Assembly (NCBI GenBank): GCA_002104985.1
Contig: MCGO01000084.1
Location: 62,001-126,000 of the forward strand
Reading direction: 5' to 3'
Origin: Rhizoclosmatium globosum
Lineage: Eukaryota > Chytridiomycota > Chytridiomycetes > Chytridiales > Chytriomycetaceae
DNA: 64,000 bases
Positions within the stretch are counted from its first letter, which is position 1. Every line of letters begins with the position of its first letter. The notes below the pieces were generated by a model. It searched no databases, was not told the DNA's origin, and was given only the letters and a program-made list of their open reading frames with translations. The translations under genes and the position numbers were made by a program. Shown here piece after piece: positions 1-64,000 of this stretch.

Positions 1-110
1 TCTCTCTCCTGTATTCCTTCAATTCGCTTCGCCAAAGTTCGTTCGCTGCGCTCTCATTTTGTTTGGTTACTCGCTTCACTCTCTATTCCTCCCTTTTCGC
101 CAAGTTTCCA
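1..110 (-). repeat. dispersed GCGAAGC-rich repeat, first copy
   Basis: Read on the minus strand this stretch aligns almost base for base with 1815-1915 on the plus strand: the same order of blocks (TGGAAACT, GGCGAAAA, GAAGCGAG, AAAATG, AGCGAACGA, GCGAAGC). It is truncated by the window edge. The last ~20 codons of the minus-strand gene at 54-656 lie inside it, so that C-terminus is probably repeat-derived or really intronic. What the repeat is (MITE, retroelement fragment) cannot be told from here. Confidence 0.7.
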
Positions 111-656
111 GGCACCCAATAAATAATTACCATGGTTCACGGCAGTCCAATACTGATTGAGCAGAAACTCCGTCCTCCAACCACTCAACAAAGGATCTGA
201 AGCAACGAGAGTCCACTTGAACCCAAACGCCTCGACGGCCTCCACAAGGGCCTTTGAATGCACATGTGACCAATCCTGGATGCCCTTGAATACTTTCTTT
301 TCTGGTACTTCCTTAACCGAGCCCGAAGCAGTGTTCTTGTTGAAGTTGTTGTCAAAGCTCTTCAGAAGCCCAAGCGACTTCAGCCGCGCAACCACGGACG
401 TCTTTTGCCTGTGACTCAGCACATTCATCGCCAATACTTTCGCGTCTTTCTTTGTCGATGCTTTCTGAACTGCCTCAGAAAGAAGCGCGTCTTCGCGAAA
501 CGAAAAGCGCTGTCGATGCCCAACGACGACTGACGACGACTTTGATGACACCGATGACGTTGAAGACCCCATCGGAAGCGGCGGAAGCGGAAGATCGCGT
601 GGTCGGGGCGAGGCGCGGCCAGCTCCACCTTGGACGAGTTGGCGGAGTGAAGTCAT
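54..656 (-). CDS. SANT/Myb-like domain protein
   Basis: Predicted 200-residue protein from the first ATG at 656. The first ~45 residues are Pro/Ser-rich and disordered. Residues about 127-176 look like a SANT/Myb repeat: spaced tryptophans (DWSHVHSKAL, then FKWTLVASD, then SGWRTEFLLNQYW) in a three-helix pattern, which in this family binds DNA or histone tails. A basic segment with SHRQKTSVVARLKSLGLL precedes it. The C-terminus after NQYWTAVNHG enters the dispersed repeat at 1-110. A GT-start intron could begin there (GTAATT near 134) with the true last exon outside the window. Divergent from the HMG gene at 1063 with ~400 bp between them, where I see no other gene. The domain call rests on pattern only. 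Confidence 0.55.
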   Translation of the reverse strand: MTSLRQLVQGGAGRASPRPRDLPLPPLPMGSSTSSVSSKSSSVVVGHRQRFSFREDALLSEAVQKASTKKDAKVLAMNVLSHRQKTSVVARLKSLGLLKSFDNNFNKNTASGSVKEVPEKKVFKGIQDWSHVHSKALVEAVEAFGFKWTLVASDPLLSGWRTEFLLNQYWTAVNHGNYLLGAWKLGEKGGIESEASNQTK

Positions 657-1062
657 TGGTTGGTTCAAGTGGTGTCCGAAGTGGAAGTCAAAAACAAAGA
701 ATGAAAGTAGAGAAGAGAAGAGTCAAGAAGTGAATATAAAAAGAGGAAAAGAGAGACGATGGAAACATCATTGGTGGGTATGGTCGTCAACTGAAAACAA
801 CTAACTGGTACTCTTTCAAGTTCGTTAAACTGATCTGATCGTGTTAGTTCTTTCTTTCCTTGTCGGAATTCATGTGTTATTTATTGTATTTGAATGGGCA
901 CGAAGAGACACGCGCAACCACCTGAACCACAGCTTTTTAGTGTCCCCTCTCGAGTCCGTAAAAAGCGATTCCTAGGGGGTTTCAAGGGTCCTTATGACTT
1001 TTTTCCTTTTTTCCTTTGGAGCCCTGACAAAATCACTTTCCAAAAACAGAGCACCGAATCCA

Positions 1063-2876
1063 ATGTCGTCTCCCGCCAAACGACCAGCAGCCGATCAGAC
1101 TTCCGCCGAAGTCGAAGTTCCAAAGCAAAAGCGTCAGAGAACAAAAAAGGCGGTTCCAGTCGACGCTGCTGCTGATCTGCTCACTTTGTCTGCCTCTCAG
1201 GTTCAGAAGGTTTGTCCGATTAAGAGAACTTGTTTTTGGAGATAACCAACTAACCCACACAACCCACCCCTTCTTCTTTTACTCTCTCCTAAAACCCTAT
1301 ATTAGCTCCACGATGCCTTTGCCCTCATCTCAGAGACATTTGCATCCCTTCTCCCCCACCAATCCACTTCCACCTCTACCACCACCACCACCACCTCTGC
1401 AACCACCTCAAAGAAAACTCCAATCCACACCGACTCTGCCACCCACACCGACGCCGAAGACGAAACCTCTTCATCCACTTCAAAGAAACCAAAGAAGCAG
1501 AAACGTGAAAAGAGAGACCCGGCTCTCCCAAAACAGCCTCGTACCTCGTTCCAACTCTTTATGGATGAGAAATCTGAGGAGTATAAGAGTGCTGGCACTG
1601 CTATGCAGTTTAAGGAGATTATGAGAGAGTGTGGTGCGCTTTGGAAGGAAATGTCTGAAGTTCAGAAGAAGGTTCGTTGAGAAGCGAGCTGTTTTTTGAG
1701 TGCACCCGAAGCGAGCTCTTTCTGAGCGAAGCGAAGAATAGAGCGAGCGGCAGTACGCGAACGACTGAAAAAACTTGACTGACGTCGAGGAACGAGACGG
1801 AAGGAAGGTTTTTGAAGGAGCGTGGAAACTGGGCGAAAATGGACGAAGAGCGAGCGAAGCGAGCAAGGAAAGAAAATGTGAGCGAAGCGAACGACTTTTT
1901 GCGAAGCAAACTGCGTAGTGAGGCATCGAGCAGAGCTCGATACCTTCAGGCGACCTTTTGGAACTGTGAGTGCAGCGAACAAGCTTTTGCGAAGCAAAGT
2001 GTGCAGGGGAAAGGGGGAATAGCGAGCGAAGCGAGCAAGGAAAAAGAAAATGTGAGCGGAGCGAACGACTTTTTGCGAAGCAAAGTGCGTAGCGAGTCAT
2101 CGAGCAGAGCTCGATACCTTCAGGCGAGCTTCTGGAAGTGTGAGCGCAGCGAACGAGTTTTTGTGAAGCAAAGTGTGCAGCGAGTCACCTAGGATACCGT
2201 TGGAAGAATAAGAATCAGCGAGTAGTGTGAGAATACAGAACTAACGAAAAATATGTACAGAAATATATCGACGCTGCCGCCCCATTGAAGGCCAAGTACA
2301 ACGAGGATATGGCTGCTGCAGGACACCCAATCAAGACAAAGACTCCAGCCAAGCCAAAGAAGACTCCAATTGTCCCAGCTACCGCTGCTGCACCAGCTGA
2401 AGAGGATGACGACGACGATGATGAAGACGATGACGATGACGATGAGGAAGAAGGTATGAAAGTAGTTTTTCGGACTCTGTTTTTTTTTTATTTCCAAAAA
2501 AAAAACTTACACTTCAACTTTCTCAGCTCCAGCTCCAGCTCCACCAGCGCCAAAGCCAAAGGCAACTCCAAAGCCAAAGCCAACACCACCCGCTCCCACT
2601 GCCGCCGCTGCCCCTTCCCCATCCCCAAAGAAGAAGGCCGCTCCAGCCGCTCCACAGTCCCCAGCTCCACCTCAAAGCCCTGAAAAGAAGAAGAAGAAGA
2701 AGGATAAGGCCGCTGACGAGTCCGCTGTTACCAAGACTCCAATCGTCCCAGCCTCAACTCCATCTGCTGCCCCAGAATCTGGAAAGACAACAAAGACCGT
2801 GATCAAGACTGTCTTGGTCAAGAAGAAGAAGGAGAAGAAGGATAAGAGCGGGACTCCAAGTGCTTCCGCCGAGTAA
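1063..2876 (+). CDS. HMG-box protein with acidic and Lys/Pro/Ala-rich tail
   Basis: Four exons: 1063-1209, 1306-1671, 2261-2453 and 2527-2876, all GT-AG, giving ~351 residues. Residues about 124-195 form one HMG box (KQPRTSFQLFMDEKS, then ALWKEMSEVQKK, finished in exon 3 with YIDAAAPLKAKYNEDM), a DNA-bending domain. Upstream is a basic stretch and a short helix (SASQVQKLHDAF) also present in the next gene. Downstream is a run of Asp/Glu followed by KPKA/KKKK repeats, a histone H1- or HMGB-like tail that suggests a nuclear architectural protein. Intron 2 (1672-2260, 589 nt) is about ten times longer than its neighbours because it contains the dispersed GCGAAGC repeat in tandem. Splice sites and frame agree throughout. 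Confidence 0.85.
1804..2187 (+). repeat. tandem GCGAAGC repeat inside HMG-gene intron 2
   Basis: Two copies ~175 bp apart (around 1871-1980 and 2046-2153) share the blocks AAAATGTGAGCG, ACGACTTTTTGCGAAGC and ACCTTCAGGCGA. Each holds a perfect 7-bp palindrome (ATCGAGC, three-base loop, GCTCGAT) at 1925-1941 and 2099-2115. The stretch stays open in one frame for 126 codons with a duplicated ~58-residue peptide. It lies between a good donor and acceptor of the HMG gene, so I treat it as intronic. A homologous copy lies at 1-110 on the other strand. Confidence 0.8.
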
Positions 2877-3183
2877 AATCGGACTTTGGATTCATTGGTT
2901 GTTTGTTAGTTTTCCTTTCCCTTCTTTAGTTGTTTATTTTCGTCGTCGTTATGACTCTCTCTTTTTTGTCTTTATCTACGTTGCTGGATGTTTTTTGTTT
3001 TAACTCTTTTTGGGGGGCGTATCATCTTATTAACTGACTGCTGCACTCGTTGTTGGAGTAATGGATGGATGGGAAAAGAATTCTCTACCTATTTATCTGC
3101 GAGCGGATAAAGGAAATCTTAAAAGTTAGCAACCGAAATATTCGTTGTTGTTTCTTTTTTCGATAACCAACGACCAACGATCC

Positions 3184-4326
3184 ATGACCAACAAGAACCA
3201 AGTACCTCCAACACCGTTTCCTTCCTTCGCGACAACACCTGCCCCTGACCCAGTCTCCTATGCTACGAAAGCGAAGTTCAATCAAGACGACAAGGCTCCC
3301 TTCACCCCAATCTCACCAGCCAAATCAATCTCAGCTTCAAGTGACCCAGAGCATCAAAACGATGATCAAACAAGCGAATGCGAGTTCTGGAACCCAAGAA
3401 ACGCGATCATCGAAAGCGATGTGGACGAGTCGTTCTCATCCAACAGCCTTTCCACAGACGAAAACAAGAATACCCCAGTAGTCCAACTTCCGCGCGATAT
3501 CGTTAACAAGGTACCTTATTTTCGTTGCGTTTCTTCTCTTCTAATTGTACCAACGAACTTAAGCTACACTCGGCATTCAAGGAAATCACAACAACACTCC
3601 ACACAGCTTTATGTACACACAAGGAACGAATTCACCGAAAGAAACTGATTCCGAGAGACAAAGGGTTTCACGCGTTTTACCACTCGCTTCCAGACGGTAC
3701 GGACCCTTATGACGCGTTGGCAAAATGGGAGACTCTTTCTGGACGTGCAAAGAGGGTAAACCATTTGAATCAAGCATCCCTTTTGAATAACATGGAACTA
3801 GAATCTTAGATGTGCAGCCAAAGAAGCTGCATCATCATCAAAGAATCAAGAATCCGACGATTCCGACGATACCAAACCAAAGAACCGCGGTCTTAAAGCA
3901 ATCGATTACTTTACACAAGAGAAACTCACACTCAAAGTGTACGACCGCGCCGAAATCGCAGAAAAATGGGAAACGCTTCCCAAATCCGAAAAACAGGTTT
4001 GGTTTTTGGTTTTTTTTTTCACAAATCAACGTCACACACTCTCAAACCATACACAGAGATATTACAACAGAGCAACGCGATACCGCACTCTCCTCTCCTC
4101 CCCATCTCCCCGCCCACAACCAGCATGGCTACCCTTACCACCCATCCCTTCCACCGAAAAACTCACAGGCTTTACTATCTTCGAAAACCAAATGAAAGAC
4201 AAGTCGTTGTGGAGGTCGGATGTGAAGGCGTTATGGCACGCGTTGTCGAAAAATGAGAAGCGTGTGTATACGCATCGTGCATCGTATTTAAAAAGTTTGG
4301 AGGTGTTGGAAAAAAAAGTAGATTGA
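3184..4326 (+). CDS. protein with three degenerate HMG boxes
   Basis: Exons 3184-3510, 3564-3755, 3802-3996 and 4057-4326 give ~327 residues. An in-frame ATG at 3145 would add 13. Residues ~1-105 are Ser/Pro/acidic. From ~144 three HMG-like boxes follow: GFHAFYHSLP...AKWETLSGRAK, then AIDYFTQEKL...EKWETLPKSEKQRYY, then GFTIFENQMK...WHALSKNEKRVY. Each has the aromatic start and the W..L...EK core. The segment before the first box (IVNKLHSAFKEI) matches the same place in the HMG gene upstream (VQKLHDAFALI), and in both the first intron falls exactly before LH in phase 0, so the two genes are old paralogues. The 46-nt third-exon acceptor (CTAG at 3801) was chosen because it keeps frame. The 306-bp 3' gap to the next, convergent gene holds nothing I can support. 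Confidence 0.7.
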
Positions 4327-4632
4327 GAGGAAAGTTATGGAAGAGTCGGGAAGAATTTCATATTCCTGAGTTGTGTCTAACTAAATTCAATAAATCGGAA
4401 GTGCCGTCTTTGGCTATCTGGAAGCGGTCGTCGGCTTTTCATTCCATTTTTGAACACATCGTTTCTCAGACTCACGAGCAACGTCTGAGAGCCGTCGTTT
4501 TGCCGCGATAGATTTTTGAATCTCCATTCAAAGAGAAACAATACGGCCACCAGCAAACCACAAATCGAGTATTAACAAAATGGGTTTATTGTTGGGATAG
4601 TACTGCATAATGGATGAGTGGGTTTAACAGTT

Positions 4633-5710
4633 TTAGACACATCCTGCGTATCCTGTTTGGACAACACATCGAGTTCCCTGACCACATTGACTGGTCTGTC
4701 TCCACTTCAAAACTCCGCCTTGAACGTATCCACACTGGTACATTGTGATTTGATCCTGTCCGCAAGCACGCTCCCCGAAATTCCAACACGAGCCAGCGTC
4801 TGTGTTTCCTCCATTGTTATTGTTATTCCATTGGCCCCCATTGTTGTTGTTGTTGTTCCAGCCTCCAGTTGAACTGGTACAGTCTGGGGAGGCAATAATA
4901 AGTATGAATAAACTACGAAACAATTGGATTACCATTTGATGGACGACAAGTTGACTTGTTTTCCCACGCATCTTTTGGTCCCACACAACATGTGAATCCG
5001 GAAGAAGAGCAAGAGCTTCCGGCGTAACAGGTTTGGTAATCAGCAATCACATTTCCACCACTTGGCTTTTGAGAACCACTTCCGGATTGCGGGTTGTTCC
5101 ACTGGCCAGCAGTATTTCCGCCATTGTTGTTGTTCCATTGGCCCCCACTGTTGTTACTGGACCCAGAACAGTCTAGTATGAATTTGAGTTAGTAAGACAG
5201 GATATATAAGTGGAAGTTAAATATAGAGTACCATTGAATGGACGGCATGTGGACTTTTGAGATTGAACATCGCCAGGAGCAACACAACATGTAAATCCAG
5301 AGGAAGCGCAGAAGTTTCCAGCATAGCAAGTCTGCCAATCTGGTACTTTGACTCCAACACCGTTATTGGAACCTGGCTGCACACTTGGTTGGTTTCCTGG
5401 ATTGTTCCATGGCACTGGTGTGTTTGGAGAGCTGGGGGCAGAGCAGTCTTTTTGGATTTGGTTTACGGTGTAAGTCCGCCATTGGTATGACTTAAAGTGC
5501 AATGAACTTACCGTTTACAGGACGGCAGGTTGTTTTCCCAGTGTTAATATCGAGTGGTGCAACGCAGCAAGTGAATCCCCCAGAACAGTAGTCACTCGAG
5601 GCACAAGTTTGGTAGTTGTTGATGTAGATTCTTGGAGAATCATTAATGTAGTTATTGACTGGAGCAGCAGAGACACTGAGAACAAGAGAGAGAATGAGAG
5701 CTGCTTGCAT
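4633..5710 (-). CDS. secreted cysteine-rich modular protein, CBM19-like C-terminus
   Basis: Exons 5710-5512, 5447-5232, 5172-4933 and 4883-4633 give 301 residues. A clear signal peptide (MQAALILSLVLSVSAA) starts it. Three copies of a ~40-residue module follow, each with the pattern YQTC..., GFTCCV.P, then K(S/T)TCRPxNG, separated by Asn/Gly/Pro linkers. The last exon encodes a different cysteine domain (GSCWNFGERACGQDQ ... QCGQGTRC) resembling fungal chitin-binding CBM19 modules. All three introns (49-64 nt) are phase 1 and fall straight after RPxNG, so each module is one exon, a classic exon-duplication layout. Probably extracellular or cell-wall-associated and carbohydrate-binding. No catalytic domain is present. 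Confidence 0.8.
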
Positions 5711-6349
5711 TTTGTTTTTGTTTGCTAAGTTTGGATGGAGGAGGAGAGCGGTTTCGTTGCTCCTTTTTTAATAGTTTGGTTGAAGTTCTGCTGTCGAACA
5801 TCAACATTTTACACCTAAGGTTCATCCTTTCCTCTTCCTTCATTTCTCCCCATTAGTAAATAAGCGAACTTTTCCCGCTTGGTAGGTATTCTAGTCAGTG
5901 ATTGTGCAGTTCTGACTCCATTGATGAAGGTTGACGTTTTTGTGCCTTTGTGGCAGACTTGAACCTGACGGACGAGCTATATTATATGGCTCAGACATAT
6001 TTTGTATGTCCACTACTACAAGTTTGGGTCTGATCCTAACCTTGTTCGTGATCGTTAATTGTTATTATTGGCATTTTCTTTATTTTCTTTTTCAAAGTTT
6101 GAAGGCTAAATTGCACGGCCTTCGGCTTTTGTGAATGCAGCCTCGTCAGACAAAAGTTTCCGGACTCGTGGGTATTGGAACCATCGAGTATGTTGCTCTG
6201 CCGACTGTCAAGGGGGTGATATCAGTAACCCTGCCGCGAATAAGACAAAATACCTCAATGTTACTCTTCAGATTCAAGGAGCCCAAAGCAATGAGCCTGT
6301 GAATGGTGATGTCATATCCAAAAATCATGTTTACAAATTAAAGAAAAAA
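5711..6349. other. intergenic, no supported gene
   Basis: It begins with the upstream region of the secreted-protein gene, which is transcribed leftward. Only short overlapping open frames follow, none with recognisable domains or paired splice sites. 6130-6330 is open on both strands and may be remnant coding sequence of the adjacent inverted-repeat element. Confidence 0.5.
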
Positions 6350-7396
6350 CCAAGGCGGCTCCCCGGGAGCCCGTGGCTCCCCCCCACTCATTGTGAGTCA
6401 TAATAAAATGTGTGAGTCATAAGTTTCGTATCTTTTTGTGCAAGTGAGAGATCATGGAGATGAACGAAGGAAGTGGCTGGAAGTGGGACATGTTTCCGGA
6501 CACTGGAAACAAATAGCGCAATGGCCAATCTTGCCAAAGACAAGTCTCATCACTGGATACTTCAAAACCGAGGAGATGATCCGTCTTGGCTGTCTGTGGA
6601 AACGGCATTTTTGTCGATAGGGACTTATTTCAAAATCTGTAGCTTTGGCCTAAAATTGGAGCACTTCCTGATTTTGATATCTCAGACGTAAATAACATAG
6701 GAAACAATGTGATGGACGCTTTAAAAGCAGCTTCTCAAATTCCAGATTCTGCAAGTGTTGCTTGTCAAGCTCGGCATTCTATGCTCCAATGATGGAGACA
6801 AGTGACTTTGTTGCGAAGGCTGCAATCAATTAAAGTAGCAACGAAAAACTTGTCGTGTCTGGAGCCTAGCCCTAGTCCGCTACCGCTGGCCGTGGTCGCC
6901 TGCCTCCGTGGGCTTATTATTATTCTTATCAGATCTCCATTAAACGCAAGGTTCCAAAGGATGCGTAATATGTTAAAAACAATGGCAGACATCCAGCAAT
7001 GTGCCAAAGAGTAGGCCATCAAAGCATACTGTACGGAGGAAGGCGCCAAAACTCAAAGAAGATGAGGCAAAATGAGAGCGACTCCTCTCTGTCGAAAGAA
7101 ACAAAGAAGCGAGTGATTCAATGCGGAAAATGTCTGACAATTGGACAACCTGTACAGTTTAGTTTTCATATGTTCAAATTATTGGACAAATAAAGGTTGA
7201 TACTGAGGGCGTTTATTCAAATTATGGGATGGGGCTACGTAAACATTGATGTATATAGTGGGGAGCCGACGGGGGAGCCGCCTTGGAAGATGTCTCTCAG
7301 ATACCAAGGCGGCTCCCGGGGAGCCCAAACTTCTTCGGCTCCCCATGAGTCACAATGAGTGGGGGGGAGCCACAGGCTCCCAGGGAGCCGCCTTGG
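6350..7396. mobile_element. ~1.05-kb element with ~50-bp terminal inverted repeats
   Basis: The left end (6350-6404) starts CCAAGGCGGCTCCC and ends with CACTCATTGTGAGTCAT. The right end (7345-7396) is its imperfect reverse complement, starting ATGAGTCACAATGAGTG and ending GGGAGCCGCCTTGG. A second pair of the 14-bp terminal motif faces inward at about 7273-7286 and 7304-7317, so the right end is compound. The interior (6405-7260) has only broken frames. No transposase is recognisable, and a target-site duplication is not clear, though AAATTAAA flanks both sides. Best read as a dead or non-autonomous DNA element. Confidence 0.55.
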
Positions 7397-7813
7397 AACT
7401 TCCCAAATTAAATTCAGCTTAACCTTTGAGTTCTGGCGCAACACCGACTTCAGATAATTCGTGCGTTAGCGAATATTCGCGTCATGTCTCTTGATCGTAA
7501 TCATGCCAAGGTTCTTTAACATTGAACACGATCCACTTGTGCTGGCTTGAACAACAACGACAGTAAAACAACAATATTTTGACAGGAGCTGCGGTGAGAA
7601 AGAGTAAAGCTGCGACCCTTATGTTGCTTTCTGCGATGTTTATTGTGATTCAATAGACCCAAGGTTTATGATAACAGTCCTATATTCGTGTTTTTGATTC
7701 CTTTACGATGATAAATAAAATAGAAAAAAAAAAGGTCCTCCAAATATAGTTGGTATCAGACGGTTCTCCTTTAATCATACTATCATTTATCTTTCCTCAC
7801 GTACCATTCACAC
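7397..7813. other. intergenic, no supported gene
   Basis: AT-rich stretch between the inverted-repeat element and the 3' end of the first 7TM gene. No frame longer than a few dozen codons and no RNA gene recognised. Confidence 0.5.
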
Positions 7814-8842
7814 TCATCGACTCAAAACACGTCCATCCGAATAACTCCGTGAGATATTCAACATAGACCTCCCCATTTTCGGAGAAAGTCCCATTTTCGG
7901 AGAAAAGGAAGAAGATGTCGGAGACTTTGTACCATCCTTTGGCGTCGTACTATCTCTCACACTATCACATTTCGTACTATTCACCTCCCGCGCCGATATA
8001 TTCACGTTCGAGTCCCTCCGAGCACGAACTACGATCAACCTTGCTTTCATTCCGATTAATAAAAACAAAACCAAATCGATCCATGTGATTGTGGCGTAGT
8101 ACAGTAAGACTTGGATTTTCGTTCCAGGTGTGTACATCAACTCAACGACGTTGAATACGAATGAAGTGAGTGCAATCGAACTGGTCAAGACACCAAACTG
8201 CGCGATAGTGCGAAGGTGTGAGTCGAGTCTTATTTCAGCGTCGCGACTGATTCGGTAAAGATACCGTAGGAAGGTTGTTAGTGTAATCAAGTCGAAAACG
8301 ACAGCGGTGCCAGACGCAAGTAGACTTAAGATTGTATTGAATAGAACGGAGGTGTCTGATGCTTGTGATTCCGAGTGAGCGTGTTGGTCCCAGGAAAGGT
8401 ACACGTCTGAGATGAAAGTTGATACGAAGATGAGGGGAGATATTTGTACAATGTACTGAAAGTAGCACATGCTCTTTGGAAATACTTTCTTGATAACGTC
8501 TGAGGCACGCATCCATAGGAATAAAATGTAGCATTGGGCCATGGTGTAGATTGCACCGTTCTCAAGGGCGTAAGTTATAACTCCGAACGCAACTGAAGGG
8601 CAAGAGGACCAACATCTCAAACCAATGGCTATATGAAGAATAATTTGACAGACACATTTGATGACAAGTAGTATATTGAAGCGGTTCACCGCCTGAAGCC
8701 ATGTCTGATGCTGAGCAGCCTTTTCCAAGGATATCAAGAAGAATAGTACCAGAAGGCCAACAAAAGATATTACAGCCATACAGTATTGGAACGCACGATA
8801 CAGAGACAGGGCATCATCTGGGATAGTCTCCGAATCGTCCAT
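7814..8842 (-). CDS. seven-helix membrane protein, family member 1
   Basis: Intronless, 342 residues from the ATG at 8842 (the open frame begins at an upstream TTG). Hydropathy by eye gives seven helices. Shared family marks are a NRFNILL motif after helix 1, (F/Y)LWMRASDVIKKVFP at the loop after helix 3, SPLIF opening helix 4, IAQFGVLTSSIALTSFVFNVVE for helix 6 and WIDLVLFLLIGMKARL for helix 7. The cytoplasmic C-tail (~60 residues, Ser/Thr-rich, with a short repeat GLSPKMG) is longer than in the paralogues. The topology suggests a receptor- or sensor-like protein, but I recognise no named GPCR family. Head-to-head with the nuclease gene at 9000 (157 bp). Confidence 0.75.
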   Translation of the reverse strand: MDDSETIPDDALSLYRAFQYCMAVISFVGLLVLFFLISLEKAAQHQTWLQAVNRFNILLVIKCVCQIILHIAIGLRCWSSCPSVAFGVITYALENGAIYTMAQCYILFLWMRASDVIKKVFPKSMCYFQYIVQISPLIFVSTFISDVYLSWDQHAHSESQASDTSVLFNTILSLLASGTAVVFDLITLTTFLRYLYRISRDAEIRLDSHLRTIAQFGVLTSSIALTSFVFNVVELMYTPGTKIQVLLYYATITWIDLVLFLLIGMKARLIVVRARRDSNVNISAREVNSTKCDSVRDSTTPKDGTKSPTSSSFSPKMGLSPKMGRSMLNISRSYSDGRVLSR

Positions 8843-8999
8843 TGTGTTCAAGTTTGAGTTCGCCAATCAGAATCCAATGAAAAACTGATATGCGGTACCT
8901 TTTACACAAGCAAGATTATGTAAAATCCATAGTTTCTAAATAACTTGTTCTATATTAATATCCTTTCTTTTCTTTTTCCTTTCATCTCCAACAATAAAA

Positions 9000-10109
9000 A
9001 TGTCTGCCAAAGTGCAGCTTGCCGTCGCCGCCGCAACAGCAGCCTTTGCCGGATTCCACCTTGGACGGACGTGTGAAGACGGCGGCCTTCGGTTTCCGTG
9101 GCCACGCATGAACGAGGCTCTGGATCCGTTTGTCAAATCATCGCTCACGTTTTCGATGCCGAATCTTGTTTCCGCTGATTCCACTTCAAAAGCGGCAATT
9201 CCAACTCCGCCGATGACTAATAGTGTGACTAATCAGCCACGAAACGTGACTGGCTCGTTTGGGGTTCCCGGGCCGACCGCGGATCTACTCGTGCGCACAT
9301 CGTACATTGGCGCCTTCGACCGGCGACTGCGCAATGTGCACTGGGTCGCTGAGAAGCTGACTAAGGACTCGATCGACAGACTGGCACTCTCAGACGCGTC
9401 TCTCTCGGATACTGAAGAGTCGAAGCCCGACAGGAAACACTCAACATTCAAGGAGGATCCCGCGATCCCACTTGCCTTCCGCGTGAAACCAAATGATTAC
9501 ACAAACTCGGGTTTCGATCGTGGACATCTTGTTCCCGCGGCGGATGTGGTTGAATCGCAAGCTGCCATTGACGAAACTTTCTTCATGTCAAACATGTCTC
9601 CTCAGGCTCCTGCTTTTAACCGTGGAGTATGGGCGTCGTTTGAGCGTTATGTCCGTGGCCTTGTGAAATCTTTTGATGAAGTCTACGTCATCACAGGCCC
9701 AATGTACCTTCCCAAGCAAGATCCCGAAGACGGTGCGTCACCACTAGTCTAAATGATACCTAAATACCATTTTAACGCGTTTTTTGATGGAATAGGTAAA
9801 TTCTACGTCAAGTATGAAGTAATCGGTCGTGACAAAACAGTTGCTGTTCCAACCCACTTTTTCAAAGTAATACTCGGCGTCAAAAATGGATCGCACTACA
9901 TGGGCTCTTTTGTTCTGGCCAACGAAGGCGTTGCCCAAGATACTCAACTAGACTCGTTTTTATTGCCTGTGGAAGCAATTGAACGCTCGACTGGACTCGA
10001 GTTTTTCCCATTCCTCGAAAGGCGAAGTGTCAAAGCTCTCTGTAGCGCTGTAAAATGTAGTTTCAAATTGGCGTCAAAGTATCGTGCAAATAGTGCCAGT
10101 GAAGAATAA
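9000..10109 (+). CDS. EndoG-type DNA/RNA non-specific endonuclease, mitochondrial
   Basis: Exons 9000-9732 and 9796-10109 (63-nt intron, phase 1) encode 348 residues. The ββα-Me nuclease core is clear: SGFDRGHLVPAADV at ~170-183 with the catalytic His176, then FFMSNMSPQAPAFNRGVW with the metal-site Asn207. This family (yeast Nuc1, animal EndoG) cuts DNA and RNA in mitochondria and during programmed cell death. The N-terminus is an Ala-rich hydrophobic stretch followed by Arg, as expected for a mitochondrial presequence or inner-membrane anchor. The C-terminal ~100 residues hold the conserved FFKVIL strand. Length fits the family. Confidence 0.93.
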
Positions 10110-10284
10110 AGCAAGAAATGTAATTTAACATCATCACGCACAGAATCTTCCAACCAAAGCATTAATTTTCAGTCAATACATAAACATTGATTCTTACCTG
10201 AAATTAATCGATATTATTAAATGTCAATGGGGTTTGGCTTGTTAAGTTGTGTTGTAGCATTTTAGAACGAACCTACTACACCAG

Positions 10285-10355
10285 TCCTAGATCGTCTAGT
10301 GGTCAAGATCCGGCCTTTCACGGCCGTGACCGGGGTTCAATTCCCCGTCTGGGAG
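10285..10355 (+). tRNA. tRNA-Glu (UUC)-like, anticodon loop one base short
   Basis: Acceptor stem TCCTAGA/TCTGGGA (7 bp with one G-U), D arm GTCT/AGAT, T arm CGGGG-TTCAATT-CCCCG and discriminator G all fold. The anticodon arm pairs perfectly as CGGCC/GGCCG but then leaves a six-base loop TTTCAC instead of seven. By comparison with other tRNA-Glu genes the expected loop is CTTTCAC with anticodon TTC, so one base is missing and the gene is 71 nt rather than 72. It could be a functional variant with a 4-bp stem, a pseudogene or a consensus error. A T4 stretch just downstream (10358-10361) fits RNA polymerase III termination. Confidence 0.8.
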
Positions 10356-10484
10356 CACTTTTCGGCGGCGACAGGTTGACGGCGAGTTTGGAGTGTGTGT
10401 TGGTGGTTGCACGATGTTTTCATCCTAAATACTTTACCATCAACATTTACATTAAACACCAGGTTTATTACCATTGTTATTTCT

Positions 10485-11354
10485 TCAAGTCTTTCCTTGA
10501 TCTGCAGCAACAGATATTTTAACATTAATGGTATCATCCAACCTTATTCGGTACAGTTTGAATTTCATGAAAATCAAAAGAAATACGACCATATCCATAC
10601 AACCGACAGCAAGATAGTAAAGAATCACTGTAATCGTATGTCCTGGTGTGAATTGACTATACGTAGCATCGAAAACGAATCCAATCAAACCAAAACAACT
10701 CGTTAAGGCCCCAAACTGTGCGATAACTTTCAAACGTTCATCCGCAGCTTCCATTCCATCACTTATGCTTCGCAGGTAATACGAAAACGTGATTAAGAGC
10801 GTCATATCGAAGACAACAGTGATGAGGCCAGATACAATGGTTAACACTGTATCAACTTCCGTAATAATATCAACATATTTTTGCGTGTTACTTGTTAGTG
10901 TAAACCAGACTACAACAGCGTCCAAAACAACCGTAACAACAAGAACCACTGGAGACATAAAGACAAACCACTGAAAATATCGCATAAACTGCGGAAATAC
11001 TCTTCGAAGCACGCTATTACCACGAAGCCATGAGTACAATATATAGCATTGAATCACTCCATAGATACCCATATCCTCAAACAGGAACGTTATCGTCCCA
11101 TAGAGAGCTGAAGGACACGTATCCCAGCATTTGATTGCAATGTTTAAGTGTGCTAGTATCTGGAATATACACATTGCTATGAGCAGGACGTTGAATGGAT
11201 TAACGATTTGCTTCCAAGTTGTGAAATACGTGGTTTGGCTTTCGAGGTAGACAACACGAGCGAGGCATATCATTCCCATAAGAGATAGTATGGTCATAAA
11301 GAGCTGAAGAGATTTAAACATAGGGATTATGTGTGGGGGGATGGGGGCGTCCAT
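10485..11354 (-). CDS. seven-helix membrane protein, family member 2
   Basis: Intronless, 289 residues, ATG at 11354 (MDAPIPPH). Seven predicted helices with the same landmarks as member 1: NPFNVLL, the loop motif YSWLRGNSVLRRVFPQFMRY, SPVVL opening helix 4, KVIAQFGALTSC in helix 6 and MDMVVFLLIFMKFKL in helix 7. The C-tail is very short. It lies between the tRNA and member 3 in a same-strand tandem row with ~120-bp spacers, too far apart and separately promoted to be called an operon. Function unknown; a receptor-like or sensor role is a guess from topology alone. Confidence 0.75.
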   Translation of the reverse strand: MDAPIPPHIIPMFKSLQLFMTILSLMGMICLARVVYLESQTTYFTTWKQIVNPFNVLLIAMCIFQILAHLNIAIKCWDTCPSALYGTITFLFEDMGIYGVIQCYILYSWLRGNSVLRRVFPQFMRYFQWFVFMSPVVLVVTVVLDAVVVWFTLTSNTQKYVDIITEVDTVLTIVSGLITVVFDMTLLITFSYYLRSISDGMEAADERLKVIAQFGALTSCFGLIGFVFDATYSQFTPGHTITVILYYLAVGCMDMVVFLLIFMKFKLYRIRLDDTINVKISVAADQGKT

Positions 11355-11473
11355 TGTGCCTGATTTAATGACAATCGAAGAACAAAACTTGAAGTCAGAA
11401 AGATGGAATGACCAACTATATTACTCAGTACTCTCTACATTTAACTAAAAAATCAAATATTACTTCCGGATTA

Positions 11474-12373
11474 TCACGGTTTTAGTACATTCGTCGGTTC
11501 TGAACAACGAAAAGTGTTACTTTCACTGACACGCATATTAATGATTGGAGGAGCTTTTGAGCAGAATTTCAAAAGTTGTAGCCGCCTCTTCATTAAAATC
11601 AGAAGGAAAACTATAATATCCAAGGACATTGCAGCCCCATAATACATGATCACATGGAGAATTGTACCACGAGGTTGAAGAGTATAGGTAATATCAAAGC
11701 CGAATCCAATTAAGCTCGCACCAGTTGTATACACTCCAAAGTGTGCTATAATTTTCAGTCGCATATCAATTTCAGAGTTCATATCAGTGGCAATCTTTTG
11801 CAGATAATAAACAAAAGTCGAGAAGACAATTAAATCAAAAACTACAGTTATCAGTCCAGCAAGAACCGTAAATATTAAGTCGAGAAGATTTATCAATTCT
11901 GGTATTTGACCCACATTTAACTGATAAAAAGCCGCCGTCACATCCATAACTACCGTCAAACCCAAAATCAGAGGCGAGAGAATGACAAACCATTTAAAGT
12001 GCTGAGCAAAGGATGGAAATACTTTATGGAGGACTTCGTTTCCTCTCAACCATGAGTAAAAAATAAAGCATAGCAAAATTCCATATAGAGCTGCATCTTC
12101 AATGACAATCGCGATAATGTCTTCAACCGTCAAACTGTAAACCCCATTATAGTTGATCGTAAGACAAACGTGGAGAATCACTTGACAGATACACATGAAG
12201 AATAAAAGGATATTGAAAGGGTTTGCGATTTCTTTCCATTTCAATTTTAGGTTGATTGTCTCAAGAACAATTAGAGTCAATAGGGTTATCAGCCCGATAC
12301 ATGATAATATTGTCATGAAGACTTGAAATCCTTTGAATATATGGATAGTGTTATCGGTCATCGGGTTGTCCAT
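11474..12373 (-). CDS. seven-helix membrane protein, family member 3
   Basis: Intronless, 299 residues if started at the ATG at 12373 (MDNPMTDN), chosen because members 2 and 4 align from that point. An in-frame ATG at 12475 would add 34 residues without support. Landmarks: NPFNILLFFMCICQ, YSWLRGNEVLHKVFPSF, SPLILGLTVVMDV, IIAHFGVYTTGASLIGFGFD and SLDIIVFLLILMKRRL. Most similar to member 4 (shared ITVVFDLIVFSTFVYYLQKI-like helix 5 and Met-Asn-Ser-Glu-Val/Ile-Asp loop), so these two are the youngest duplicates in the row. Confidence 0.75.
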   Translation of the reverse strand: MDNPMTDNTIHIFKGFQVFMTILSCIGLITLLTLIVLETINLKLKWKEIANPFNILLFFMCICQVILHVCLTINYNGVYSLTVEDIIAIVIEDAALYGILLCFIFYSWLRGNEVLHKVFPSFAQHFKWFVILSPLILGLTVVMDVTAAFYQLNVGQIPELINLLDLIFTVLAGLITVVFDLIVFSTFVYYLQKIATDMNSEIDMRLKIIAHFGVYTTGASLIGFGFDITYTLQPRGTILHVIMYYGAAMSLDIIVFLLILMKRRLQLLKFCSKAPPIINMRVSESNTFRCSEPTNVLKP

Positions 12374-12558
12374 TGTGACCGTTTGAAAGGAACTAAGAAC
12401 ACAATAGAATCTAAAACAAACAGTATGTATAGAATCTTCATTAATGATCGGATTAATATAAAAACGGGAACACATTATGTGGTTCGATAAGGTAACATTG
12501 TAATTGAATTTAAAACGGAAATTACAACATAAAAAGTTATAATTGTCCAGTCCAAAAA

Positions 12559-13425
12559 TCAGAGCCTTAAAGAACTTGTACTCCTCGGATCTAGTCGACC
12601 CAAAGTGTTTGTACTTACATTTACAGTTTGAATTGATTTTGAACGCTCACTATTTCTTGACTTCTCGAAGTTTAAGAGCTGCAGGCTTCTCTTCATCAAT
12701 AACAACAGAAAAACTATTGTATCCAGGGACAGAACGGCTCCATAATACAATATTATATGGAGTAACGTGTCGCGGGGCTGAAGAATATAGATAATATCAA
12801 TAAAAAATCCAACCAAACTCGCAACCGAAGTATACACTCCGAACTTGGCTATAATTTTCAGTCGCATATCAACTTCAGAGTTCATGTCTCCAGTTATCTT
12901 CCGCAGATAATAGACAAATGTTGACAAGACAGTTAAATCGAACGTAACAGTCATTAATCCAACCAGAACATTAAATACTAAATCAAAGAGTTTGACCAAT
13001 CCCGAAGCATCCATTTGATCTGTGCGAGCACGAGAAAAAGATACCATCGTATCCAAAATCACATTGATACTCAAAATCAGTGGTGATAACATGACAAAGT
13101 ACTTAAAAGACTGAGATAGTTGTGGGAAAACCTTATAAAGCACTTCGTTTCCTCTAAGCCACGAATAAAGGATGAAGCATAGAAGAGCTCCACGAGCTGC
13201 TATATCTTCAATCATAACAATGATTGCATCGCGAATAGAAATATCGCAGTCACCAACACAAACCATTACTATACAAAGATGAATAATCACTTGACATAGA
13301 GACAGAACTGATAATAGAATATTGAAGGAGTTGAAAGTTTGTTTCCACTTATGTTTTAGGCTTCTTGCTTCAAGAACAATCAAAGCCAGCAAAATCGTAA
13401 GGCCTAGTAGCGATAATCCTGTCAT
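12559..13425 (-). CDS. seven-helix membrane protein, family member 4 (start damaged)
   Basis: Intronless, 288 residues from the ATG at 13425. Upstream in the same frame the codons still read like the paralogues (EPTSNHRIRILKGFQIF), but the ATG that should open them (plus-strand complement near 13477-13479) is out of frame by one base: ATGAACC where member 3 has ATGGACAACC. So either translation begins at the internal ATG, losing ~20 residues before helix 1, or the gene is newly damaged, or a base is missing from the consensus. The rest (NSFNILL, YSWLRGNEVLYKVFPQL, SPLILSINVILDT, KFGVYTSVASLVGF) is intact. Confidence 0.7.
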   Translation of the reverse strand: MTGLSLLGLTILLALIVLEARSLKHKWKQTFNSFNILLSVLSLCQVIIHLCIVMVCVGDCDISIRDAIIVMIEDIAARGALLCFILYSWLRGNEVLYKVFPQLSQSFKYFVMLSPLILSINVILDTMVSFSRARTDQMDASGLVKLFDLVFNVLVGLMTVTFDLTVLSTFVYYLRKITGDMNSEVDMRLKIIAKFGVYTSVASLVGFFIDIIYILQPRDTLLHIILYYGAVLSLDTIVFLLLLMKRSLQLLNFEKSRNSERSKSIQTVNVSTNTLGRLDPRSTSSLRL

Positions 13426-13626
13426 AAATATTTGGAATCCTTTGAGTATACGAATTCTGTGGTTACTTGTTGGTTCATTGTGTCTTTAATCGTTGCCTGA
13501 CGTATTCAATGACCAGAACAATGGAATTGTTTTAGGGGGTCGTTTGCAAAACTCTACGAATGTCCACAACCGCAAATCAGTATCCCAATCCAGATTCGTC
13601 AATTCAAAACACCTTAAGTCAAGCTT

Positions 13627-15264
13627 ATGATAGTTCTATCAGAACGAATTCCCGTTGAAACACGCTTTCACTCAGCCCTCACTTCTCCAAACCACGCAAC
13701 CCCATCGCAATCCCCATCCAAGCCAAAAGCTGTCTCAAAACACGAATCGCAATTAATGACGTGCAATCCGTTTCTCGCGTGGACGTTGATAGCACCTTTT
13801 GTGAATGGGTGCGTTGAAGCGTCTCGGCTGTCACGTACCTGCAAAGACATCTTCGAAATCTGCGAAGATCGTTGCATTCAATGTCGGTTTTCGCGTTCTT
13901 TGTTTGAATTAGTTGCGGATGACGTTTGTGAAGGAGCTCTGCTGCGCCACACTCCGCTTGCCCAACAGCCACTCAACAGACTGATGATCCATGCATTTAT
14001 ACTTGGTCGCATTATCGACTCTGTTAATGCTGCTTCTATTACGCATCTGCTTCATCATTGTATGCGTGATGATCCCTACTTTTCATTCTACTCGCGCTGT
14101 ACGTACGCAAGCATCGTTAGTTACGCCGGATTGACTATATTTGATGTCTACATCCATATTCCTTCGAATTTTGACCTCAAAGAATATGCAGGTGGATTAT
14201 TGCTCCTCAGATGCGGCTATGATGACCGTCTCGTTGAATTTGAATTGAGTATTCCCATTATTGACACTCCTTCTTGGCTGAAGATTAATCAAGTATCTCA
14301 ATTCAATTTATTTGAGTATTTTGAAACTGCTGCTCTTGAGCTTATCCCTATTTTTCCTTCAAGTCAAACTGATTCTGCAACCAACCGCCTCTCCAATATA
14401 CTGAAAAGATTTCTCCCTTCCCTGACTTTGAAAGATGTGATCAATATTCTCTTCAATCCACCTACACATTTATTCCCAAGCCAAGGCCACATGCGAGAAG
14501 CCACTTTTCATGAAACTCCATCAATCAAATTCCTTCACACTTCATCGCTTGCCAAACATGCATTCCTAAGCGATTATTTGCTATCTGGGAAAGTTATAAA
14601 TGAGCTCTGCTGTCGCCGTCAAAACAATGTAACACGTCAAGTCTGTCTGATTCTAACCCCAAATGATATTGCCTCTTGGTTACCAACCCCAATTCTGACC
14701 AAGTTCCTAAAAACAATATCTTCAAACAGCCACATCATCCTATCGGACCAAGCCTCTGTTTCATCCCTCTTTTCCCAACTTTCATTACATCACGGCCCAT
14801 ACAAATGGTCTTTCGAAGTTGAGCTCTCAGAAAGTTCGTTCTCTGTGACGTTCGATGCGTCGAAATCGGCACTTTACCGGCCTCAAATGATTCAAACAGA
14901 AGGAAAACGAAGGTTGAAACTGTTCATGTCAAATACAACAATGCACGATCCTGGACGCGTTTTCAACCAATATTTGTGTGGAGGAATCGTTCGTGATATG
15001 CACGCCTCATTTGGAGTGAAGTTTGGAAACGGGGATGAAGCGAAAAAGCTGTTGAGTTTTTTGAGCTGTGCTAGTGGTGCTGCATGTGCAGGTGAACGAA
15101 TCGGGATGGGAATTTGGTTTTCTTGGACGGAGCTCATCGTAAATAATGAAGGAGAATGCGCCTTGGAGTTTTCGAGACTTCTTGGCGTGGAGGGCATCTT
15201 GAAAAGCGCTCTTGGTGTGATTAACGACTGCTGCAAACCGCGAAGAAAGGAATTGGCGCCATGA
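13627..15264 (+). CDS. uncharacterised 545-residue protein, possible F-box-like N-terminus
   Basis: One intact intronless frame from the ATG at 13627. Residues ~45-90 (NPFLAWTLIAPF...RLSRTCKDIFEIC) have the spacing of an F-box-like helix pair (hydrophobic start, then RLSRTCK), but the match is weak. The remainder is a soluble α/β-looking protein with no motif I know, and no signal peptide or membrane segment. It is divergent from 7TM member 4 (201 bp from its ATG) and convergent with the LRR gene at 15291 (26 bp between stop codons). The first codons are C-rich and the last G-rich, a composition shift seen in several genes here. I cannot assign a function. Confidence 0.6.
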   Translation: MIVLSERIPVETRFHSALTSPNHATPSQSPSKPKAVSKHESQLMTCNPFLAWTLIAPFVNGCVEASRLSRTCKDIFEICEDRCIQCRFSRSLFELVADDVCEGALLRHTPLAQQPLNRLMIHAFILGRIIDSVNAASITHLLHHCMRDDPYFSFYSRCTYASIVSYAGLTIFDVYIHIPSNFDLKEYAGGLLLLRCGYDDRLVEFELSIPIIDTPSWLKINQVSQFNLFEYFETAALELIPIFPSSQTDSATNRLSNILKRFLPSLTLKDVINILFNPPTHLFPSQGHMREATFHETPSIKFLHTSSLAKHAFLSDYLLSGKVINELCCRRQNNVTRQVCLILTPNDIASWLPTPILTKFLKTISSNSHIILSDQASVSSLFSQLSLHHGPYKWSFEVELSESSFSVTFDASKSALYRPQMIQTEGKRRLKLFMSNTTMHDPGRVFNQYLCGGIVRDMHASFGVKFGNGDEAKKLLSFLSCASGAACAGERIGMGIWFSWTELIVNNEGECALEFSRLLGVEGILKSALGVINDCCKPRRKELAP

Positions 15265-15290
15265 AGCAAATTAAAGCTATCTATTATATT

Positions 15291-16427
15291 TCACTCATTC
15301 CAATCCCCACCATCATCATCAGATTCACAATACCCTGTACGCCAATTATTTTCGGGAAGTAATTCAATCAACGGAAAGTAGTCGCATCGCTCCAACCGGG
15401 TCAGTCGCCTCAATGGTAAGGGCACAGGATCACTCAACCGGTTTCCACCCAAATAAAACTTGTACATATCCGTCAAAGCTGTGAATTCTACTGGTATCCC
15501 ACCTTCTAATCTATTATCTGCGAGCCTTAAATCTCGCAGCATTCCCAAACGGCCAAGTGTTGATGGGATTCTTCCAGTGAACGCGTTTTCTGATAGATTG
15601 AGAACTTTCAGTTTCTTCAAGAGACCCAAACCCTCCGGTATATCTCCGCTCAGTTGATTTGCTTGCACTGAGAGAGACTCCAAATTGACTAACGCCGACA
15701 GTTCCGACGGAAGTGGTCCTGTCAACTGATTCATTGCCAAATTCAAGAATACCAGATTCGTCAAGTTCCCTATCGTAACGGGGATTTTCCCAGTGAAATG
15801 ATTGTTGTAGAAGCTGGCGTACTTGCACCGCGTCCACGATCCGATTTCGGCTGGGATCTCGCCAGTGTGGTTGTTTCCGAACACCAGGAAGGATTCAATG
15901 GATATTAAAGACCCAAGAGTAGACGGGAGCGGGCCCTTCAACAACGTTCGACCCAGATTCAGTACTCGAAGGTTTGTCAAGTGACCAACATCGTCGGGAA
16001 GAGTGCCAATCAGGTGATTGTTTTGAAGTGACAGTGTTGAAAGGTTCTTGATGTGAAACAGGGAGGCTGGAAGTGGCCCGGTGATGTTCCCATAACCCCA
16101 GTTGATTGACGTGGTCCTCAGCCAGGATTCAGCATAGGCTTCCTGATACGACGTGGGAAATAGGAAGAATAGCCTATTAAACTTCATCCATTCATCGTGC
16201 GGTAAATCCTTTGCATTTCGGAGATGTAATCGGAGGTTGATGATTGCAAAGTGCTTTGTGAGGAGGACGGTGTTATGCCTCCTGCTCAACTTCCTATAAC
16301 AAAGTACTTTTGACGGATGGATCCATTGGAAAATAGATGCTACAAGTTCAGGTGGAAGCACCGGTGGAAGTGAAGATTCCATGAAGGATTTCAAACAAGA
16401 ACACAACAATGGACAGAAATAGAACAT
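15291..16427 (-). CDS. F-box/leucine-rich-repeat protein 1 (plant-type LRR)
   Basis: Intronless, 378 residues from the ATG at 16427; ATG 16382 (MESSLPPV) is an alternative start. Residues ~22-65 match an F-box-like module (LPPELVASIFQWIHPSKVLCYRKLSRR, then LLTKHFAIINL) shared with the other two LRR genes of this window. From ~110 to 350 run about nine 24-residue repeats of the plant-type consensus LxxLxxLxLxxNxLxGxIPxxLG. F-box proteins bring substrates, here presumably bound by the LRR arc, to SCF ubiquitin ligases. That role is family knowledge, not shown here. Only 16 bp separate its ATG from that of the LIM gene. Confidence 0.8.
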   Translation of the reverse strand: MFYFCPLLCSCLKSFMESSLPPVLPPELVASIFQWIHPSKVLCYRKLSRRHNTVLLTKHFAIINLRLHLRNAKDLPHDEWMKFNRLFFLFPTSYQEAYAESWLRTTSINWGYGNITGPLPASLFHIKNLSTLSLQNNHLIGTLPDDVGHLTNLRVLNLGRTLLKGPLPSTLGSLISIESFLVFGNNHTGEIPAEIGSWTRCKYASFYNNHFTGKIPVTIGNLTNLVFLNLAMNQLTGPLPSELSALVNLESLSVQANQLSGDIPEGLGLLKKLKVLNLSENAFTGRIPSTLGRLGMLRDLRLADNRLEGGIPVEFTALTDMYKFYLGGNRLSDPVPLPLRRLTRLERCDYFPLIELLPENNWRTGYCESDDDGGDWNE

Positions 16428-16443
16428 TGAAACCTCACCTGAA

Positions 16444-17235
16444 ATGCGTGACGTAACTTCTCACGCTCCGTCATTGTCTCCTGTAACCCCCTCGTCCAAG
16501 ACCCCGTCACGTCCTGTCTCCGTTGCTACAGCTCCAAAACATGTATCATCAAGCCTCGCTGCCAGGATGCAAAAGTTCGAAGCTGCAGTTCAAAAGAACT
16601 CGATTCCATTAGCTCCCACTCCACATGGATCTGCGCTTCCTCGTTCCTCCTTTTCTCCAGGTCCAACCCAACCCCTTCCAACCCCGATCCGCAGACTATC
16701 GTACACCCAGAAAGTCACCGTCGAAGCTTCCAAAGTCGATCCAACAGTTACACAGCGACGTTCTTCTGTTGCTTCCCAGCGTGAATCAATTACTCGCGAA
16801 AAGTTTGACGACTCGCTTCCTCAACCAAGTGGTAGCGGTGAAAACCTCAGCCCTAAAATCGTGGAGGCTATTGAGACGCTTCGAGAAACTGTTGTAGCCA
16901 AGAATCCTGTTTCGGATGTCTTTGTGCCTCCAGTCCTCTCCCAACAGAACTCGACGAGAAGTTTTCAGAGTATTGGAGGAGGTGTGGGAGACAAGTGTCA
17001 TCAATGCAGTAAGACGGTTTACGCGATGGAAAAGATTGTGTACGATGACTTTACGTTCCATCGAAGTTGTTTGAAGTGTAAACACTGTGGGACGACTTTG
17101 AAGCTTGGGAATGTCGCGTGTTTAGAGAACGAGTTTTTCTGCAAGCCACATTTCAAGCAGCTGTTTGCACTCAAAGGAAATTATAACGAAGGGTTTGGAC
17201 GCGCTGATCCAAAGAAAACTTGGGGTGCCAAATGA
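16444..17235 (+). CDS. single LIM-domain protein
   Basis: Intronless, 263 residues. Residues 1-180 are Ser/Pro/Thr-rich and disordered. Residues 185-236 are one LIM zinc-binding domain with ligands C185, C188, H206, C209, C212, C215, C233 and H236. It is followed by GNYNEGFG, the tail typical of EPLIN/LIMA- and CRP-like LIM domains that bind actin structures. Likely a cytoskeletal adaptor. It starts 16 bp from the divergent F-box/LRR gene, so the two must share a tiny promoter or overlap in their 5' leaders. Downstream, 84 bp on, the convergent RdRP gene ends. Confidence 0.88.
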   Translation: MRDVTSHAPSLSPVTPSSKTPSRPVSVATAPKHVSSSLAARMQKFEAAVQKNSIPLAPTPHGSALPRSSFSPGPTQPLPTPIRRLSYTQKVTVEASKVDPTVTQRRSSVASQRESITREKFDDSLPQPSGSGENLSPKIVEAIETLRETVVAKNPVSDVFVPPVLSQQNSTRSFQSIGGGVGDKCHQCSKTVYAMEKIVYDDFTFHRSCLKCKHCGTTLKLGNVACLENEFFCKPHFKQLFALKGNYNEGFGRADPKKTWGAK

Positions 17236-17319
17236 TAGCAGCAATAAAAGCATGGATATATTTGAAATGAATTGATTCAAATCTTTGCAGCAAAACAGCA
17301 AAAACCAAATTATTATGAC

Positions 17320-19797
17320 TTACTTAGATTCAGCCAAGTGATGAAGTAGAAGCAAGCCAAACACATTCCCCACTTCAGGATTCGTGTCAGAGACATAGTA
17401 ATTTGCAGTCGCCAGGTTCTTAATCTCGCGTTTTGACCTTCCCTCAATCATTTCATCCTGAATCTTCAAAATAAGAGTCCCAAATTGTTCCAAGGCCCAA
17501 GACTCTAAATTGAACGCAGTTCGATGATACGTACGTTCCGACATATCGATGCATCCAGTCCACAATTCAAGTTCAGTAAGTGGCGGATCGCAATAAGAGG
17601 CAATGAGAAACACTTCTTCCTCAAATCTCTGCTGGTATTCCAAAGCCGCATCGTATTCCTCCTTCCAATCAGGCGATACTCGCAACGCCAACTCCCAAAG
17701 TGGATCCACCGATTCTCTAATCAATCTCTGACTCCCACTCTGTCGAATCAACCGATTCAACTCCAAATCGCGAAACATGAGTCCCATCACGCGTTGACTT
17801 TCATACACGCCCTTTTGTTTTCCTTTCTGGTTTGGATGGGTCAAGTAATCTGGGCGAGTTCTGCAGGGTGGAGCGAGACGGAAATTTACGGCTACACCTG
17901 TTTTTGCGAAATCGACTGCTGTTGAATGCATTTCAGAGAGTTGCAGGCAGTCTTGATGGAATACGCCGGTGCTTGAAATGTCTGCGAGCATCATGTGGCG
18001 GCGGGCGATTAACCCGAGATTGTTGTTTTTCAAGAAGTGGACAATAAAATCATTGATGTCTTCGATGGTCACGTTGGAAACTTGTGGTGGCTGTTTTGGT
18101 GGCATGTATGCGCCAGGAGCGCTAAACCTTGGAGGATAAAGGGATGCGTTGCAAATAACTGTGAACATGTCACCATCAAGATCTCCTCCTGCAAGTTGTG
18201 AAGGCAAATCACGACTTCCGTGTTGCGAAAAGACAACTACGTTTCGATAGTGATGAAGCTGTGGGAGGTTGACGCCAGTAACGGGCTGAACATCACCGGG
18301 ATGAAGGCATGGTGAGCGATAAACGATTAAATCCCCAGTAAGAATATTCCCACGCGTATTAGGATCATTATCATCAACAATTTGTACAAATATACATCCT
18401 TCCGGAAGAGTCCCAGTTTCTATTGATCGTAAATAAACCCAATTAATGGAAAACAAAGACTCACCATCCAAAACTCCCAAGAGCGTCCATCCATCAGGAA
18501 TCTTCATTCTCGCCCGATATTTGATTTCTTTCAAGAAATGGGCCCTGACGTAAGCCAAAGACTGCTGCACAAAAGAATTCTCGATCCAACGAGGAACCTT
18601 CAAGTTGTCCATTAACCTGGCAAAGTTTCCAAAATGACCAATCCTATTCGCTAACGCCATAACACGCTCTGTTGAAGTCCCCAACAGTGCCAATTCTTTG
18701 ATTGAATCTCTTTGGATTTCAAGAAACGTGCTCTTCAACACTCCCAAGTCTTCAAGAATAAGTATGACTTGACGATTTAAAAAAGCCACTCTGCTTGACG
18801 AAGAGTAGTCGGCAATTTCAATGAATCGGCAGTTAGGAGAATCAAACTTAATCATAGATTTCCGAATCCGCATAGTCCGACCTGAGAGAGATGGATCGAC
18901 ACTTAGCATTCCTTTTGCGCCACCAAAACGGATTTGAAACGCGGAAGGTACAGGAGAAAGATTTATGCTGGCAGATTGGAAAGTGGAATTTGGAGGCTTC
19001 TTGTTTTTAAATGAAATCCAAATGGCATCCGCCAAATCGGGACTGATGGTTCCTATTCCATCACTGAAAACGTATCCATTTCGTTCTACGTCAGGAGCGT
19101 GCATTTCTACTTCGTGTGGCTGGATTTCAATGGTGGGAGTTGTTGATGTGAGAGCCTGAGCGAGTCTTGCGGAATAACGCGCGGGGTTCTTGATCATGCT
19201 GAAATCCCCCATCCATGCACGAATCGAATCTACAGTGACATTGCTTCCATCCTCAGGCTCATGGAAAAACAGGAAGCGGCCTTCTTTTAATGACGATGAC
19301 GAGAACGCAAGGAACTTGAAGAGTCGACCGGAGACAGTCACGCCATTAGACAAATGATAATGAATCTTTCCTTCGAAGTGATATTCTCCGTATTGCTCAT
19401 TGTCAGCAAAAAACATGTGTTGTCCAATTTGCGAGCCATCCAAACCAACGAAAGCAACTTGTAGAAAGTGTGCCATATACTTTGAATATTCTCGAACGAC
19501 TCGGTTACTCTGATCGATGTAAGGACCTTCCAAGTACTCGTCTCTTGGGCTGATCTTGAGTTGATGCATCCAACAGTATCGGGACACATCCTCATCGATT
19601 GGCGTGAACTTGAAGCTAGCCAAGAGTTTGTTGAATTCATGGACATAATTCGCAGTCTTCCTTTTCTTTTTGATCTGATTCCAGCGAGTATTCCGAATGA
19701 ACACTTCAAGGCACTGGGCAAGTTCCTGTTGAGAGTAGTTTGACGTGACAGGAGCGATCGCCTGGGACACAAAGGCAGCCAGTACGACCTCAGACAT
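17320..19797 (-). CDS. RNA-dependent RNA polymerase, RNA-silencing type, intronless
   Basis: A cellular RdRP (QDE-1/RDR family), which makes double-stranded RNA for small-RNA silencing. The catalytic loop GGDLDGDMFTVI lies at 18169-18183, preceded by YRSPCLHPGDVQPV and RDLPSQLA. Further upstream come SDGIGTISPDLA, FQIRFGGAKGM and LNRQVILILEDLGV. The first in-frame ATG is 19797 (825 residues). However, sequence like the second RdRP (PLLVSHQLSVIRTW and before) continues in frame to ~20019, where a TGA stops it, right against the start of the next gene. So the N-terminal third found in the second RdRP is missing. It has no introns, whereas the second RdRP has at least two within the shared part. 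Confidence 0.9.
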   Translation of the reverse strand: MSEVVLAAFVSQAIAPVTSNYSQQELAQCLEVFIRNTRWNQIKKKRKTANYVHEFNKLLASFKFTPIDEDVSRYCWMHQLKISPRDEYLEGPYIDQSNRVVREYSKYMAHFLQVAFVGLDGSQIGQHMFFADNEQYGEYHFEGKIHYHLSNGVTVSGRLFKFLAFSSSSLKEGRFLFFHEPEDGSNVTVDSIRAWMGDFSMIKNPARYSARLAQALTSTTPTIEIQPHEVEMHAPDVERNGYVFSDGIGTISPDLADAIWISFKNKKPPNSTFQSASINLSPVPSAFQIRFGGAKGMLSVDPSLSGRTMRIRKSMIKFDSPNCRFIEIADYSSSSRVAFLNRQVILILEDLGVLKSTFLEIQRDSIKELALLGTSTERVMALANRIGHFGNFARLMDNLKVPRWIENSFVQQSLAYVRAHFLKEIKYRARMKIPDGWTLLGVLDGESLFSINWVYLRSIETGTLPEGCIFVQIVDDNDPNTRGNILTGDLIVYRSPCLHPGDVQPVTGVNLPQLHHYRNVVVFSQHGSRDLPSQLAGGDLDGDMFTVICNASLYPPRFSAPGAYMPPKQPPQVSNVTIEDINDFIVHFLKNNNLGLIARRHMMLADISSTGVFHQDCLQLSEMHSTAVDFAKTGVAVNFRLAPPCRTRPDYLTHPNQKGKQKGVYESQRVMGLMFRDLELNRLIRQSGSQRLIRESVDPLWELALRVSPDWKEEYDAALEYQQRFEEEVFLIASYCDPPLTELELWTGCIDMSERTYHRTAFNLESWALEQFGTLILKIQDEMIEGRSKREIKNLATANYYVSDTNPEVGNVFGLLLLHHLAESK

Positions 19798-20053
19798 TAG
19801 CTTCCATGTGCGAATAACAGACAATTGATGCGAAACAAGAAGCGGAAGCCCGGAAAGAAGACGGTCGAGTTGCAGAGCTTCGCGGCTTTGAATTGGTGGC
19901 TCGTATTGACTAATATCCAACGATGCGAGAAGTCGTATGATCTGATTGGCAGGATTAGAACTCGTAGCGTGAGTTTGAAGAAGTGGTTGGGTGATCTCAC
20001 ATCCAAATTGGCAAACATTTCATATGACAATCAATCCTCAGTCCGTTTCTGGC

Positions 20054-21118
20054 ATGGCACAACCAATCCTAAATAGACCCACAGACTTGGAACAGATGAT
20101 ATCCTCTTTGGTTGAAGCAATCGCTGGGCTTTCGCTGCATGATAATGTTGCGGACTTGTCAACTGCAAAGTCCCCCTTCGAAAATGCTGATATCGATGTC
20201 ATCCTACAAATCTTTGGTTGGATACATCCTTCAAAAGTCTTCAAGTACCGCCGCCTGAACAGGCGCATCAATCAGTTGCTCCTCACTAACCACTTTGCCG
20301 TTCTCAATCTGCAATACTTGGAGCTCACTGTGACACGAAAACCTGCCATTTACCATCAAAGAAATGCCTGCTTGCTGTCGGATATGGAGATTGTCTTCTT
20401 CTTTGCTCCTCCGTCTTTCCAGTCCGTATATGCATCCAGAGCCCTCAGCAACGAAGATGCACTGGAATGGGAAGTCGATTCAAAATGCAGAAACAAAGTC
20501 CCAATTCCGTCTGCGATTTGGGAGTTGAGCAAACTCACTCGATTGCAGCTGTTGGGCGGTTGTTTCTCCATACCTCCTGATATTGTCAAACTTGTAAACC
20601 TCAAACATTTGGATTTGAATCGTGGATACTATGCCGGGACTATTCCCGCCGAGATTTGGCAACTGGGCAGTTTGGAAACATTGTATTTAGCTTCCTGTTC
20701 TCTCAATGGCGAGTTGTCGAAAGACGTTGCAAAATTAGTGAATCTCAAAGTACTTAATCTGGCAGGAAATCGGTATCTTGGAGGGTCAATACCTTGCGAA
20801 ATTGGGACTATGAGTCGGTTGACGGACTTAAATCTTTCAAGTTGTAATTTCTCTGGAATGATTCCACGTGAAATTGGAGCGCTGCTGAATTTGAAAACGT
20901 TGGATTTGTCCAACAATCAAGTAAGTGGGAAGGTGCCTCCTGAGATATGTGATTTGACCAACTTGGAGTTGTTATCATTGAATAACAACAAGTTATCCGG
21001 GGTCTTTCCACAAGAATTCCGAAACTTAACGAAGATTCGACGTTGTAATTTGGAGAAGAATCTAGAATTGACTTACGATCTGAAGGAGTTGTTAGCGTAT
21101 CTTTATCGATCACGGTGA
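20054..21118 (+). CDS. F-box/leucine-rich-repeat protein 2
   Basis: Intronless, 354 residues from ATG 20054 (ATG 20024 would add 10). An F-box-like segment, DVILQIFGWIHPSKVFKYRR then LLLTNHFAVLNL, lies near residue 48 and matches the other two F-box/LRR genes. About seven plant-type LRRs follow (IPAEIWQLGSLETLYLASC, IPCEIGTMSRLTDLNLSSC, IPREIGALLNLKTLDLSNN, plus others). It is head-to-head with the RdRP gene, and its 5' region overlaps the decayed upstream coding of that gene. Probable SCF substrate receptor by family, substrate unknown. Confidence 0.78.
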   Translation: MAQPILNRPTDLEQMISSLVEAIAGLSLHDNVADLSTAKSPFENADIDVILQIFGWIHPSKVFKYRRLNRRINQLLLTNHFAVLNLQYLELTVTRKPAIYHQRNACLLSDMEIVFFFAPPSFQSVYASRALSNEDALEWEVDSKCRNKVPIPSAIWELSKLTRLQLLGGCFSIPPDIVKLVNLKHLDLNRGYYAGTIPAEIWQLGSLETLYLASCSLNGELSKDVAKLVNLKVLNLAGNRYLGGSIPCEIGTMSRLTDLNLSSCNFSGMIPREIGALLNLKTLDLSNNQVSGKVPPEICDLTNLELLSLNNNKLSGVFPQEFRNLTKIRRCNLEKNLELTYDLKELLAYLYRSR

Positions 21119-21634
21119 GAAAAATAAAGGTTTACTTATTTATGTGGCCCAAGTTTTTTTAGATGGGGGGTGGTATTCGCTACCTAAGCATTAAATGAAT
21201 CTGGAAGTGGTGAACAACGTACAATTAATGAAATTAGCTTGGAAGTCTCTCAATGTTGGAATAGTTCAACTGACAGGCCCTGTTTGGGTTTAGTCAATTT
21301 AGCTGTTTTCTATTTAAGTGGAAACTGATTGACGGACTCTCTTCCCCAAACATTGTTGGACCTGAAGTTGTTGCAATTCTGCGATTTTGGAAGGAACGAG
21401 GGCTTGAGTTGTGATTTTGAATTTCGCCCATATCCATGGCTTCCTCGAAGTAGTTTGGAATAACGTGATTTGTTTAAATTATAGTGATAATTAGCTGAAG
21501 TATTTTCAGTATGATAACAGTGCTTCGTCGCAGTAGAGTTATCTGACTGTTGCATGGAGGAAGAGTATGGCAGGATATGGTATTTATTCGACAATTGCTA
21601 TTTGACTATACACGAGAAGAGGATGCCAACATCA
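21119..21634. other. intergenic, 3' flanks
   Basis: Sits between the 3' ends of F-box/LRR gene 2 and the WOPR copy. A 94-codon minus-strand open frame (21310-21594) is Ser/Asn/Tyr-rich and could be former coding tail of the WOPR gene, but nothing else supports it. Confidence 0.4.
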
Positions 21635-22955
21635 TCAAGATGGCGGCGTCTGACGTCCATAAGTATCATAGTGTTGAGAATACCCATCATAACGTGGTGC
21701 TCCAAAATGTTCATAAGGAACGTATCCAGTTGGCATTGCGTAGTGGCTGGGGTAATACGGCTGAAGTGGTGGGGGATATCTAAAGTTTGAAGATGGGTGC
21801 GAGAAAGTATGAGACTCTACGTGTTCTTGTTTTGGATAGTTGAATTCCGAGCGTCTTGTGAAGTGACTCTGGCGAGTCACATATTCATCGTAAGACTCCG
21901 AGCTCGGACGATATGGATGATAAGTTTCAAAGTACTGCGTTGTATACAAGTTTGTCACTGCTTGATTGTGTGTCGATCTCTGTGAATGAGTAAAAGGTTT
22001 CAGATTTGAGGAACTGCCAGTAATTTCGAGATTCTTGTTTTCCGGTGACTTCCCTCCATTATCTATATGTCTCAATAAATGCGGGCGTTTCGGCGCGGTT
22101 TAATTTGCCGTTCTGGCTTCCATTCTGGAAGTGTAGATTTGATTAACTTTGTCATGTTAATCCCAGAGTTTTCAACCAATAATTTCAGTTGATTATCCTG
22201 CGACGGCCGTGAAAGTGGTGTATTGTCTACGTTCGAGTTTGGCAGGAGTGGTGACCCACGTAGATCCTGTGTTCTCTCCGAAGCCATCATACTTAACACA
22301 TCTGACGCCTTGTAATAGGCAACAACACGATAGCTTATATCATCACTTCCTGTCACGCTGATTGTACGTTTTGTTAGTCCGTCTTTGCGCAGCTGTGTGT
22401 TCGGCTTTAGCGTTCTTTCCGAGAACGACGGCAACAATCCAGTTGTAGAACCAGTATGACCGATAAAGCCACAATATCGTTAACCAAGTCTTCGTCAGGT
22501 TGAGTTAGGTTTGCTCCCTTTGCCTCGATTTCTCTACATAAAATGGTTACTTGAAGTTTCACCGCACCAGCGAGCCCGTCTGTAACCTACCTGTACAATA
22601 TGAAAGGACCATAGGACCTAGATGGAGACCACTTAAGACCATCCTAAGTCGAACCGGAAAGAGGTAGGCATTAGAACAAACAAAGACAGAGGCTAAAAAT
22701 CAAGACGAACCCGCCATCGCTTCAAATAGGGATTGTTCTCGGCCATCACGATAACTGTTCCGCTCCGCACTTCGGCATTGGCCATGTCTTCGGCTGTCCC
22801 AGCAAAGGCGCTCAGGGTTCCTAAAATAGTTCCTGAACCACAAAGAGGGCGTCCATCGCATCCTCAATAAAGCCGTGGTATGTTGGTTTCGTGCCTTTGG
22901 TTTCCTCTGCTGATCCTGCTTTGTGAATAGTCTGGCGTTGTGAAGCACTGGCCAT
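21635..22955 (-). pseudogene. fourth WOPR (Gti1/Pac2) gene copy, frameshifted
   Basis: Same exon plan as the intact copy at 55670-56979, and clearly its closest relative: exons 22955-22711, 22643-22591 (53 bp) and 22534-21635. The WOPR halves are present (YHGFIEDAMDALFVVQ; SGHTGSTTGLLPSFSERTL; NGLTKRT-type box as DGLTKRTISV; RVVAYYKASDV). Three one-base losses break it: in exon 1 after FVVQ (GGA reduced to GA), near 22460 before GHTGST, and near 22080 after RRNA. The frame resumes each time with family sequence, ending in the Tyr/Pro-rich tail (YETYHPYR, then YPPPLQPYYP). It has no small-exon array upstream. Pseudogene or consensus error. Confidence 0.75.
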
Positions 22956-23547
22956 CCTTTGTGATATGCAGGAGAAAAGTTTTTGGTGGCCACTATCGTT
23001 TATCAAATGTTAGCTATTCTTCACCAGTGATTCTGTGAGTACGGGAATATAGGGATATATTGAACAATTTGCATGGAAAGATGGTGCAGTAGCAAGGTGG
23101 TCACTGGTTAGCGAATTTCTCATCAGTTCCCTGCCTCAACCACTCCTGTTGAACATCATCGGGCATATTTTCTTCTTAAAATTGGACACTCTGCTCACAC
23201 AGATATTTACTGCAATGGCATAATGGTTCTCTTTCTCAGCAAGTTTGGCGGTATTGGGTTCTTCAAAAATTGTTATAGGACTGTCTATGCAACAATTTTG
23301 TGACATCAGAGCGGTGATGGCTTAGATTGTGACTTTGACCATCAGCGCGCTGCTTGGTTAAATTGACGTCTTTGAGTGGAGTTGTTGACACAGGGGCTAG
23401 AAACGAGTCTTCGTCAGATGTAGTAACCTATTGCCGTCAGCTCCTTGACATATCCACAGTCTACTTGGAGGTTACAAAGTGTCCTCGCCGAATCTATGCA
23501 AATTGACAAAGATTTGAGGAGAAGTCGCGTTTTAAACACTCTCCAAC
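22956..23547. other. intergenic, no supported gene
   Basis: Between the divergent WOPR copy and the S41-type protease gene. No domain-bearing frame, RNA gene or repeat was found. It presumably holds both promoters. Confidence 0.5.
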
Positions 23548-25812
23548 ATGTTGCTTACACTCACAATTACCCTCACATCCATCGCCCTTGCGTCACCCAA
23601 CCGTTAAGACCCTCCTCTCTTTTCCCATCTACTTCCTCACTCACTCACTACCCCTTTCCAGTATCCCTACAGGACCCCTGCCACGCCTTAACACTCCCAA
23701 CCCACACCCACACAACCCTCCAAATCTTCTCCGTCCCCGCCACCCTCGCCTGCTTCACATCCTTCCCAATCACCCACGACCCGCAAATCCCACATCGAAG
23801 CCGTGAAACGATTCGTAAACTTCCATCCATACCTGGACCTCCTCAAAGACTCGCAACACCCGTACTTCCCCTCGCACGTAGACCTCCTTCGCGAGCTTGA
23901 CGCTATCGCGGGGGACGATTCGGTTACGAGTGAGCATGTGTTTCATAATGACGTGTATGCGTTGATTAACGGGTTGAACGACGCGCACTCGAATTATGAG
24001 CCGCTTTGTTTTGTGGATAAGGTGAAGGTGTATCAGCCGTGGTTGGTTGAGGCGGATTTGGGGAGAGGGTGTTTGGTTGTTGTTGATGCTGTTGTGAAGG
24101 GGAAGGAGGCAGGAGGGTTTGATTCGTATTGGAATGCGACGTTGGGTGGGCGGCCGGCGGCGGCGTTTGTTGGATGGGATGTTACGGATATTGAGGGCGT
24201 TAATGCGTTGGTTTGTTGTTTGTTTGTTGAGTGTGTCGGTACTTGGATGTTGACACTGGTTGAATAGGAATGGATTCAATCTTATGCCAACGCATACGCG
24301 GGTAAAGTTAAGGCTGGAAGCTCTAGATTCAACATTGCGCTTCCATCGTATCAATGGAAGAATGGGGAAATGGTTGTCGTGAATGGATCGTTTGCTGTCC
24401 AGAATCGAATTCACAATGGAATCAAGCAAAGTATTGCTTATACACTACAGAATCCCGTCAATGGGCGAAAAGAAACTGTTGATATTCCTTGGGCTGTGAC
24501 TGCTGGCAGTGTTGCAGAGACAAAAGCGTTGTTCCCAAGTGCGTCCGAATTCTACGCTCGAAACTGTACCAAGAAATCTGAAACACATTCCATGTCTATC
24601 ACTAGTGGAAAAGAAATCAAGACAATGATTAGCCCCGTCTGGAGTCAAGAGCCTGTTGAAGTCCACACGAACAACCATGAAAAGCTTCAAATGGCAAACT
24701 CTCCAACGTTTACAAGGGTAGAGATCACTCCTTCTTTTTATTGAGCGATGGTAAGACTGGAGTCTGGATGATTTCGCATTTCAGTCCACCAAACGAGACA
24801 GAGGTGATGCGGTGGGCAAGTGATATGACGCACGGATTGAAGGCTTTAGAAGACCACGGAGCAACGCGTCTTATTATTGATGTAACCAATAATGGTGGAG
24901 GGATTATTTGTTTAGGATGTGCTGCGGCGTATGTAAGTTTACGATCGATTGAATAGTTTTGTTCATTAATGCATTTAACAACAGTTTATCGCACCATGGG
25001 AATCAAAAACTTGTTATCGTTATGATATTCGGTTGACTGATCCACTTGTATCTCTTTTCAAACGAGCGCACGAAGAAGCGTCAAGGAATTCCTCGTTTGA
25101 TGCAAGCGTGTTTAATATGACCATGTATGGTAGAACCAGCGAGGCAAAAGCTATGCTATCACCGAATGAGCTTTTGTCTCCAGGTCGAACTCGTGTTCGT
25201 GGTGGAGTTGCAGGTCGATACTCAAACCTTTTTACGTTGGACCATGATTGCATCCAGAGTTTGGATATGGTGACGGACGCAACTAAATTCCCACAGCTGA
25301 AGCGTGGATGGAAGATTAAAGACATTGGCTTGTTGAGTAACGGAATCTGTGGATCTACGTGCTCGAATTTCGCGCGGTAAGGCACTTCCGATTTTCGTTA
25401 TACGACCGACCTACTGATGTATTGCTGCAGAACATTGAGAGACAAGCATCATATCGCGTCTTTTACGTATGGTGGATTAAGAAGGGTCGATTCCAGCCGT
25501 CAGCGTTTGAAGGAGGGATGGTTGTAGATTATGCAGCCCTTACTCAACCGTTCAGCAAAGAGGTCGATGGTGCTCCAACTCTTGAATCTCTTGAGTTCCC
25601 TTTGGGTCGTGCGCGTATTCCATTTTTCGAGGTGTATCCGGATTATGACAAGAAGGGAGAGATGCCAGCGGAGTGGGTTATTGCGGACTCTGAGTATTAT
25701 GTTGATGGTGTTTCTTCTTTGGACTATGAAGGTTGTGGGATGCTGTCGCAAGCACTCTTGTTAAGCAGTCGAAAGACGAAGAAGAAGACATTGATCTTAT
25801 TATTCAAGAGTA
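23548..25812 (+). pseudogene. secreted S41-family (tail-specific-like) peptidase, several frameshifts
   Basis: A signal peptide (MLLTLTITLTSIALAS) in exon 23548-23602 is followed by introns 23603-23661, 24211-24267, 24933-24984 and 25377-25430. The body matches the fungal secreted S41 peptidase family: DPCHAL, LINGLNDAHSNYEP, SDGKTGVWMISHF, LIIDVTNNGGG, and the nucleophile region SNGICGSTCSNF. Family members are serine proteases with a Ser/Lys-type dyad, here expected outside the cell. The frame breaks by one base near 23780, 24711, 25485 and 25760 and resumes with family sequence each time. No in-frame stop substitutions were seen. It is therefore either a damaged gene or a normal gene with consensus indels. 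Confidence 0.65.
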
Positions 25813-25927
25813 AATATTTTGGTTAATTGAAATGATTATATCCGGTTCTGATTCTATTTATTAATGTTAAAAAGTTCGCACAACCAACCTTGCACCACCA
25901 ACCACCAACCACCAGTGACTTCCACGA

Positions 25928-28900
25928 ATGGAGCTCTGCATTGAAATTCCCAAGTACATCTACAACAAGCGGGATGTAGAGAAGGTTTGCTGTCTTTTGA
26001 GTGACTGATCGAACAACCAACCAACGAACAAACCAACGAACCAAAGGCCATCGCACTCGCCTTTGACGAGTCCGACGTTCTTCGCGGCACTTTGTTCCGT
26101 CTTTTCAAACCGCGAAACTCGGAAAAGGTTCTCGTTCGTTCGTTCGTTCGTTCGTTCTTTGTTTAAACTCGCCAAAACACAGGCGATTCTCACAGTTCCA
26201 AACGAAGACGCTGGCTCGTTTCTCGTCAGCGCGGGAAAATGGGGCCGCATTCTCGTTGGACGAACTGAACTGTTTCCAAAGAAGTCGGGAAGGAGGGTGC
26301 GTGTAAACTGTAAACCCCTTCATCAATCTGTTGAAGTGGTGCTCACAAAATGCACAGCCAGATCCAAATGTTGTCAAATCTTTAATGTACGAACAGCCAA
26401 TTGCACATGTCGCGAAACAGGAAAAATCAGATGAAGAAATCAGACATCTTCTGGCCGATCTGACACTGCCAAACTTTGATGAAGTCATGAACTGGGCGGA
26501 TGATGTGTCAGAATCAAGTACTCAAGCATCTTCGGCATGGACTCAGCAATCTCATTGGACGAGGTTGGTGCTTGTTCTTGTCCGATATATTCTGAATACC
26601 TAACACGAAATTAACCACAGTAACATGCCTGATGTGGAACCTGATGAAGAAAAAGTGGAAGATATCTCAATTCCTGTTCGTGAAGCTTGGTTTGGTGTTT
26701 GGTGCGATAATGAGGCTACAGAACACGTTATTCCTGTTCAACCACGTCGCGTGGGCCAAGTGCGCCTTGCTTCCCAGCTCTCAAAACGTTGGTTTCAATC
26801 AGTTTTCACTCTTGACTCCAGAGGAACGCGGAAATCCCACATTTTCACCTGAATGGAAGGCTTCTCAGATTGTTGTATGTTAGTATCATAGTTTGTTCTC
26901 CTTCACTAAGAACACTACCATAAAAGGGAATGAACTCGTTTGATCACCCGTTCCTTGAAATCGATGGCGATGTAATCAAATTGAAGCTGTCCGCAGATGT
27001 ACAAATCCATTTCTTTGAATACGACATCAAATCTGTTGTTCTACATCATACCACCACGGAATCTTCCATCTATATCACTCTCGCTCATCCTCCAATCATT
27101 GCGGATACTTCTGTTATCACAACAATGTCTTACGCCGACATGAAAAAGGCAACATTCTCGCGAGTCCCCAAAGTCAACACCAAGCATTCATTCTTTGTAT
27201 TCAATTGCCTTGTATGTCGTATCACATTCCACCCATCTCGCACGGATACTGTAGCATCAGTATTCTCCCGAATCGGTCCTGCAGTTCAAAGCCCTGTTCT
27301 CATTGCACCAGGTGGCCTTTATGCCACAAAACACCAAGAAGCCCTCAAAAAACTCATGTCCTCTCTTCCTCTCATCATTGCCCACCAACTCACAATCATC
27401 TGGACTTGGTCAATCATGTTCCCAACCGAACTAGTCGCCTTCACCAAAAATCCGTAATCCCCCTCCTCTCAACCCGCCCCGACGAAGAAACCGCGCAACT
27501 TCTCTCCGTCCTCGTCCGAAGCACCCAGTGGGCCCCTTCAAAGGCGAACGCCGCCCGGACTTTCCCTCCTCTTCTCCAAAATCCAATCCCGCTTCCATTA
27601 CACCCCACAAACCCTCGACCCCGCCAAATACTGCATGATGTATCAACTCCACATCACACCAACCGGAATGTACCTCGACGGCCCATACCTCGACAAATCC
27701 AACCGCGTCATCCGACAATACCAGAAATACACACACCACTTCCTCCACGTCTCATTCGTCGAAGAAGACGGCACCCCGCTTTCACACTCCTCGCGCACGG
27801 ATATCCCGCACACGGCGATATACGAAGACCGGTTCGCAAAGTACCTGAAGGAAGGGATCAAGTTGAGCGGGAACCGGGTGTTCAAGTTCCTCGCGTTTAG
27901 TAACTCGAGTTTGAAGGAAGGGCGGGTGCTGTTTTTTCATGAGCCTGGGATGGGAGTGGGGTGACGGTTGAGGGGATACGGGCGTGGATGGGTGATTTTA
28001 GTGTTATTAAGACGCCGGCGCGGTATGCGGCGAGGATGGGGCAGGCTTTTACGAGTACGCAGGGGACGGTTGAGGTTAAGGAGGGGAGGTACGGAAGGTT
28101 GCGGATGTGAAGAGGGGTGGGTATGTGTTTAGTGATGGAGTTGGGACTGTTAGTTGTGAGATTGCGGAGGATATTTGGAGGGAGTTGAAGAGGTTGAGTG
28201 GGAGGGGTGCAGGGAAGGGTGTAGATGTTGGGGGTGTTATGGAGAGATGTCCGAGCGCGTTTCAGATTCGGTTTGGGGGTGCGAAAGGGATGGTAAGTCG
28301 GTTTTGAGTTTGTTTGCATGCGGTTAACCTTTGTTCTAGGTTTCTGTGGATCCATCTTTGAAAGGTCGACAACTCAGACTGCGAGAATCAATGGTTAAGT
28401 TTGAATCTCCCAGCCGAACAATCGAAATCGCTGACGATTCCTCACAATGCCGAGATGCCTACTTGAACCGTCAAGTAATTCTCATCCTGGAAGACCTTGG
28501 AGTTTCAAAATCAGTCTTCCTCGATCTTCAACGCCAAACAGTCCGTGAACTCGCATTCATGTGGAAGACACCTGAAAAGCTCGTTGAACTTGCAGGTCGA
28601 GAAGGCGCGTTTGGAAACTTTGTGCGACTGTGGGAAAACTTGGGTGTTTCAATTAGTTGGATGGAGAATGAGTTTGTCCGAAAGAGTTTCGAGCATATTC
28701 GGGATATATCTTGAAAGAAGTCAAGTATCGAGCTCGGTTGCGGATTCCAGGTGGTTGGACGTTGTTTGGTGTTTTGGATGAAACGGGTACACTGAAGGAA
28801 GGACAAATCTTTTGTCAAATCTCTTCGCCTACGGATGGAGAGAAAGTTATAACTGGCCCTGCAATTATTTATCGGTCACCTTGTATTCACCCTGGAGACG

Positions 28901-29967
28901 TTCAGCCTGTTATTTGTGTGGACGTACCGGAACTGAGACACATGTGGAATGTCGTTGTGTTTCGCAGTTTGGAAACCGTGATTTGCCGTCGAAACTTGGA
29001 GGTGGTGATTTGGATGGAGATAGTGAGTCTTTCACTTTAAGTTGTGCTTATTCAAACTGACGCGCACCATACTCAGTGTATACTATTGTGACCAACAGGA
29101 GTTTCTTCCCGAAAAGAAGCGAATTCAGAGCCGCAGCTGCCTATACAACTCTTTCGCGAGATGCCCCGCCTGACCGTCCTGTGACTATGGACGATGTCGC
29201 TGACTTTATTGTCTATTATATGCAGCACGATAAGTTGGGAATTATTGCACGCCGTCATTTAGCTCTTGCAGACCAAGTCGATGGTGGATCCACTCACCCC
29301 AATTGCCTCCTACTCTCCGAGCTCCACAACCACGCCGTCGACTTTCCAAAACCGGAATCCCCGCAGATATCAAGTTGGCTCCCACCACAAAGTCCCGCCC
29401 CGATTTCATGTACCGCCCCCAATATGCCGTCAAAACCGGCTACTACAAGTCATCCCGCGTAATGGGCCTAATGTACCGCGACGACGAACTCAACCACCTC
29501 CTCGAACAAACCTACCGCTCCTACGACGCGGAAGCCGTATTCTACCGATCCCCCGATTCCGACCCCGTCTGGCGATACATCAAGGCAAAACATGATGACT
29601 GGGAATCGTATGTCGAGGCAGCCATGAAGTATCAATACACGTTTGAAGTTGAGATGGACAGGATTGCATCGTTTTGTCGGCCGAAACTTGTTGAGATTGA
29701 GTTGTGGACTGGGTATATTGATATGGAGGGGAGAAGTCGCATCGTGGGTTGTATAATTTGGAGGAATGGGCGAGGGATCAGTTTAGCGCCTTGGTTGTCA
29801 AGACGGAACGGTTGATGGTGCAGGGAAGAAGTGGGAGTGAAGTTGTGGGGCTTGCGGTTGCTTGTTATTACGTGTCTAATATTGTTAAGAGTGCGTTGCC
29901 GGAAGGTGGGCAGTGTGGGAATGTGTTTGGGTTTTTGTTGTTTCATTACTTGGTTGAGGCTTCTTGA
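25928..29967 (+). pseudogene. second RNA-silencing RdRP, intron-rich and multiply frameshifted
   Basis: Begins MELCIEIPKYIYNKRDVEK with small introns near 25985-26047, 26129-26182, 26300-26382, 26565-26621, 26877-26928, 28290-28339 and 29023-29076. The order of blocks follows the first RdRP: LPLIIAHQLTIIWTW, MYQLHITPTGMYLDGPYLD, KFLAFSNSSLKEG, SDGVGTVS, FQIRFGGAKGM, LNRQVILILEDLGV, YRSPCIHPGDVQPV, GGGDLDGD (29007-29021), MYTIVTNRS and a C-terminus ending NVFGFLLFHYLVEAS. It also has the N-terminal third missing from the first copy. One-base breaks occur near 26720, 27457, 27550, 27948, 28084, 28705, 28960, 29345 and 29730, mostly one base short and in homopolymers. The catalytic Asp triad is intact. 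Confidence 0.8.
26128..26160. repeat. (TTCG)n microsatellite in an RdRP intron
   Basis: About seven uninterrupted TTCG units within the short intron after LFKPRNSEK. The preceding intron (25985-26047) is similarly rich in ACCAACGAA-type repeats. Confidence 0.85.
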
Positions 29968-30058
29968 TAGTTATGTGGATTTTGCTTAATAGTTATAAAT
30001 GAAAGAGTATTGTATTGAATTCATCGGAATTTAAAAGGTGATTATTTCTCCTGTTTTG

Positions 30059-30680
30059 AATGTCAAATCTTTCTCAATCACAACCTGGGCATTCCGCTTC
30101 TAATGCCAGAATTCCTGAGTCGTCATCAATCATTAATAGCTCGAATACACGCTCGGATGCTACGCGTCCTTTGCATCATTCAGAGGGGTTCAGAGAGATC
30201 AGTCACTGACACAACCCCCACTTCCCAAGGGCCCGAAACCCAATTCATCAGCTCCCACCAAACCATATTCTCGTTTTAACGCATCGAACATGTTTGGATC
30301 CATTGGAAAGCTTCTTGGTGTCAGGCCATCGAATACACAACATAGCGAACCTCAGCCCAGAGACTCGGCCTCAACTCTCAGAGATTCCTCAGCTTCAATT
30401 AGTTTAGACCCGCCACAAAGCCATGATATCCTTCCATCTGCACCTGCATTGGAGCTGTTCGAGCCTCAACCACCTGTCAACACAATCACGCGTGCTGCGA
30501 TGCCTACGGATTCGTCACTGACTCTTGAAGAATATTATGCACGGCTCTCAGTAACGGACAATGCGCCTCGTCCTTCAGTAGCCCCCTTTTACATTCCTCC
30601 AAACAAAATGTAAAGGATAAGGTGAATGTCAAACTGGAAGAGGGCGCTGGAAAGCATGCTACTTCACGGGACAACTTAAA
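30059..30680 (+). CDS. Ser/Pro-rich coding stretch upstream of BBS1, status unclear
   Basis: An ATG at 30059 (MSNLSQSQPGHSASN) opens a Ser/Pro-rich frame that shifts by one base near 30185 into GPKPNSSAPTKPYSRFN and on through MFGSIGKLLGVRPSN (ATG 30290) and SLTLEEYYARLSV. Near 30608 it shifts again into VKDKVNVKLEEGAGK and runs to a plausible donor at ~30680. It may be the N-terminal extension of the BBS1 gene that follows or a separate small gene; the indels prevent a decision. No domain is recognised. Confidence 0.35.
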
Positions 30681-30765
30681 GGTTTACTATTTAGCGTGTT
30701 TTACTCGTCACTCATAAACTCATCAGAGAAACCCACAGAAAACAACCTCCAATCTTACCTGAATC

Positions 30766-32746
30766 TACCAAAGATACGCAGTCAACCCATGGCTTCAAGG
30801 TCCTCAAATTGAATGCACGTCTCTTAATGCACCATTATCTTCCTGTGTCACGCTTACAAATATGGATGGTGGTCCTGAAACATCACTTGTAATCGCGACC
30901 TCTCCTTTTCCCCAACCTTATCGACAACCATCAAAACAATTAATGCATCTGCTCGAAAAACTGCAAATCATCAGTTACCATCGCTTGTGCCGGCCGCTTT
31001 GGTACACATCTATCCTGACACAAATATCCCACGAATACCTGTTCTTGCGCTTGCATCTGGCCCCGATGTATACTTGTATCACGCCCATACTCCCTTCCAA
31101 AGGTTTACACTACCATTTTTACCACCACATGCAGAAGAATCAGCGATATGGAGAGACTTGGATTGGCGTTGGAAAGTGCTGTGTTGGATGTGAAGCAGTT
31201 CCTGAGTAATCCTGGAACAGGCGTTGACGAGTCTCTTATCCACTTTTCTTGGAATTCTTTGCATGATATGAGTACTCTTGGGATTAAACTCACACGAAGA
31301 AGCATCGAGTTTCTGAAACTCACGGAGGTGAAGGATCGTCGGGCTTTCATGCGCGTGAATGCAGTACAAGTGATCTTGCACATGTTTCTGAAATCTCATG
31401 TATGCTGTTATATCCGCGGTCGAGCTTGAAGGAGGATGCTCCTGGTTTGCTTGTGATTGGGACTGAAGATGGTTGGGTGTACATCGTTAGTCCACCCGTG
31501 TATTTGATTGTTGATAAATGGTTTGTTGGGCAAGGCATTTCTGGTATCGCGGCCGTTGGTGTCTATGAACGTGATTGGTGTTTGGGTATAATTGGAGGGG
31601 AAATGGTTTCTATGGTGTTACAAGGTGATATTTCCAATATTCTGATTCGCTTAATATTATGTCAAAGGAATGGATGAAAAGGCTGGGGTGTTGGAGCATT
31701 CCATGTTGGGATAATTTCGTCTCCGCAAGGATTCGTGATTGCATGCATCAATAGAACGATCTTGTTCTACAGCCTGAGCGAGGTAAACTACTTAAATTAC
31801 TTTGAACTTGCGTAAATGGTTCTGATTTTCTGCACAATAGGGAAAATTCAAACACTCGCTCAAAATGCCGCCCCTATACACTGCATCGAGCCGATTCTTC
31901 AATCGAGAAGAAATTCCATGGATTTCTGTATCATTATCAAATGGGGAGGTTCGAGTGTACCGTGGTCAAGACTTGGTGTCCTGCATCACTTCATCGGTAA
32001 CGGTATTGTACGTTCACATTTTACTAATGTTGATGCTCAGGACCATATATGCCATCAAATTCGGAGCTTTTGGGCGAGATCCTGGCTCACTTGTACTTAT
32101 GACATCAAGTGGCGCCTTGGATGTTCGAATATTGAGGCGACACGCGGACCTTTCCAAACTACCTATCGTCACCAAACAAAAACCGGACCCAAACCGGATC
32201 TATTTATCCCAAAGAAAACGCGGCTATACTTGGATATTGTGAAAAACGAGCGGGGAAAACGCGCCAGGTATGTCGCCTTTCACATCCTCAACAAATGCTG
32301 AATATCACATCACAGAGATCTTTCGAAGTCTTGAAAACGATTTGCAAAGGTTGCGCTTTCTCGCATCTAACACACTCTCATCGCTGAGACCTAAAAACGT
32401 TACCCCAGCTTGTCCGATAAAGTTGAACGCTTACGCAAAAGGAATGGGACCAACATGGCGTATTTACGCCACGATATCGAATACTGGGACCGAGACTTGG
32501 CCGGAAACAATACTCTTACTTAGCCCTGCAGAGAATCATGAAAAGTGGAGGATAGACAAAGCAAGAATTTCAATAGGGCCTTTGAAAGCCGGAAAAGTCG
32601 ATGAACGCAGTACGTTAGTGCATTGGATCGGAGAATGGCTTGATGGAGGCGGCGTATTTAACGTCCGTCTTGGTGAAGGGGACAAGGCAATAGGTGCAAG
32701 AATTTTGGAGGAGATGAAAGTTGTGTTGATAATGGAATACTTTTAG
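30766..32746 (+). pseudogene. BBS1: BBS1, BBSome subunit (frameshifted as given)
   Basis: Landmarks of Bardet-Biedl syndrome protein 1 occur in order: NPWLQGPQIECTSLNAPLSS, CVTLTNMDGG, IYPDTNIPRIPVLALASGP with VYLYH, LLVIGTEDGWVYIV, SLSNGEVRVYRGQDLV, YAIKFGAFGRDPGSLVLMT, KKTRLYLDIVKNERG, and a C-terminal β-appendage (GPTWRIYATISNTGTETWP). BBS1 is the β-propeller subunit of the BBSome coat that moves membrane proteins in cilia. Introns 31625-31681, 31793-31840 and 32008-32040 are clean. The frame is one base off near 30950, 31165, 31360, 32205 and ~32290, with no nonsense substitutions. An essential ciliary gene with only homopolymer-type indels is more likely misread than dead. Confidence 0.78.
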
Positions 32747-32848
32747 CTTCCAAAATGGAAGTGACATAAATCACTTAAAAGGACTGTACTTGTGATTTGT
32801 CCTCGATCTACATACTTTTCATATCCAAAGCTGACAATTCTTCCTGAC

Positions 32849-33169
32849 ATGAAGACTGCTTCCCGATCACAAGACGCGATGCCTTCTTCATCTGGATTCA
32901 CAATTCCTGCTCCTTCTTTTATGCTTACGAGCACGAAGGCACCAACAACATCAACTCGCTATGATGCGCCAAATCAAAACAATCAGAAAGCAGCAGTCCT
33001 TAACGCTGAAACAACGCGAGCATCTCTTAGTAACGGATCTGCTGGATCAGATGTAACGAAATCAGATATGAAAGAGCGACAGAAAGAAGTGTCTTCCAGC
33101 TCAGATTCACGTGGCTTATCAGCCACATCGTCAGGAATCTCAGGATTTAGCTCGCGTTTTAAAAAGTAA
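32849..33169 (+). CDS. small Ser/Thr-rich open frame
   Basis: 106 residues from the ATG at 32849, rich in Ser, Thr and Ala, ending GISGFSSRFKK. No domain, signal peptide or membrane segment. It lies between the BBS1 stop (32746) and the ZBBX-like gene (33222) on the same strand. It could be a real disordered protein or a 5'/3' exon of a neighbour; I have no homology to decide. Confidence 0.35.
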   Translation: MKTASRSQDAMPSSSGFTIPAPSFMLTSTKAPTTSTRYDAPNQNNQKAAVLNAETTRASLSNGSAGSDVTKSDMKERQKEVSSSSDSRGLSATSSGISGFSSRFKK

Positions 33170-33221
33170 AACACAGAATTATGATAAACTGCATTAAGCA
33201 CCCTGATACACTAGATCAACA

Positions 33222-34846
33222 ATGTCAGAAGTTGAGAGGCTCGAGCTTGAAAACAAAAAGATGGAAGAAAGATTGGTTGTACTGAAGGAAAACTTATCCA
33301 AGCAAAAAGAAAGAGAGGGTATGACCATGAAGTCAAAATGATGAGTATTAACATTTTTCTAGGACAGCGGATTCCATTTGGAAAGGCGGAAACTCAACGC
33401 GTGGCTCCCTTAACACATATGCAACTGACGTTCTTGCAAAGAAACAGCAAGCCAAAAACTTAACTCAAAAACGATACAAGGGAATAGCAGACGAGACACA
33501 GAATGAGCTCAAGTCATTTGAATTAGCTGTGGAAAAACGCTTGAACCAGTTAGAAAAACTTCATAATCAATCTACTGGACGGGAAGGGTTGCCTGCTGAT
33601 CCGTCGCTGATAATTGCACCACACCCAAAAGTCGCTGCTGCGGCACAACCTCAAACTACCTTGGAGACAACATCTGCGCGAGAAGAGAAAGTGATTTATG
33701 CAAGACAACAGCCAGTGGACTCTCCGTCAAACATAGTTCCAGAAATCAAGCCAACACCTCCCACACTGCCGCCACCAACGTCGAGCTTACAGATGGTTGG
33801 TAAGATTCGAAAGTAATACTGAACTTACAAATATTCAAAACAGTGGAAGATTCCTTCCCGTCCAGCAACACCCATCGCTGAATCAAACGCGACTCCGACC
33901 AGTTTCTTGGAAAATTTACAAACATGGACAACAGCAGCAACAGCAAGTGCAGCTGAAATCCCATCGTCATCCTCACTTCCAAATGGCCCGACGACGCCAT
34001 TCCGAATCAGACGGAATAGAGTCAAGATTATAAACCAACCACTTTCTTCCACATCCAAAGATACATTGACTGATAGTACTGAAAATGGGATACAAAGTGG
34101 AGGTAGCCTTCTCCAAGGCGATTTTGATGAAACTTCCTCGCATCAGTCATTTTTGAATGGATTAGAGGAATGGAGGCGCGCTGGACAAAAAAAGAAAGAA
34201 GAGACGGTGGAAGAAAAGTCTCCTGAAGCTAAAGGTGGAAGATTTCTTGAGGGAGATTTTGATGAAACCAAGTCTCGGGAATCATTCTTGCGCGCTTTGG
34301 AGCACTGGCGTAAAGGAGGTGAAAGTAGTACGGATAAAAAGAATTCGGAAAGTCGGGTTGAAGATGGTTTGTCTTTCGCAAAACCATGTTGACTCAACTA
34401 AACTTGAAATAGACACAATAGGCACTTCGACTACAGATTCGTTTGGAATCTCCGGTTCAAAAGCCATGGAATCGACGTTGAAACTTCTTGATTCTTCCGA
34501 AAGTGGAATATCCTATTTAGACAAGCTTCTGCTGGCGAGGCTTCGCTCTGAAACACCTACACTAGAATTAGAAGGAATTAATCAGAAAGAAAGTCCTGAC
34601 AAAGACGGGGGTGAGGATAGTGAGGATAGTGAAGATTTAGTAGCGTCAGTATTCTGGCCACCTCAACTGAATATTCCCAAGGAGTTCCCTGAACAAAATG
34701 CGTTCCAAACATCGCCAACCGTGCAGTTTGAATTTCAGGTGCTCTCAACAACTGGAAACGACTATCAATCGAATGGGCAAAGCCAGTATATCGTTGAAGA
34801 GCCCGATTTCGAAGAAGACCTTGAGTTAGAAATAGAGCAGGAATAA
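33222..34846 (+). CDS. ZBBX-like ciliary protein
   Basis: Exons 33222-33318, 33368-33795, 33844-34366 and 34413-34846 splice in frame (introns 46-49 nt) to 493 residues. It opens with a charged coiled coil (LELENKKMEERLVVLKENLS), then WKGGNSTRGSLNTYATDVL. Two repeats of the pattern GxLLQGDFDETSSHQSFLNGL...W and GRFLEGDFDETKSRESFLRAL...W follow near the middle, then an acidic tail. Together these resemble zinc-finger B-box domain protein 1 (ZBBX), a protein of motile cilia, although no B-box zinc finger is visible. It sits directly after BBS1, another ciliary gene. The family call is moderate; the gene model is good. Confidence 0.6.
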
Positions 34847-34916
34847 AGTGTCATGCAATCTTTAATTATTTTAGAATTTTAAATTCTTCAATCTAGCTGT
34901 CCATTTAGTTTTATTT

Positions 34917-36289
34917 ATGCTTTCAAACTCCTTTCTCTGGACAACTGGTGTCCTTTCCATTTCATGGACCATATACGGATGGGAGCAATACCTTGCGTAT
35001 CGACAACACGTAAGACTGGCGGATCCAAGTCTCGGAGTTCCGTCCCTGTTACAAGATGTAGTTAGTGAAGAGGACCATACGAAAGCGAAAGCATATGGCA
35101 GGGATAAAAGCTCACTGGAGTTTGTCACAAACCTATTCAATCAACTTGTGACTACGTTTACTATTGTGTATGGACTGCTGCCAATGATGTGGGCGTTTTC
35201 AAGGGATGTGTTGCACACAGTGGGCCTTGTCGGTGAGAGAGAGGTGAGAATTAGCTACGCATACTTTACAACTGATTAACATTAACAACAGATCATGCAA
35301 TCTATTATTTTCGTTATGATATATCTCGTGGTTTCATCGTTGACGGCCATCCCTTTCTCGTGGTATCGAAACTTTGTGATTGAGGAGCGTTATGGTTTCA
35401 ACAAACTCACTGTATCCCTCTGGCTATCGGATAAACTGAAAGAGATGCTAGTGATGGCCGCCATTTCAGCTCCCTTTGTTGCTGGAATTTTGGGCGTGAT
35501 AAAGTGGGGTGGCGACAACTTCTTCTACTATGTCTTCATCTTTGTGTACGTATATCTGTTTCTGTAACCGTTGTTAATGGCGCCTTTTGTAGGCTTATAT
35601 TCCAAATCATCATGATTCTTTTGTTCCCAACAGTCATTGCACCTCTTTTCAACACATTCAATCCACTTGCCGAAGGCCCACTGAAATCTCGCATCGCAGA
35701 ACTTGCGAAACGCGTTGACTTCCCTCTCACCAAAGTATTTGTAATTGACGGAAGTAAGCGGACATCGCACTCTAATGCCTACTTCACTGGCCTGTTCTCT
35801 GACAAACGAATCGTTCTCTTCGACACATTATTGGATAACCAGACTACAGAGGAAATTCTTGCAATCTTGGCGCACGAGCTCGGGCATTGGAAACTCTCGC
35901 ATGTTCTCAGAACTCTGATTGTTTCGCAGACTCACCTCTTTGTCCTCTTCTACACTTTCTCGCATTTTATTCACTCTAGCCCTATGTACGAAGCTTTTGG
36001 GTTCCACGGAGAACATCCTATTTTGATAGGGCTGTCGCTCTTCGCCTATGTTTATCAGCCTGTTGATTCCGTAATGGCGTTTGCTATGAACTATATGTCT
36101 CGCGTGCATGAATTCCAAGCTGATGCTTATGCAAAGAAACTGGGCTATGCGGAAGATTTGAAACGCGCTTTGATCAAGATGAATCAAAAAAGTTATGGGA
36201 ACTTGGTGCCCGATTCTTGGTATTCTTCGTATCACTATAGTCATCCTCCTCTAGTTGAAAGATTGACGGCAATTGGTAAAACAGAATAA
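34917..36289 (+). CDS. STE24: Ste24-type CAAX prenyl endopeptidase
   Basis: Exons 34917-35243, 35292-35545 and 35593-36289 give 425 residues. The zinc-protease motif HELGHW (in ILAILAHELGHWKLSH) and the third-ligand region SRVHEFQADAYAK are intact, as are SFLW...YLAYRQH near the start, YGFNKLTVSLW, and VFVIDGSKRTSHSNAYFTGL. Several transmembrane helices surround them. Ste24 sits in the ER membrane, removes the last three residues from farnesylated CAAX proteins and clears clogged translocons. In fungi it also cuts the a-factor precursor. Length and motif order match the family closely. Confidence 0.95.
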
Positions 36290-36710
36290 ATACGTTCAAC
36301 AACTCACTCTTCTTTTTATACGTTCACAGACTTCAAAGTTGTCCAATTCACATAAGTATGCTCAAATTCGTCACATTCTTCTTGATTTCTCATTCTTTAT
36401 AACGTGGCTTCACAATTCCCAAAACACGAATCACCAACATGCTTTCGTAATAATAGCTCGCGATATCCGACACTTCTTTCAAACGCATTCCAAAGTTGTC
36501 AAGATTTATAAACTGACAATTCTTGAAGAATGTCGCATTGTTCAATAAGTGCGTTCCTTCTACGCATGTAATCAAAAACTGCTTTACTTCCTTCCACACA
36601 CGGTCCAGTTCAAATTGATCTCAATATACATAAACCTCAGCGCCAAACCTTCGAAGAAATTGCTCCAAAACTTGTTCAATTCTTTCCTCCCTTGGAACTT
36701 CCAAAAAAAT

Positions 36711-38225
36711 TCAAAACTCTTCCTCACCACCTTCCTCACTGTCTTCATCATCCTCATCCTCCTCCTCATTCGAATCACTCTCATTCTCCTCCAAAAGCCC
36801 TGGCACATCCGTCTCAGTCAATGACAACCGTCTCAAAGAATCCACAGGCGTACCTCCTTCAAACTCATTATCACTCAACAACAACACACTCAACCTCTCC
36901 AACCCTCCCAACTCCTCAGGAATCAATCCCGACAAACAGTTACTATACAGCGAAAGCGTCTCCAAATTCACAAGCTGCGAGAATTCGATGGGGATTTCGC
37001 CTTGTAATCTGTTTTCAGATAAGTCGAGGGTTTCCAGCCTGCGCAGGTGGGATATCGAGCGGGGGATGGAGCCTGTGAGTCGGTTGTTTTTGAGGGATAA
37101 CTGGCGGAGTGCGAGGAGACCACCAAGCGGAGTTGGTATTTCGCCGGTGAATTCGTTATGTCCAAGTTTTAATGTTTTGAGGTGGATTAGAGTACCCAGT
37201 TGTGCGGGGAGCGGTCCGTTGAGATTGTTTGATGATATATTGAGGATTTGAAGACGATGGAGCTGGTAGATTTGAGGTGGGAGTGAGCCAGATAGTTTGT
37301 TGAAGGAGAGGTTGAGAGATACTAGCGACGTTGCTTGGAATAACGTAAGTGGCAGAGGACCAGCGAGGCTGTTATTGTTCAATAGAAGTTCTTTGAGTGC
37401 ATGGCAGTGATTGAATCCAGCTGGAATCGTTCCCGAAAGGTTGTTGAGAGACAAATCCAAGCTCTCCAAGTTGATAAGCTGACAGAACGATCCTGGAATT
37501 TCTCCATTCAATCTACAACCCGTCATCATAACAGATGTCAGCTGCTGCAAACTCCCAATCCGATTTGGAATAGACCCCCCAGCAAACACCATCTTCCTAA
37601 ACGACTTGACAAACAAATTCGTTTTAGAGCCGAACCTCATATCGCAATACACATCTTGAAAAGTCTTTGGCCACACAAGCCACACTTTATGATGTGTGGT
37701 TGATTCAGTCTGGCTCCCACCCACAAACCGCTTCAAGTTTATAACCGCAAAGAACTTTGTAAGTAGAATCGCATTGAACACTTTCCCGAGTCTGCGGAAC
37801 TTGAGGACTTTCTTTGGAGAGATCCATGAAAAGATGTGGGTAAGGATTTCGGAGGGGAGGTTCATGAAGCGGGTGTAGAACTTTCTTGTTGGGTTTTGGA
37901 GTTTCTGGAGTTGGGCGGACATTTCTCGTTGGGATTGGTGGATTTGGAGGACGAGGGAGTGGAGGGGTGGCGGTGGGTTGTGAAGGAGAGTGGATTGGGT
38001 GCTTTCGAGCGCTATGAGGCGGGCGTCCATTGATTTGAGTTGAGACTGGATATCAGAAAGCAGTGACAGGATTTGCTGGGATGCATCATGGGAAGACATA
38101 TTGATGGGTGGCACGGATGCTTGTTGTGAGTTGTAAAAACACTGCTGAGACAATTTCTGTTGACATTCGACATTCAATAAGAACTCTAATATTTGACCAT
38201 ACATTATTTGGATCGTCATAACCAT
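36711..38225 (-). CDS. F-box/leucine-rich-repeat protein 3, acidic C-terminus
   Basis: Intronless, 504 residues from ATG 38225 (ATG 38100, MSSHDASQQ, is an alternative). A coiled-coil-like N-terminus (LSDIQSQLKSMDARLIALES) is followed near residue 122 by the F-box-like module LPSEILTHIFSWISPKKVLK with LLTKFFAVINL. About ten plant-type LRRs follow (IPNRIGSLQQL through IPEELGGLERL). The last 25 residues are a Glu/Asp run. Same architecture as the genes at 15291 and 20054 but longer at both ends. Probable SCF-type adaptor; substrate unknown. Large shadow frames on the other strand are ignored. Confidence 0.8.
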   Translation of the reverse strand: MVMTIQIMYGQILEFLLNVECQQKLSQQCFYNSQQASVPPINMSSHDASQQILSLLSDIQSQLKSMDARLIALESTQSTLLHNPPPPLHSLVLQIHQSQREMSAQLQKLQNPTRKFYTRFMNLPSEILTHIFSWISPKKVLKFRRLGKVFNAILLTKFFAVINLKRFVGGSQTESTTHHKVWLVWPKTFQDVYCDMRFGSKTNLFVKSFRKMVFAGGSIPNRIGSLQQLTSVMMTGCRLNGEIPGSFCQLINLESLDLSLNNLSGTIPAGFNHCHALKELLLNNNSLAGPLPLTLFQATSLVSLNLSFNKLSGSLPPQIYQLHRLQILNISSNNLNGPLPAQLGTLIHLKTLKLGHNEFTGEIPTPLGGLLALRQLSLKNNRLTGSIPRSISHLRRLETLDLSENRLQGEIPIEFSQLVNLETLSLYSNCLSGLIPEELGGLERLSVLLLSDNEFEGGTPVDSLRRLSLTETDVPGLLEENESDSNEEEDEDDEDSEEGGEEEF

Positions 38226-38909
38226 GGATTAAAAAATAGATTAGTCTTTAAAAACTGTTTTGACCATGATGCAATATATATGAATTCTTTTTTTTTATTT
38301 TTTTTTTTTTTTTTTTTTTTTTATTTTATTTTTATTTTAAAATTATTTTTCCCCCGTATTTTTCTTCTTCCCATTTTTTTTGATTTTTTTTTTTTTGGTT
38401 GATTTATATATTGATGCTTACGTATTGTTTTCTTTTTTGTTTGTTGTTTATTGTTTTTGTATAATAACGTATTAGTTTAAATCTTAGTGTATGGTTTGTT
38501 TGCTTTGTTTTGGTTGACTGTATGTTTCAGAGATATATCAACGCACTAAGGCCAATCTAAACCAAACTTGAAGTTCTGGATAGGGTTTTTTTCTTTGAAT
38601 TTTTTGGTTAAGCAAATCGGTTTTGGTGAGGACTAATACGTATCGTCAAAAGAGTGCAATTCTATAATAAACGGAAATCGGGAAATTGGTGACCTTGACG
38701 TCTTTATTGTATTATTGTTAACACGTAAATATAAGGACGAGGATTGTAGTTTCATATTCATCAAAATAAGGCCGGGAAGGATGGGTGAGTGTCCCTTTTT
38801 GACCCCAAGGAAATTTTGTGAGGCAAAGTCGCAAATATTTGCGACATCACCGACCCCTGGATCCAAACCTCTTGAAATTAACATTATGCTGTATTTAGTT
38901 CTACTATCG
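38226..38909. other. intergenic, T-rich low-complexity tract
   Basis: 38288-38400 on the plus strand is almost pure T with scattered A (a run of more than 20 T at ~38299-38321). The rest is AT-rich with no supported gene. Confidence 0.7.
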
Positions 38910-39966
38910 TTATATTAGAGCAGCAAGCTCGCCCTCATCATCGCCACAAACTCGATTCCATCCAATATCCACATACTCTTTATCTACACGTAACCGCGCT
39001 ACAGAAGGATGTTCCGAGCTCGGGCTTTCCGACTTCAAATGAACATATCGTGGATCACTATGATTCAGACTCCCCGTCCTCAAATCCGTAATCTCCATAA
39101 GATCAGTGAATAACAGAACTCTCTGTGTTGCCTCTCTCCCTGGAAGATGAATCTGAAAACAGATTAGTCAGCAAACTAAAACAAGACACCATGAAACAAA
39201 GAATAATACTCAACAATCAAATCCCCTTCATCATACCACGGCCACTCCGACGCCAAATGCCTACTCCCCACACTCTTCACGTGACACTGCACGTCCCTCC
39301 CCCACTTTTGGAACGACCACATTAAAGCGCCTTGATCGTATTGCCAATACTCTCCATCAGAATCGCAAATCGGGAGCCATCCGTTCACAACGTTCAGGTC
39401 TGGGATTGGCGTGCAGTTCTTTCCTGTTCCTGTTACGGCTAATAACCGGGTCAAGTACCACGCGACCACGCGGAGTTCCGGACGAGAAAATGCCCTGAAT
39501 TAATGACTTTTGCGAAATGCGGGTTTGAGGGTTCGGTAGTGGGTAAAATAATGTTGTAGCGAGGGTCGAGGAACTCGGTGAGACTTAGTGTGCGGTTTAG
39601 GAAGATACTGTCGGTGTCGGTCCAGAAGACCCAGTCGTAGGTGTTTTGGTGGAGGAGATCGAGGATTGCTTTGAACTTGTCAAAGTATCCGCTGAATTGT
39701 CCTTTTGGCCAGAGTTTTCGGCGGTCGGTATAATCGTGGAATGTGTAGTCGTGGTGGGATGCGTAGGCGATCTTGTTGGGGAAGGTGAGGGATGCAACGA
39801 GTTCACTTCCTTTGCCGCCGTAGTAGCTGACTATGGCAACTCTGGGCTTTGATCGCTGATTGAGGGGTGTTGTGGTGAGTTGATTGAAGTCGGTAAGACT
39901 GTAGAGGACAAGGTAGACTGCCAGGAGTACGGTGAACAGGAAGAATGGTAGTGCTCGGCGTGTCAT
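38910..39966 (-). CDS. GT34-family galactosyl/mannosyltransferase (GMA12/MNN10-like), one frameshift
   Basis: A type II membrane glycosyltransferase of the Golgi: a short cytosolic start (MTRRA), one anchor helix (PFFLFTVLLAVYLVLYSL), then VAIVSYYGGKGSELVASL, the metal-binding DxD region DWVFWTDTDSIFLN, INSGHFLVRNSAW, and later DQGALMWSFQKWG and IHLPGRE. Family members add galactose or mannose to protein-linked glycans. The exon pair joins across an intron at ~39173-39224 (phase 0). A one-base break near 39470 (after FLVRNSA) separates two halves that otherwise continue the family pattern, so it is likely a consensus deletion. The stop at 38910 closes a short C-terminal exon. Confidence 0.8.
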
Positions 39967-40074
39967 ATCTTGTTATCATCAATCAACTGAAAAAAAATTC
40001 AGTAATGAAGGCGGAACACCATCTCTCCTCCGACACTTCTCAAAAACAATCATAAACTATTTCATTTCGATTTG

Positions 40075-41879
40075 TCATTTTCCTTTTGGTTCCCCGCCAG
40101 GAGCCACAGGGAACAATGCTTCTAGAGCCTTCTTTCTCTTCTCATACTCATCCTCCTCTCCAACATTTTCGTCGTCATCATTGTCATCCCACGATTCTCC
40201 CTCCAACCCCGCTAATAAAGCTTGTGCATCAACATCACCTTCCTCACCACCTGTACCACCAACATTGACTCCAACACCAGGAATAGGTGCAGCATCTCCA
40301 CGCCCAGCTTCCAACACTTTCGCAATAACATCTTTAGAAAGTCTAACCCGTCCACCATCTCCATCGTCATCATCATCATCCTCTCGATCACTCCACCCAT
40401 CATCCTCCTCCTCACCTCCATCTCGCCCACCACCAGAAGGAACAAACCCAACCTCCCCATCCCTCTTCGGAACACACTCAAAACTCAACGTCCAAAGCAT
40501 CTCCTCAGAAACGACACCCCGCGTCACGATCCAGTACACGCAGAACGCGTCAGGGTACGGCAAGTTCCTGAGATCGTCGTGCATGACGAAATGGAAGGGT
40601 TGTTTCGGGTCTGTGGACCATGGGTTTGGGTGTGCGGATGGACCTGGGTCGCGGGGGGCGTAGAAGGAGGGTTGTGGAGGGAGTGGGGTTGGGTTTGAGC
40701 ATTGTTTGTAGGGTGGGTCTATGAGAGGGTATGGGGCTGATGGGGAGCCGAGGCAGGCGTGGATGGTTGAGAGGAGGGTTGTTAGGGATTGGGTTCCTGG
40801 TTCTGAAAGGAGGGGTGGAGTTGTTGTTGTGTCGATTGTGTATTCTTTGTAAATGTTTGAGATTTGGGTTAAGAGAGGGGAAGGGCGGGAAGGACTGTTA
40901 TGTGGGAGTAGGGGCCGCGGTAGTGGTGGGTTAGGAGGTCTTGGAGGAGGGAGAGAGGTTCGTCATCAGTAAGAAGATCTTTGAGGGAGGAGAGAGTTGA
41001 TTTGCATTCCTTGGAGACCTTGCATCATTTGTTAGAAATAGGTGATTGGAAAGAGTGGTAACGCACCAAATCCCATACTGTACTTAATCGTATGATACGA
41101 GCATCTTCAAGACTTTGGAGTAGAGATAATGAGGATCCCAAGTCTCTGTACACGTAGAAGAGAATGTATGCAACTGCAACAATAGATTCGACCGTCTGCG
41201 ACTGTCTCACTACATTTTCCTCTTCGGTGTCCATCAGAACAGCAGCAGTTGCAACATTCTTGAGGTATTCGCCGAATTCAAGCAATTGTTGGGAGCTGCC
41301 ACCCAGATCGCCCACGTCCACCAAGTCCCACAGCCCCACACTAACCGAAACAACGGCCGAAGCCAGTCCCGCCTGGCTCCAGGTCGCCCAGTCGTAGTTC
41401 GCCACGTTGAGCAATTCTGTGTTCAGTTTGTCGAGTTTCGCGGCTTCGATCGCAACGGCCTCGTGGGCGCGCCTTAGTTTTGCGAGGCCGTTGTGTTTTG
41501 CGGAGGGCGCGGCGGCTGCTTCAAAGTCGAATTGTTGGTGAAGGGCGTCGATGCGGCGTTCGAGGGCGGCCTTGAACGCGGGAACAGGACTTAGATTACT
41601 AATACAACTTAAGTGACTTGGAGAAGACGGTTGTGCGTGCGTGGGCGTGGGCGTGTGCGTTGGTGGCGAAGTGGTGCATGTTGAAGGAACGTGTTTGGTG
41701 CGTGGTTTGATTGGAAACAACTCTTTCTCTGCTTCAATCGCCTGTTCCGCGGCTGCGATTTGAATGCGCAGCTGCGAAAAGAGTTGTTGCATCCGGTCTT
41801 TGCTCAGGTGCGGATCACTGCGAAGTTGCGCAATGGTTGATGAGGCTGACTCAAGATGGGCATCCATTGCTGAAGACAT
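40075..41879 (-). CDS. uncharacterised acidic two-exon protein, one apparent frameshift
   Basis: Exon 1 (41879-41067) encodes an α-helical N-terminus (MDAHLESASSTIAQLRSD, then ALERRIDALHQQFDFEAAA) and a hydrophobic helical domain ending DARIIRLSTVWDL. A 48-nt intron leads to exon 2 (41018-40075): VSKECKSTLSSLKDLL, HHYRGPYSHITVLP, then PFHFVMHDDLRNLPYPDAFC with VYWIVTRGVV, and a tail of Asp/Glu/Gly ending in FPVAPGGEPKGK. Exon 2 is one base short of a whole number of codons. The break is near 40877, where the frame changes after LPALP. I do not recognise the family. The 5' codons are C-rich and the 3' ones G-rich. Confidence 0.6.
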
Positions 41880-42193
41880 TTATTGCTTTATTTATATATA
41901 CATCAAATAAACATTCACTTTGCTATACAAATGCACACGTTTGAACCGATCCGAGATTTGAGCTGAAAGGTATGAGCATTACGGCGTTGAAAACATCAAC
42001 CTCGCGTTGTTGCCATTGCACCCTTCGCGCTGGAAACTTAACTCTCGGAGTACATATATTTGAAGGTTTCGCATCTCTAGAATAGACTTGGTAAATTATG
42101 TGAGAGCGGAAAAATTGGGGCTGTGCAGGTGCAAAACCCCACGAAACCAAGTGCATAAATAGCTGTCATCAACTTAAAAACATAAACATAAAT

Positions 42194-43013
42194 ATGCACT
42201 CAACAAACCCACAAGCTATAACCGAAAAATGTGCAAAGGCCGTAAAGATCCTTGAGACCTTCGTTGAGCCAGGGCAATCTGGAAGTCAGCAACATATTCC
42301 ACCGCAAATCATTGGTGCGTACACTTATGTTTTTGTTTTCTAAAAAAATGCTTATGGTTTCTTGATTTGATATCAACCAGACCAAGCGAAGGGTATTGTC
42401 ATCTTGAGTGTTGTCAGAGCTGGAATCGTGTTGAATAAACGTGGAGGATCTGGCCTTGTGATGGTTCGCCTGCCTGATGGATGTGAGTGTTTCCATATTG
42501 TTTCGACACCACAAACACAAATTCATTTAAACACGTTCACAGCATGGTCTGCCCCATCGGCAATCAGTACAGATGGTTTCGGGGCTGGTTTACAGATTGG
42601 TACGTCAAAGTCCAACCTAATTTTGTTATTCAGACGTTGTGCGCAGGGGCTGAATTCACGGACTTGGTCCTCATTCTGATTTACTTTCACGGGAAATCTT
42701 TCAGTCGTTGTTGGTCCAAGCAGGAATAATTCGGGTAAAGCCATTAACGAGCCGATTTACCTCTACTCGACAACGAATGGAATCTTTATTGGAATCAGTT
42801 TAAAAGAATCTGTGCTTACTCAAGTTTTTGAAGACGAGGAAGCGAATTCGTCATTTTACGGACCACAAGTCTCGGCGAAAGATATTTTGAGTGGGTTTGT
42901 CAAGTGTCCAACAGATGCCGAGCCCTTGTACCGGTGAGTTTTCTACATATATCTAGGCTGATAAACTGAACTATTCATTCAATAGTCTTTTAAGCCACTC
43001 CTCAGAGTATTAG
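42194..43013 (+). CDS. SYLF-domain (Ysc84/SH3YL1-like) lipid- and actin-binding protein
   Basis: Small exons starting at 42194, 42381, 42543, 42647, ~42708 and 42987. The SYLF pattern is clear: IPPQIIDQAKGIVILSVVRA, GSGLVMVRLPDGSWSAPSAI, DGFGAGLQI, GAEFTDLVLIL, VVVGPSRNNSG, IYLYSTTNGIFIGISLK, SSFYG then DILSG, and a C-terminal LYRLL. SYLF domains bind phosphoinositides. In yeast Ysc84/Lsb3 it acts with actin in endocytosis through an added SH3 domain, which is absent here. The junction between LILI... and VVVGP does not keep frame with the splice sites I see, so a short exon is missing, misread or lost there. Confidence 0.8.
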
Positions 43014-43131
43014 TTAGATGTGTGACAAAAACTTTGTCGAACTCATTGACCTCTTCATAAAATTAAAGAAAGCACAACAAATAAAAGCCGACCTCGTTCA
43101 AACTATTTGCCTTAGCTATATTACACGATTT

Positions 43132-43984
43132 TTATTTGCTTAAACAGATGCGCACATTGGAATCAAATCGCCGCCTCTCAGATACAAGTCGCACTTTCAT
43201 TAACAACAATAGCGCCACAATGATATCCAAACATGAAATCGCCACAAACGAAAGAATCTCACGATTTAAATTGTCGCTTGGAAATTGAATGTATGCTATA
43301 TCGAACGCGAAAGCGAGAAGTCCAAACAGACCAGTTAACGTTCCAAACTGTGCGATTATCTTCAGTCGCGTTTCTAATCCAATACTTCCATCAAGACTTA
43401 TCCTTCGGAGGTAGAGGATGAACGTAACAAGCACGATGAGATCGAAAAGAACCGCAATAAATCCTGCAAGCGCCTCTAAAACCACACTGGCTCTAAGCAT
43501 AAGTCGACTTGAAACCCCACTCAAACGTGCCCAAATACATATTGTATCCACAGTCACGGTTGCTACAAACAATCGGCGATAAATACACGAGTCCTTTAAA
43601 GTACTTGACTCCCTTTGGAATCACTTTCCGTAGCACTTCGCTCCCTCGCAACCAAGTATACAATATATAACAATATAGCAATCCATATACACTTGCATCT
43701 TCAACCAGAAACAGAGTGACTCCAGTGATAACAGATATATCAGAATGTAACCAGTATCGTAACCCAGTGCAAATGTGCAGAGTGATTTGGCATATACATA
43801 ACATGAACAATAAAATGTTGAACGCGTTGAAGGTTTTTTTGCGTGACTGAGATTGCGTTTCAAAGACAATCAATGAGGACAGGAAGCAAAGTCCTATTCC
43901 CGATATTACGGCCATAGAAAACTGGAACTCTGCGAATATAGCAAGCGATGAAAATCCAGTCGTTGATGTGCACTCCGCGTTCAT
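43132..43984 (-). pseudogene. fifth 7TM family member, frameshifted
   Basis: ATG 43984 opens MNAECTSTTGFSS and the first three helices with the family marks NAFNILL, YTWLRGSEVLRKVIPKG and YLSPIV. Near 43567 the frame changes (two bases short or one extra) and continues as FVATVTVDT, with a helix-5 stretch like ITVVFDL, IIAQFGTLTGLFGLLAFAFD and CLDIIVALLLLMKVRL to the stop at 43132. It aligns at the break with SPLILGLTVVMDV of member 3, so the damage falls in helix 4. It lies 30 kb from the other four copies. Confidence 0.75.
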
Positions 43985-44331
43985 GTATTGTCAAACACCT
44001 TGTCAGTCTTTTTCGGAACAATGAACATTCAAGTCACTTTTCTTTCAATTGAAAATCATTATCATTTATTTGGTTGACATATGAAAAATGAGAATGGCCC
44101 CACCTTGTTTCACCACCAGTAATCATGCCTTCATCCGAATGAGCAGAAGACAGTCAGATCCAAACACAATAAATCTAGAAAACAGAACAGTTCGCTTGCG
44201 AATTGAAAGCCAAATCAACAGCAAGCGCCAAAACACCACATCGCAAAAGTTTCCGGTAGGAGGGTCCGTGCCATTCCCGTACAAATGGGTTTTGATACTG
44301 ATTTGGTGCGGCATGATTGCGCAGGTGGCGC

Positions 44332-44391
44332 ACGTAATCTGGCACTGATTTCACGCTGGCAACTCAGCGCGAAATCAGTGCCAGATTACGT
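44332..44391. repeat. 27-bp inverted repeat (hairpin), six-base loop
   Basis: Arms 44332-44358 and 44365-44391 are reverse complements with one mismatch; each outer end reads ACGTAATCTGGCACTGATTT on its own strand. The loop is GCAACT. It is upstream of the small gene and Plavaka transposase and might mark a transposon end, but I could not find a matching copy on the far side. The flanks (43985-44331, 44392-44700) contain no supported gene. Confidence 0.9.
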
Positions 44392-44700
44392 ACAAATACG
44401 TTGCAAGCATGAAAGTACGAGCTCAGTACCAAGTTGAACACATGGGTTTCGTACTTACTACTGCGCGTACTCAGTACAATGGCAAGACACCAAGCTTGTA
44501 CTTGCTGAACTTACAAGACTTATGCCAATTCCAACGCAATCACAACACAAAGTATATGCGCCAAGACATTAATGTGGCAATAGTGCCTGCTTGACGCAAA
44601 GTAATGTACAATATCATTACCGCTATCAATTTAAGAATATGTTGAAAATAGCGATTTCTTTATTGATATCATTGAAAAGAATAAAACTCAAGTACCACAA

Positions 44701-45171
44701 CTAATCCTGAAAGTTAAAACCGGCTCCCAAAGTTGGGGGCGTGGGTTCTGGTCTTGGTGCGTAATTTGCCATGATTGGTGTTGCCAAAGCTATGGTCAAG
44801 CCACGATTTCCGTTCAGATAGTATGAAACAACAGCAAACACGTAAGCCTTCTCGTTTTCAGAAAGATCAGTCTTGTTTGGCTCAATTCCATGACGGCAAC
44901 GCTGAAGCAGCGTGTTAAATGGGTCCGGATTTGTAGAGCGGCCCACCAATAAAGCTGCTCTCGCCTCAGTTACCTTTTGGTCCGCTGTAAAAATGTTAAT
45001 GGAATTGAAACAACAAGAGAATCAAGAAAAAAATGACACACCTATAAAAGTGTCACGAGCTACAGGATTGGACGACTTTGGAAAAGGAATAACAATATTG
45101 TACAATGATTTCGTGGTACTGATAGCTTTTGAATTCAACTGGCTACGTTTCTCCCTTACTTTGTCCTGCAT
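44701..45171 (-). CDS. small two-exon protein, divergent to the transposase
   Basis: Exons 45171-45042 and 44984-44701 (57-nt intron, phase 1, GTGTGT...TTTACAG) give 137 residues starting MQDKVREKRSQLNSK. There is a basic helical N-terminus, then DQKVTEARAALLVGRS and CRHGIEPNKTDLSENEKAYV, and a Pro-rich end (PRPEPTPPTLGAG). No known domain. The splice sites and frame are good. It is divergent from the transposase by ~60-180 bp, so it could be a second gene carried by the same element or a host gene beside the insertion. Confidence 0.6.
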
Positions 45172-45347
45172 CTTATTAAAGAAATTAGATTGGAAAGATT
45201 ATAATTCCTACAAAATCTATTGATCATGCATTGTCTAATATTATCACTGAAGTCAATGAAAAGGATTTTCGTCCCTACGTTTCCACCAACAACGATGAAT
45301 TAAATTGGTTACGTCCTGACGAGAACGAGAACGAGAATGATTTTGAT

Positions 45348-48148
45348 ATGGCAGAGTGCTCCAATTTTGACAATGATGACAATGAATCAATGGACGAAAA
45401 CAATTGTGAAAAACCTGATGGCGAAACTATTGAGCCAGAGTTGCATCAAACGAATACAGAATTTGAAACTCCTGAAAAAATTCCGTTTGTGGTGCATAGT
45501 TCAATGGCTGGAATCAATTTTAGCTCATTTTTGCAAGAGCTTCCAGACAACGTTTTGATTTCGCTGCTCGTACACAGATTCAATCTGAAAATAATGAAAC
45601 CCTCACTTCCCTTTTCCAAATTACGCTACAAAGGAGTATGTACTATTCATGAAAAATCATCCAAGCTTATCCAAGAAAATTGGAAATGACCTTCTGGTAT
45701 TATTGGCTCAGTTGGGTCACAAAAATTTGCCAAAAACTGTTGACGAGGCTCTTTCATATTTGCAGACAGATGAACGTGTTGCTGGTATTGGTGAGTTTCA
45801 AACTCTCAGCCTTGGAGATTATGAAGGAAAACAAATTACTCTGTATTATCGGAGTCTTGTTGATTGTTTCTTGGAACACATGCTTGAAGGTGGTATGGAG
45901 GATATGAAGTTTACAAGTGGCCTGTTAAAAACTGAGGAAACTGGGGAACGTGTTTATGGCGAGTACACTTCTGGAGATGCCTTCAATGCTGCTTTGAAAT
46001 CAGCTCCGCCTGGTGCAAAAGTTGTTACTTACTCTATTTATGGTGACTCAACAACACTTGATCGTGTCGGGCGCATATCAGGACATCCAATTGTTATTCA
46101 ATACACCAATGAGCCACGTTCCAAAAGCCAAACACCAAAAGGAAGACAACTGGTGGCTTTACTTTCAGGCGTACCAAAGGGAATGTCAACTCAAACAAAA
46201 GCTATGCCTGCAGTTCAAGATCTTGGCCGTGAAATATTTCATCGCGCTTTTGAGAAGATTCTGGAACCGATCAAGCAATATCAACGAACTGGATTTTTGA
46301 CTGCTCTTAACTATCAAATGCATCACTTTATCTTGCGACTTTCAGTTGTTCCATCTGACATGTTGGAGCAATATGCTATAGGAAAGATAAAGGGCACCAA
46401 GGCCTTGTCTCCTTGTATTATTTGTATGGTACCCAAGGGGTGCTTGCATTGTGTAAAGGCTCCAAAAACAAAACCAAAAGGAGGTAAATCAGCTGACCAG
46501 AAAGATCATAAGCTGCGACTGGACCCAGCGGGACCAGGAGGATGGAAATTGAGACTCCAAGTTGACATGAAGAGGATTCTTGAACGTCCAGCAAAAAGCC
46601 AAGAAATGATGTGGGCATCGCTGTACCCTGGCTTTAATGCATTTCATGGATTTATGTGAGTTTGATTTATGCATCTGAAATTATGGTACTAATTTGGGAA
46701 AGTGGGTTTGACCTTTACCAGAGCCTTCCAATTGACATGATGCATTGTCGTGGTACAGGATTGGGTGCATATATTCCAGACTATACATTGGAATTGATCA
46801 AGGAGCATGCTGGTCACGCTGCTGTCATCAAAAAAATTGACAAACGAATTCAACAGATTCCTCGTCGCAAGGGACTACGATTGCCGTGCAGTAAAATGAG
46901 CATCACAAACGGAACTATGCTGCGGTCCCATGAGCGTGAATCAATTCTCCAAATCTGGCTGTTTGCGATGATTGAAATTCTTGACGATGGTAAGTTAACT
47001 ACACCTCAACATCATTGGTACATTTTAAATTTTGACAACAGATGATCATAAGGATAGTTTTGAGAAAATGATGATTAGTTTCTTAAAGGCAAATGTCATT
47101 ATGGAACAGGACTATATTCTTGAATCGGAGCTGAATACACTTCAACAACATCTTCTTAATTTTATGGATGCAATGGTGGACACATTTGGAGATCTTGCTA
47201 TTGGTTTCCAAATCCCAAAGTTGCATTCTTTTGTGTTTCATACTGTTTCAGCCATCAAGAAATACGGATCACCAAAAAACACAAACACTGGTCACCTCGA
47301 AAATGCACATATTGCCTTAGTAAAAATCCCATACCAGAAAACAAACAAGAGAGACAACGTAAATCGGCAGTTGGCTGCAAACGTAAGTTAAGCAATCAGA
47401 TTCTATAATTTTAATCAAACTCCAGAACGCACGGCAAGTATCCCTGTGTCGCTATTCTGAACTCATTGATCCTGTTTCTGATGAGGTAGCAGTGGTAACT
47501 TCTTTTCATCGCTGTGGTGGTGTGGTGGAGTCATTTCCGCTGAGCCTTTCATTGAATGCAGATGGAATTCTGCACCTTTCTGAAGCCGGAATATTAATTC
47601 TAGAGAGCTCAGTAGTGGATTCTAGTCAAATTGAGTTGTCCAAATGTTTATCTCCAGAAGGAATGTCTATAATACTTTCAGGAGTCACGGCTCATGCAAT
47701 AACTCTTGAGGAGTCATTAGTTAATACGCAAGAATCTTTTAATGAGTACCAATGGCTACAGCTTCATTCAACTGTGATTATTGCCAATTCATCCACAAAA
47801 CTCTTCTCGTGTACAAATTACCATAATAATGAACGCTATTCTGACATCAAATTGGTGCAATCAGAAAGCCCTTATTCATTTGCACATGTTGCTTCTGTTG
47901 TTTCTGTTTCTAAACGCAAGAGAGCTGGTGAAGAGATGGATGTGTTTTTATTTGTAGAATATTATGAAACTGTAGCTGGAGAAGTTATCCCGTTGAGTGG
48001 GTGTTGTGAATACTTACGCAGGAGTGGTGTGTATGATTTGATATTGTTGGAACAGGTGGATATAGATGTGCTGATGATTCCGCACTTTGGCCGGCGTGAG
48101 AAGGGTAAAGAAGACCGTTTCTTTTATCACAGTTATTTGTGGAAGTAA
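45348..48148 (+). CDS. Plavaka-type transposase (CACTA/CMC-related DDE)
   Basis: An acidic N-terminal segment (frame open from ~45231; first ATG 45348) is followed by exons 45649-46655, 46703-46989, 47042-47382 and 47426-48148, introns 43-52 nt. Family marks: VVTYSIYGDSTTLDRVG then GHPIVIQYTN, GRQLVALLSGVPK, LPIDMMHCRGTGLGAYIPDY, and GFQIPKLHSFVFHTVSAIKK, YGSPKNTNTGHLENAHIALV, NKRDNVNRQLAANNARQ. This is the signature of Plavaka elements described in fungi. The long exons are open throughout; only the link from the acidic N-terminus near 45640 is off by one base. It encodes the enzyme that would cut and move the element. Confidence 0.85.
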
Positions 48149-48537
48149 AATTAGAGGAGGGGAGCTTCGTTTCTCATTTTTTGCCATCTTGCAAGCAAGC
48201 GTGGTGCATCTTTCTCTGTCTGAAATTTTTGGATACCTCTCACTTTTTCACTATGTCCCCACCCACCACCATACCCATACATCGCTATTGGCGATGGCCT
48301 GCACGATGGCCTGCAGAAGGGTTTATGCTGCAACCTTCGCGCAAACTCTCTCAATCCCTCTCCCACCCGCACATCGCTATCGGCGATGGCCTGCAGAAGG
48401 GTTCATGCTGCACTAACTCAATCCCCCCTCTCCCCCACTTCTCAGCCAGAGCAAGACAGACCACAAAGCAGTCTATGAATTCTTATTCAACTACATACAA
48501 GAAATCTGGAGACGAAAAGAGGTGAGTTGGGTTTGCA

Positions 48538-49426
48538 GTGGTGTACCAAAACTCACTTTTCCTCCAGACGCACCAGCACCTTCAAACTTCGCACATATCA
48601 TCGATACGAGTACGAGGGGACGCCTATAAAGTTTGGAGACGAATGGAGGTGATTTGGGTTCGCAGTGGTGTACCAAAACTTACTTTTCATGCAGAAGCAC
48701 CAACAACTTCAAACTTCGCGTAGATCATCGATAAGGGTACGAGGGGACGCATGCAAAGTTTGGAGTTGAATGGAGGTGATTTGAGTTTGCAGTGGTGTAC
48801 CAAAACTCACTTTTCCTCCAGACGCACCAGCACCTTCAAACTTCGCACATATCATCGATACGAGTACGAGGGAACGCGTATAAAGTTTGGAGACAAATGG
48901 AGGTGATTTGAGTTTGCAGTGGTGTACCAAAACTTACTTTTCATGCAGAAGCACCAACAACTTCAAACTTCGCACATATCATCGATAAGGGTACGAGGGG
49001 ACGCATGCAAAGTTTGGAGTTGAATGGAGGTGATTTGAGTTTGCAGTGGTGTACCAAAACTCACTTTTCCTCCAGACGCACCAGCACCTTCAAACTTCGC
49101 ACATATCATCGATACGAGTACGAGGGAACGCGTATAAAGTTTGGAGACAAATGGAGGTGATTTGAGTTTGCAGTGGTGTACCAAAACTTACTTTTCATGC
49201 AGAAGCACCAACACCTTCAAACTTCGCACATATCATCGATACAAGTACGAGGGAACGCGTATAAAGTTTGGAGACGAAAAAAGGTGAGTTGGGTTTGCAG
49301 TGGTGTACCAAAACTCACTTTTCCTCCAGACATTCCAACACTCTGCAGAGCATTGATGGGAGTATGAGGGTATGCATGCAAAGTCTGAAGATAAACGAGG
49401 TAAATTGGGCGAATGTCGGTAGTAGA
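48538..49426 (+). repeat. 127-bp tandem repeat, seven units in an alternating A/B order
   Basis: The motif GTGGTGTACCAAAACT recurs at 48538, 48665, 48792, 48919, 49046, 49173 and 49300, exactly 127 bp apart. Units alternate: A has CTCACTTTTCCTCCAGACGC, B has CTTACTTTTCATGCAGAAGC, in the order A-B-A-B-A-B-A, so the real period is a 254-bp dimer. Each unit includes CACATATCATCGAT-type sequence. The last unit drifts after 49330. Open frames inside (about 73 codons, repeated) are by-products. Confidence 0.95.
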
Positions 49427-51405
49427 ACTAACTTTTATTATTACTACACTCAGAGACTACAAAGAGAGTAGTGGAATTCTGTAGACAATGTGAGAGAATG
49501 GGGTGATTTGGAGCAGTATAAGGAACGATCCGTGGAAAGGTGAGTTGCATGGTTTCTCATTTTGCACCATTCTTGCGAGAGTATGGATTGTACAAGTAAA
49601 GCATATTACCTGTATTTTGTATTGTTTATGTATAAGGCACTAGATCTGCATTGTCTGGAAATCATGTATGAACTTTATAGAAAGTGTTAAATTGGTAGAA
49701 TGTGCCAAATTCGTACGTCTTCGGTGAATGTTGTTATTATTGCAGGTCCACTGGGCGAGCACCAAGTCTGTATAACGTACAGTTTTAATATTTGGAACAT
49801 GTCTGACACCTTCTAACCGCCAAGTACCATTGATTTGTAGTACGACCTTCAACCACCAAAGCACTGGTGAGCACTGGTTCAATGCCGACCATTAAAAACA
49901 CGCAAATTTTGTAACAAGTGCCCAAGCCACGCAGGTCTCAAAACCCGCACTGTTTTGCAAGCTGGTGTATTAATTGCGTTGCTTACCAAGCAAGTACCAA
50001 TCCTGTGGTTTGTTCCGATCCCATAAGACACATGAACCCTGTATGGCAGTACCACCCAAAGTGGTACAAAACCCGCACTGATACCCCGTGCTGACCCAAC
50101 AGATATTCAATAAAGGAAAATTTTGCGATGCATGCACTTGTTGCGAAAAATACCTTTGGTATTTCAACATAGCTTTTGTAGTTGTTCATAAGCTCAAGTA
50201 TCGAATTCCAGTTTTTGTTTCCGATTCCACCTTTTGTTTTTTGTGAGCAATGTTGGTGGGACAAAGTGTTCCCAAAGTGTTGATTCCAGTGATAAGATGC
50301 TCCGTAAGTACAAATGAAACAAGGAGCTCTTGTCACATGATTCTCTAGGGCACTTTAAGTCCAGGTACGCTGCGAGGTGGAAGAGGAATAGGGAGAAGTG
50401 CTGGATTGATGTTAGTTGCCCCATAGCCCGGTTTCATGCATTTCAACCACCAAAGCCAGTGCATCTCGCTCGCTTCTAAGGCACCAACACCTCTCGTGTG
50501 AGGTAAGTTCCGCCAGGGAAAAGTGGCGATGGATATGGACATGCACCAATAACACTGAAGTTGTGGAAATCGTTTCCAGCAACTGGCTCGCTCCGCTTTT
50601 TCCGAATATCCTGCCACTAAACCACCTTTCCGCGTATAGAACAGTTAACAATAGAAGCATATTGACGCTGCGTGTTTTGATGGTTGAGAAGGTCTTCGAG
50701 GTAGGAGCCAAAACATGTGGACAATGCGAGGGAGTAGTGGACTATGAAATCGAAAGCGCGATCCGTGAAGATAAATGATCCAGTTGGTAGATACAAATGG
50801 TACACTGCAGACTAACAGCATATTGACTGATTCATTCAGTCAGCAATTAATAGCGCACCGGCTCGGCTTCAAGAACCCCGCCATTCTCTTCTCGGACTGA
50901 TCGTTAGCACATAAGTTCGGAACCAAAACCTTCACTTGTCCCTATGATACATTTCTACTACTTATCATTCGCTCAAACAAGTTTTCTGCGTATTTGAGAG
51001 TTAAGCTGGCGTTTCAATTAACAGGAGACACACTTGTCGAACTCCACTAGAACAGTCCAAAGTTGAAGAGTGATGGAGCATGAAGCTGGTTTCAATGAGG
51101 AAGGATGTGACTTGGAGAACTGGATCGTCAGCATTGGTTTCTGGTAACATTCAAAACGTCGGATTCATTCCAACGCATAGCTGGCGACGATTTACGTCGT
51201 ATTCAATGCCGGGCGATGGTTCATAGATAACTTTGGGCAGTGGAGAGGCAGTTGAGAGTCGCCGCACAGTGCAAAACTAACCTGTCTAGCTACTGGAGCT
51301 CCTACAACTTCATCATTGACTCTTCAAAGCCAATATCATCCGGTAACTCTTGTTTGTAGTGGTATATTGCTTAACCAAGGATACCAATTGGTTCTATTTG
51401 TCCAG
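49427..51405. other. 2-kb stretch without a supported gene
   Basis: Only short overlapping frames on both strands. A stretch near 49530-49600 (TTTCTCATTTTGCACC, TTCTTGCGAGAG) echoes 48170-48210, so repeat-like sequence continues past the array. AAAACCCGCACTG occurs twice (about 49936 and 50068). The promoter and first exon of the WOPR gene downstream should lie in the right-hand part, but I could not identify them. Confidence 0.5.
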
Positions 51406-53860
51406 GAAAAATCCAGCAATAGACGAACATCCATCGGCATCAACGAACATGGATTTGACGTTGAACAGGCAGTCACGTCATCCCACGAAGGAGGGTGTCG
51501 GCACTGTGGCGCACGAAACGTTCAACACCGACCCAACTGAAACCAGACAACCTGGCAAACCAGCGCCAATCAACTCGTCAAATGCTCGAAACACTCCTCG
51601 AAGTATTGATGAGAGTACGAATTGCTGCGGTAACGCCAATCCCGATTCTGCCCACTCCTACCCTCCCTCCTACATCCACACAGAGGCGAGAAATCGATCA
51701 GATACGGCAAACCATAATTAGTTTCAGTAATATTGAGGTACTGAGATTCTGGTGTGACAAAGTAGAATAAGCATCTCAAAGGGAGAGAAGAGTGAGTGAA
51801 AACCAGCAGACTTGCCTCGCAAGATATCATCAAGGAAGCCCTACTATAGTGATCCTGAATATTTGAATTCTTCTCCTCGTACCCCATAATCCTCCCCCCA
51901 GTCTGTCTCTGCAAATTCGACTTTCCTTCGTCCCAATCCTGACCTAATCCTGACAAAACCCAACAAACCCACTCAATCCGCCAGTGACAGGTACTATCAT
52001 CGTTTCAGACGCAATTCTGAAGTCCCCAAGTTCAAAATCATTTGAGACAGGTGAGTTCCTATCTGAAGAACAGTGCGAGAGTCAAAGATGCCAATTATGA
52101 CGAACTGAGACATACTGATTATGACGAGTGACATAATCCTTATCAACATGACGCTGGGAATGTGTTTAGTAGATTAAATCGTCCGGTCGATCTTTAGAAT
52201 CGTGCACTACTGAGTCGAGATGGGCTCAGTGATTGTAACTGATACGGATGAGCGAAGCGAATTGATTTGAAACGACCCTCCTACAGTCAGAATTATCTCT
52301 CCTCATATGTTTACCAGTGCGAGCGATTAGCCTCTGCTGGGAGTAAAGTTTAACCACAAAAACTCGTCAAATAGAGGCAACTTCAACTCACCAACACATT
52401 ATGCACGGGGATAAGACGAGAAAGAACAATAATGAACTGCTTCCATATACTGGTATGAGTTTTGTGTTTCATGGATGAAGCTGTGGCTTTTTGATACACT
52501 GACATTGACTTGAAAAACCATAGGGACGGGTGGTATGAACAGTTCGCCTATTACTATCGATGTTCTTGGTACTCCTCTGGATCGTGACGGTGGTGAGTTG
52601 AAGCCAAAGACCTCATTCCTTGTCGAAATCCACATCAGAAACGAGAAATAGCGACAGAGCATTCGCAGTTCTCTAATTTTGAAACTGTAGGGTGAGAGCC
52701 TGAAAATGAGTGAGATGGGAGAATACAAGGAACGAGGGACCTTTTGATATGAAGTTAAGCGCACGAACTTCAGAATACAAAAGCACCACTCGGTTTGTCG
52801 CTTGGATTGAGAATGCATTACCTCATCATTGCACATATTCTATTTGTGGATTTGTGGATCGTTTGCTCAACTTCCGCATTGACGACGTTAATCAAACCAT
52901 TGAACATTCAAACAGAGGCTACACGATACACACAGACAATCAACGGTGCACGAGGAGACACCAAGAGTACGTCAGAGTCGAGTAAGTCAGCCAATCCTAT
53001 AAGCGAAGTGGCTCCTCTGCGTTGAGAGTCTGCGACGACAATGGTTGTTGTGCCGCAGCTTTGTGATAAAGCTAGAAGAAATTCGAAGGTGTAGTCTGCG
53101 GAAGAAACGAAAAGCGGTCATTTGACACCCCTGAGATGGATGTTGGTGTGAATTAGTGACAAGGTTGCTGACACGTCAAAATCGTAGGAGAGACAAACCT
53201 TGCAATGAATCCAGCAGCGACAGAGGGAACAAATTGTCCATCACTCTTTGCCTCAGGTTTACATGCAAGACCAGGCTTCATGATAGGGAGTTCTGCCCCA
53301 TCCACATCCACGATTGTGAGTCCAAATCATGCTCAAGGTTTGTTCTCGCAATCATTCCGACCACTTATACGTCATAAACTGAATTTACGGTACTTCATAA
53401 ACAGCCTCATCAAGCTTGCTGACTCACCAATCACCACTTGGATTGGAAACTATTCGCACTGAGAGCCTGGATGTAGACGACGGCCAAGTGAAAGCTTCTC
53501 GAAACAATGACTCCACAAGAGAAGCAGCAGAGAAGGGTGAACGAAGCGTCATAGTCAAAAGCGTATCAGGTAGGCGTTCAACCCCAAGTTCAAAAAACAA
53601 CTTCGTGTAAGAAAAGGGGGATCACGATATCTTGCAAGATACGCCCGTCAAACTATATCTGGCTCGTCTAAAATGTATAGCGTTTGAGAAGGAACTTAGG
53701 CGGAAAGAATTCCTTCACAAACGTTGGTTCATTAATCGTCACTAACCTAAACCTTCCCATCCTGAAACAGAGAGTCACAGCATAACTTCAAAGGTACTTG
53801 AGTCCAGTGGAAAAGCTATGGAGGAACGACTCCCTTTGTATGACGATTCCAAACAACGAG
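51406..53860 (+). CDS. small-exon array forming the 5' part of WOPR gene 1
   Basis: Seven candidate exons: 51406-51614, 52009-52050, 52524-52592, 52916-52981, 53188-53337, 53405-53569 and 53771-53860. The first runs phase 2 to phase 1. All others are exact multiples of three (42, 69, 66, 150, 165, 90 bp), begin after a good AG and end before GT in phase 1. They join in frame to the exon at 53998 (DTNSLPEPERWRPQ...) that leads into the WOPR protein at 54048. The 165-bp exon contains TESLDVDDG, matching TESLDVAYS of an exon in the mirrored gene. Peptides are Ser/Thr/Asn-rich. The first coding exon is not found, so the start is open. RNA data are needed to confirm use. Confidence 0.5.
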
Positions 53861-54047
53861 GTGAGCAGAACTTTTCTTGCTTGGAACAGAGCTTCACTCG
53901 CTTTGACAACCTCAATACTCCGATATCGATCCATTATATATCGATTGAAACCTAACGTTTGGGGCGTTCAGATTTGTGTTAAACTATATTTCTGCAGACA
54001 CAAACTCTTTGCCCGAGCCAGAGCGTTGGAGGCCACAAGCGTCAAAC

Positions 54048-55607
54048 ATGTCCAAAGGTACAAGAGATCGGTCCGAGTCACCCCCAGCAGTGAACGAGGA
54101 CGACGATGACGCTGAATACAGAGCATCATCGTCTCGAAGTAAACGACAACGGACCTCCACTAAATCCTACAAAGAAGTAAACGAAGACAGTAAGAATAAT
54201 CAAAAGACAGTTCTGTTTGAGACGTACCATGGATACATCGAGGATCCTATGGATGCGTTGTATGTCGTCCAGGGCACTGTCCTCGGGAAGCTCACCCCAT
54301 TTGCGGGAACCGCTGAAGAAATGGCTCAAATTCGTATACGGAGTGGAACTGTGATTGTGATGGCTGAAAATAGTCCTTTTGTAAAACGGTGGAGAGTGAG
54401 TTCGTTGGGCTGTAAATTCCTTCGTATTTGTTCTGAATTCCTCGATCTGATTCAGGATGGAATACGCTGGTCCCCTTCACGTGCCTTTGGTCCGTTCATT
54501 CTCTGTGAGTTATTTGCGTGGGACATTGATGGCGAAGACTGATTGTCCACAGACCGACAAATCGAGAACAAAGATCCAAACGCTACTACTCAAGATGAAG
54601 AATTGAGTGTGGATATATTGCCGCCTCCTGGGCACTTTGGTTCAACAACTGGAGTGCTTCCAACATACACTGAGAGGACACTGAAACCAAACACACAGCT
54701 TCTCAAGAATGGGCTGACAAAGCGAACTATCAGCGTTAAAGGAAGCGATGGTCTCAAACACCGAGTTGTTTCGTATTATAGTTCGAAAGATGTGTTGGAG
54801 ATGAAGGCGAGATCGAAGGCCTTGGATGCAGGCATTCCGGAAAGAGAAGGGGGCCATTTCTGTAGAGCTGTAGATGACCCTGTGATGAAGACATTGGTTC
54901 AAGAGACCGGAATCAATATGGTGAACTTGTTGAAACAAACGTTTGCTGATTGGAAGGTGGAACGTTTGTCTCAGACGCGCCGAGTTTCTCCGCCACCATC
55001 AAAACAGGCAGTATCTTCAAGGCCAGTGCGTAATCAAACGGGTCAGCGTGGCCAAAGTGAAGGTCTTGAAGGGCGACAGCAACAACCTCATTTTGACAAC
55101 ATCAAGACACCACCAAAAAAGGAACAACTCAGCCTGACATCATTGAACTTGGCCAATAATCACCAAAATACGTCTTCTTCAGTATTGAATCCGCGTAGAC
55201 TGTACGAAAAGATGGACTTGGATGGTTACTATCCATACCAAGACCATTCCGAGGACTACGACGACTTCTGCGCTCGCCGTCATCACCCTCCATCACAAAC
55301 CCAACCTTATCCTCCTCCGCGTTTTCTTTATCAACAAACATACCTTCAAAACCATTCAACTCAACACCGATCTCAACAATATTCTGGGTCATACCATTAT
55401 TCCCAAGTCGGACCAGCAGCTCCCTCTGTACCACATAACACCTCAAATCTGCACCATAGTCATACTCATGTATACCCCCCACCAACACACGTTCAAGCAG
55501 GTCAACCTACTCATTTCACCACTCCTCCAGTTCATCCTGTTCATCCAACGCTACCTCATGTTGGACATACTTTCTATTACCCACCATTCCCACCAAATCA
55601 TCAATAA
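54048..55607 (+). CDS. WOPR gene 1 (Gti1/Pac2 family regulator), core exons
   Basis: Exons 54048-54395 (in-frame extension back to 53998), 54456-54504 and 54553-55607: 483 residues from this ATG. Acidic/basic lead (NEDDDDAEY, SRSKRQRTS), then WOPR half A: FETYHGYIEDPMDALYVVQG, IRIRSGTVIVMAE, FVKRWR / DGIRWSPSRAFGPFIL. After a linker comes half B: GSTTGVLPTYTERTLKPNTQ, NGLTKRTISVKGSDGLK, RVVSYYSSKDV. The tail is rich in Tyr, Pro, His and Gln. WOPR proteins (Wor1, Ryp1, Sge1, Gti1, Pac2) bind DNA as fungal switches of morphology, mating and virulence. Intron positions (after KRWR; after FIL) match the other copies. WOPR gene 2 starts 62 bp downstream. Confidence 0.88.
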
Positions 55608-55669
55608 AGATGATAGCATTTGAAAACGTTTGTCAGTGTCGAAAACTTTTCTGATCACAGGGTAAAACA

Positions 55670-56979
55670 ATGGCCAGTACTTCAGAACGCCCAAGTGTTC
55701 AAAAAGCAGGATCGTCAGAGGATGTTGAACACACGAATCAAACTTATCATGGGTTCATCGAGGATGCAATGGACGCCCTCTTTGTGGTTCAAGGAGCTAT
55801 ATTGGGCGTCCTATCTGCCTTTACTGGCACCGCCGAAGACATGGCGAACGTCGATGTGCGAAGCGGGACGGTCATCGTTATGGCAGAGAACAATCCCTAT
55901 TTGAAGCGATGGAGGGTTCGTGCTTGATTTTTGAAGGTTGAGTCACTGTCTCAGCCGTTTTAACACCTACCTCTTTTCATTTTGAATCAGGATGGACTCA
56001 GGTGGTCACCGTCAAGGGCGTATGGGCCTTTCATACTGTACAGGTAACGTTGTGGGGCATGATGAAACTTCAAGTAACCATTTCATCCAGAGAAATCGAG
56101 GCAAAGGGAGCAAACTCAACTCAACCTAACAACGATTTGATTCAGGATATGATAAACTTATCTGGTCATACTGGTTCCACAACCGGATTATTGCCCTCGT
56201 TTTCGGAGAGGACACTCAAGCCAAACACACAACTACGCAGAGAAGGTCTAACAAAACGTACCATCAGTATTAAAGGAAGTGATGGTATAAGCTATCGCGT
56301 TGTGTCCTACTATAAGGCTTCAGATGTGTTGAGTACAAAGGCCTCGGAACGAACAGCGGAAAAGTTGAATGGACTCCAACACCAGCAGACTGCGGAAAAG
56401 AACAATACAACGCTTTCAAGACCGTCTTATGACAATCACTTGATACTAATTATGGAAAAGGCTGGAATTAGTATGAAAAGTTTAATCAAGACTACACTTC
56501 CGCAATGGACGCCAGAACGGCCAATCGCACCTAGCCGAAATGCCCCACATGCTTTGAAACAAGTTGTGAAAGAGTGGAAGTTACCGGCAACCAGGAATCG
56601 TAAAATTTCTGGCACGTCCATAATGTTGGACGAAACTCCAAAACCTGTTAGCGAGTATGGAGGAACAACAAACAGTCCAAATGTGACGAAGTTATACACT
56701 GGAAAGTATTTTGAGAACTACCATCCATATCGCCAAGGCTCGAAGTCTTACGATGATTATGTGGCTCGTCAAAGTTACCTCACAAAACTCTCCGAATTAC
56801 ACTTTCCTAAGCAAGCATTTAATGAGACTCATTCTCCATCGTACCCATCTTCAAACTTTGGTTACCCCCCACCACCTCAGATTTCTTCCCATAACCAATA
56901 TGAAACAACAACCATTTATGGACATACAAACCAGTACTTTGGAGGATATTATAATGTTTATAATAATGGAGCCACATAA
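55670..56979 (+). CDS. WOPR gene 2 (Gti1/Pac2 family), short form
   Basis: Exons 55670-55915, 55991-56043 (53 bp) and 56091-56979 give 395 residues. It starts almost at the domain: YHGFIEDAMDALFVVQGAIL, VDVRSGTVIVMAE, YLKRWR / DGLRWSPSRAYGPFILYR, then GHTGSTTGLLPSFSERTLK, EGLTKRTISIKGSDGIS, RVVSYYKASDV. The long tail ends Tyr/Gly/Asn-rich (YETTTIYGHTNQYF). No small-exon array precedes it: only 62 bp separate it from the previous gene's stop, so its promoter must be inside or very close to gene 1. The fourth, frameshifted copy at 21635-22955 is its nearest relative. Confidence 0.9.
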
Positions 56980-57101
56980 ATAAGAACTAAATTTCCTACA
57001 GTTCCAAGTGCAATCGGACAAATCAAATTCCCTCTATACCTTCATCTAATATTCTTTATTCCTTTCTTCCTTTCTTTTTGAATAAACAAGCTCACAAGAA
57101 T

Positions 57102-58846
57102 TCAATGTTGATCTGGATAGTAGGGATAAGGGGGTGCATAATTCGAAGGAGATGGGTTTGGCCAATAAATAGGTGCCATCATGGAATTCTGTCCATGCTG
57201 ATATTGTCGGGGATCATATGTGTGAGTTGGTGGTGGTGGAGGGAACGATGGCGAAGAAACAGTTTGATAATGTTGCTGAAATGTATGCAATCTGCTGGCC
57301 TGATACTGAGGATATAAGCCTCGATTATCCTGGTATTGCTGATGATGTTGATAGCCTGGACCGTCGACTCGTTCTCTTGACGTCTTCCTAAACGCATCAT
57401 ACGACTGAGCTCCATTCTTGTAAGGATGATATCCAGCAAAGTCCTTCACATATAAATAAGACCAATCTTTCACTATGCCTGTAGCATGACCACGAGTAGG
57501 AGGTGGTTGATGCACAACTGTGCGAATTGTTGAATCTTGTCGGAATGAGCTGCCTCTTGATTGCCCAACCAGGACGGCCGCTTCCTCTTTCACCTTTACC
57601 AGAATGTCCTTTGACTGTGTAGTTTCTCTGCGCGGCGAGACCTTTGTTCCAAACAACTCTGGCTTCCAGTCTGGAAACGACTGCTGCACCAATCCCAACG
57701 CATCCACGCCGCTCTTCTTCACCATCTCTTTTAGTCTATTATCTTCAGTTGCTCGCATAAACCCCATCAGTACATCGTTTTCCTCCTTCCTCTGCATCTT
57801 ACGAATCATCTCCATCACGTCTTTTGAATTATAGTACGACACCACACGGTGCTTCTCGCCGTCGGAGCCTCGAACCGTTATCGTGCGCTTTGTAAGTCCA
57901 TTCTCTGTGATTTGTGTACCCTCCTTCAATGTGCGAGCAGTGAAAGTTGGTTGTAGGCCAGTTGTTGAGCCGTATGGAGTGGAATATGGAGCTGGCTCAT
58001 GCGTAACATCAGGCTCATCTGGAGCTCCTGGGTCCTTCAACTCGATTTGTCTGAGGAGGATGCAGCACAATCAGAGGAGGCTTAGATTGACAATCTCATC
58101 AACAACAACACAAACCTGTACAAAAGAAACTGGCCATACGCACGCGAAGGAGACCACTTGATCCCATCCTAATCCATTTCGTTAGTCACACGAAGTCAGT
58201 TGGTTCCCCAACATTCCCCTCCCTCCTCCCAATCCGGAACCAAAATTAAACTTTAAACTCACCCTCCACCGCTTGACAGTCAATCCTTTCTCAGGCATTA
58301 CAATGACTGTTCCACTTCTGACTTTGATACTCGCCATTTCTTCTGCATTTCCTTTGAACGCGGGCAAGACACCCTCCAAAGTTCCTTGAACCACATACAC
58401 TGCATCTAAAGGATCCTCAATGAAACCATGATACGTTTCGAAAAGCACTGTTTTTGCTATATCTGAACGCAGATCGGGTTTGCCTTCTTTATAGTTGGCA
58501 GGACGTGCTAGCCGTTTGGATCGAGTACTCGTGTACTCTCCGTCTTCGTAGTCTGTCGCTGTGCGAGGCCTTTTTTGTTTCTTAAAGGATACAGAGCCGC
58601 TCTGGGTGCGACTTGGACCTCCTTGGGATATGGATTCAGATCCCTGTTCTTCAAGTCTTGAATTCGAATCGTCCACACCAGTTTCTACCATAACTGTATT
58701 AGCTCCTAGTAAACGATCGCCAACAAGTGCGTCGTTTTGTTTTTGTTGAAGCAGTTGTGCTGAAGTATGAATCCAGTCTTCGTTTGAAACTCGACTAAAT
58801 TTCATCCAAACAGCACCGTATCCGTCCCCAGCGTCGCCATTATTTT
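57102..58846 (-). CDS. WOPR gene 3 (Gti1/Pac2 family), 3' core exons
   Basis: Exons 58846-58263, 58168-58116 (53 bp) and 58050-57102. Alone, from ATG 58805, it encodes 514 residues; with the upstream exons it would be ~1145. Lead: acidic/basic with SFKKQKRPRTATDYEDGEY. WOPR half A: FETYHGFIEDPLDAVYVVQG, IKVRSGTVIVMPE, TVKRWR / DGIKWSPSRAYGQFLLYR. Half B: GSTTGLQPTFTARTLKEGT, NGLTKRTITVRGSDGEK, RVVSYYNSKDV. The tail is Tyr/Pro/His/Gln-rich. The first exon starts after an AG at 58847 in phase 1, and the frame runs on upstream of the ATG (NNGDAGDGYGAVW), which is why I join it to the exon at 58931-59092. Convergent with WOPR gene 2 (122 bp between stops). Confidence 0.88.
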
Positions 58847-58930
58847 CTACTCAAGTATTTATCATTTCTGAAGGATCCACTCATCATCGACATGTCGGAC
58901 TTCCGCGATACCTTGGATTCAGACACTCAC

Positions 58931-61900
58931 CATCAACAATGCCAGCACTATACTCGCCTGACACAGTGCGAAGCTTTAATTCTGTTCTCAACGATGGCTG
59001 GCCTTGATTTTGATCGCCGTTTGCCCACCCGACCTTCTGGCTCCAACCCTCAGTCACTGTGAATCTCAGAGGCTCCATGTTTGAAACCGAATCTAACAAC
59101 AGTTATAAATCAAGCACAAAAAGTGATTAGGCTAGGGGTAGGGAGCAGAAAGAGGACTAGTGTGTATCCCAGGGCGGCAGGAGCCGCCTTTTTCAAGTCC
59201 AAATTGTTCTATGGAACAGTTATTGCATCAGACTCCATCCAAATTGCTTTTGACGAGTAATATGCTTATCATTGGAGACTTTCGGCGCAGAACGTCACTT
59301 CAAGTTGTTCCCATGTCTTCAAACTGTTAGGGTGGAGTTGAGCACCTTACCTGATGTCGCATGGATTACAACAGCTGACTTCTCTACATTTAAATATGGT
59401 AAAACATTGTCGTTTGATCCTCTAATCTTCGTCGTTTGATTCACGGGATCTGACTGAACAAAGTTTCCAGGAATCGAGTCCTCGTCCCGATTTTCAACCC
59501 TGAACCGGTCCAGCTGTATAACCTCATTCTTTGAATACTTTTGATGGTCTTCAACCTGTGTCGATGCATCTGTGCCGGTGGGAAGAGGTGTTCCGCTTCA
59601 GAATTCACAGTGTTTGTGCTCATCAACTTCAAAAACAAACCTGTAGGCTTTTGCATCTTGATATTGTCTCTGTTTTTTCTTGGTTCATCTCCAGACTTCT
59701 TCTCATACAACTTGAATCCAGTCCTCATCTCATCAGAAGGTTGATCCAATTCCTCACGAACATGATTCAGAGCATTGTTTCTTGCGCTCGAAGCATCGGC
59801 GCCTTCTCTAAATGATACAAGGTTGGATACGCTCATCCTGTCTGAGATTTGATCTGTAGTTGATGGGAGAGGATGAATGTTGAGTTCAAAGTGTTTTCTG
59901 CAACGAGTCGTTTGCAAAACATATAGACAACACGGACTTAAACCCAAGAAAAGATATGGAGAGGAGCGTTCTTTTACGTAATGGGAGTGATTGGATTGCG
60001 GTTTTGAAGTTGTGCCTGAATCAAGGCTATCCATCTGAACATTCTCCGCCAACTGTTCACTCTTCATGCTTCGAGATTCTCCTCCTATGTACATTCTATG
60101 ACAACTGGTGACTATTCTTTTCATGGTCGACAATCCACAGTCTGCCTTTCTCTATCCTGAACTCCCGTTTCATATTCTATCCTCAACAACTATCGAGAGT
60201 CTTAACGACTTTAACAAGGACTCACCTTTTATAGTGGACTGATTCTGACTCAACGTCTTGCCGTGGCCGGTGGAACTTTTCACGCCGCTTTTTGGGATCT
60301 GATTGGCAATATCATCGGCATAAGTTTGTCTCAGTGCATCGGAACCCGAAACTTGATAAGGAGCATCTGAAATCCCCGTCTGTTTGAATGTGTCTGTTTT
60401 TTGGAGTCAGTTCAGCTCATTTTGATAGATTCTTCAAGCAGTTATTCCACACTCATATAAGCTGCATATTATCTGCTTCACAATCAACCTACTTTGAGTT
60501 CCTGTCGGATATTGGTCTGAAGGAGGGCCGTGGCTGTCGGAACTCATTTTCACACCGGTTTTGGGGATCTGTTCGACAACCTCGCCTTGTTCTCGTCTCA
60601 AAATACCCGAACTTTTGATTTGACCAAAAACGTCTGGCATATTAGTCGCACTTGCTGGACCTGCGTATGGAGTCACATTGAATACAAGTGTCTCAAACTT
60701 ATAGCCATTCCCAACGAATATGGTTCCATCGGAATCTACACATCGCTCTCAAAATCTTATTACTCACCTCTTGTTCCACTTGGATATTGGGTTGGAACGT
60801 GACCGCGGCCGTTGCTGGAACTCATTTTCACTCCGCTTTTTGGGATCTGTTCAAGAACAGCATCATGGACTCTTGTCGTGGCTGAACCTGGAACTGAATA
60901 AGCCACATCAAGAGATTCTGTCTTAATCGATGCCCCTGTATTTGTATCCAAGTCAGTTAGGTTCAATGGGATACCTTATTTAAAGGCTCTGTTACTATTC
61001 TCAACTCGATATAGTTACTGTCTGCTCTATATCTCTCGACCTCATCACTCAATTTTAATTCCTGCCTGACTCTGATTCACAGAGGGGCCACAGCGCCTGG
61101 AACTCAGTTCCCTGCGCTTTTTGCGATCTGGTCAATAACATCGCTATACGCTCTTCTCAAATTACTCGAACTTTGGAGAAACAAACATCATCCAGTTTAT
61201 CAGCCTCATTATATGTATGTTGACTCAGGTTGACAATGATTTGATATCTAGCCGTCAACAGTCGCTATTCTCAAAACTATATGGTTTCTTCCAGCCATAT
61301 ACATCTTACTCTCATATCATACCTCTGATTTCGGTTGGGTCCTGACTCATATAGTAGCTGCGGTGGTTGGGACTCGTCATTTTCACGCCGCTTTTTAGGA
61401 TCTGCTCAAGAACGGGACCATTCTCTGCTCTTGCCGTGGCTGAACCTGGAACTTGGTTCGCCGCATCGAGATGAATTGGCTTTGAGGGAGTACCTGTATT
61501 TTTGTGGATTCAGTGGAACTCAATGGGATACCGTTGTATCTTGGTTACGATTCCCAACTGGATTTGGTTCACAGACACTCTACATTATTGTCACTATCCT
61601 CACCTCTGTTTTCAGTCGTATTTGTGTTCGCAGGGCTCATTTGTCTGTGGTCGCTCATTTTTACGATGCTTTCAAGGGAGGAGTCGAGGATCCGATATAT
61701 TGCGTCTCTTGGATTGGCCATTACTTGAGTATAACGAACTTCTTGAAACTGGCCAGTCGTTGGTACAGATTCTGTGTTGGGTTTTTGAAGGTTGGTTATG
61801 GGATTTGCCTACAGTGAGAGGGGATTGCGTTCCGAATTGACAAAGTTGTACAGGAAAGTGGATATAGCGATACTAGAAGAGAGGAAAGATAGTTGAGTTG

Positions 61901-62446
61901 TTTCGCGAGTGTAGCGGCGCTGTTTGATGCGTGTCAATAGGCTTTAAGTTGTCTGAGCAGGCGAAACTTGGTATGCCTCGGCGACATTCCGTCGAATATG
62001 CTTCACTCTCATCTTTCACTCATCCTGATGTGTCTTATACCGTTTGGAGATATTGATTTGTGGGTTTTCTGGTAGCGAAGAAGGGAGGAAGGAATGGGGA
62101 AGAAATTGCAGATCGGAGATGATGCTTACCCCCGGCACTGCGTTGCACTTCACGTGAGGAGGCTCTTGGATGTGAAGTTGTATGATCCCTGCATAGATCT
62201 ACTTCAGCAGCAGATTGTACTGCGGGGTTGCTTTCGTGGCTGGTTGGGTGCTGGGATTGAGACGGTCCACGTGAGTCTGGATCGTGTGGATCTTTGGTAA
62301 AAGATTTCTGGACGTGTTGCGCTGGCGTAGGAGGCCATCTGTCGTTTGGTTGCATCTGCCTGGGGTCCAAGTGGTTTTTTGTCAGGGATTGAAACAAATC
62401 ACAGCTCAGGAAGTGCGTTGTTGGAGAGATGGAATTGGGAGAACAT
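58931..62446 (-). CDS. small-exon array forming the 5' part of WOPR gene 3
   Basis: Exons in order: 62446-62403 (ATG, MFSQFHLSNNALPEL), 62359-62130, 61771-61604, 61493-61323, 60935-60768, 60660-60493, 60393-60226, 60084-59944, 59853-59641, 59569-59351 and 59092-58931. From the third on, lengths are 168, 171, 168, 168, 168, 141, 213, 219 and 162 bp: all multiples of three and all phase 1 to phase 1, ending in frame at the WOPR exon 58846. The 168/171-bp exons repeat one module around LEQIPKSGVKMSS (forms: LEQILKSGVKMTS, VEQIPKTGVKMSS, ANQIPKSGVKSST, LESIVKMSD), with VPGSATTR-like lead and Tyr/Pro/Gly tail. No known domain. Frame consistency is strong; actual splicing is unproven. Confidence 0.6.
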
Positions 62447-62930
62447 AGCTTCGTATTGCGGGGTTTATGGTGGCTTCAGAGGTCTAAGCATCTTCAGGTG
62501 GGAGTGGGTTTGATATCTGTTACCAACTTTCGCTCTGCTTCCTTCGGATCCTCCTTCCGCCCTTCCTTCTCTCTTTACTAATAAAATACGTATTCTTCAA
62601 AGGAAGATGGTTGGTGGATTGGACGAGGGAGTGCGTACCGTCAATAGTTTGCTCTGGTTTTACTTTGGGTTTGTGGTTGTTGATTCGACACTTTGGGAAC
62701 ACTTTGTCCACACTTTGTCCCTTTTCTTGATTTTCCTCATTTCTAGGATTTACTATAAATGAATTGTGATGTTGTCTCTAGTTTAGCTATGTTCCATCCA
62801 TATCATTGTTTTAAAGTATTTTAAAGACAGTCAGCATTTCAGCTTCAATTTATGATAGATTTGGTTTCTTTTTGATCCTTGTCATAAACCGTGACAATCT
62901 TTTTACTGAAGAACATCACGTTCATTTCAG
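62447..62930. other. divergent promoter region
   Basis: 484 bp between the first exon of WOPR gene 3 (leftward) and the zinc-finger gene (rightward). No supported gene or repeat. Confidence 0.5.
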
Positions 62931-63867
62931 ATGGATATCAAGTTTCTCGTAGATGACTTTCCAGACTCCACACTCAACACTGGTGAAGAATCGCAAACAA
63001 ATCACATTGGGATACTTGTTCAAACCGCCACCGCCGTCGAACCAAATCTACTGAGTCATAAGATTTCCGCATCACCTTTTTTGGGTTCTCAAGGGGAATC
63101 AGATCTGGTTGAAGACGGTAATTTTGTGCACAAGCCCTTCAAGTGCAAATTATGCGACAAGAGTTTTGCGAAGGCTAGGGTGAGTAGTGAAGATGCTTGT
63201 GTGGGAGTTGTATTGTGGTGGAATTGTCAGGTTCTCAATTGGTGAGGGGAACATCGTAAACTTCTCCAACGCGTCTGACAGGAGCTTTGAACATGAAAAC
63301 GTGTCAATATAAAATTTTGAAAGTGAAGATGACGCTATCTATCAAAACCCTCTAGTCCTTAATCTTCAACATCACAAACTAACTGAGTGTTGACACCACA
63401 AGTACCTATCTCAACATATGGTTGTCCACAACCCCTCAAAACCACATCAATGCAATATATGCTCTGCTACGTTCAAACGCCTTAATGAGCTCGAGTTGCA
63501 TAAAGCAGTGCATTCCGACGCGAAACCTTATCGATGCAACCAATGTCCCGCCGCGTTCAAGAGTGTACAAAATCTGAGGCAGCATGGCCAAACGTTAGTT
63601 ATTTTTGTTGTTTGCTCGTATTTTATTGATGGCTACGTAGTCATAGTGCAGAGAAGCCATTCGGTTGTGAATTTTGTGGCAGCAGTTTCAAGCGAGCTAG
63701 AACACTTAAACTACACATATCAAAAGAACATTCTGATAGCAGTTTCGTTACTCATGAAGAGAAAGATAGGGGCGTTAGACTAAGGGAAGATTCTGGGGTT
63801 GATGTTTGGGTATGTCTCTGACTTTTGATTTCCACACCGTTTACGCGTTTAATACATCTAGGCATAG
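62931..63867 (+). CDS. C2H2 zinc-finger protein, four fingers
   Basis: Exons 62931-63179, 63403-63593, 63647-63809 and a two-codon last exon at 63862-63867 give 202 residues. After a ~65-residue acidic lead come four tandem C2H2 fingers: FKCKLCDKSFAKARYLSQHM...H, HQCNICSATFKRLNELELH, YRCNQCPAAFKSVQNLRQHG..., and FGCEFCGSSFKRARTLKLHI...H, with EKP-type linkers. The third finger's second histidine region is split by the intron and reads HGQTAEKPF, so that finger may be degenerate (one His). Probable sequence-specific DNA-binding regulator in the nucleus; targets unknown. The last 133 bp of the window hold no supported gene. Confidence 0.82.
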
Positions 63868-64000
63868 TGTGCAAAGTTCAATAATGGATAAAATAAACGA
63901 AAGAGAAGGTAATAAGAGTATAGAGATTCGATGAAAGAAAAACCTTCCTTGTCCGATTGATGGCCACCACCACCCTCGCGCACATCCAAGGCGCCGCTCC

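Follow-up and report, generated by a model that had tools for sequence, protein, structure and literature searches.

We consider it likely that two neighbouring genes of the aquatic chytrid Rhizoclosmatium globosum, gene 1 on the plus strand and gene 3 on the minus strand, are WOPR (Gti1/Pac2) regulators whose long N-terminal extension is spread over successive symmetric phase-1 exons, the modules of gene 3 having arisen by tandem duplication. Both genes lie within positions 51406..62446 of the window, by which we mean the whole 64,000-nt stretch analysed (assembly GCA_002104985.1, contig MCGO01000084.1, positions 62,001-126,000). Ahead of the WOPR exons are runs of six (gene 1) and eight (gene 3) internal mini-exons of 60-219 bp. 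All 14 are multiples of three and have equal-phase (1-1) flanking introns (6/6 in gene 1, 8/8 in gene 3); these introns are of the GT-AG type, and the frame is continuous into the WOPR domain. The preliminary description had reported small phase-1 exons at these places, and coordinates, phases and splice sites bear it out. It had counted at least six in gene 1 and at least nine in gene 3: the six stand, while gene 3 has eight internal ones and reaches nine only if its first exon is read as internal. The mini-exons are probably coding and part of the N-terminus of the WOPR genes. The WOPR domain would bind DNA, while the extension would form a flexible, weakly constrained tail that may tune the regulator through partner binding, activation or stability. 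With every internal boundary in phase 1, exons could be added, dropped or skipped and the DNA-binding part would stay intact; the earlier proposal that skipping would be frame-neutral is thus supported by the phases of every internal mini-exon. Such boundaries would ease the evolution of the tail and may also yield isoforms.

The WOPR family, which also includes Ryp1 and Sge1, comprises cell-identity switches of yeasts and moulds. Against the Pfam profile PF09729 (cut-off 23.6 bits) the first WOPR exon scores 28.0 bits in gene 3 and 44.2 bits in gene 1; the last exons of the two genes, searched alone, give no match to this profile. One public model, HDU79_008245 of Rhizoclosmatium sp. JEL0117 (here P0001), is 96% identical over 89% of the searched region and the apparent orthologue of gene 3. 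The whole of P0001 matches PF09729 with 89.9 bits over positions 1-168, and the first half of its domain matches the solved structures of Wor1 (4qtj, E 2.7e-14) and YHR177W (4m8b, E 2.2e-10).

Gene 3, read on the minus strand, opens with a weakly supported putative first coding exon of 226 bp (62130..62355, ATG at 62355) that ends in phase 1. It is open in all three copies of the locus, with pN near pS in two of the three pairs; its ATG is uncertain because the exon has little or no excess of silent change. If taken as internal from 62291, it becomes a ninth 1-1 exon. The five module exons follow, all 1-1: M1 (61604..61771, 168 bp), M2 (61323..61493, 171 bp), M3 (60768..60935, 168 bp), M4 (60493..60660, 168 bp) and M5 (60226..60393, 168 bp). 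These are the exons singled out in the preliminary description, and each is open in the phase-1 frame with AG before it and GT after it. Next come X6 (59641..59853, 213 bp) and X7 (59351..59569, 219 bp), both 1-1, and X8 (58931..59092), which measures 162 bp in the window copy and 186 bp in copies C10 and C152 through an in-frame 24-bp indel. The first half of the WOPR domain is encoded by an exon at 58263..58684, whose phase-1 acceptor (GGTAG) is present in 3/3 copies. Immediately before it lies an optional 162-nt segment (58685..58846) with phase-1 acceptors at both ends, of which P0001 uses the downstream one and so lacks the segment. This segment is open and in frame in copy C404, and frameshifted with stops in C10 and C152. 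Because it is broken in two of three copies the downstream acceptor is needed, and 58684 is the more likely start of the WOPR exon, rather than 58846. A second WOPR exon (58116..58168) reads as in P0001, and the last exon (57102..58050) holds the second half of the domain, a C-terminal tail and the stop. With the 58684 acceptor the chain of 12 exons is open from ATG to stop in all three copies and encodes 1029-1035 aa.

Gene 1, on the plus strand, has as its first recognised coding exon 51449..51614, which begins with an ATG and ends in phase 1. Its six mini-exons, all 1-1, are 51991..52050 (60 bp), 52524..52592 (69 bp), 52916..52981 (66 bp), 53188..53337 (150 bp), 53405..53569 (165 bp) and 53771..53860 (90 bp). 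They are open in 5/5 copies, and their splice dinucleotides are intact save for the acceptor of 51991..52050, which reads AC in place of AG in copy C152. The first half of the WOPR domain lies in the exon 53998..54395, which has a phase-1 acceptor and is placed by both the profile match and the gene finder. The second WOPR exon (54456..54503) was deduced from gene 3 and P0001, with its donor read by hand, and was taken two bases longer in the chain computation. The last exon is 54553..55607.

Comparison of the locus copies points to coding exons under weak constraint. Across both genes the internal mini-exons carry two indels in 2,037 bp (24 and 3 bp, both multiples of three), as against 22 in the 2,674 bp of the introns between them, three of these 22 being multiples of three. 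An excess of silent changes is found in the predicted frame of gene 3 (19 silent, 35 replacement, p 0.022) and of gene 1 (26 and 51, p 0.043), and in neither of the other two frames of either gene. Taken by themselves, the five module exons show no significant silent excess (11 and 21, p 0.095), and another frame is equally good. Judged from these sequence comparisons, constraint on the mini-exons appears weak.

Non-overlapping symmetric exons were then scored for each phase, with scores trained without any fetched copy of either locus. For gene 3 the 1-1 class reaches 33.9 (nine exons) vs 1.5 for 0-0 and 5.0 for 2-2, and for gene 1 15.2 (six exons) vs 0 and 0.6. The combination of at least six 1-1 exons with scores no higher than 5.5 for the two other phases occurred in none of 112 control stretches. 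Judged on the margin only, no control reaches gene 3 (26.1), but four exceed gene 1 (14.6). An earlier score set, which left out the C10 and C152 copies and still included the gene 1 copies L034 and L037, had given 34.5 vs 0.6 and 4.4 for gene 3 and 17.0 vs 0 and 0 for gene 1, with two of 112 controls above the gene 1 margin, and the outcome held after retraining without L034 and L037. Among the eight stretches scored with that earlier set, the antisense strand of gene 1 scored 6.9 for 1-1, and the plus strand of 48500-51300 scored 10.7, 6.3 and 10.9 for the three phases. In a free competition among phases, 1-1 exons make up six of nine in each gene, and M1-M3 give way to shorter ones in other phases. 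In the regions preceding 21 WOPR exons (earlier scores), the 1-1 class is dominant at 3/3 places of gene 3 type, 5/5 of gene 1 type and the single place of P0003, a paralogue treated below. Three gene 2 places are confounded by gene 1, and the nine others (five at C118/C279, and L022, L028, L033 and L038) show no 1-1 dominance; at the C118/C279 paralogues 1-1 is outstanding in none of the five places and highest in two.

A phase-free gene finder gives a similar picture. Its first training, with a weak intron penalty, placed 3,823 introns in 250 kb and was dropped. In gene 1 the finder places six introns from 51614 to the WOPR exon, all of phase 1. It picks the exons of 69, 165 and 90 bp, drops the one of 66 bp, and favours same-phase acceptors at 52009 (60-bp exon) and 53275 (within the 150-bp exon); it also fuses gene 1 with its neighbours on both sides, placing a phase-2 intron shortly before 51406. 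Ahead of the WOPR exon of gene 3 it places five phase-1 introns, or four after retraining without copies of the locus. There it starts the gene inside M4, omitting M1-M3, picks M5 and X6, and favours a same-phase acceptor at 59002 for X8; the retrained finder also omits X7. As a rough background, introns of phases 0, 1 and 2 number 115, 117 and 79 in the training set and 77, 86 and 52 in predicted genes without a WOPR motif (earlier training). The omission of M1-M3 by both the free scan and the finder slightly lowers our confidence in the preferred reading and slightly raises that in a non-coding one.

Two public models show a run of phase-1 introns before the WOPR domain. P0001 shares with gene 3 part of X6, X7, X8 and then the exon from the 58684 acceptor, but its model leaves out the five module exons and the first exon. 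Because the modules are omitted there, that these five exons are spliced to the rest of gene 3 is something we infer. Searched by itself against proteins of about 155-490 aa, the module array had no match (E up to 1), and neither this search nor a full-length search of proteins of about 595-1890 aa found a public model joining modules to WOPR. A low-confidence fold prediction of P0001 from an alignment of six sequences (mean pLDDT 40.4) gives almost every one of its first 273 residues a pLDDT below 50, which is consistent with disorder. The second model, BCR33DRAFT_720849 (P0003), is a WOPR paralogue of R. globosum that aligns exactly to contig C361 once the 29-nt intron of the public model is allowed. 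As in genes 1 and 3, phase-1 introns precede the domain: P0003 has five in succession, and the four exons they enclose, of 174, 243, 204 and 240 bp, are all multiples of three. Unlike in genes 1 and 3, the first of its introns is of phase 0, and at the domain start an intron of phase 2 separates the phase-1 run from the domain match. Its N-terminus gives no convincing alignment with that of gene 3.

As judged by sequence likeness, the five module exons are tandem duplicates of an exon-plus-intron unit of about 275 bp, of which a sixth copy has decayed. The preliminary description had seen in them five repeats of about 56 residues around QIPKSGVKM. At the protein level this holds for M2-M5 and fails for M1 (p 0.11), whose kinship lies in the DNA: its exon is related to the other four modules at p 0.001 to 0.03, and its intron to that of the decayed unit at z 10.5. 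That decayed unit (61047..61215, minus strand), absent from the earlier account, sits inside the intron of 387 nt that separates M2 (61323) from M3 (60935), and its exon DNA resembles M2-M5 at z 7.4 to 17.9. It contains a stop in C404 and C152, its 3' part is open in C10, and by eye its donor GT is absent in C404. The idea that X6, X7 and X8 are further module copies found no support in protein (p 0.24 to 0.65) or DNA (p 0.07 or more) comparison. Two gene 1 mini-exons were compared with M2-M5, in protein only: 53405-53569 shows no likeness (p 0.63) and 53188-53337 is borderline (p 0.043). Among the exons compared, those clearly related by duplication are in gene 3 (M2-M5 by protein, M1 and the decayed copy by DNA). 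A genome search with M2-M5 as query (E up to 1) found 12 matches, shared at four apiece by the three copies of this locus; at E up to 0.5 the remaining fetched loci had no match to M1-M5 or X6-X8.

A 22-bp element with AAAGTGT repeats lies 1.2 kb upstream of the gene 1 ATG (50259..50280, plus strand) and 0.33 kb upstream of the first exon of gene 3 (62688..62709, minus strand). It is found upstream of all eight fetched copies of the two genes and is absent from the P0003 contig C361. Two C223 stretches contain a related element.

We judge it improbable that the five module exons make up an upstream gene of their own, with the start of WOPR gene 3 inside X6 (MSVSN...) as in the JEL0117 model. 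P0001 does start inside X6, reading through past the M5 donor meets a stop after about 18 codons (by eye), and the searches of proteins of about 155-490 aa and, full-length, of about 595-1890 aa found no module-bearing public model. However, of all the 1-1 exons chosen, X6 has the strongest acceptor (phase 1, 6.7 nats with the earlier scores), lying 17 nt before the MSVSN ATG, where a first exon would have no use for it; the M5 donor is strong and of phase 1 (7.4, earlier scores); the M5-X6 join is open in 3/3 copies and was made unprompted by the phase-free gene finder; and the shared 22-bp element precedes the modules, with none between M5 and X6. Far less credible still is a reading of the mini-exons as non-coding remnants, open by chance, with the WOPR genes beginning at the WOPR exon. 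The weak constraint and the breakage of two of three copies just upstream of WOPR would suit it, but it is opposed by indels that keep the reading frame, by the excess of silent changes in the predicted one, by the symmetric-exon scan with its 112 controls, and by the models P0001 and P0003.

That the array is a working combinatorial splicing device, in which different mini-exons are skipped and many N-terminal forms of one regulator result, seems to us unlikely, though the best placed of these alternatives; micro-exon genes and tropoelastin offer parallels for such skipping. Every one of the 14 internal mini-exons is symmetric; a phase-1 acceptor stands at either end of the 162-nt segment preceding WOPR, and P0001 uses the downstream one; and gene 1 copy C152 has lost the acceptor of its 60-bp exon, the skipping of which would keep the frame. 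Exon duplication alone, however, also gives symmetric phases, and the weak constraint on the exons does not favour a device of this kind; the repeat array is better explained by tandem exon duplication with one decaying copy than by selection for combinatorial splicing. Regulated skipping is thus put forward as a possibility and a hypothesis. We are more doubtful than of either the separate gene or the splicing device about a fuller scheme, in which a stage-regulated combinatorial tail of skippable exons is coupled to self-control through a 22-bp element confined in the genome to these genes.

On our preferred reading, of WOPR regulators with an N-terminal extension of symmetric exons, the locus holds two neighbouring array-bearing genes with a shared upstream element, in several closely similar copies, and a modular tail that grows and shrinks by exon duplication. 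Skipping, if true, would be an unusual case of combinatorial splicing in a fungal transcription regulator; even without it, a regulator would have had its tail extended by exon duplication while its DNA-binding part was kept safe. The preliminary description knew of no WOPR gene like this, and the literature matches listed (WOPR proteins in chytrids and early-diverging fungi, isoforms and introns) do not contradict it: their titles and abstract openings mention no WOPR gene with such a mini-exon array, and nothing on chytrid WOPR proteins stood out in them.

The WOPR members described to date have, to our knowledge, few introns and begin with the WOPR domain or close to it, whereas in genes 1 and 3 the domain is preceded by as many as about 600 residues, spread over small and mostly symmetric exons. 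Schistosome micro-exon genes, in which exons of at most 36 bp make up most of the coding sequence, also have runs of small symmetric exons; the likeness is formal only, since the exons here, at 60-219 bp, exceed that size. Tropoelastin and the PEVK region of titin, structural repeat proteins of animals with known alternative splicing, are encoded by tandemly duplicated symmetric exons. The present case differs in being a fungal DNA-binding regulator, and resembles them in its in-phase exon units, which can be added or skipped with the frame kept.

Mini-exons precede the WOPR domain (Gti1/Pac2, PF09729) in two neighbouring regulator genes, gene 1 (plus strand) and gene 3 (minus strand). Gene 3 begins with a putative first coding exon (62355-62130), followed by five module exons, M1 (61771-61604), M2 (61493-61323), M3 (60935-60768), M4 (60660-60493) and M5 (60393-60226), and by three further mini-exons, X6 (59853-59641), X7 (59569-59351) and X8 (59092-58931). 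All eight internal exons have lengths divisible by three and phase-1 introns on both sides (phase 1-1), as the preliminary description held; its count of nine becomes eight internal exons plus the putative first one. In gene 1 the first coding exon (51449-51614) is followed by six internal mini-exons, as described (51991-52050, 52524-52592, 52916-52981, 53188-53337, 53405-53569 and 53771-53860). The introns within the WOPR part of gene 3 are of phases 0 and 2. Two further WOPR genes lie in the window, at 21635-22883 (minus) and 55670-56979 (plus), alike at the start of the domain; the latter (gene 2) reads from an ATG slightly ahead of WOPR.

The phase-1 pattern was assessed by a scan for the best non-overlapping set of symmetric exons, for which 23 sequences free of copies of these loci supplied the splice and codon scores. 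Phase 1-1 scored 33.9 (9 exons) in gene 3, against 1.5 for 0-0 and 5.0 for 2-2, and 15.2 (6 exons) in gene 1, against 0 and 0.6 for the other phases. Among the 112 controls, stretches of 2,750 bp each, not one combined at least six 1-1 exons with scores of 5.5 or lower for the other phases; by the 1-1 margin alone, gene 3 (26.1) stood above all 112 controls and gene 1 (14.6) was exceeded by four. Some boundaries of the chosen exons differ from the model, the gene 3 set having taken acceptors 60974 and 59002 in an earlier run; in that run, with mixed phases allowed, six of nine chosen exons were 1-1 in each gene, and other exons displaced M1-M3. A phase-free whole-gene finder placed six phase-1 introns in gene 1 from 51614 to the WOPR exon. 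Gene 3 was started inside M4, with five or four introns before WOPR (two trainings), all of phase 1, and in the modelled copies of both gene types every intron before WOPR is of phase 1. Upstream of 51406 the finder ran gene 1 together with other genes and placed introns of phases 0 and 2 there.

The genome carries the locus three times, on contigs C404 (where the window spans 62001-126000), C10 and C152, with about 5% divergence between the copies, and gene 1 has at least two extra copies, on C10 and C265. Pairwise identity among the three switches along the sequence, as if by recombination between copies. If the WOPR exon begins at 58684, the gene 3 chain (62355 to 57102) runs to 1029, 1035 and 1035 amino acids in the three copies, free of internal stops; a start at 58846 brings a frameshift and stops in C10 and C152, and the apparent gene 3 orthologue of Rhizoclosmatium sp. 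JEL0117 (HDU79_008245) reads as though spliced to 58684. The 162 nt ahead of this exon (58685-58846, minus) keep the frame in one of the copies and carry a frameshift in the other two; an exon variant may be arising or disappearing here. Across both genes the internal mini-exons hold two indels (24 and 3 bp) in 2,037 bp, and the introns between them 22 in 2,674 bp, three of these 22 being multiples of three. An excess of silent changes is confined to the predicted frame (gene 3, 19/35, p 0.022; gene 1, 26/51, p 0.043) and is lacking in the other two. For the five module exons alone the silent-to-replacement count (11/21, p 0.095) is matched by another frame and proves nothing.

That the array joins WOPR in frame is borne out for X6, X7 and X8 by the public JEL0117 model, in which X6 (from an internal ATG), X7 and X8 precede WOPR; by this model from another strain, the three belong to the WOPR gene. 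The modules are not in the public model, and the chief rival explanation makes them a separate gene, which we hold decidedly unlikely. X6 has a strong phase-1 acceptor immediately before the ATG picked by that model, M5 has a strong phase-1 donor, the M5-X6 join is open in all three copies, and the upstream element common to genes 1 and 3 lies before the modules; because of these four features we infer that M1-M5 are probably part of the WOPR gene. A WOPR paralogue, the Rhizoclosmatium globosum protein BCR33DRAFT_720849, aligns exactly, introns included, to contig C361 of this genome. Its intron phases are 0, 1, 1, 1, 1, 1, 2, 0, and exons of 174, 243, 204 and 240 bp separate the phase-1 introns. 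Residue 365 is followed by the phase-2 intron, immediately ahead of the domain match, which begins at 366. The scan of this locus, itself among the training sequences, gave 21.0 for 1-1 against 3.6 and 0.

The five exons had been described as repeats of one module. At the protein level this applies to M2-M5, whose six pairings all scored z 5 to 17; M1 lacks support as such a repeat (p 0.11) and is related to them in DNA only (p 0.001 to 0.03). X6-X8 are likewise unsupported as protein-level copies of the module. A decayed unit matches M2-M5 in DNA (z 7.4 to 17.9), and its intron matches that of M1 (z 10.5). The units are spaced at 270 to 281 bp, so the array expanded through copying of an exon together with its intron, and one unit has decayed. 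M2-M5 matched nothing in the whole genome beyond the copies of this locus, and the modules have no Pfam match and are absent from the protein collection within the protein lengths searched.

A 28-bp block common to the two array genes (50259-50286 and 62682-62709) contains the 22-bp element GGACAAAGTGTTCCCAAAGTGT, of which the whole genome (56.9 Mb in 420 contigs) holds ten exact sites and two with one mismatch, against none for the reversed control. Eight exact sites lie upstream of all eight fetched copies of genes 1 and 3. The ninth (C404:156265) has gene 1-like flanks, with a PF09729 match about 4 kb downstream of it, and the tenth (C404:160815) and both one-mismatch sites share a third context; the flanks of the three contexts are apparently unrelated. 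Contigs with sites include C404 (also at 156 and 160 kb), C10, C152 and C265; the whole-genome search found none on C361, the contig of the paralogue. The core consists of two or three tandem 11-bp units with AAAGTGT per site. For a looser pattern of 20 bases there are 32 sites at one mismatch or fewer, against three for its reverse; its 18 exact sites comprise 13 at places of the 22-bp element and five at C223:835-902 kb, a related group where the PF09729 search gave no match. The WOPR motif is TTAAAGTTT; WOPR autoregulation through the upstream element is only an idea.

Rhizoclosmatium globosum is a saprotrophic chytrid (PMC12115818), and a profile search of its whole genome gave 69 exon matches to PF09729. 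The window also holds an RNA-dependent RNA polymerase gene (17320-20019, minus; PF05183, 534 bits), a second one assigned by eye (26924-29815, plus) and, some 5 kb from gene 1, a Plavaka-type transposase (45598-46659, plus; PF18759, 49.5 bits). A cluster of mutually similar ORFs at 7814-13485 and 43132-43990 (both minus) resembles hydrophobic membrane proteins, by eye of a seven-helix type; the one tested has no Pfam match. Leucine-rich repeat proteins were recognized by eye at 15291-16460 (minus) and 20030-21118 (plus), and that at 36711-38228 (minus) has LRR family matches and an F-box-like match below cut-off.

We take the predicted gene product to be a WOPR DNA-binding protein with a flexible regulatory tail. 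In a fold prediction from six sequences, pLDDT stays below 50 across almost the whole 273-residue stretch ahead of WOPR in the JEL0117 protein, which is consistent with disorder. By its exon phases every internal mini-exon could be skipped without loss of frame, as in the proposal of many N-terminal forms, and the gene 1 copy on C152, where AC replaces the acceptor AG before the 60-bp exon, is a natural case in which skipping that exon would keep the frame. That such skipping is actually used seems doubtful. No WOPR gene of this kind appeared in the titles and abstract beginnings of the matches listed for WOPR together with chytrids, early-diverging fungi, isoforms or introns; passages taken from PMC8778642 mention neither WOPR nor Gti1, nor were these terms found by term search in PMC12115818. 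Since WOPR regulators and symmetric exon arrays are each of an already known kind, we call the gene a variant rather than a new kind.
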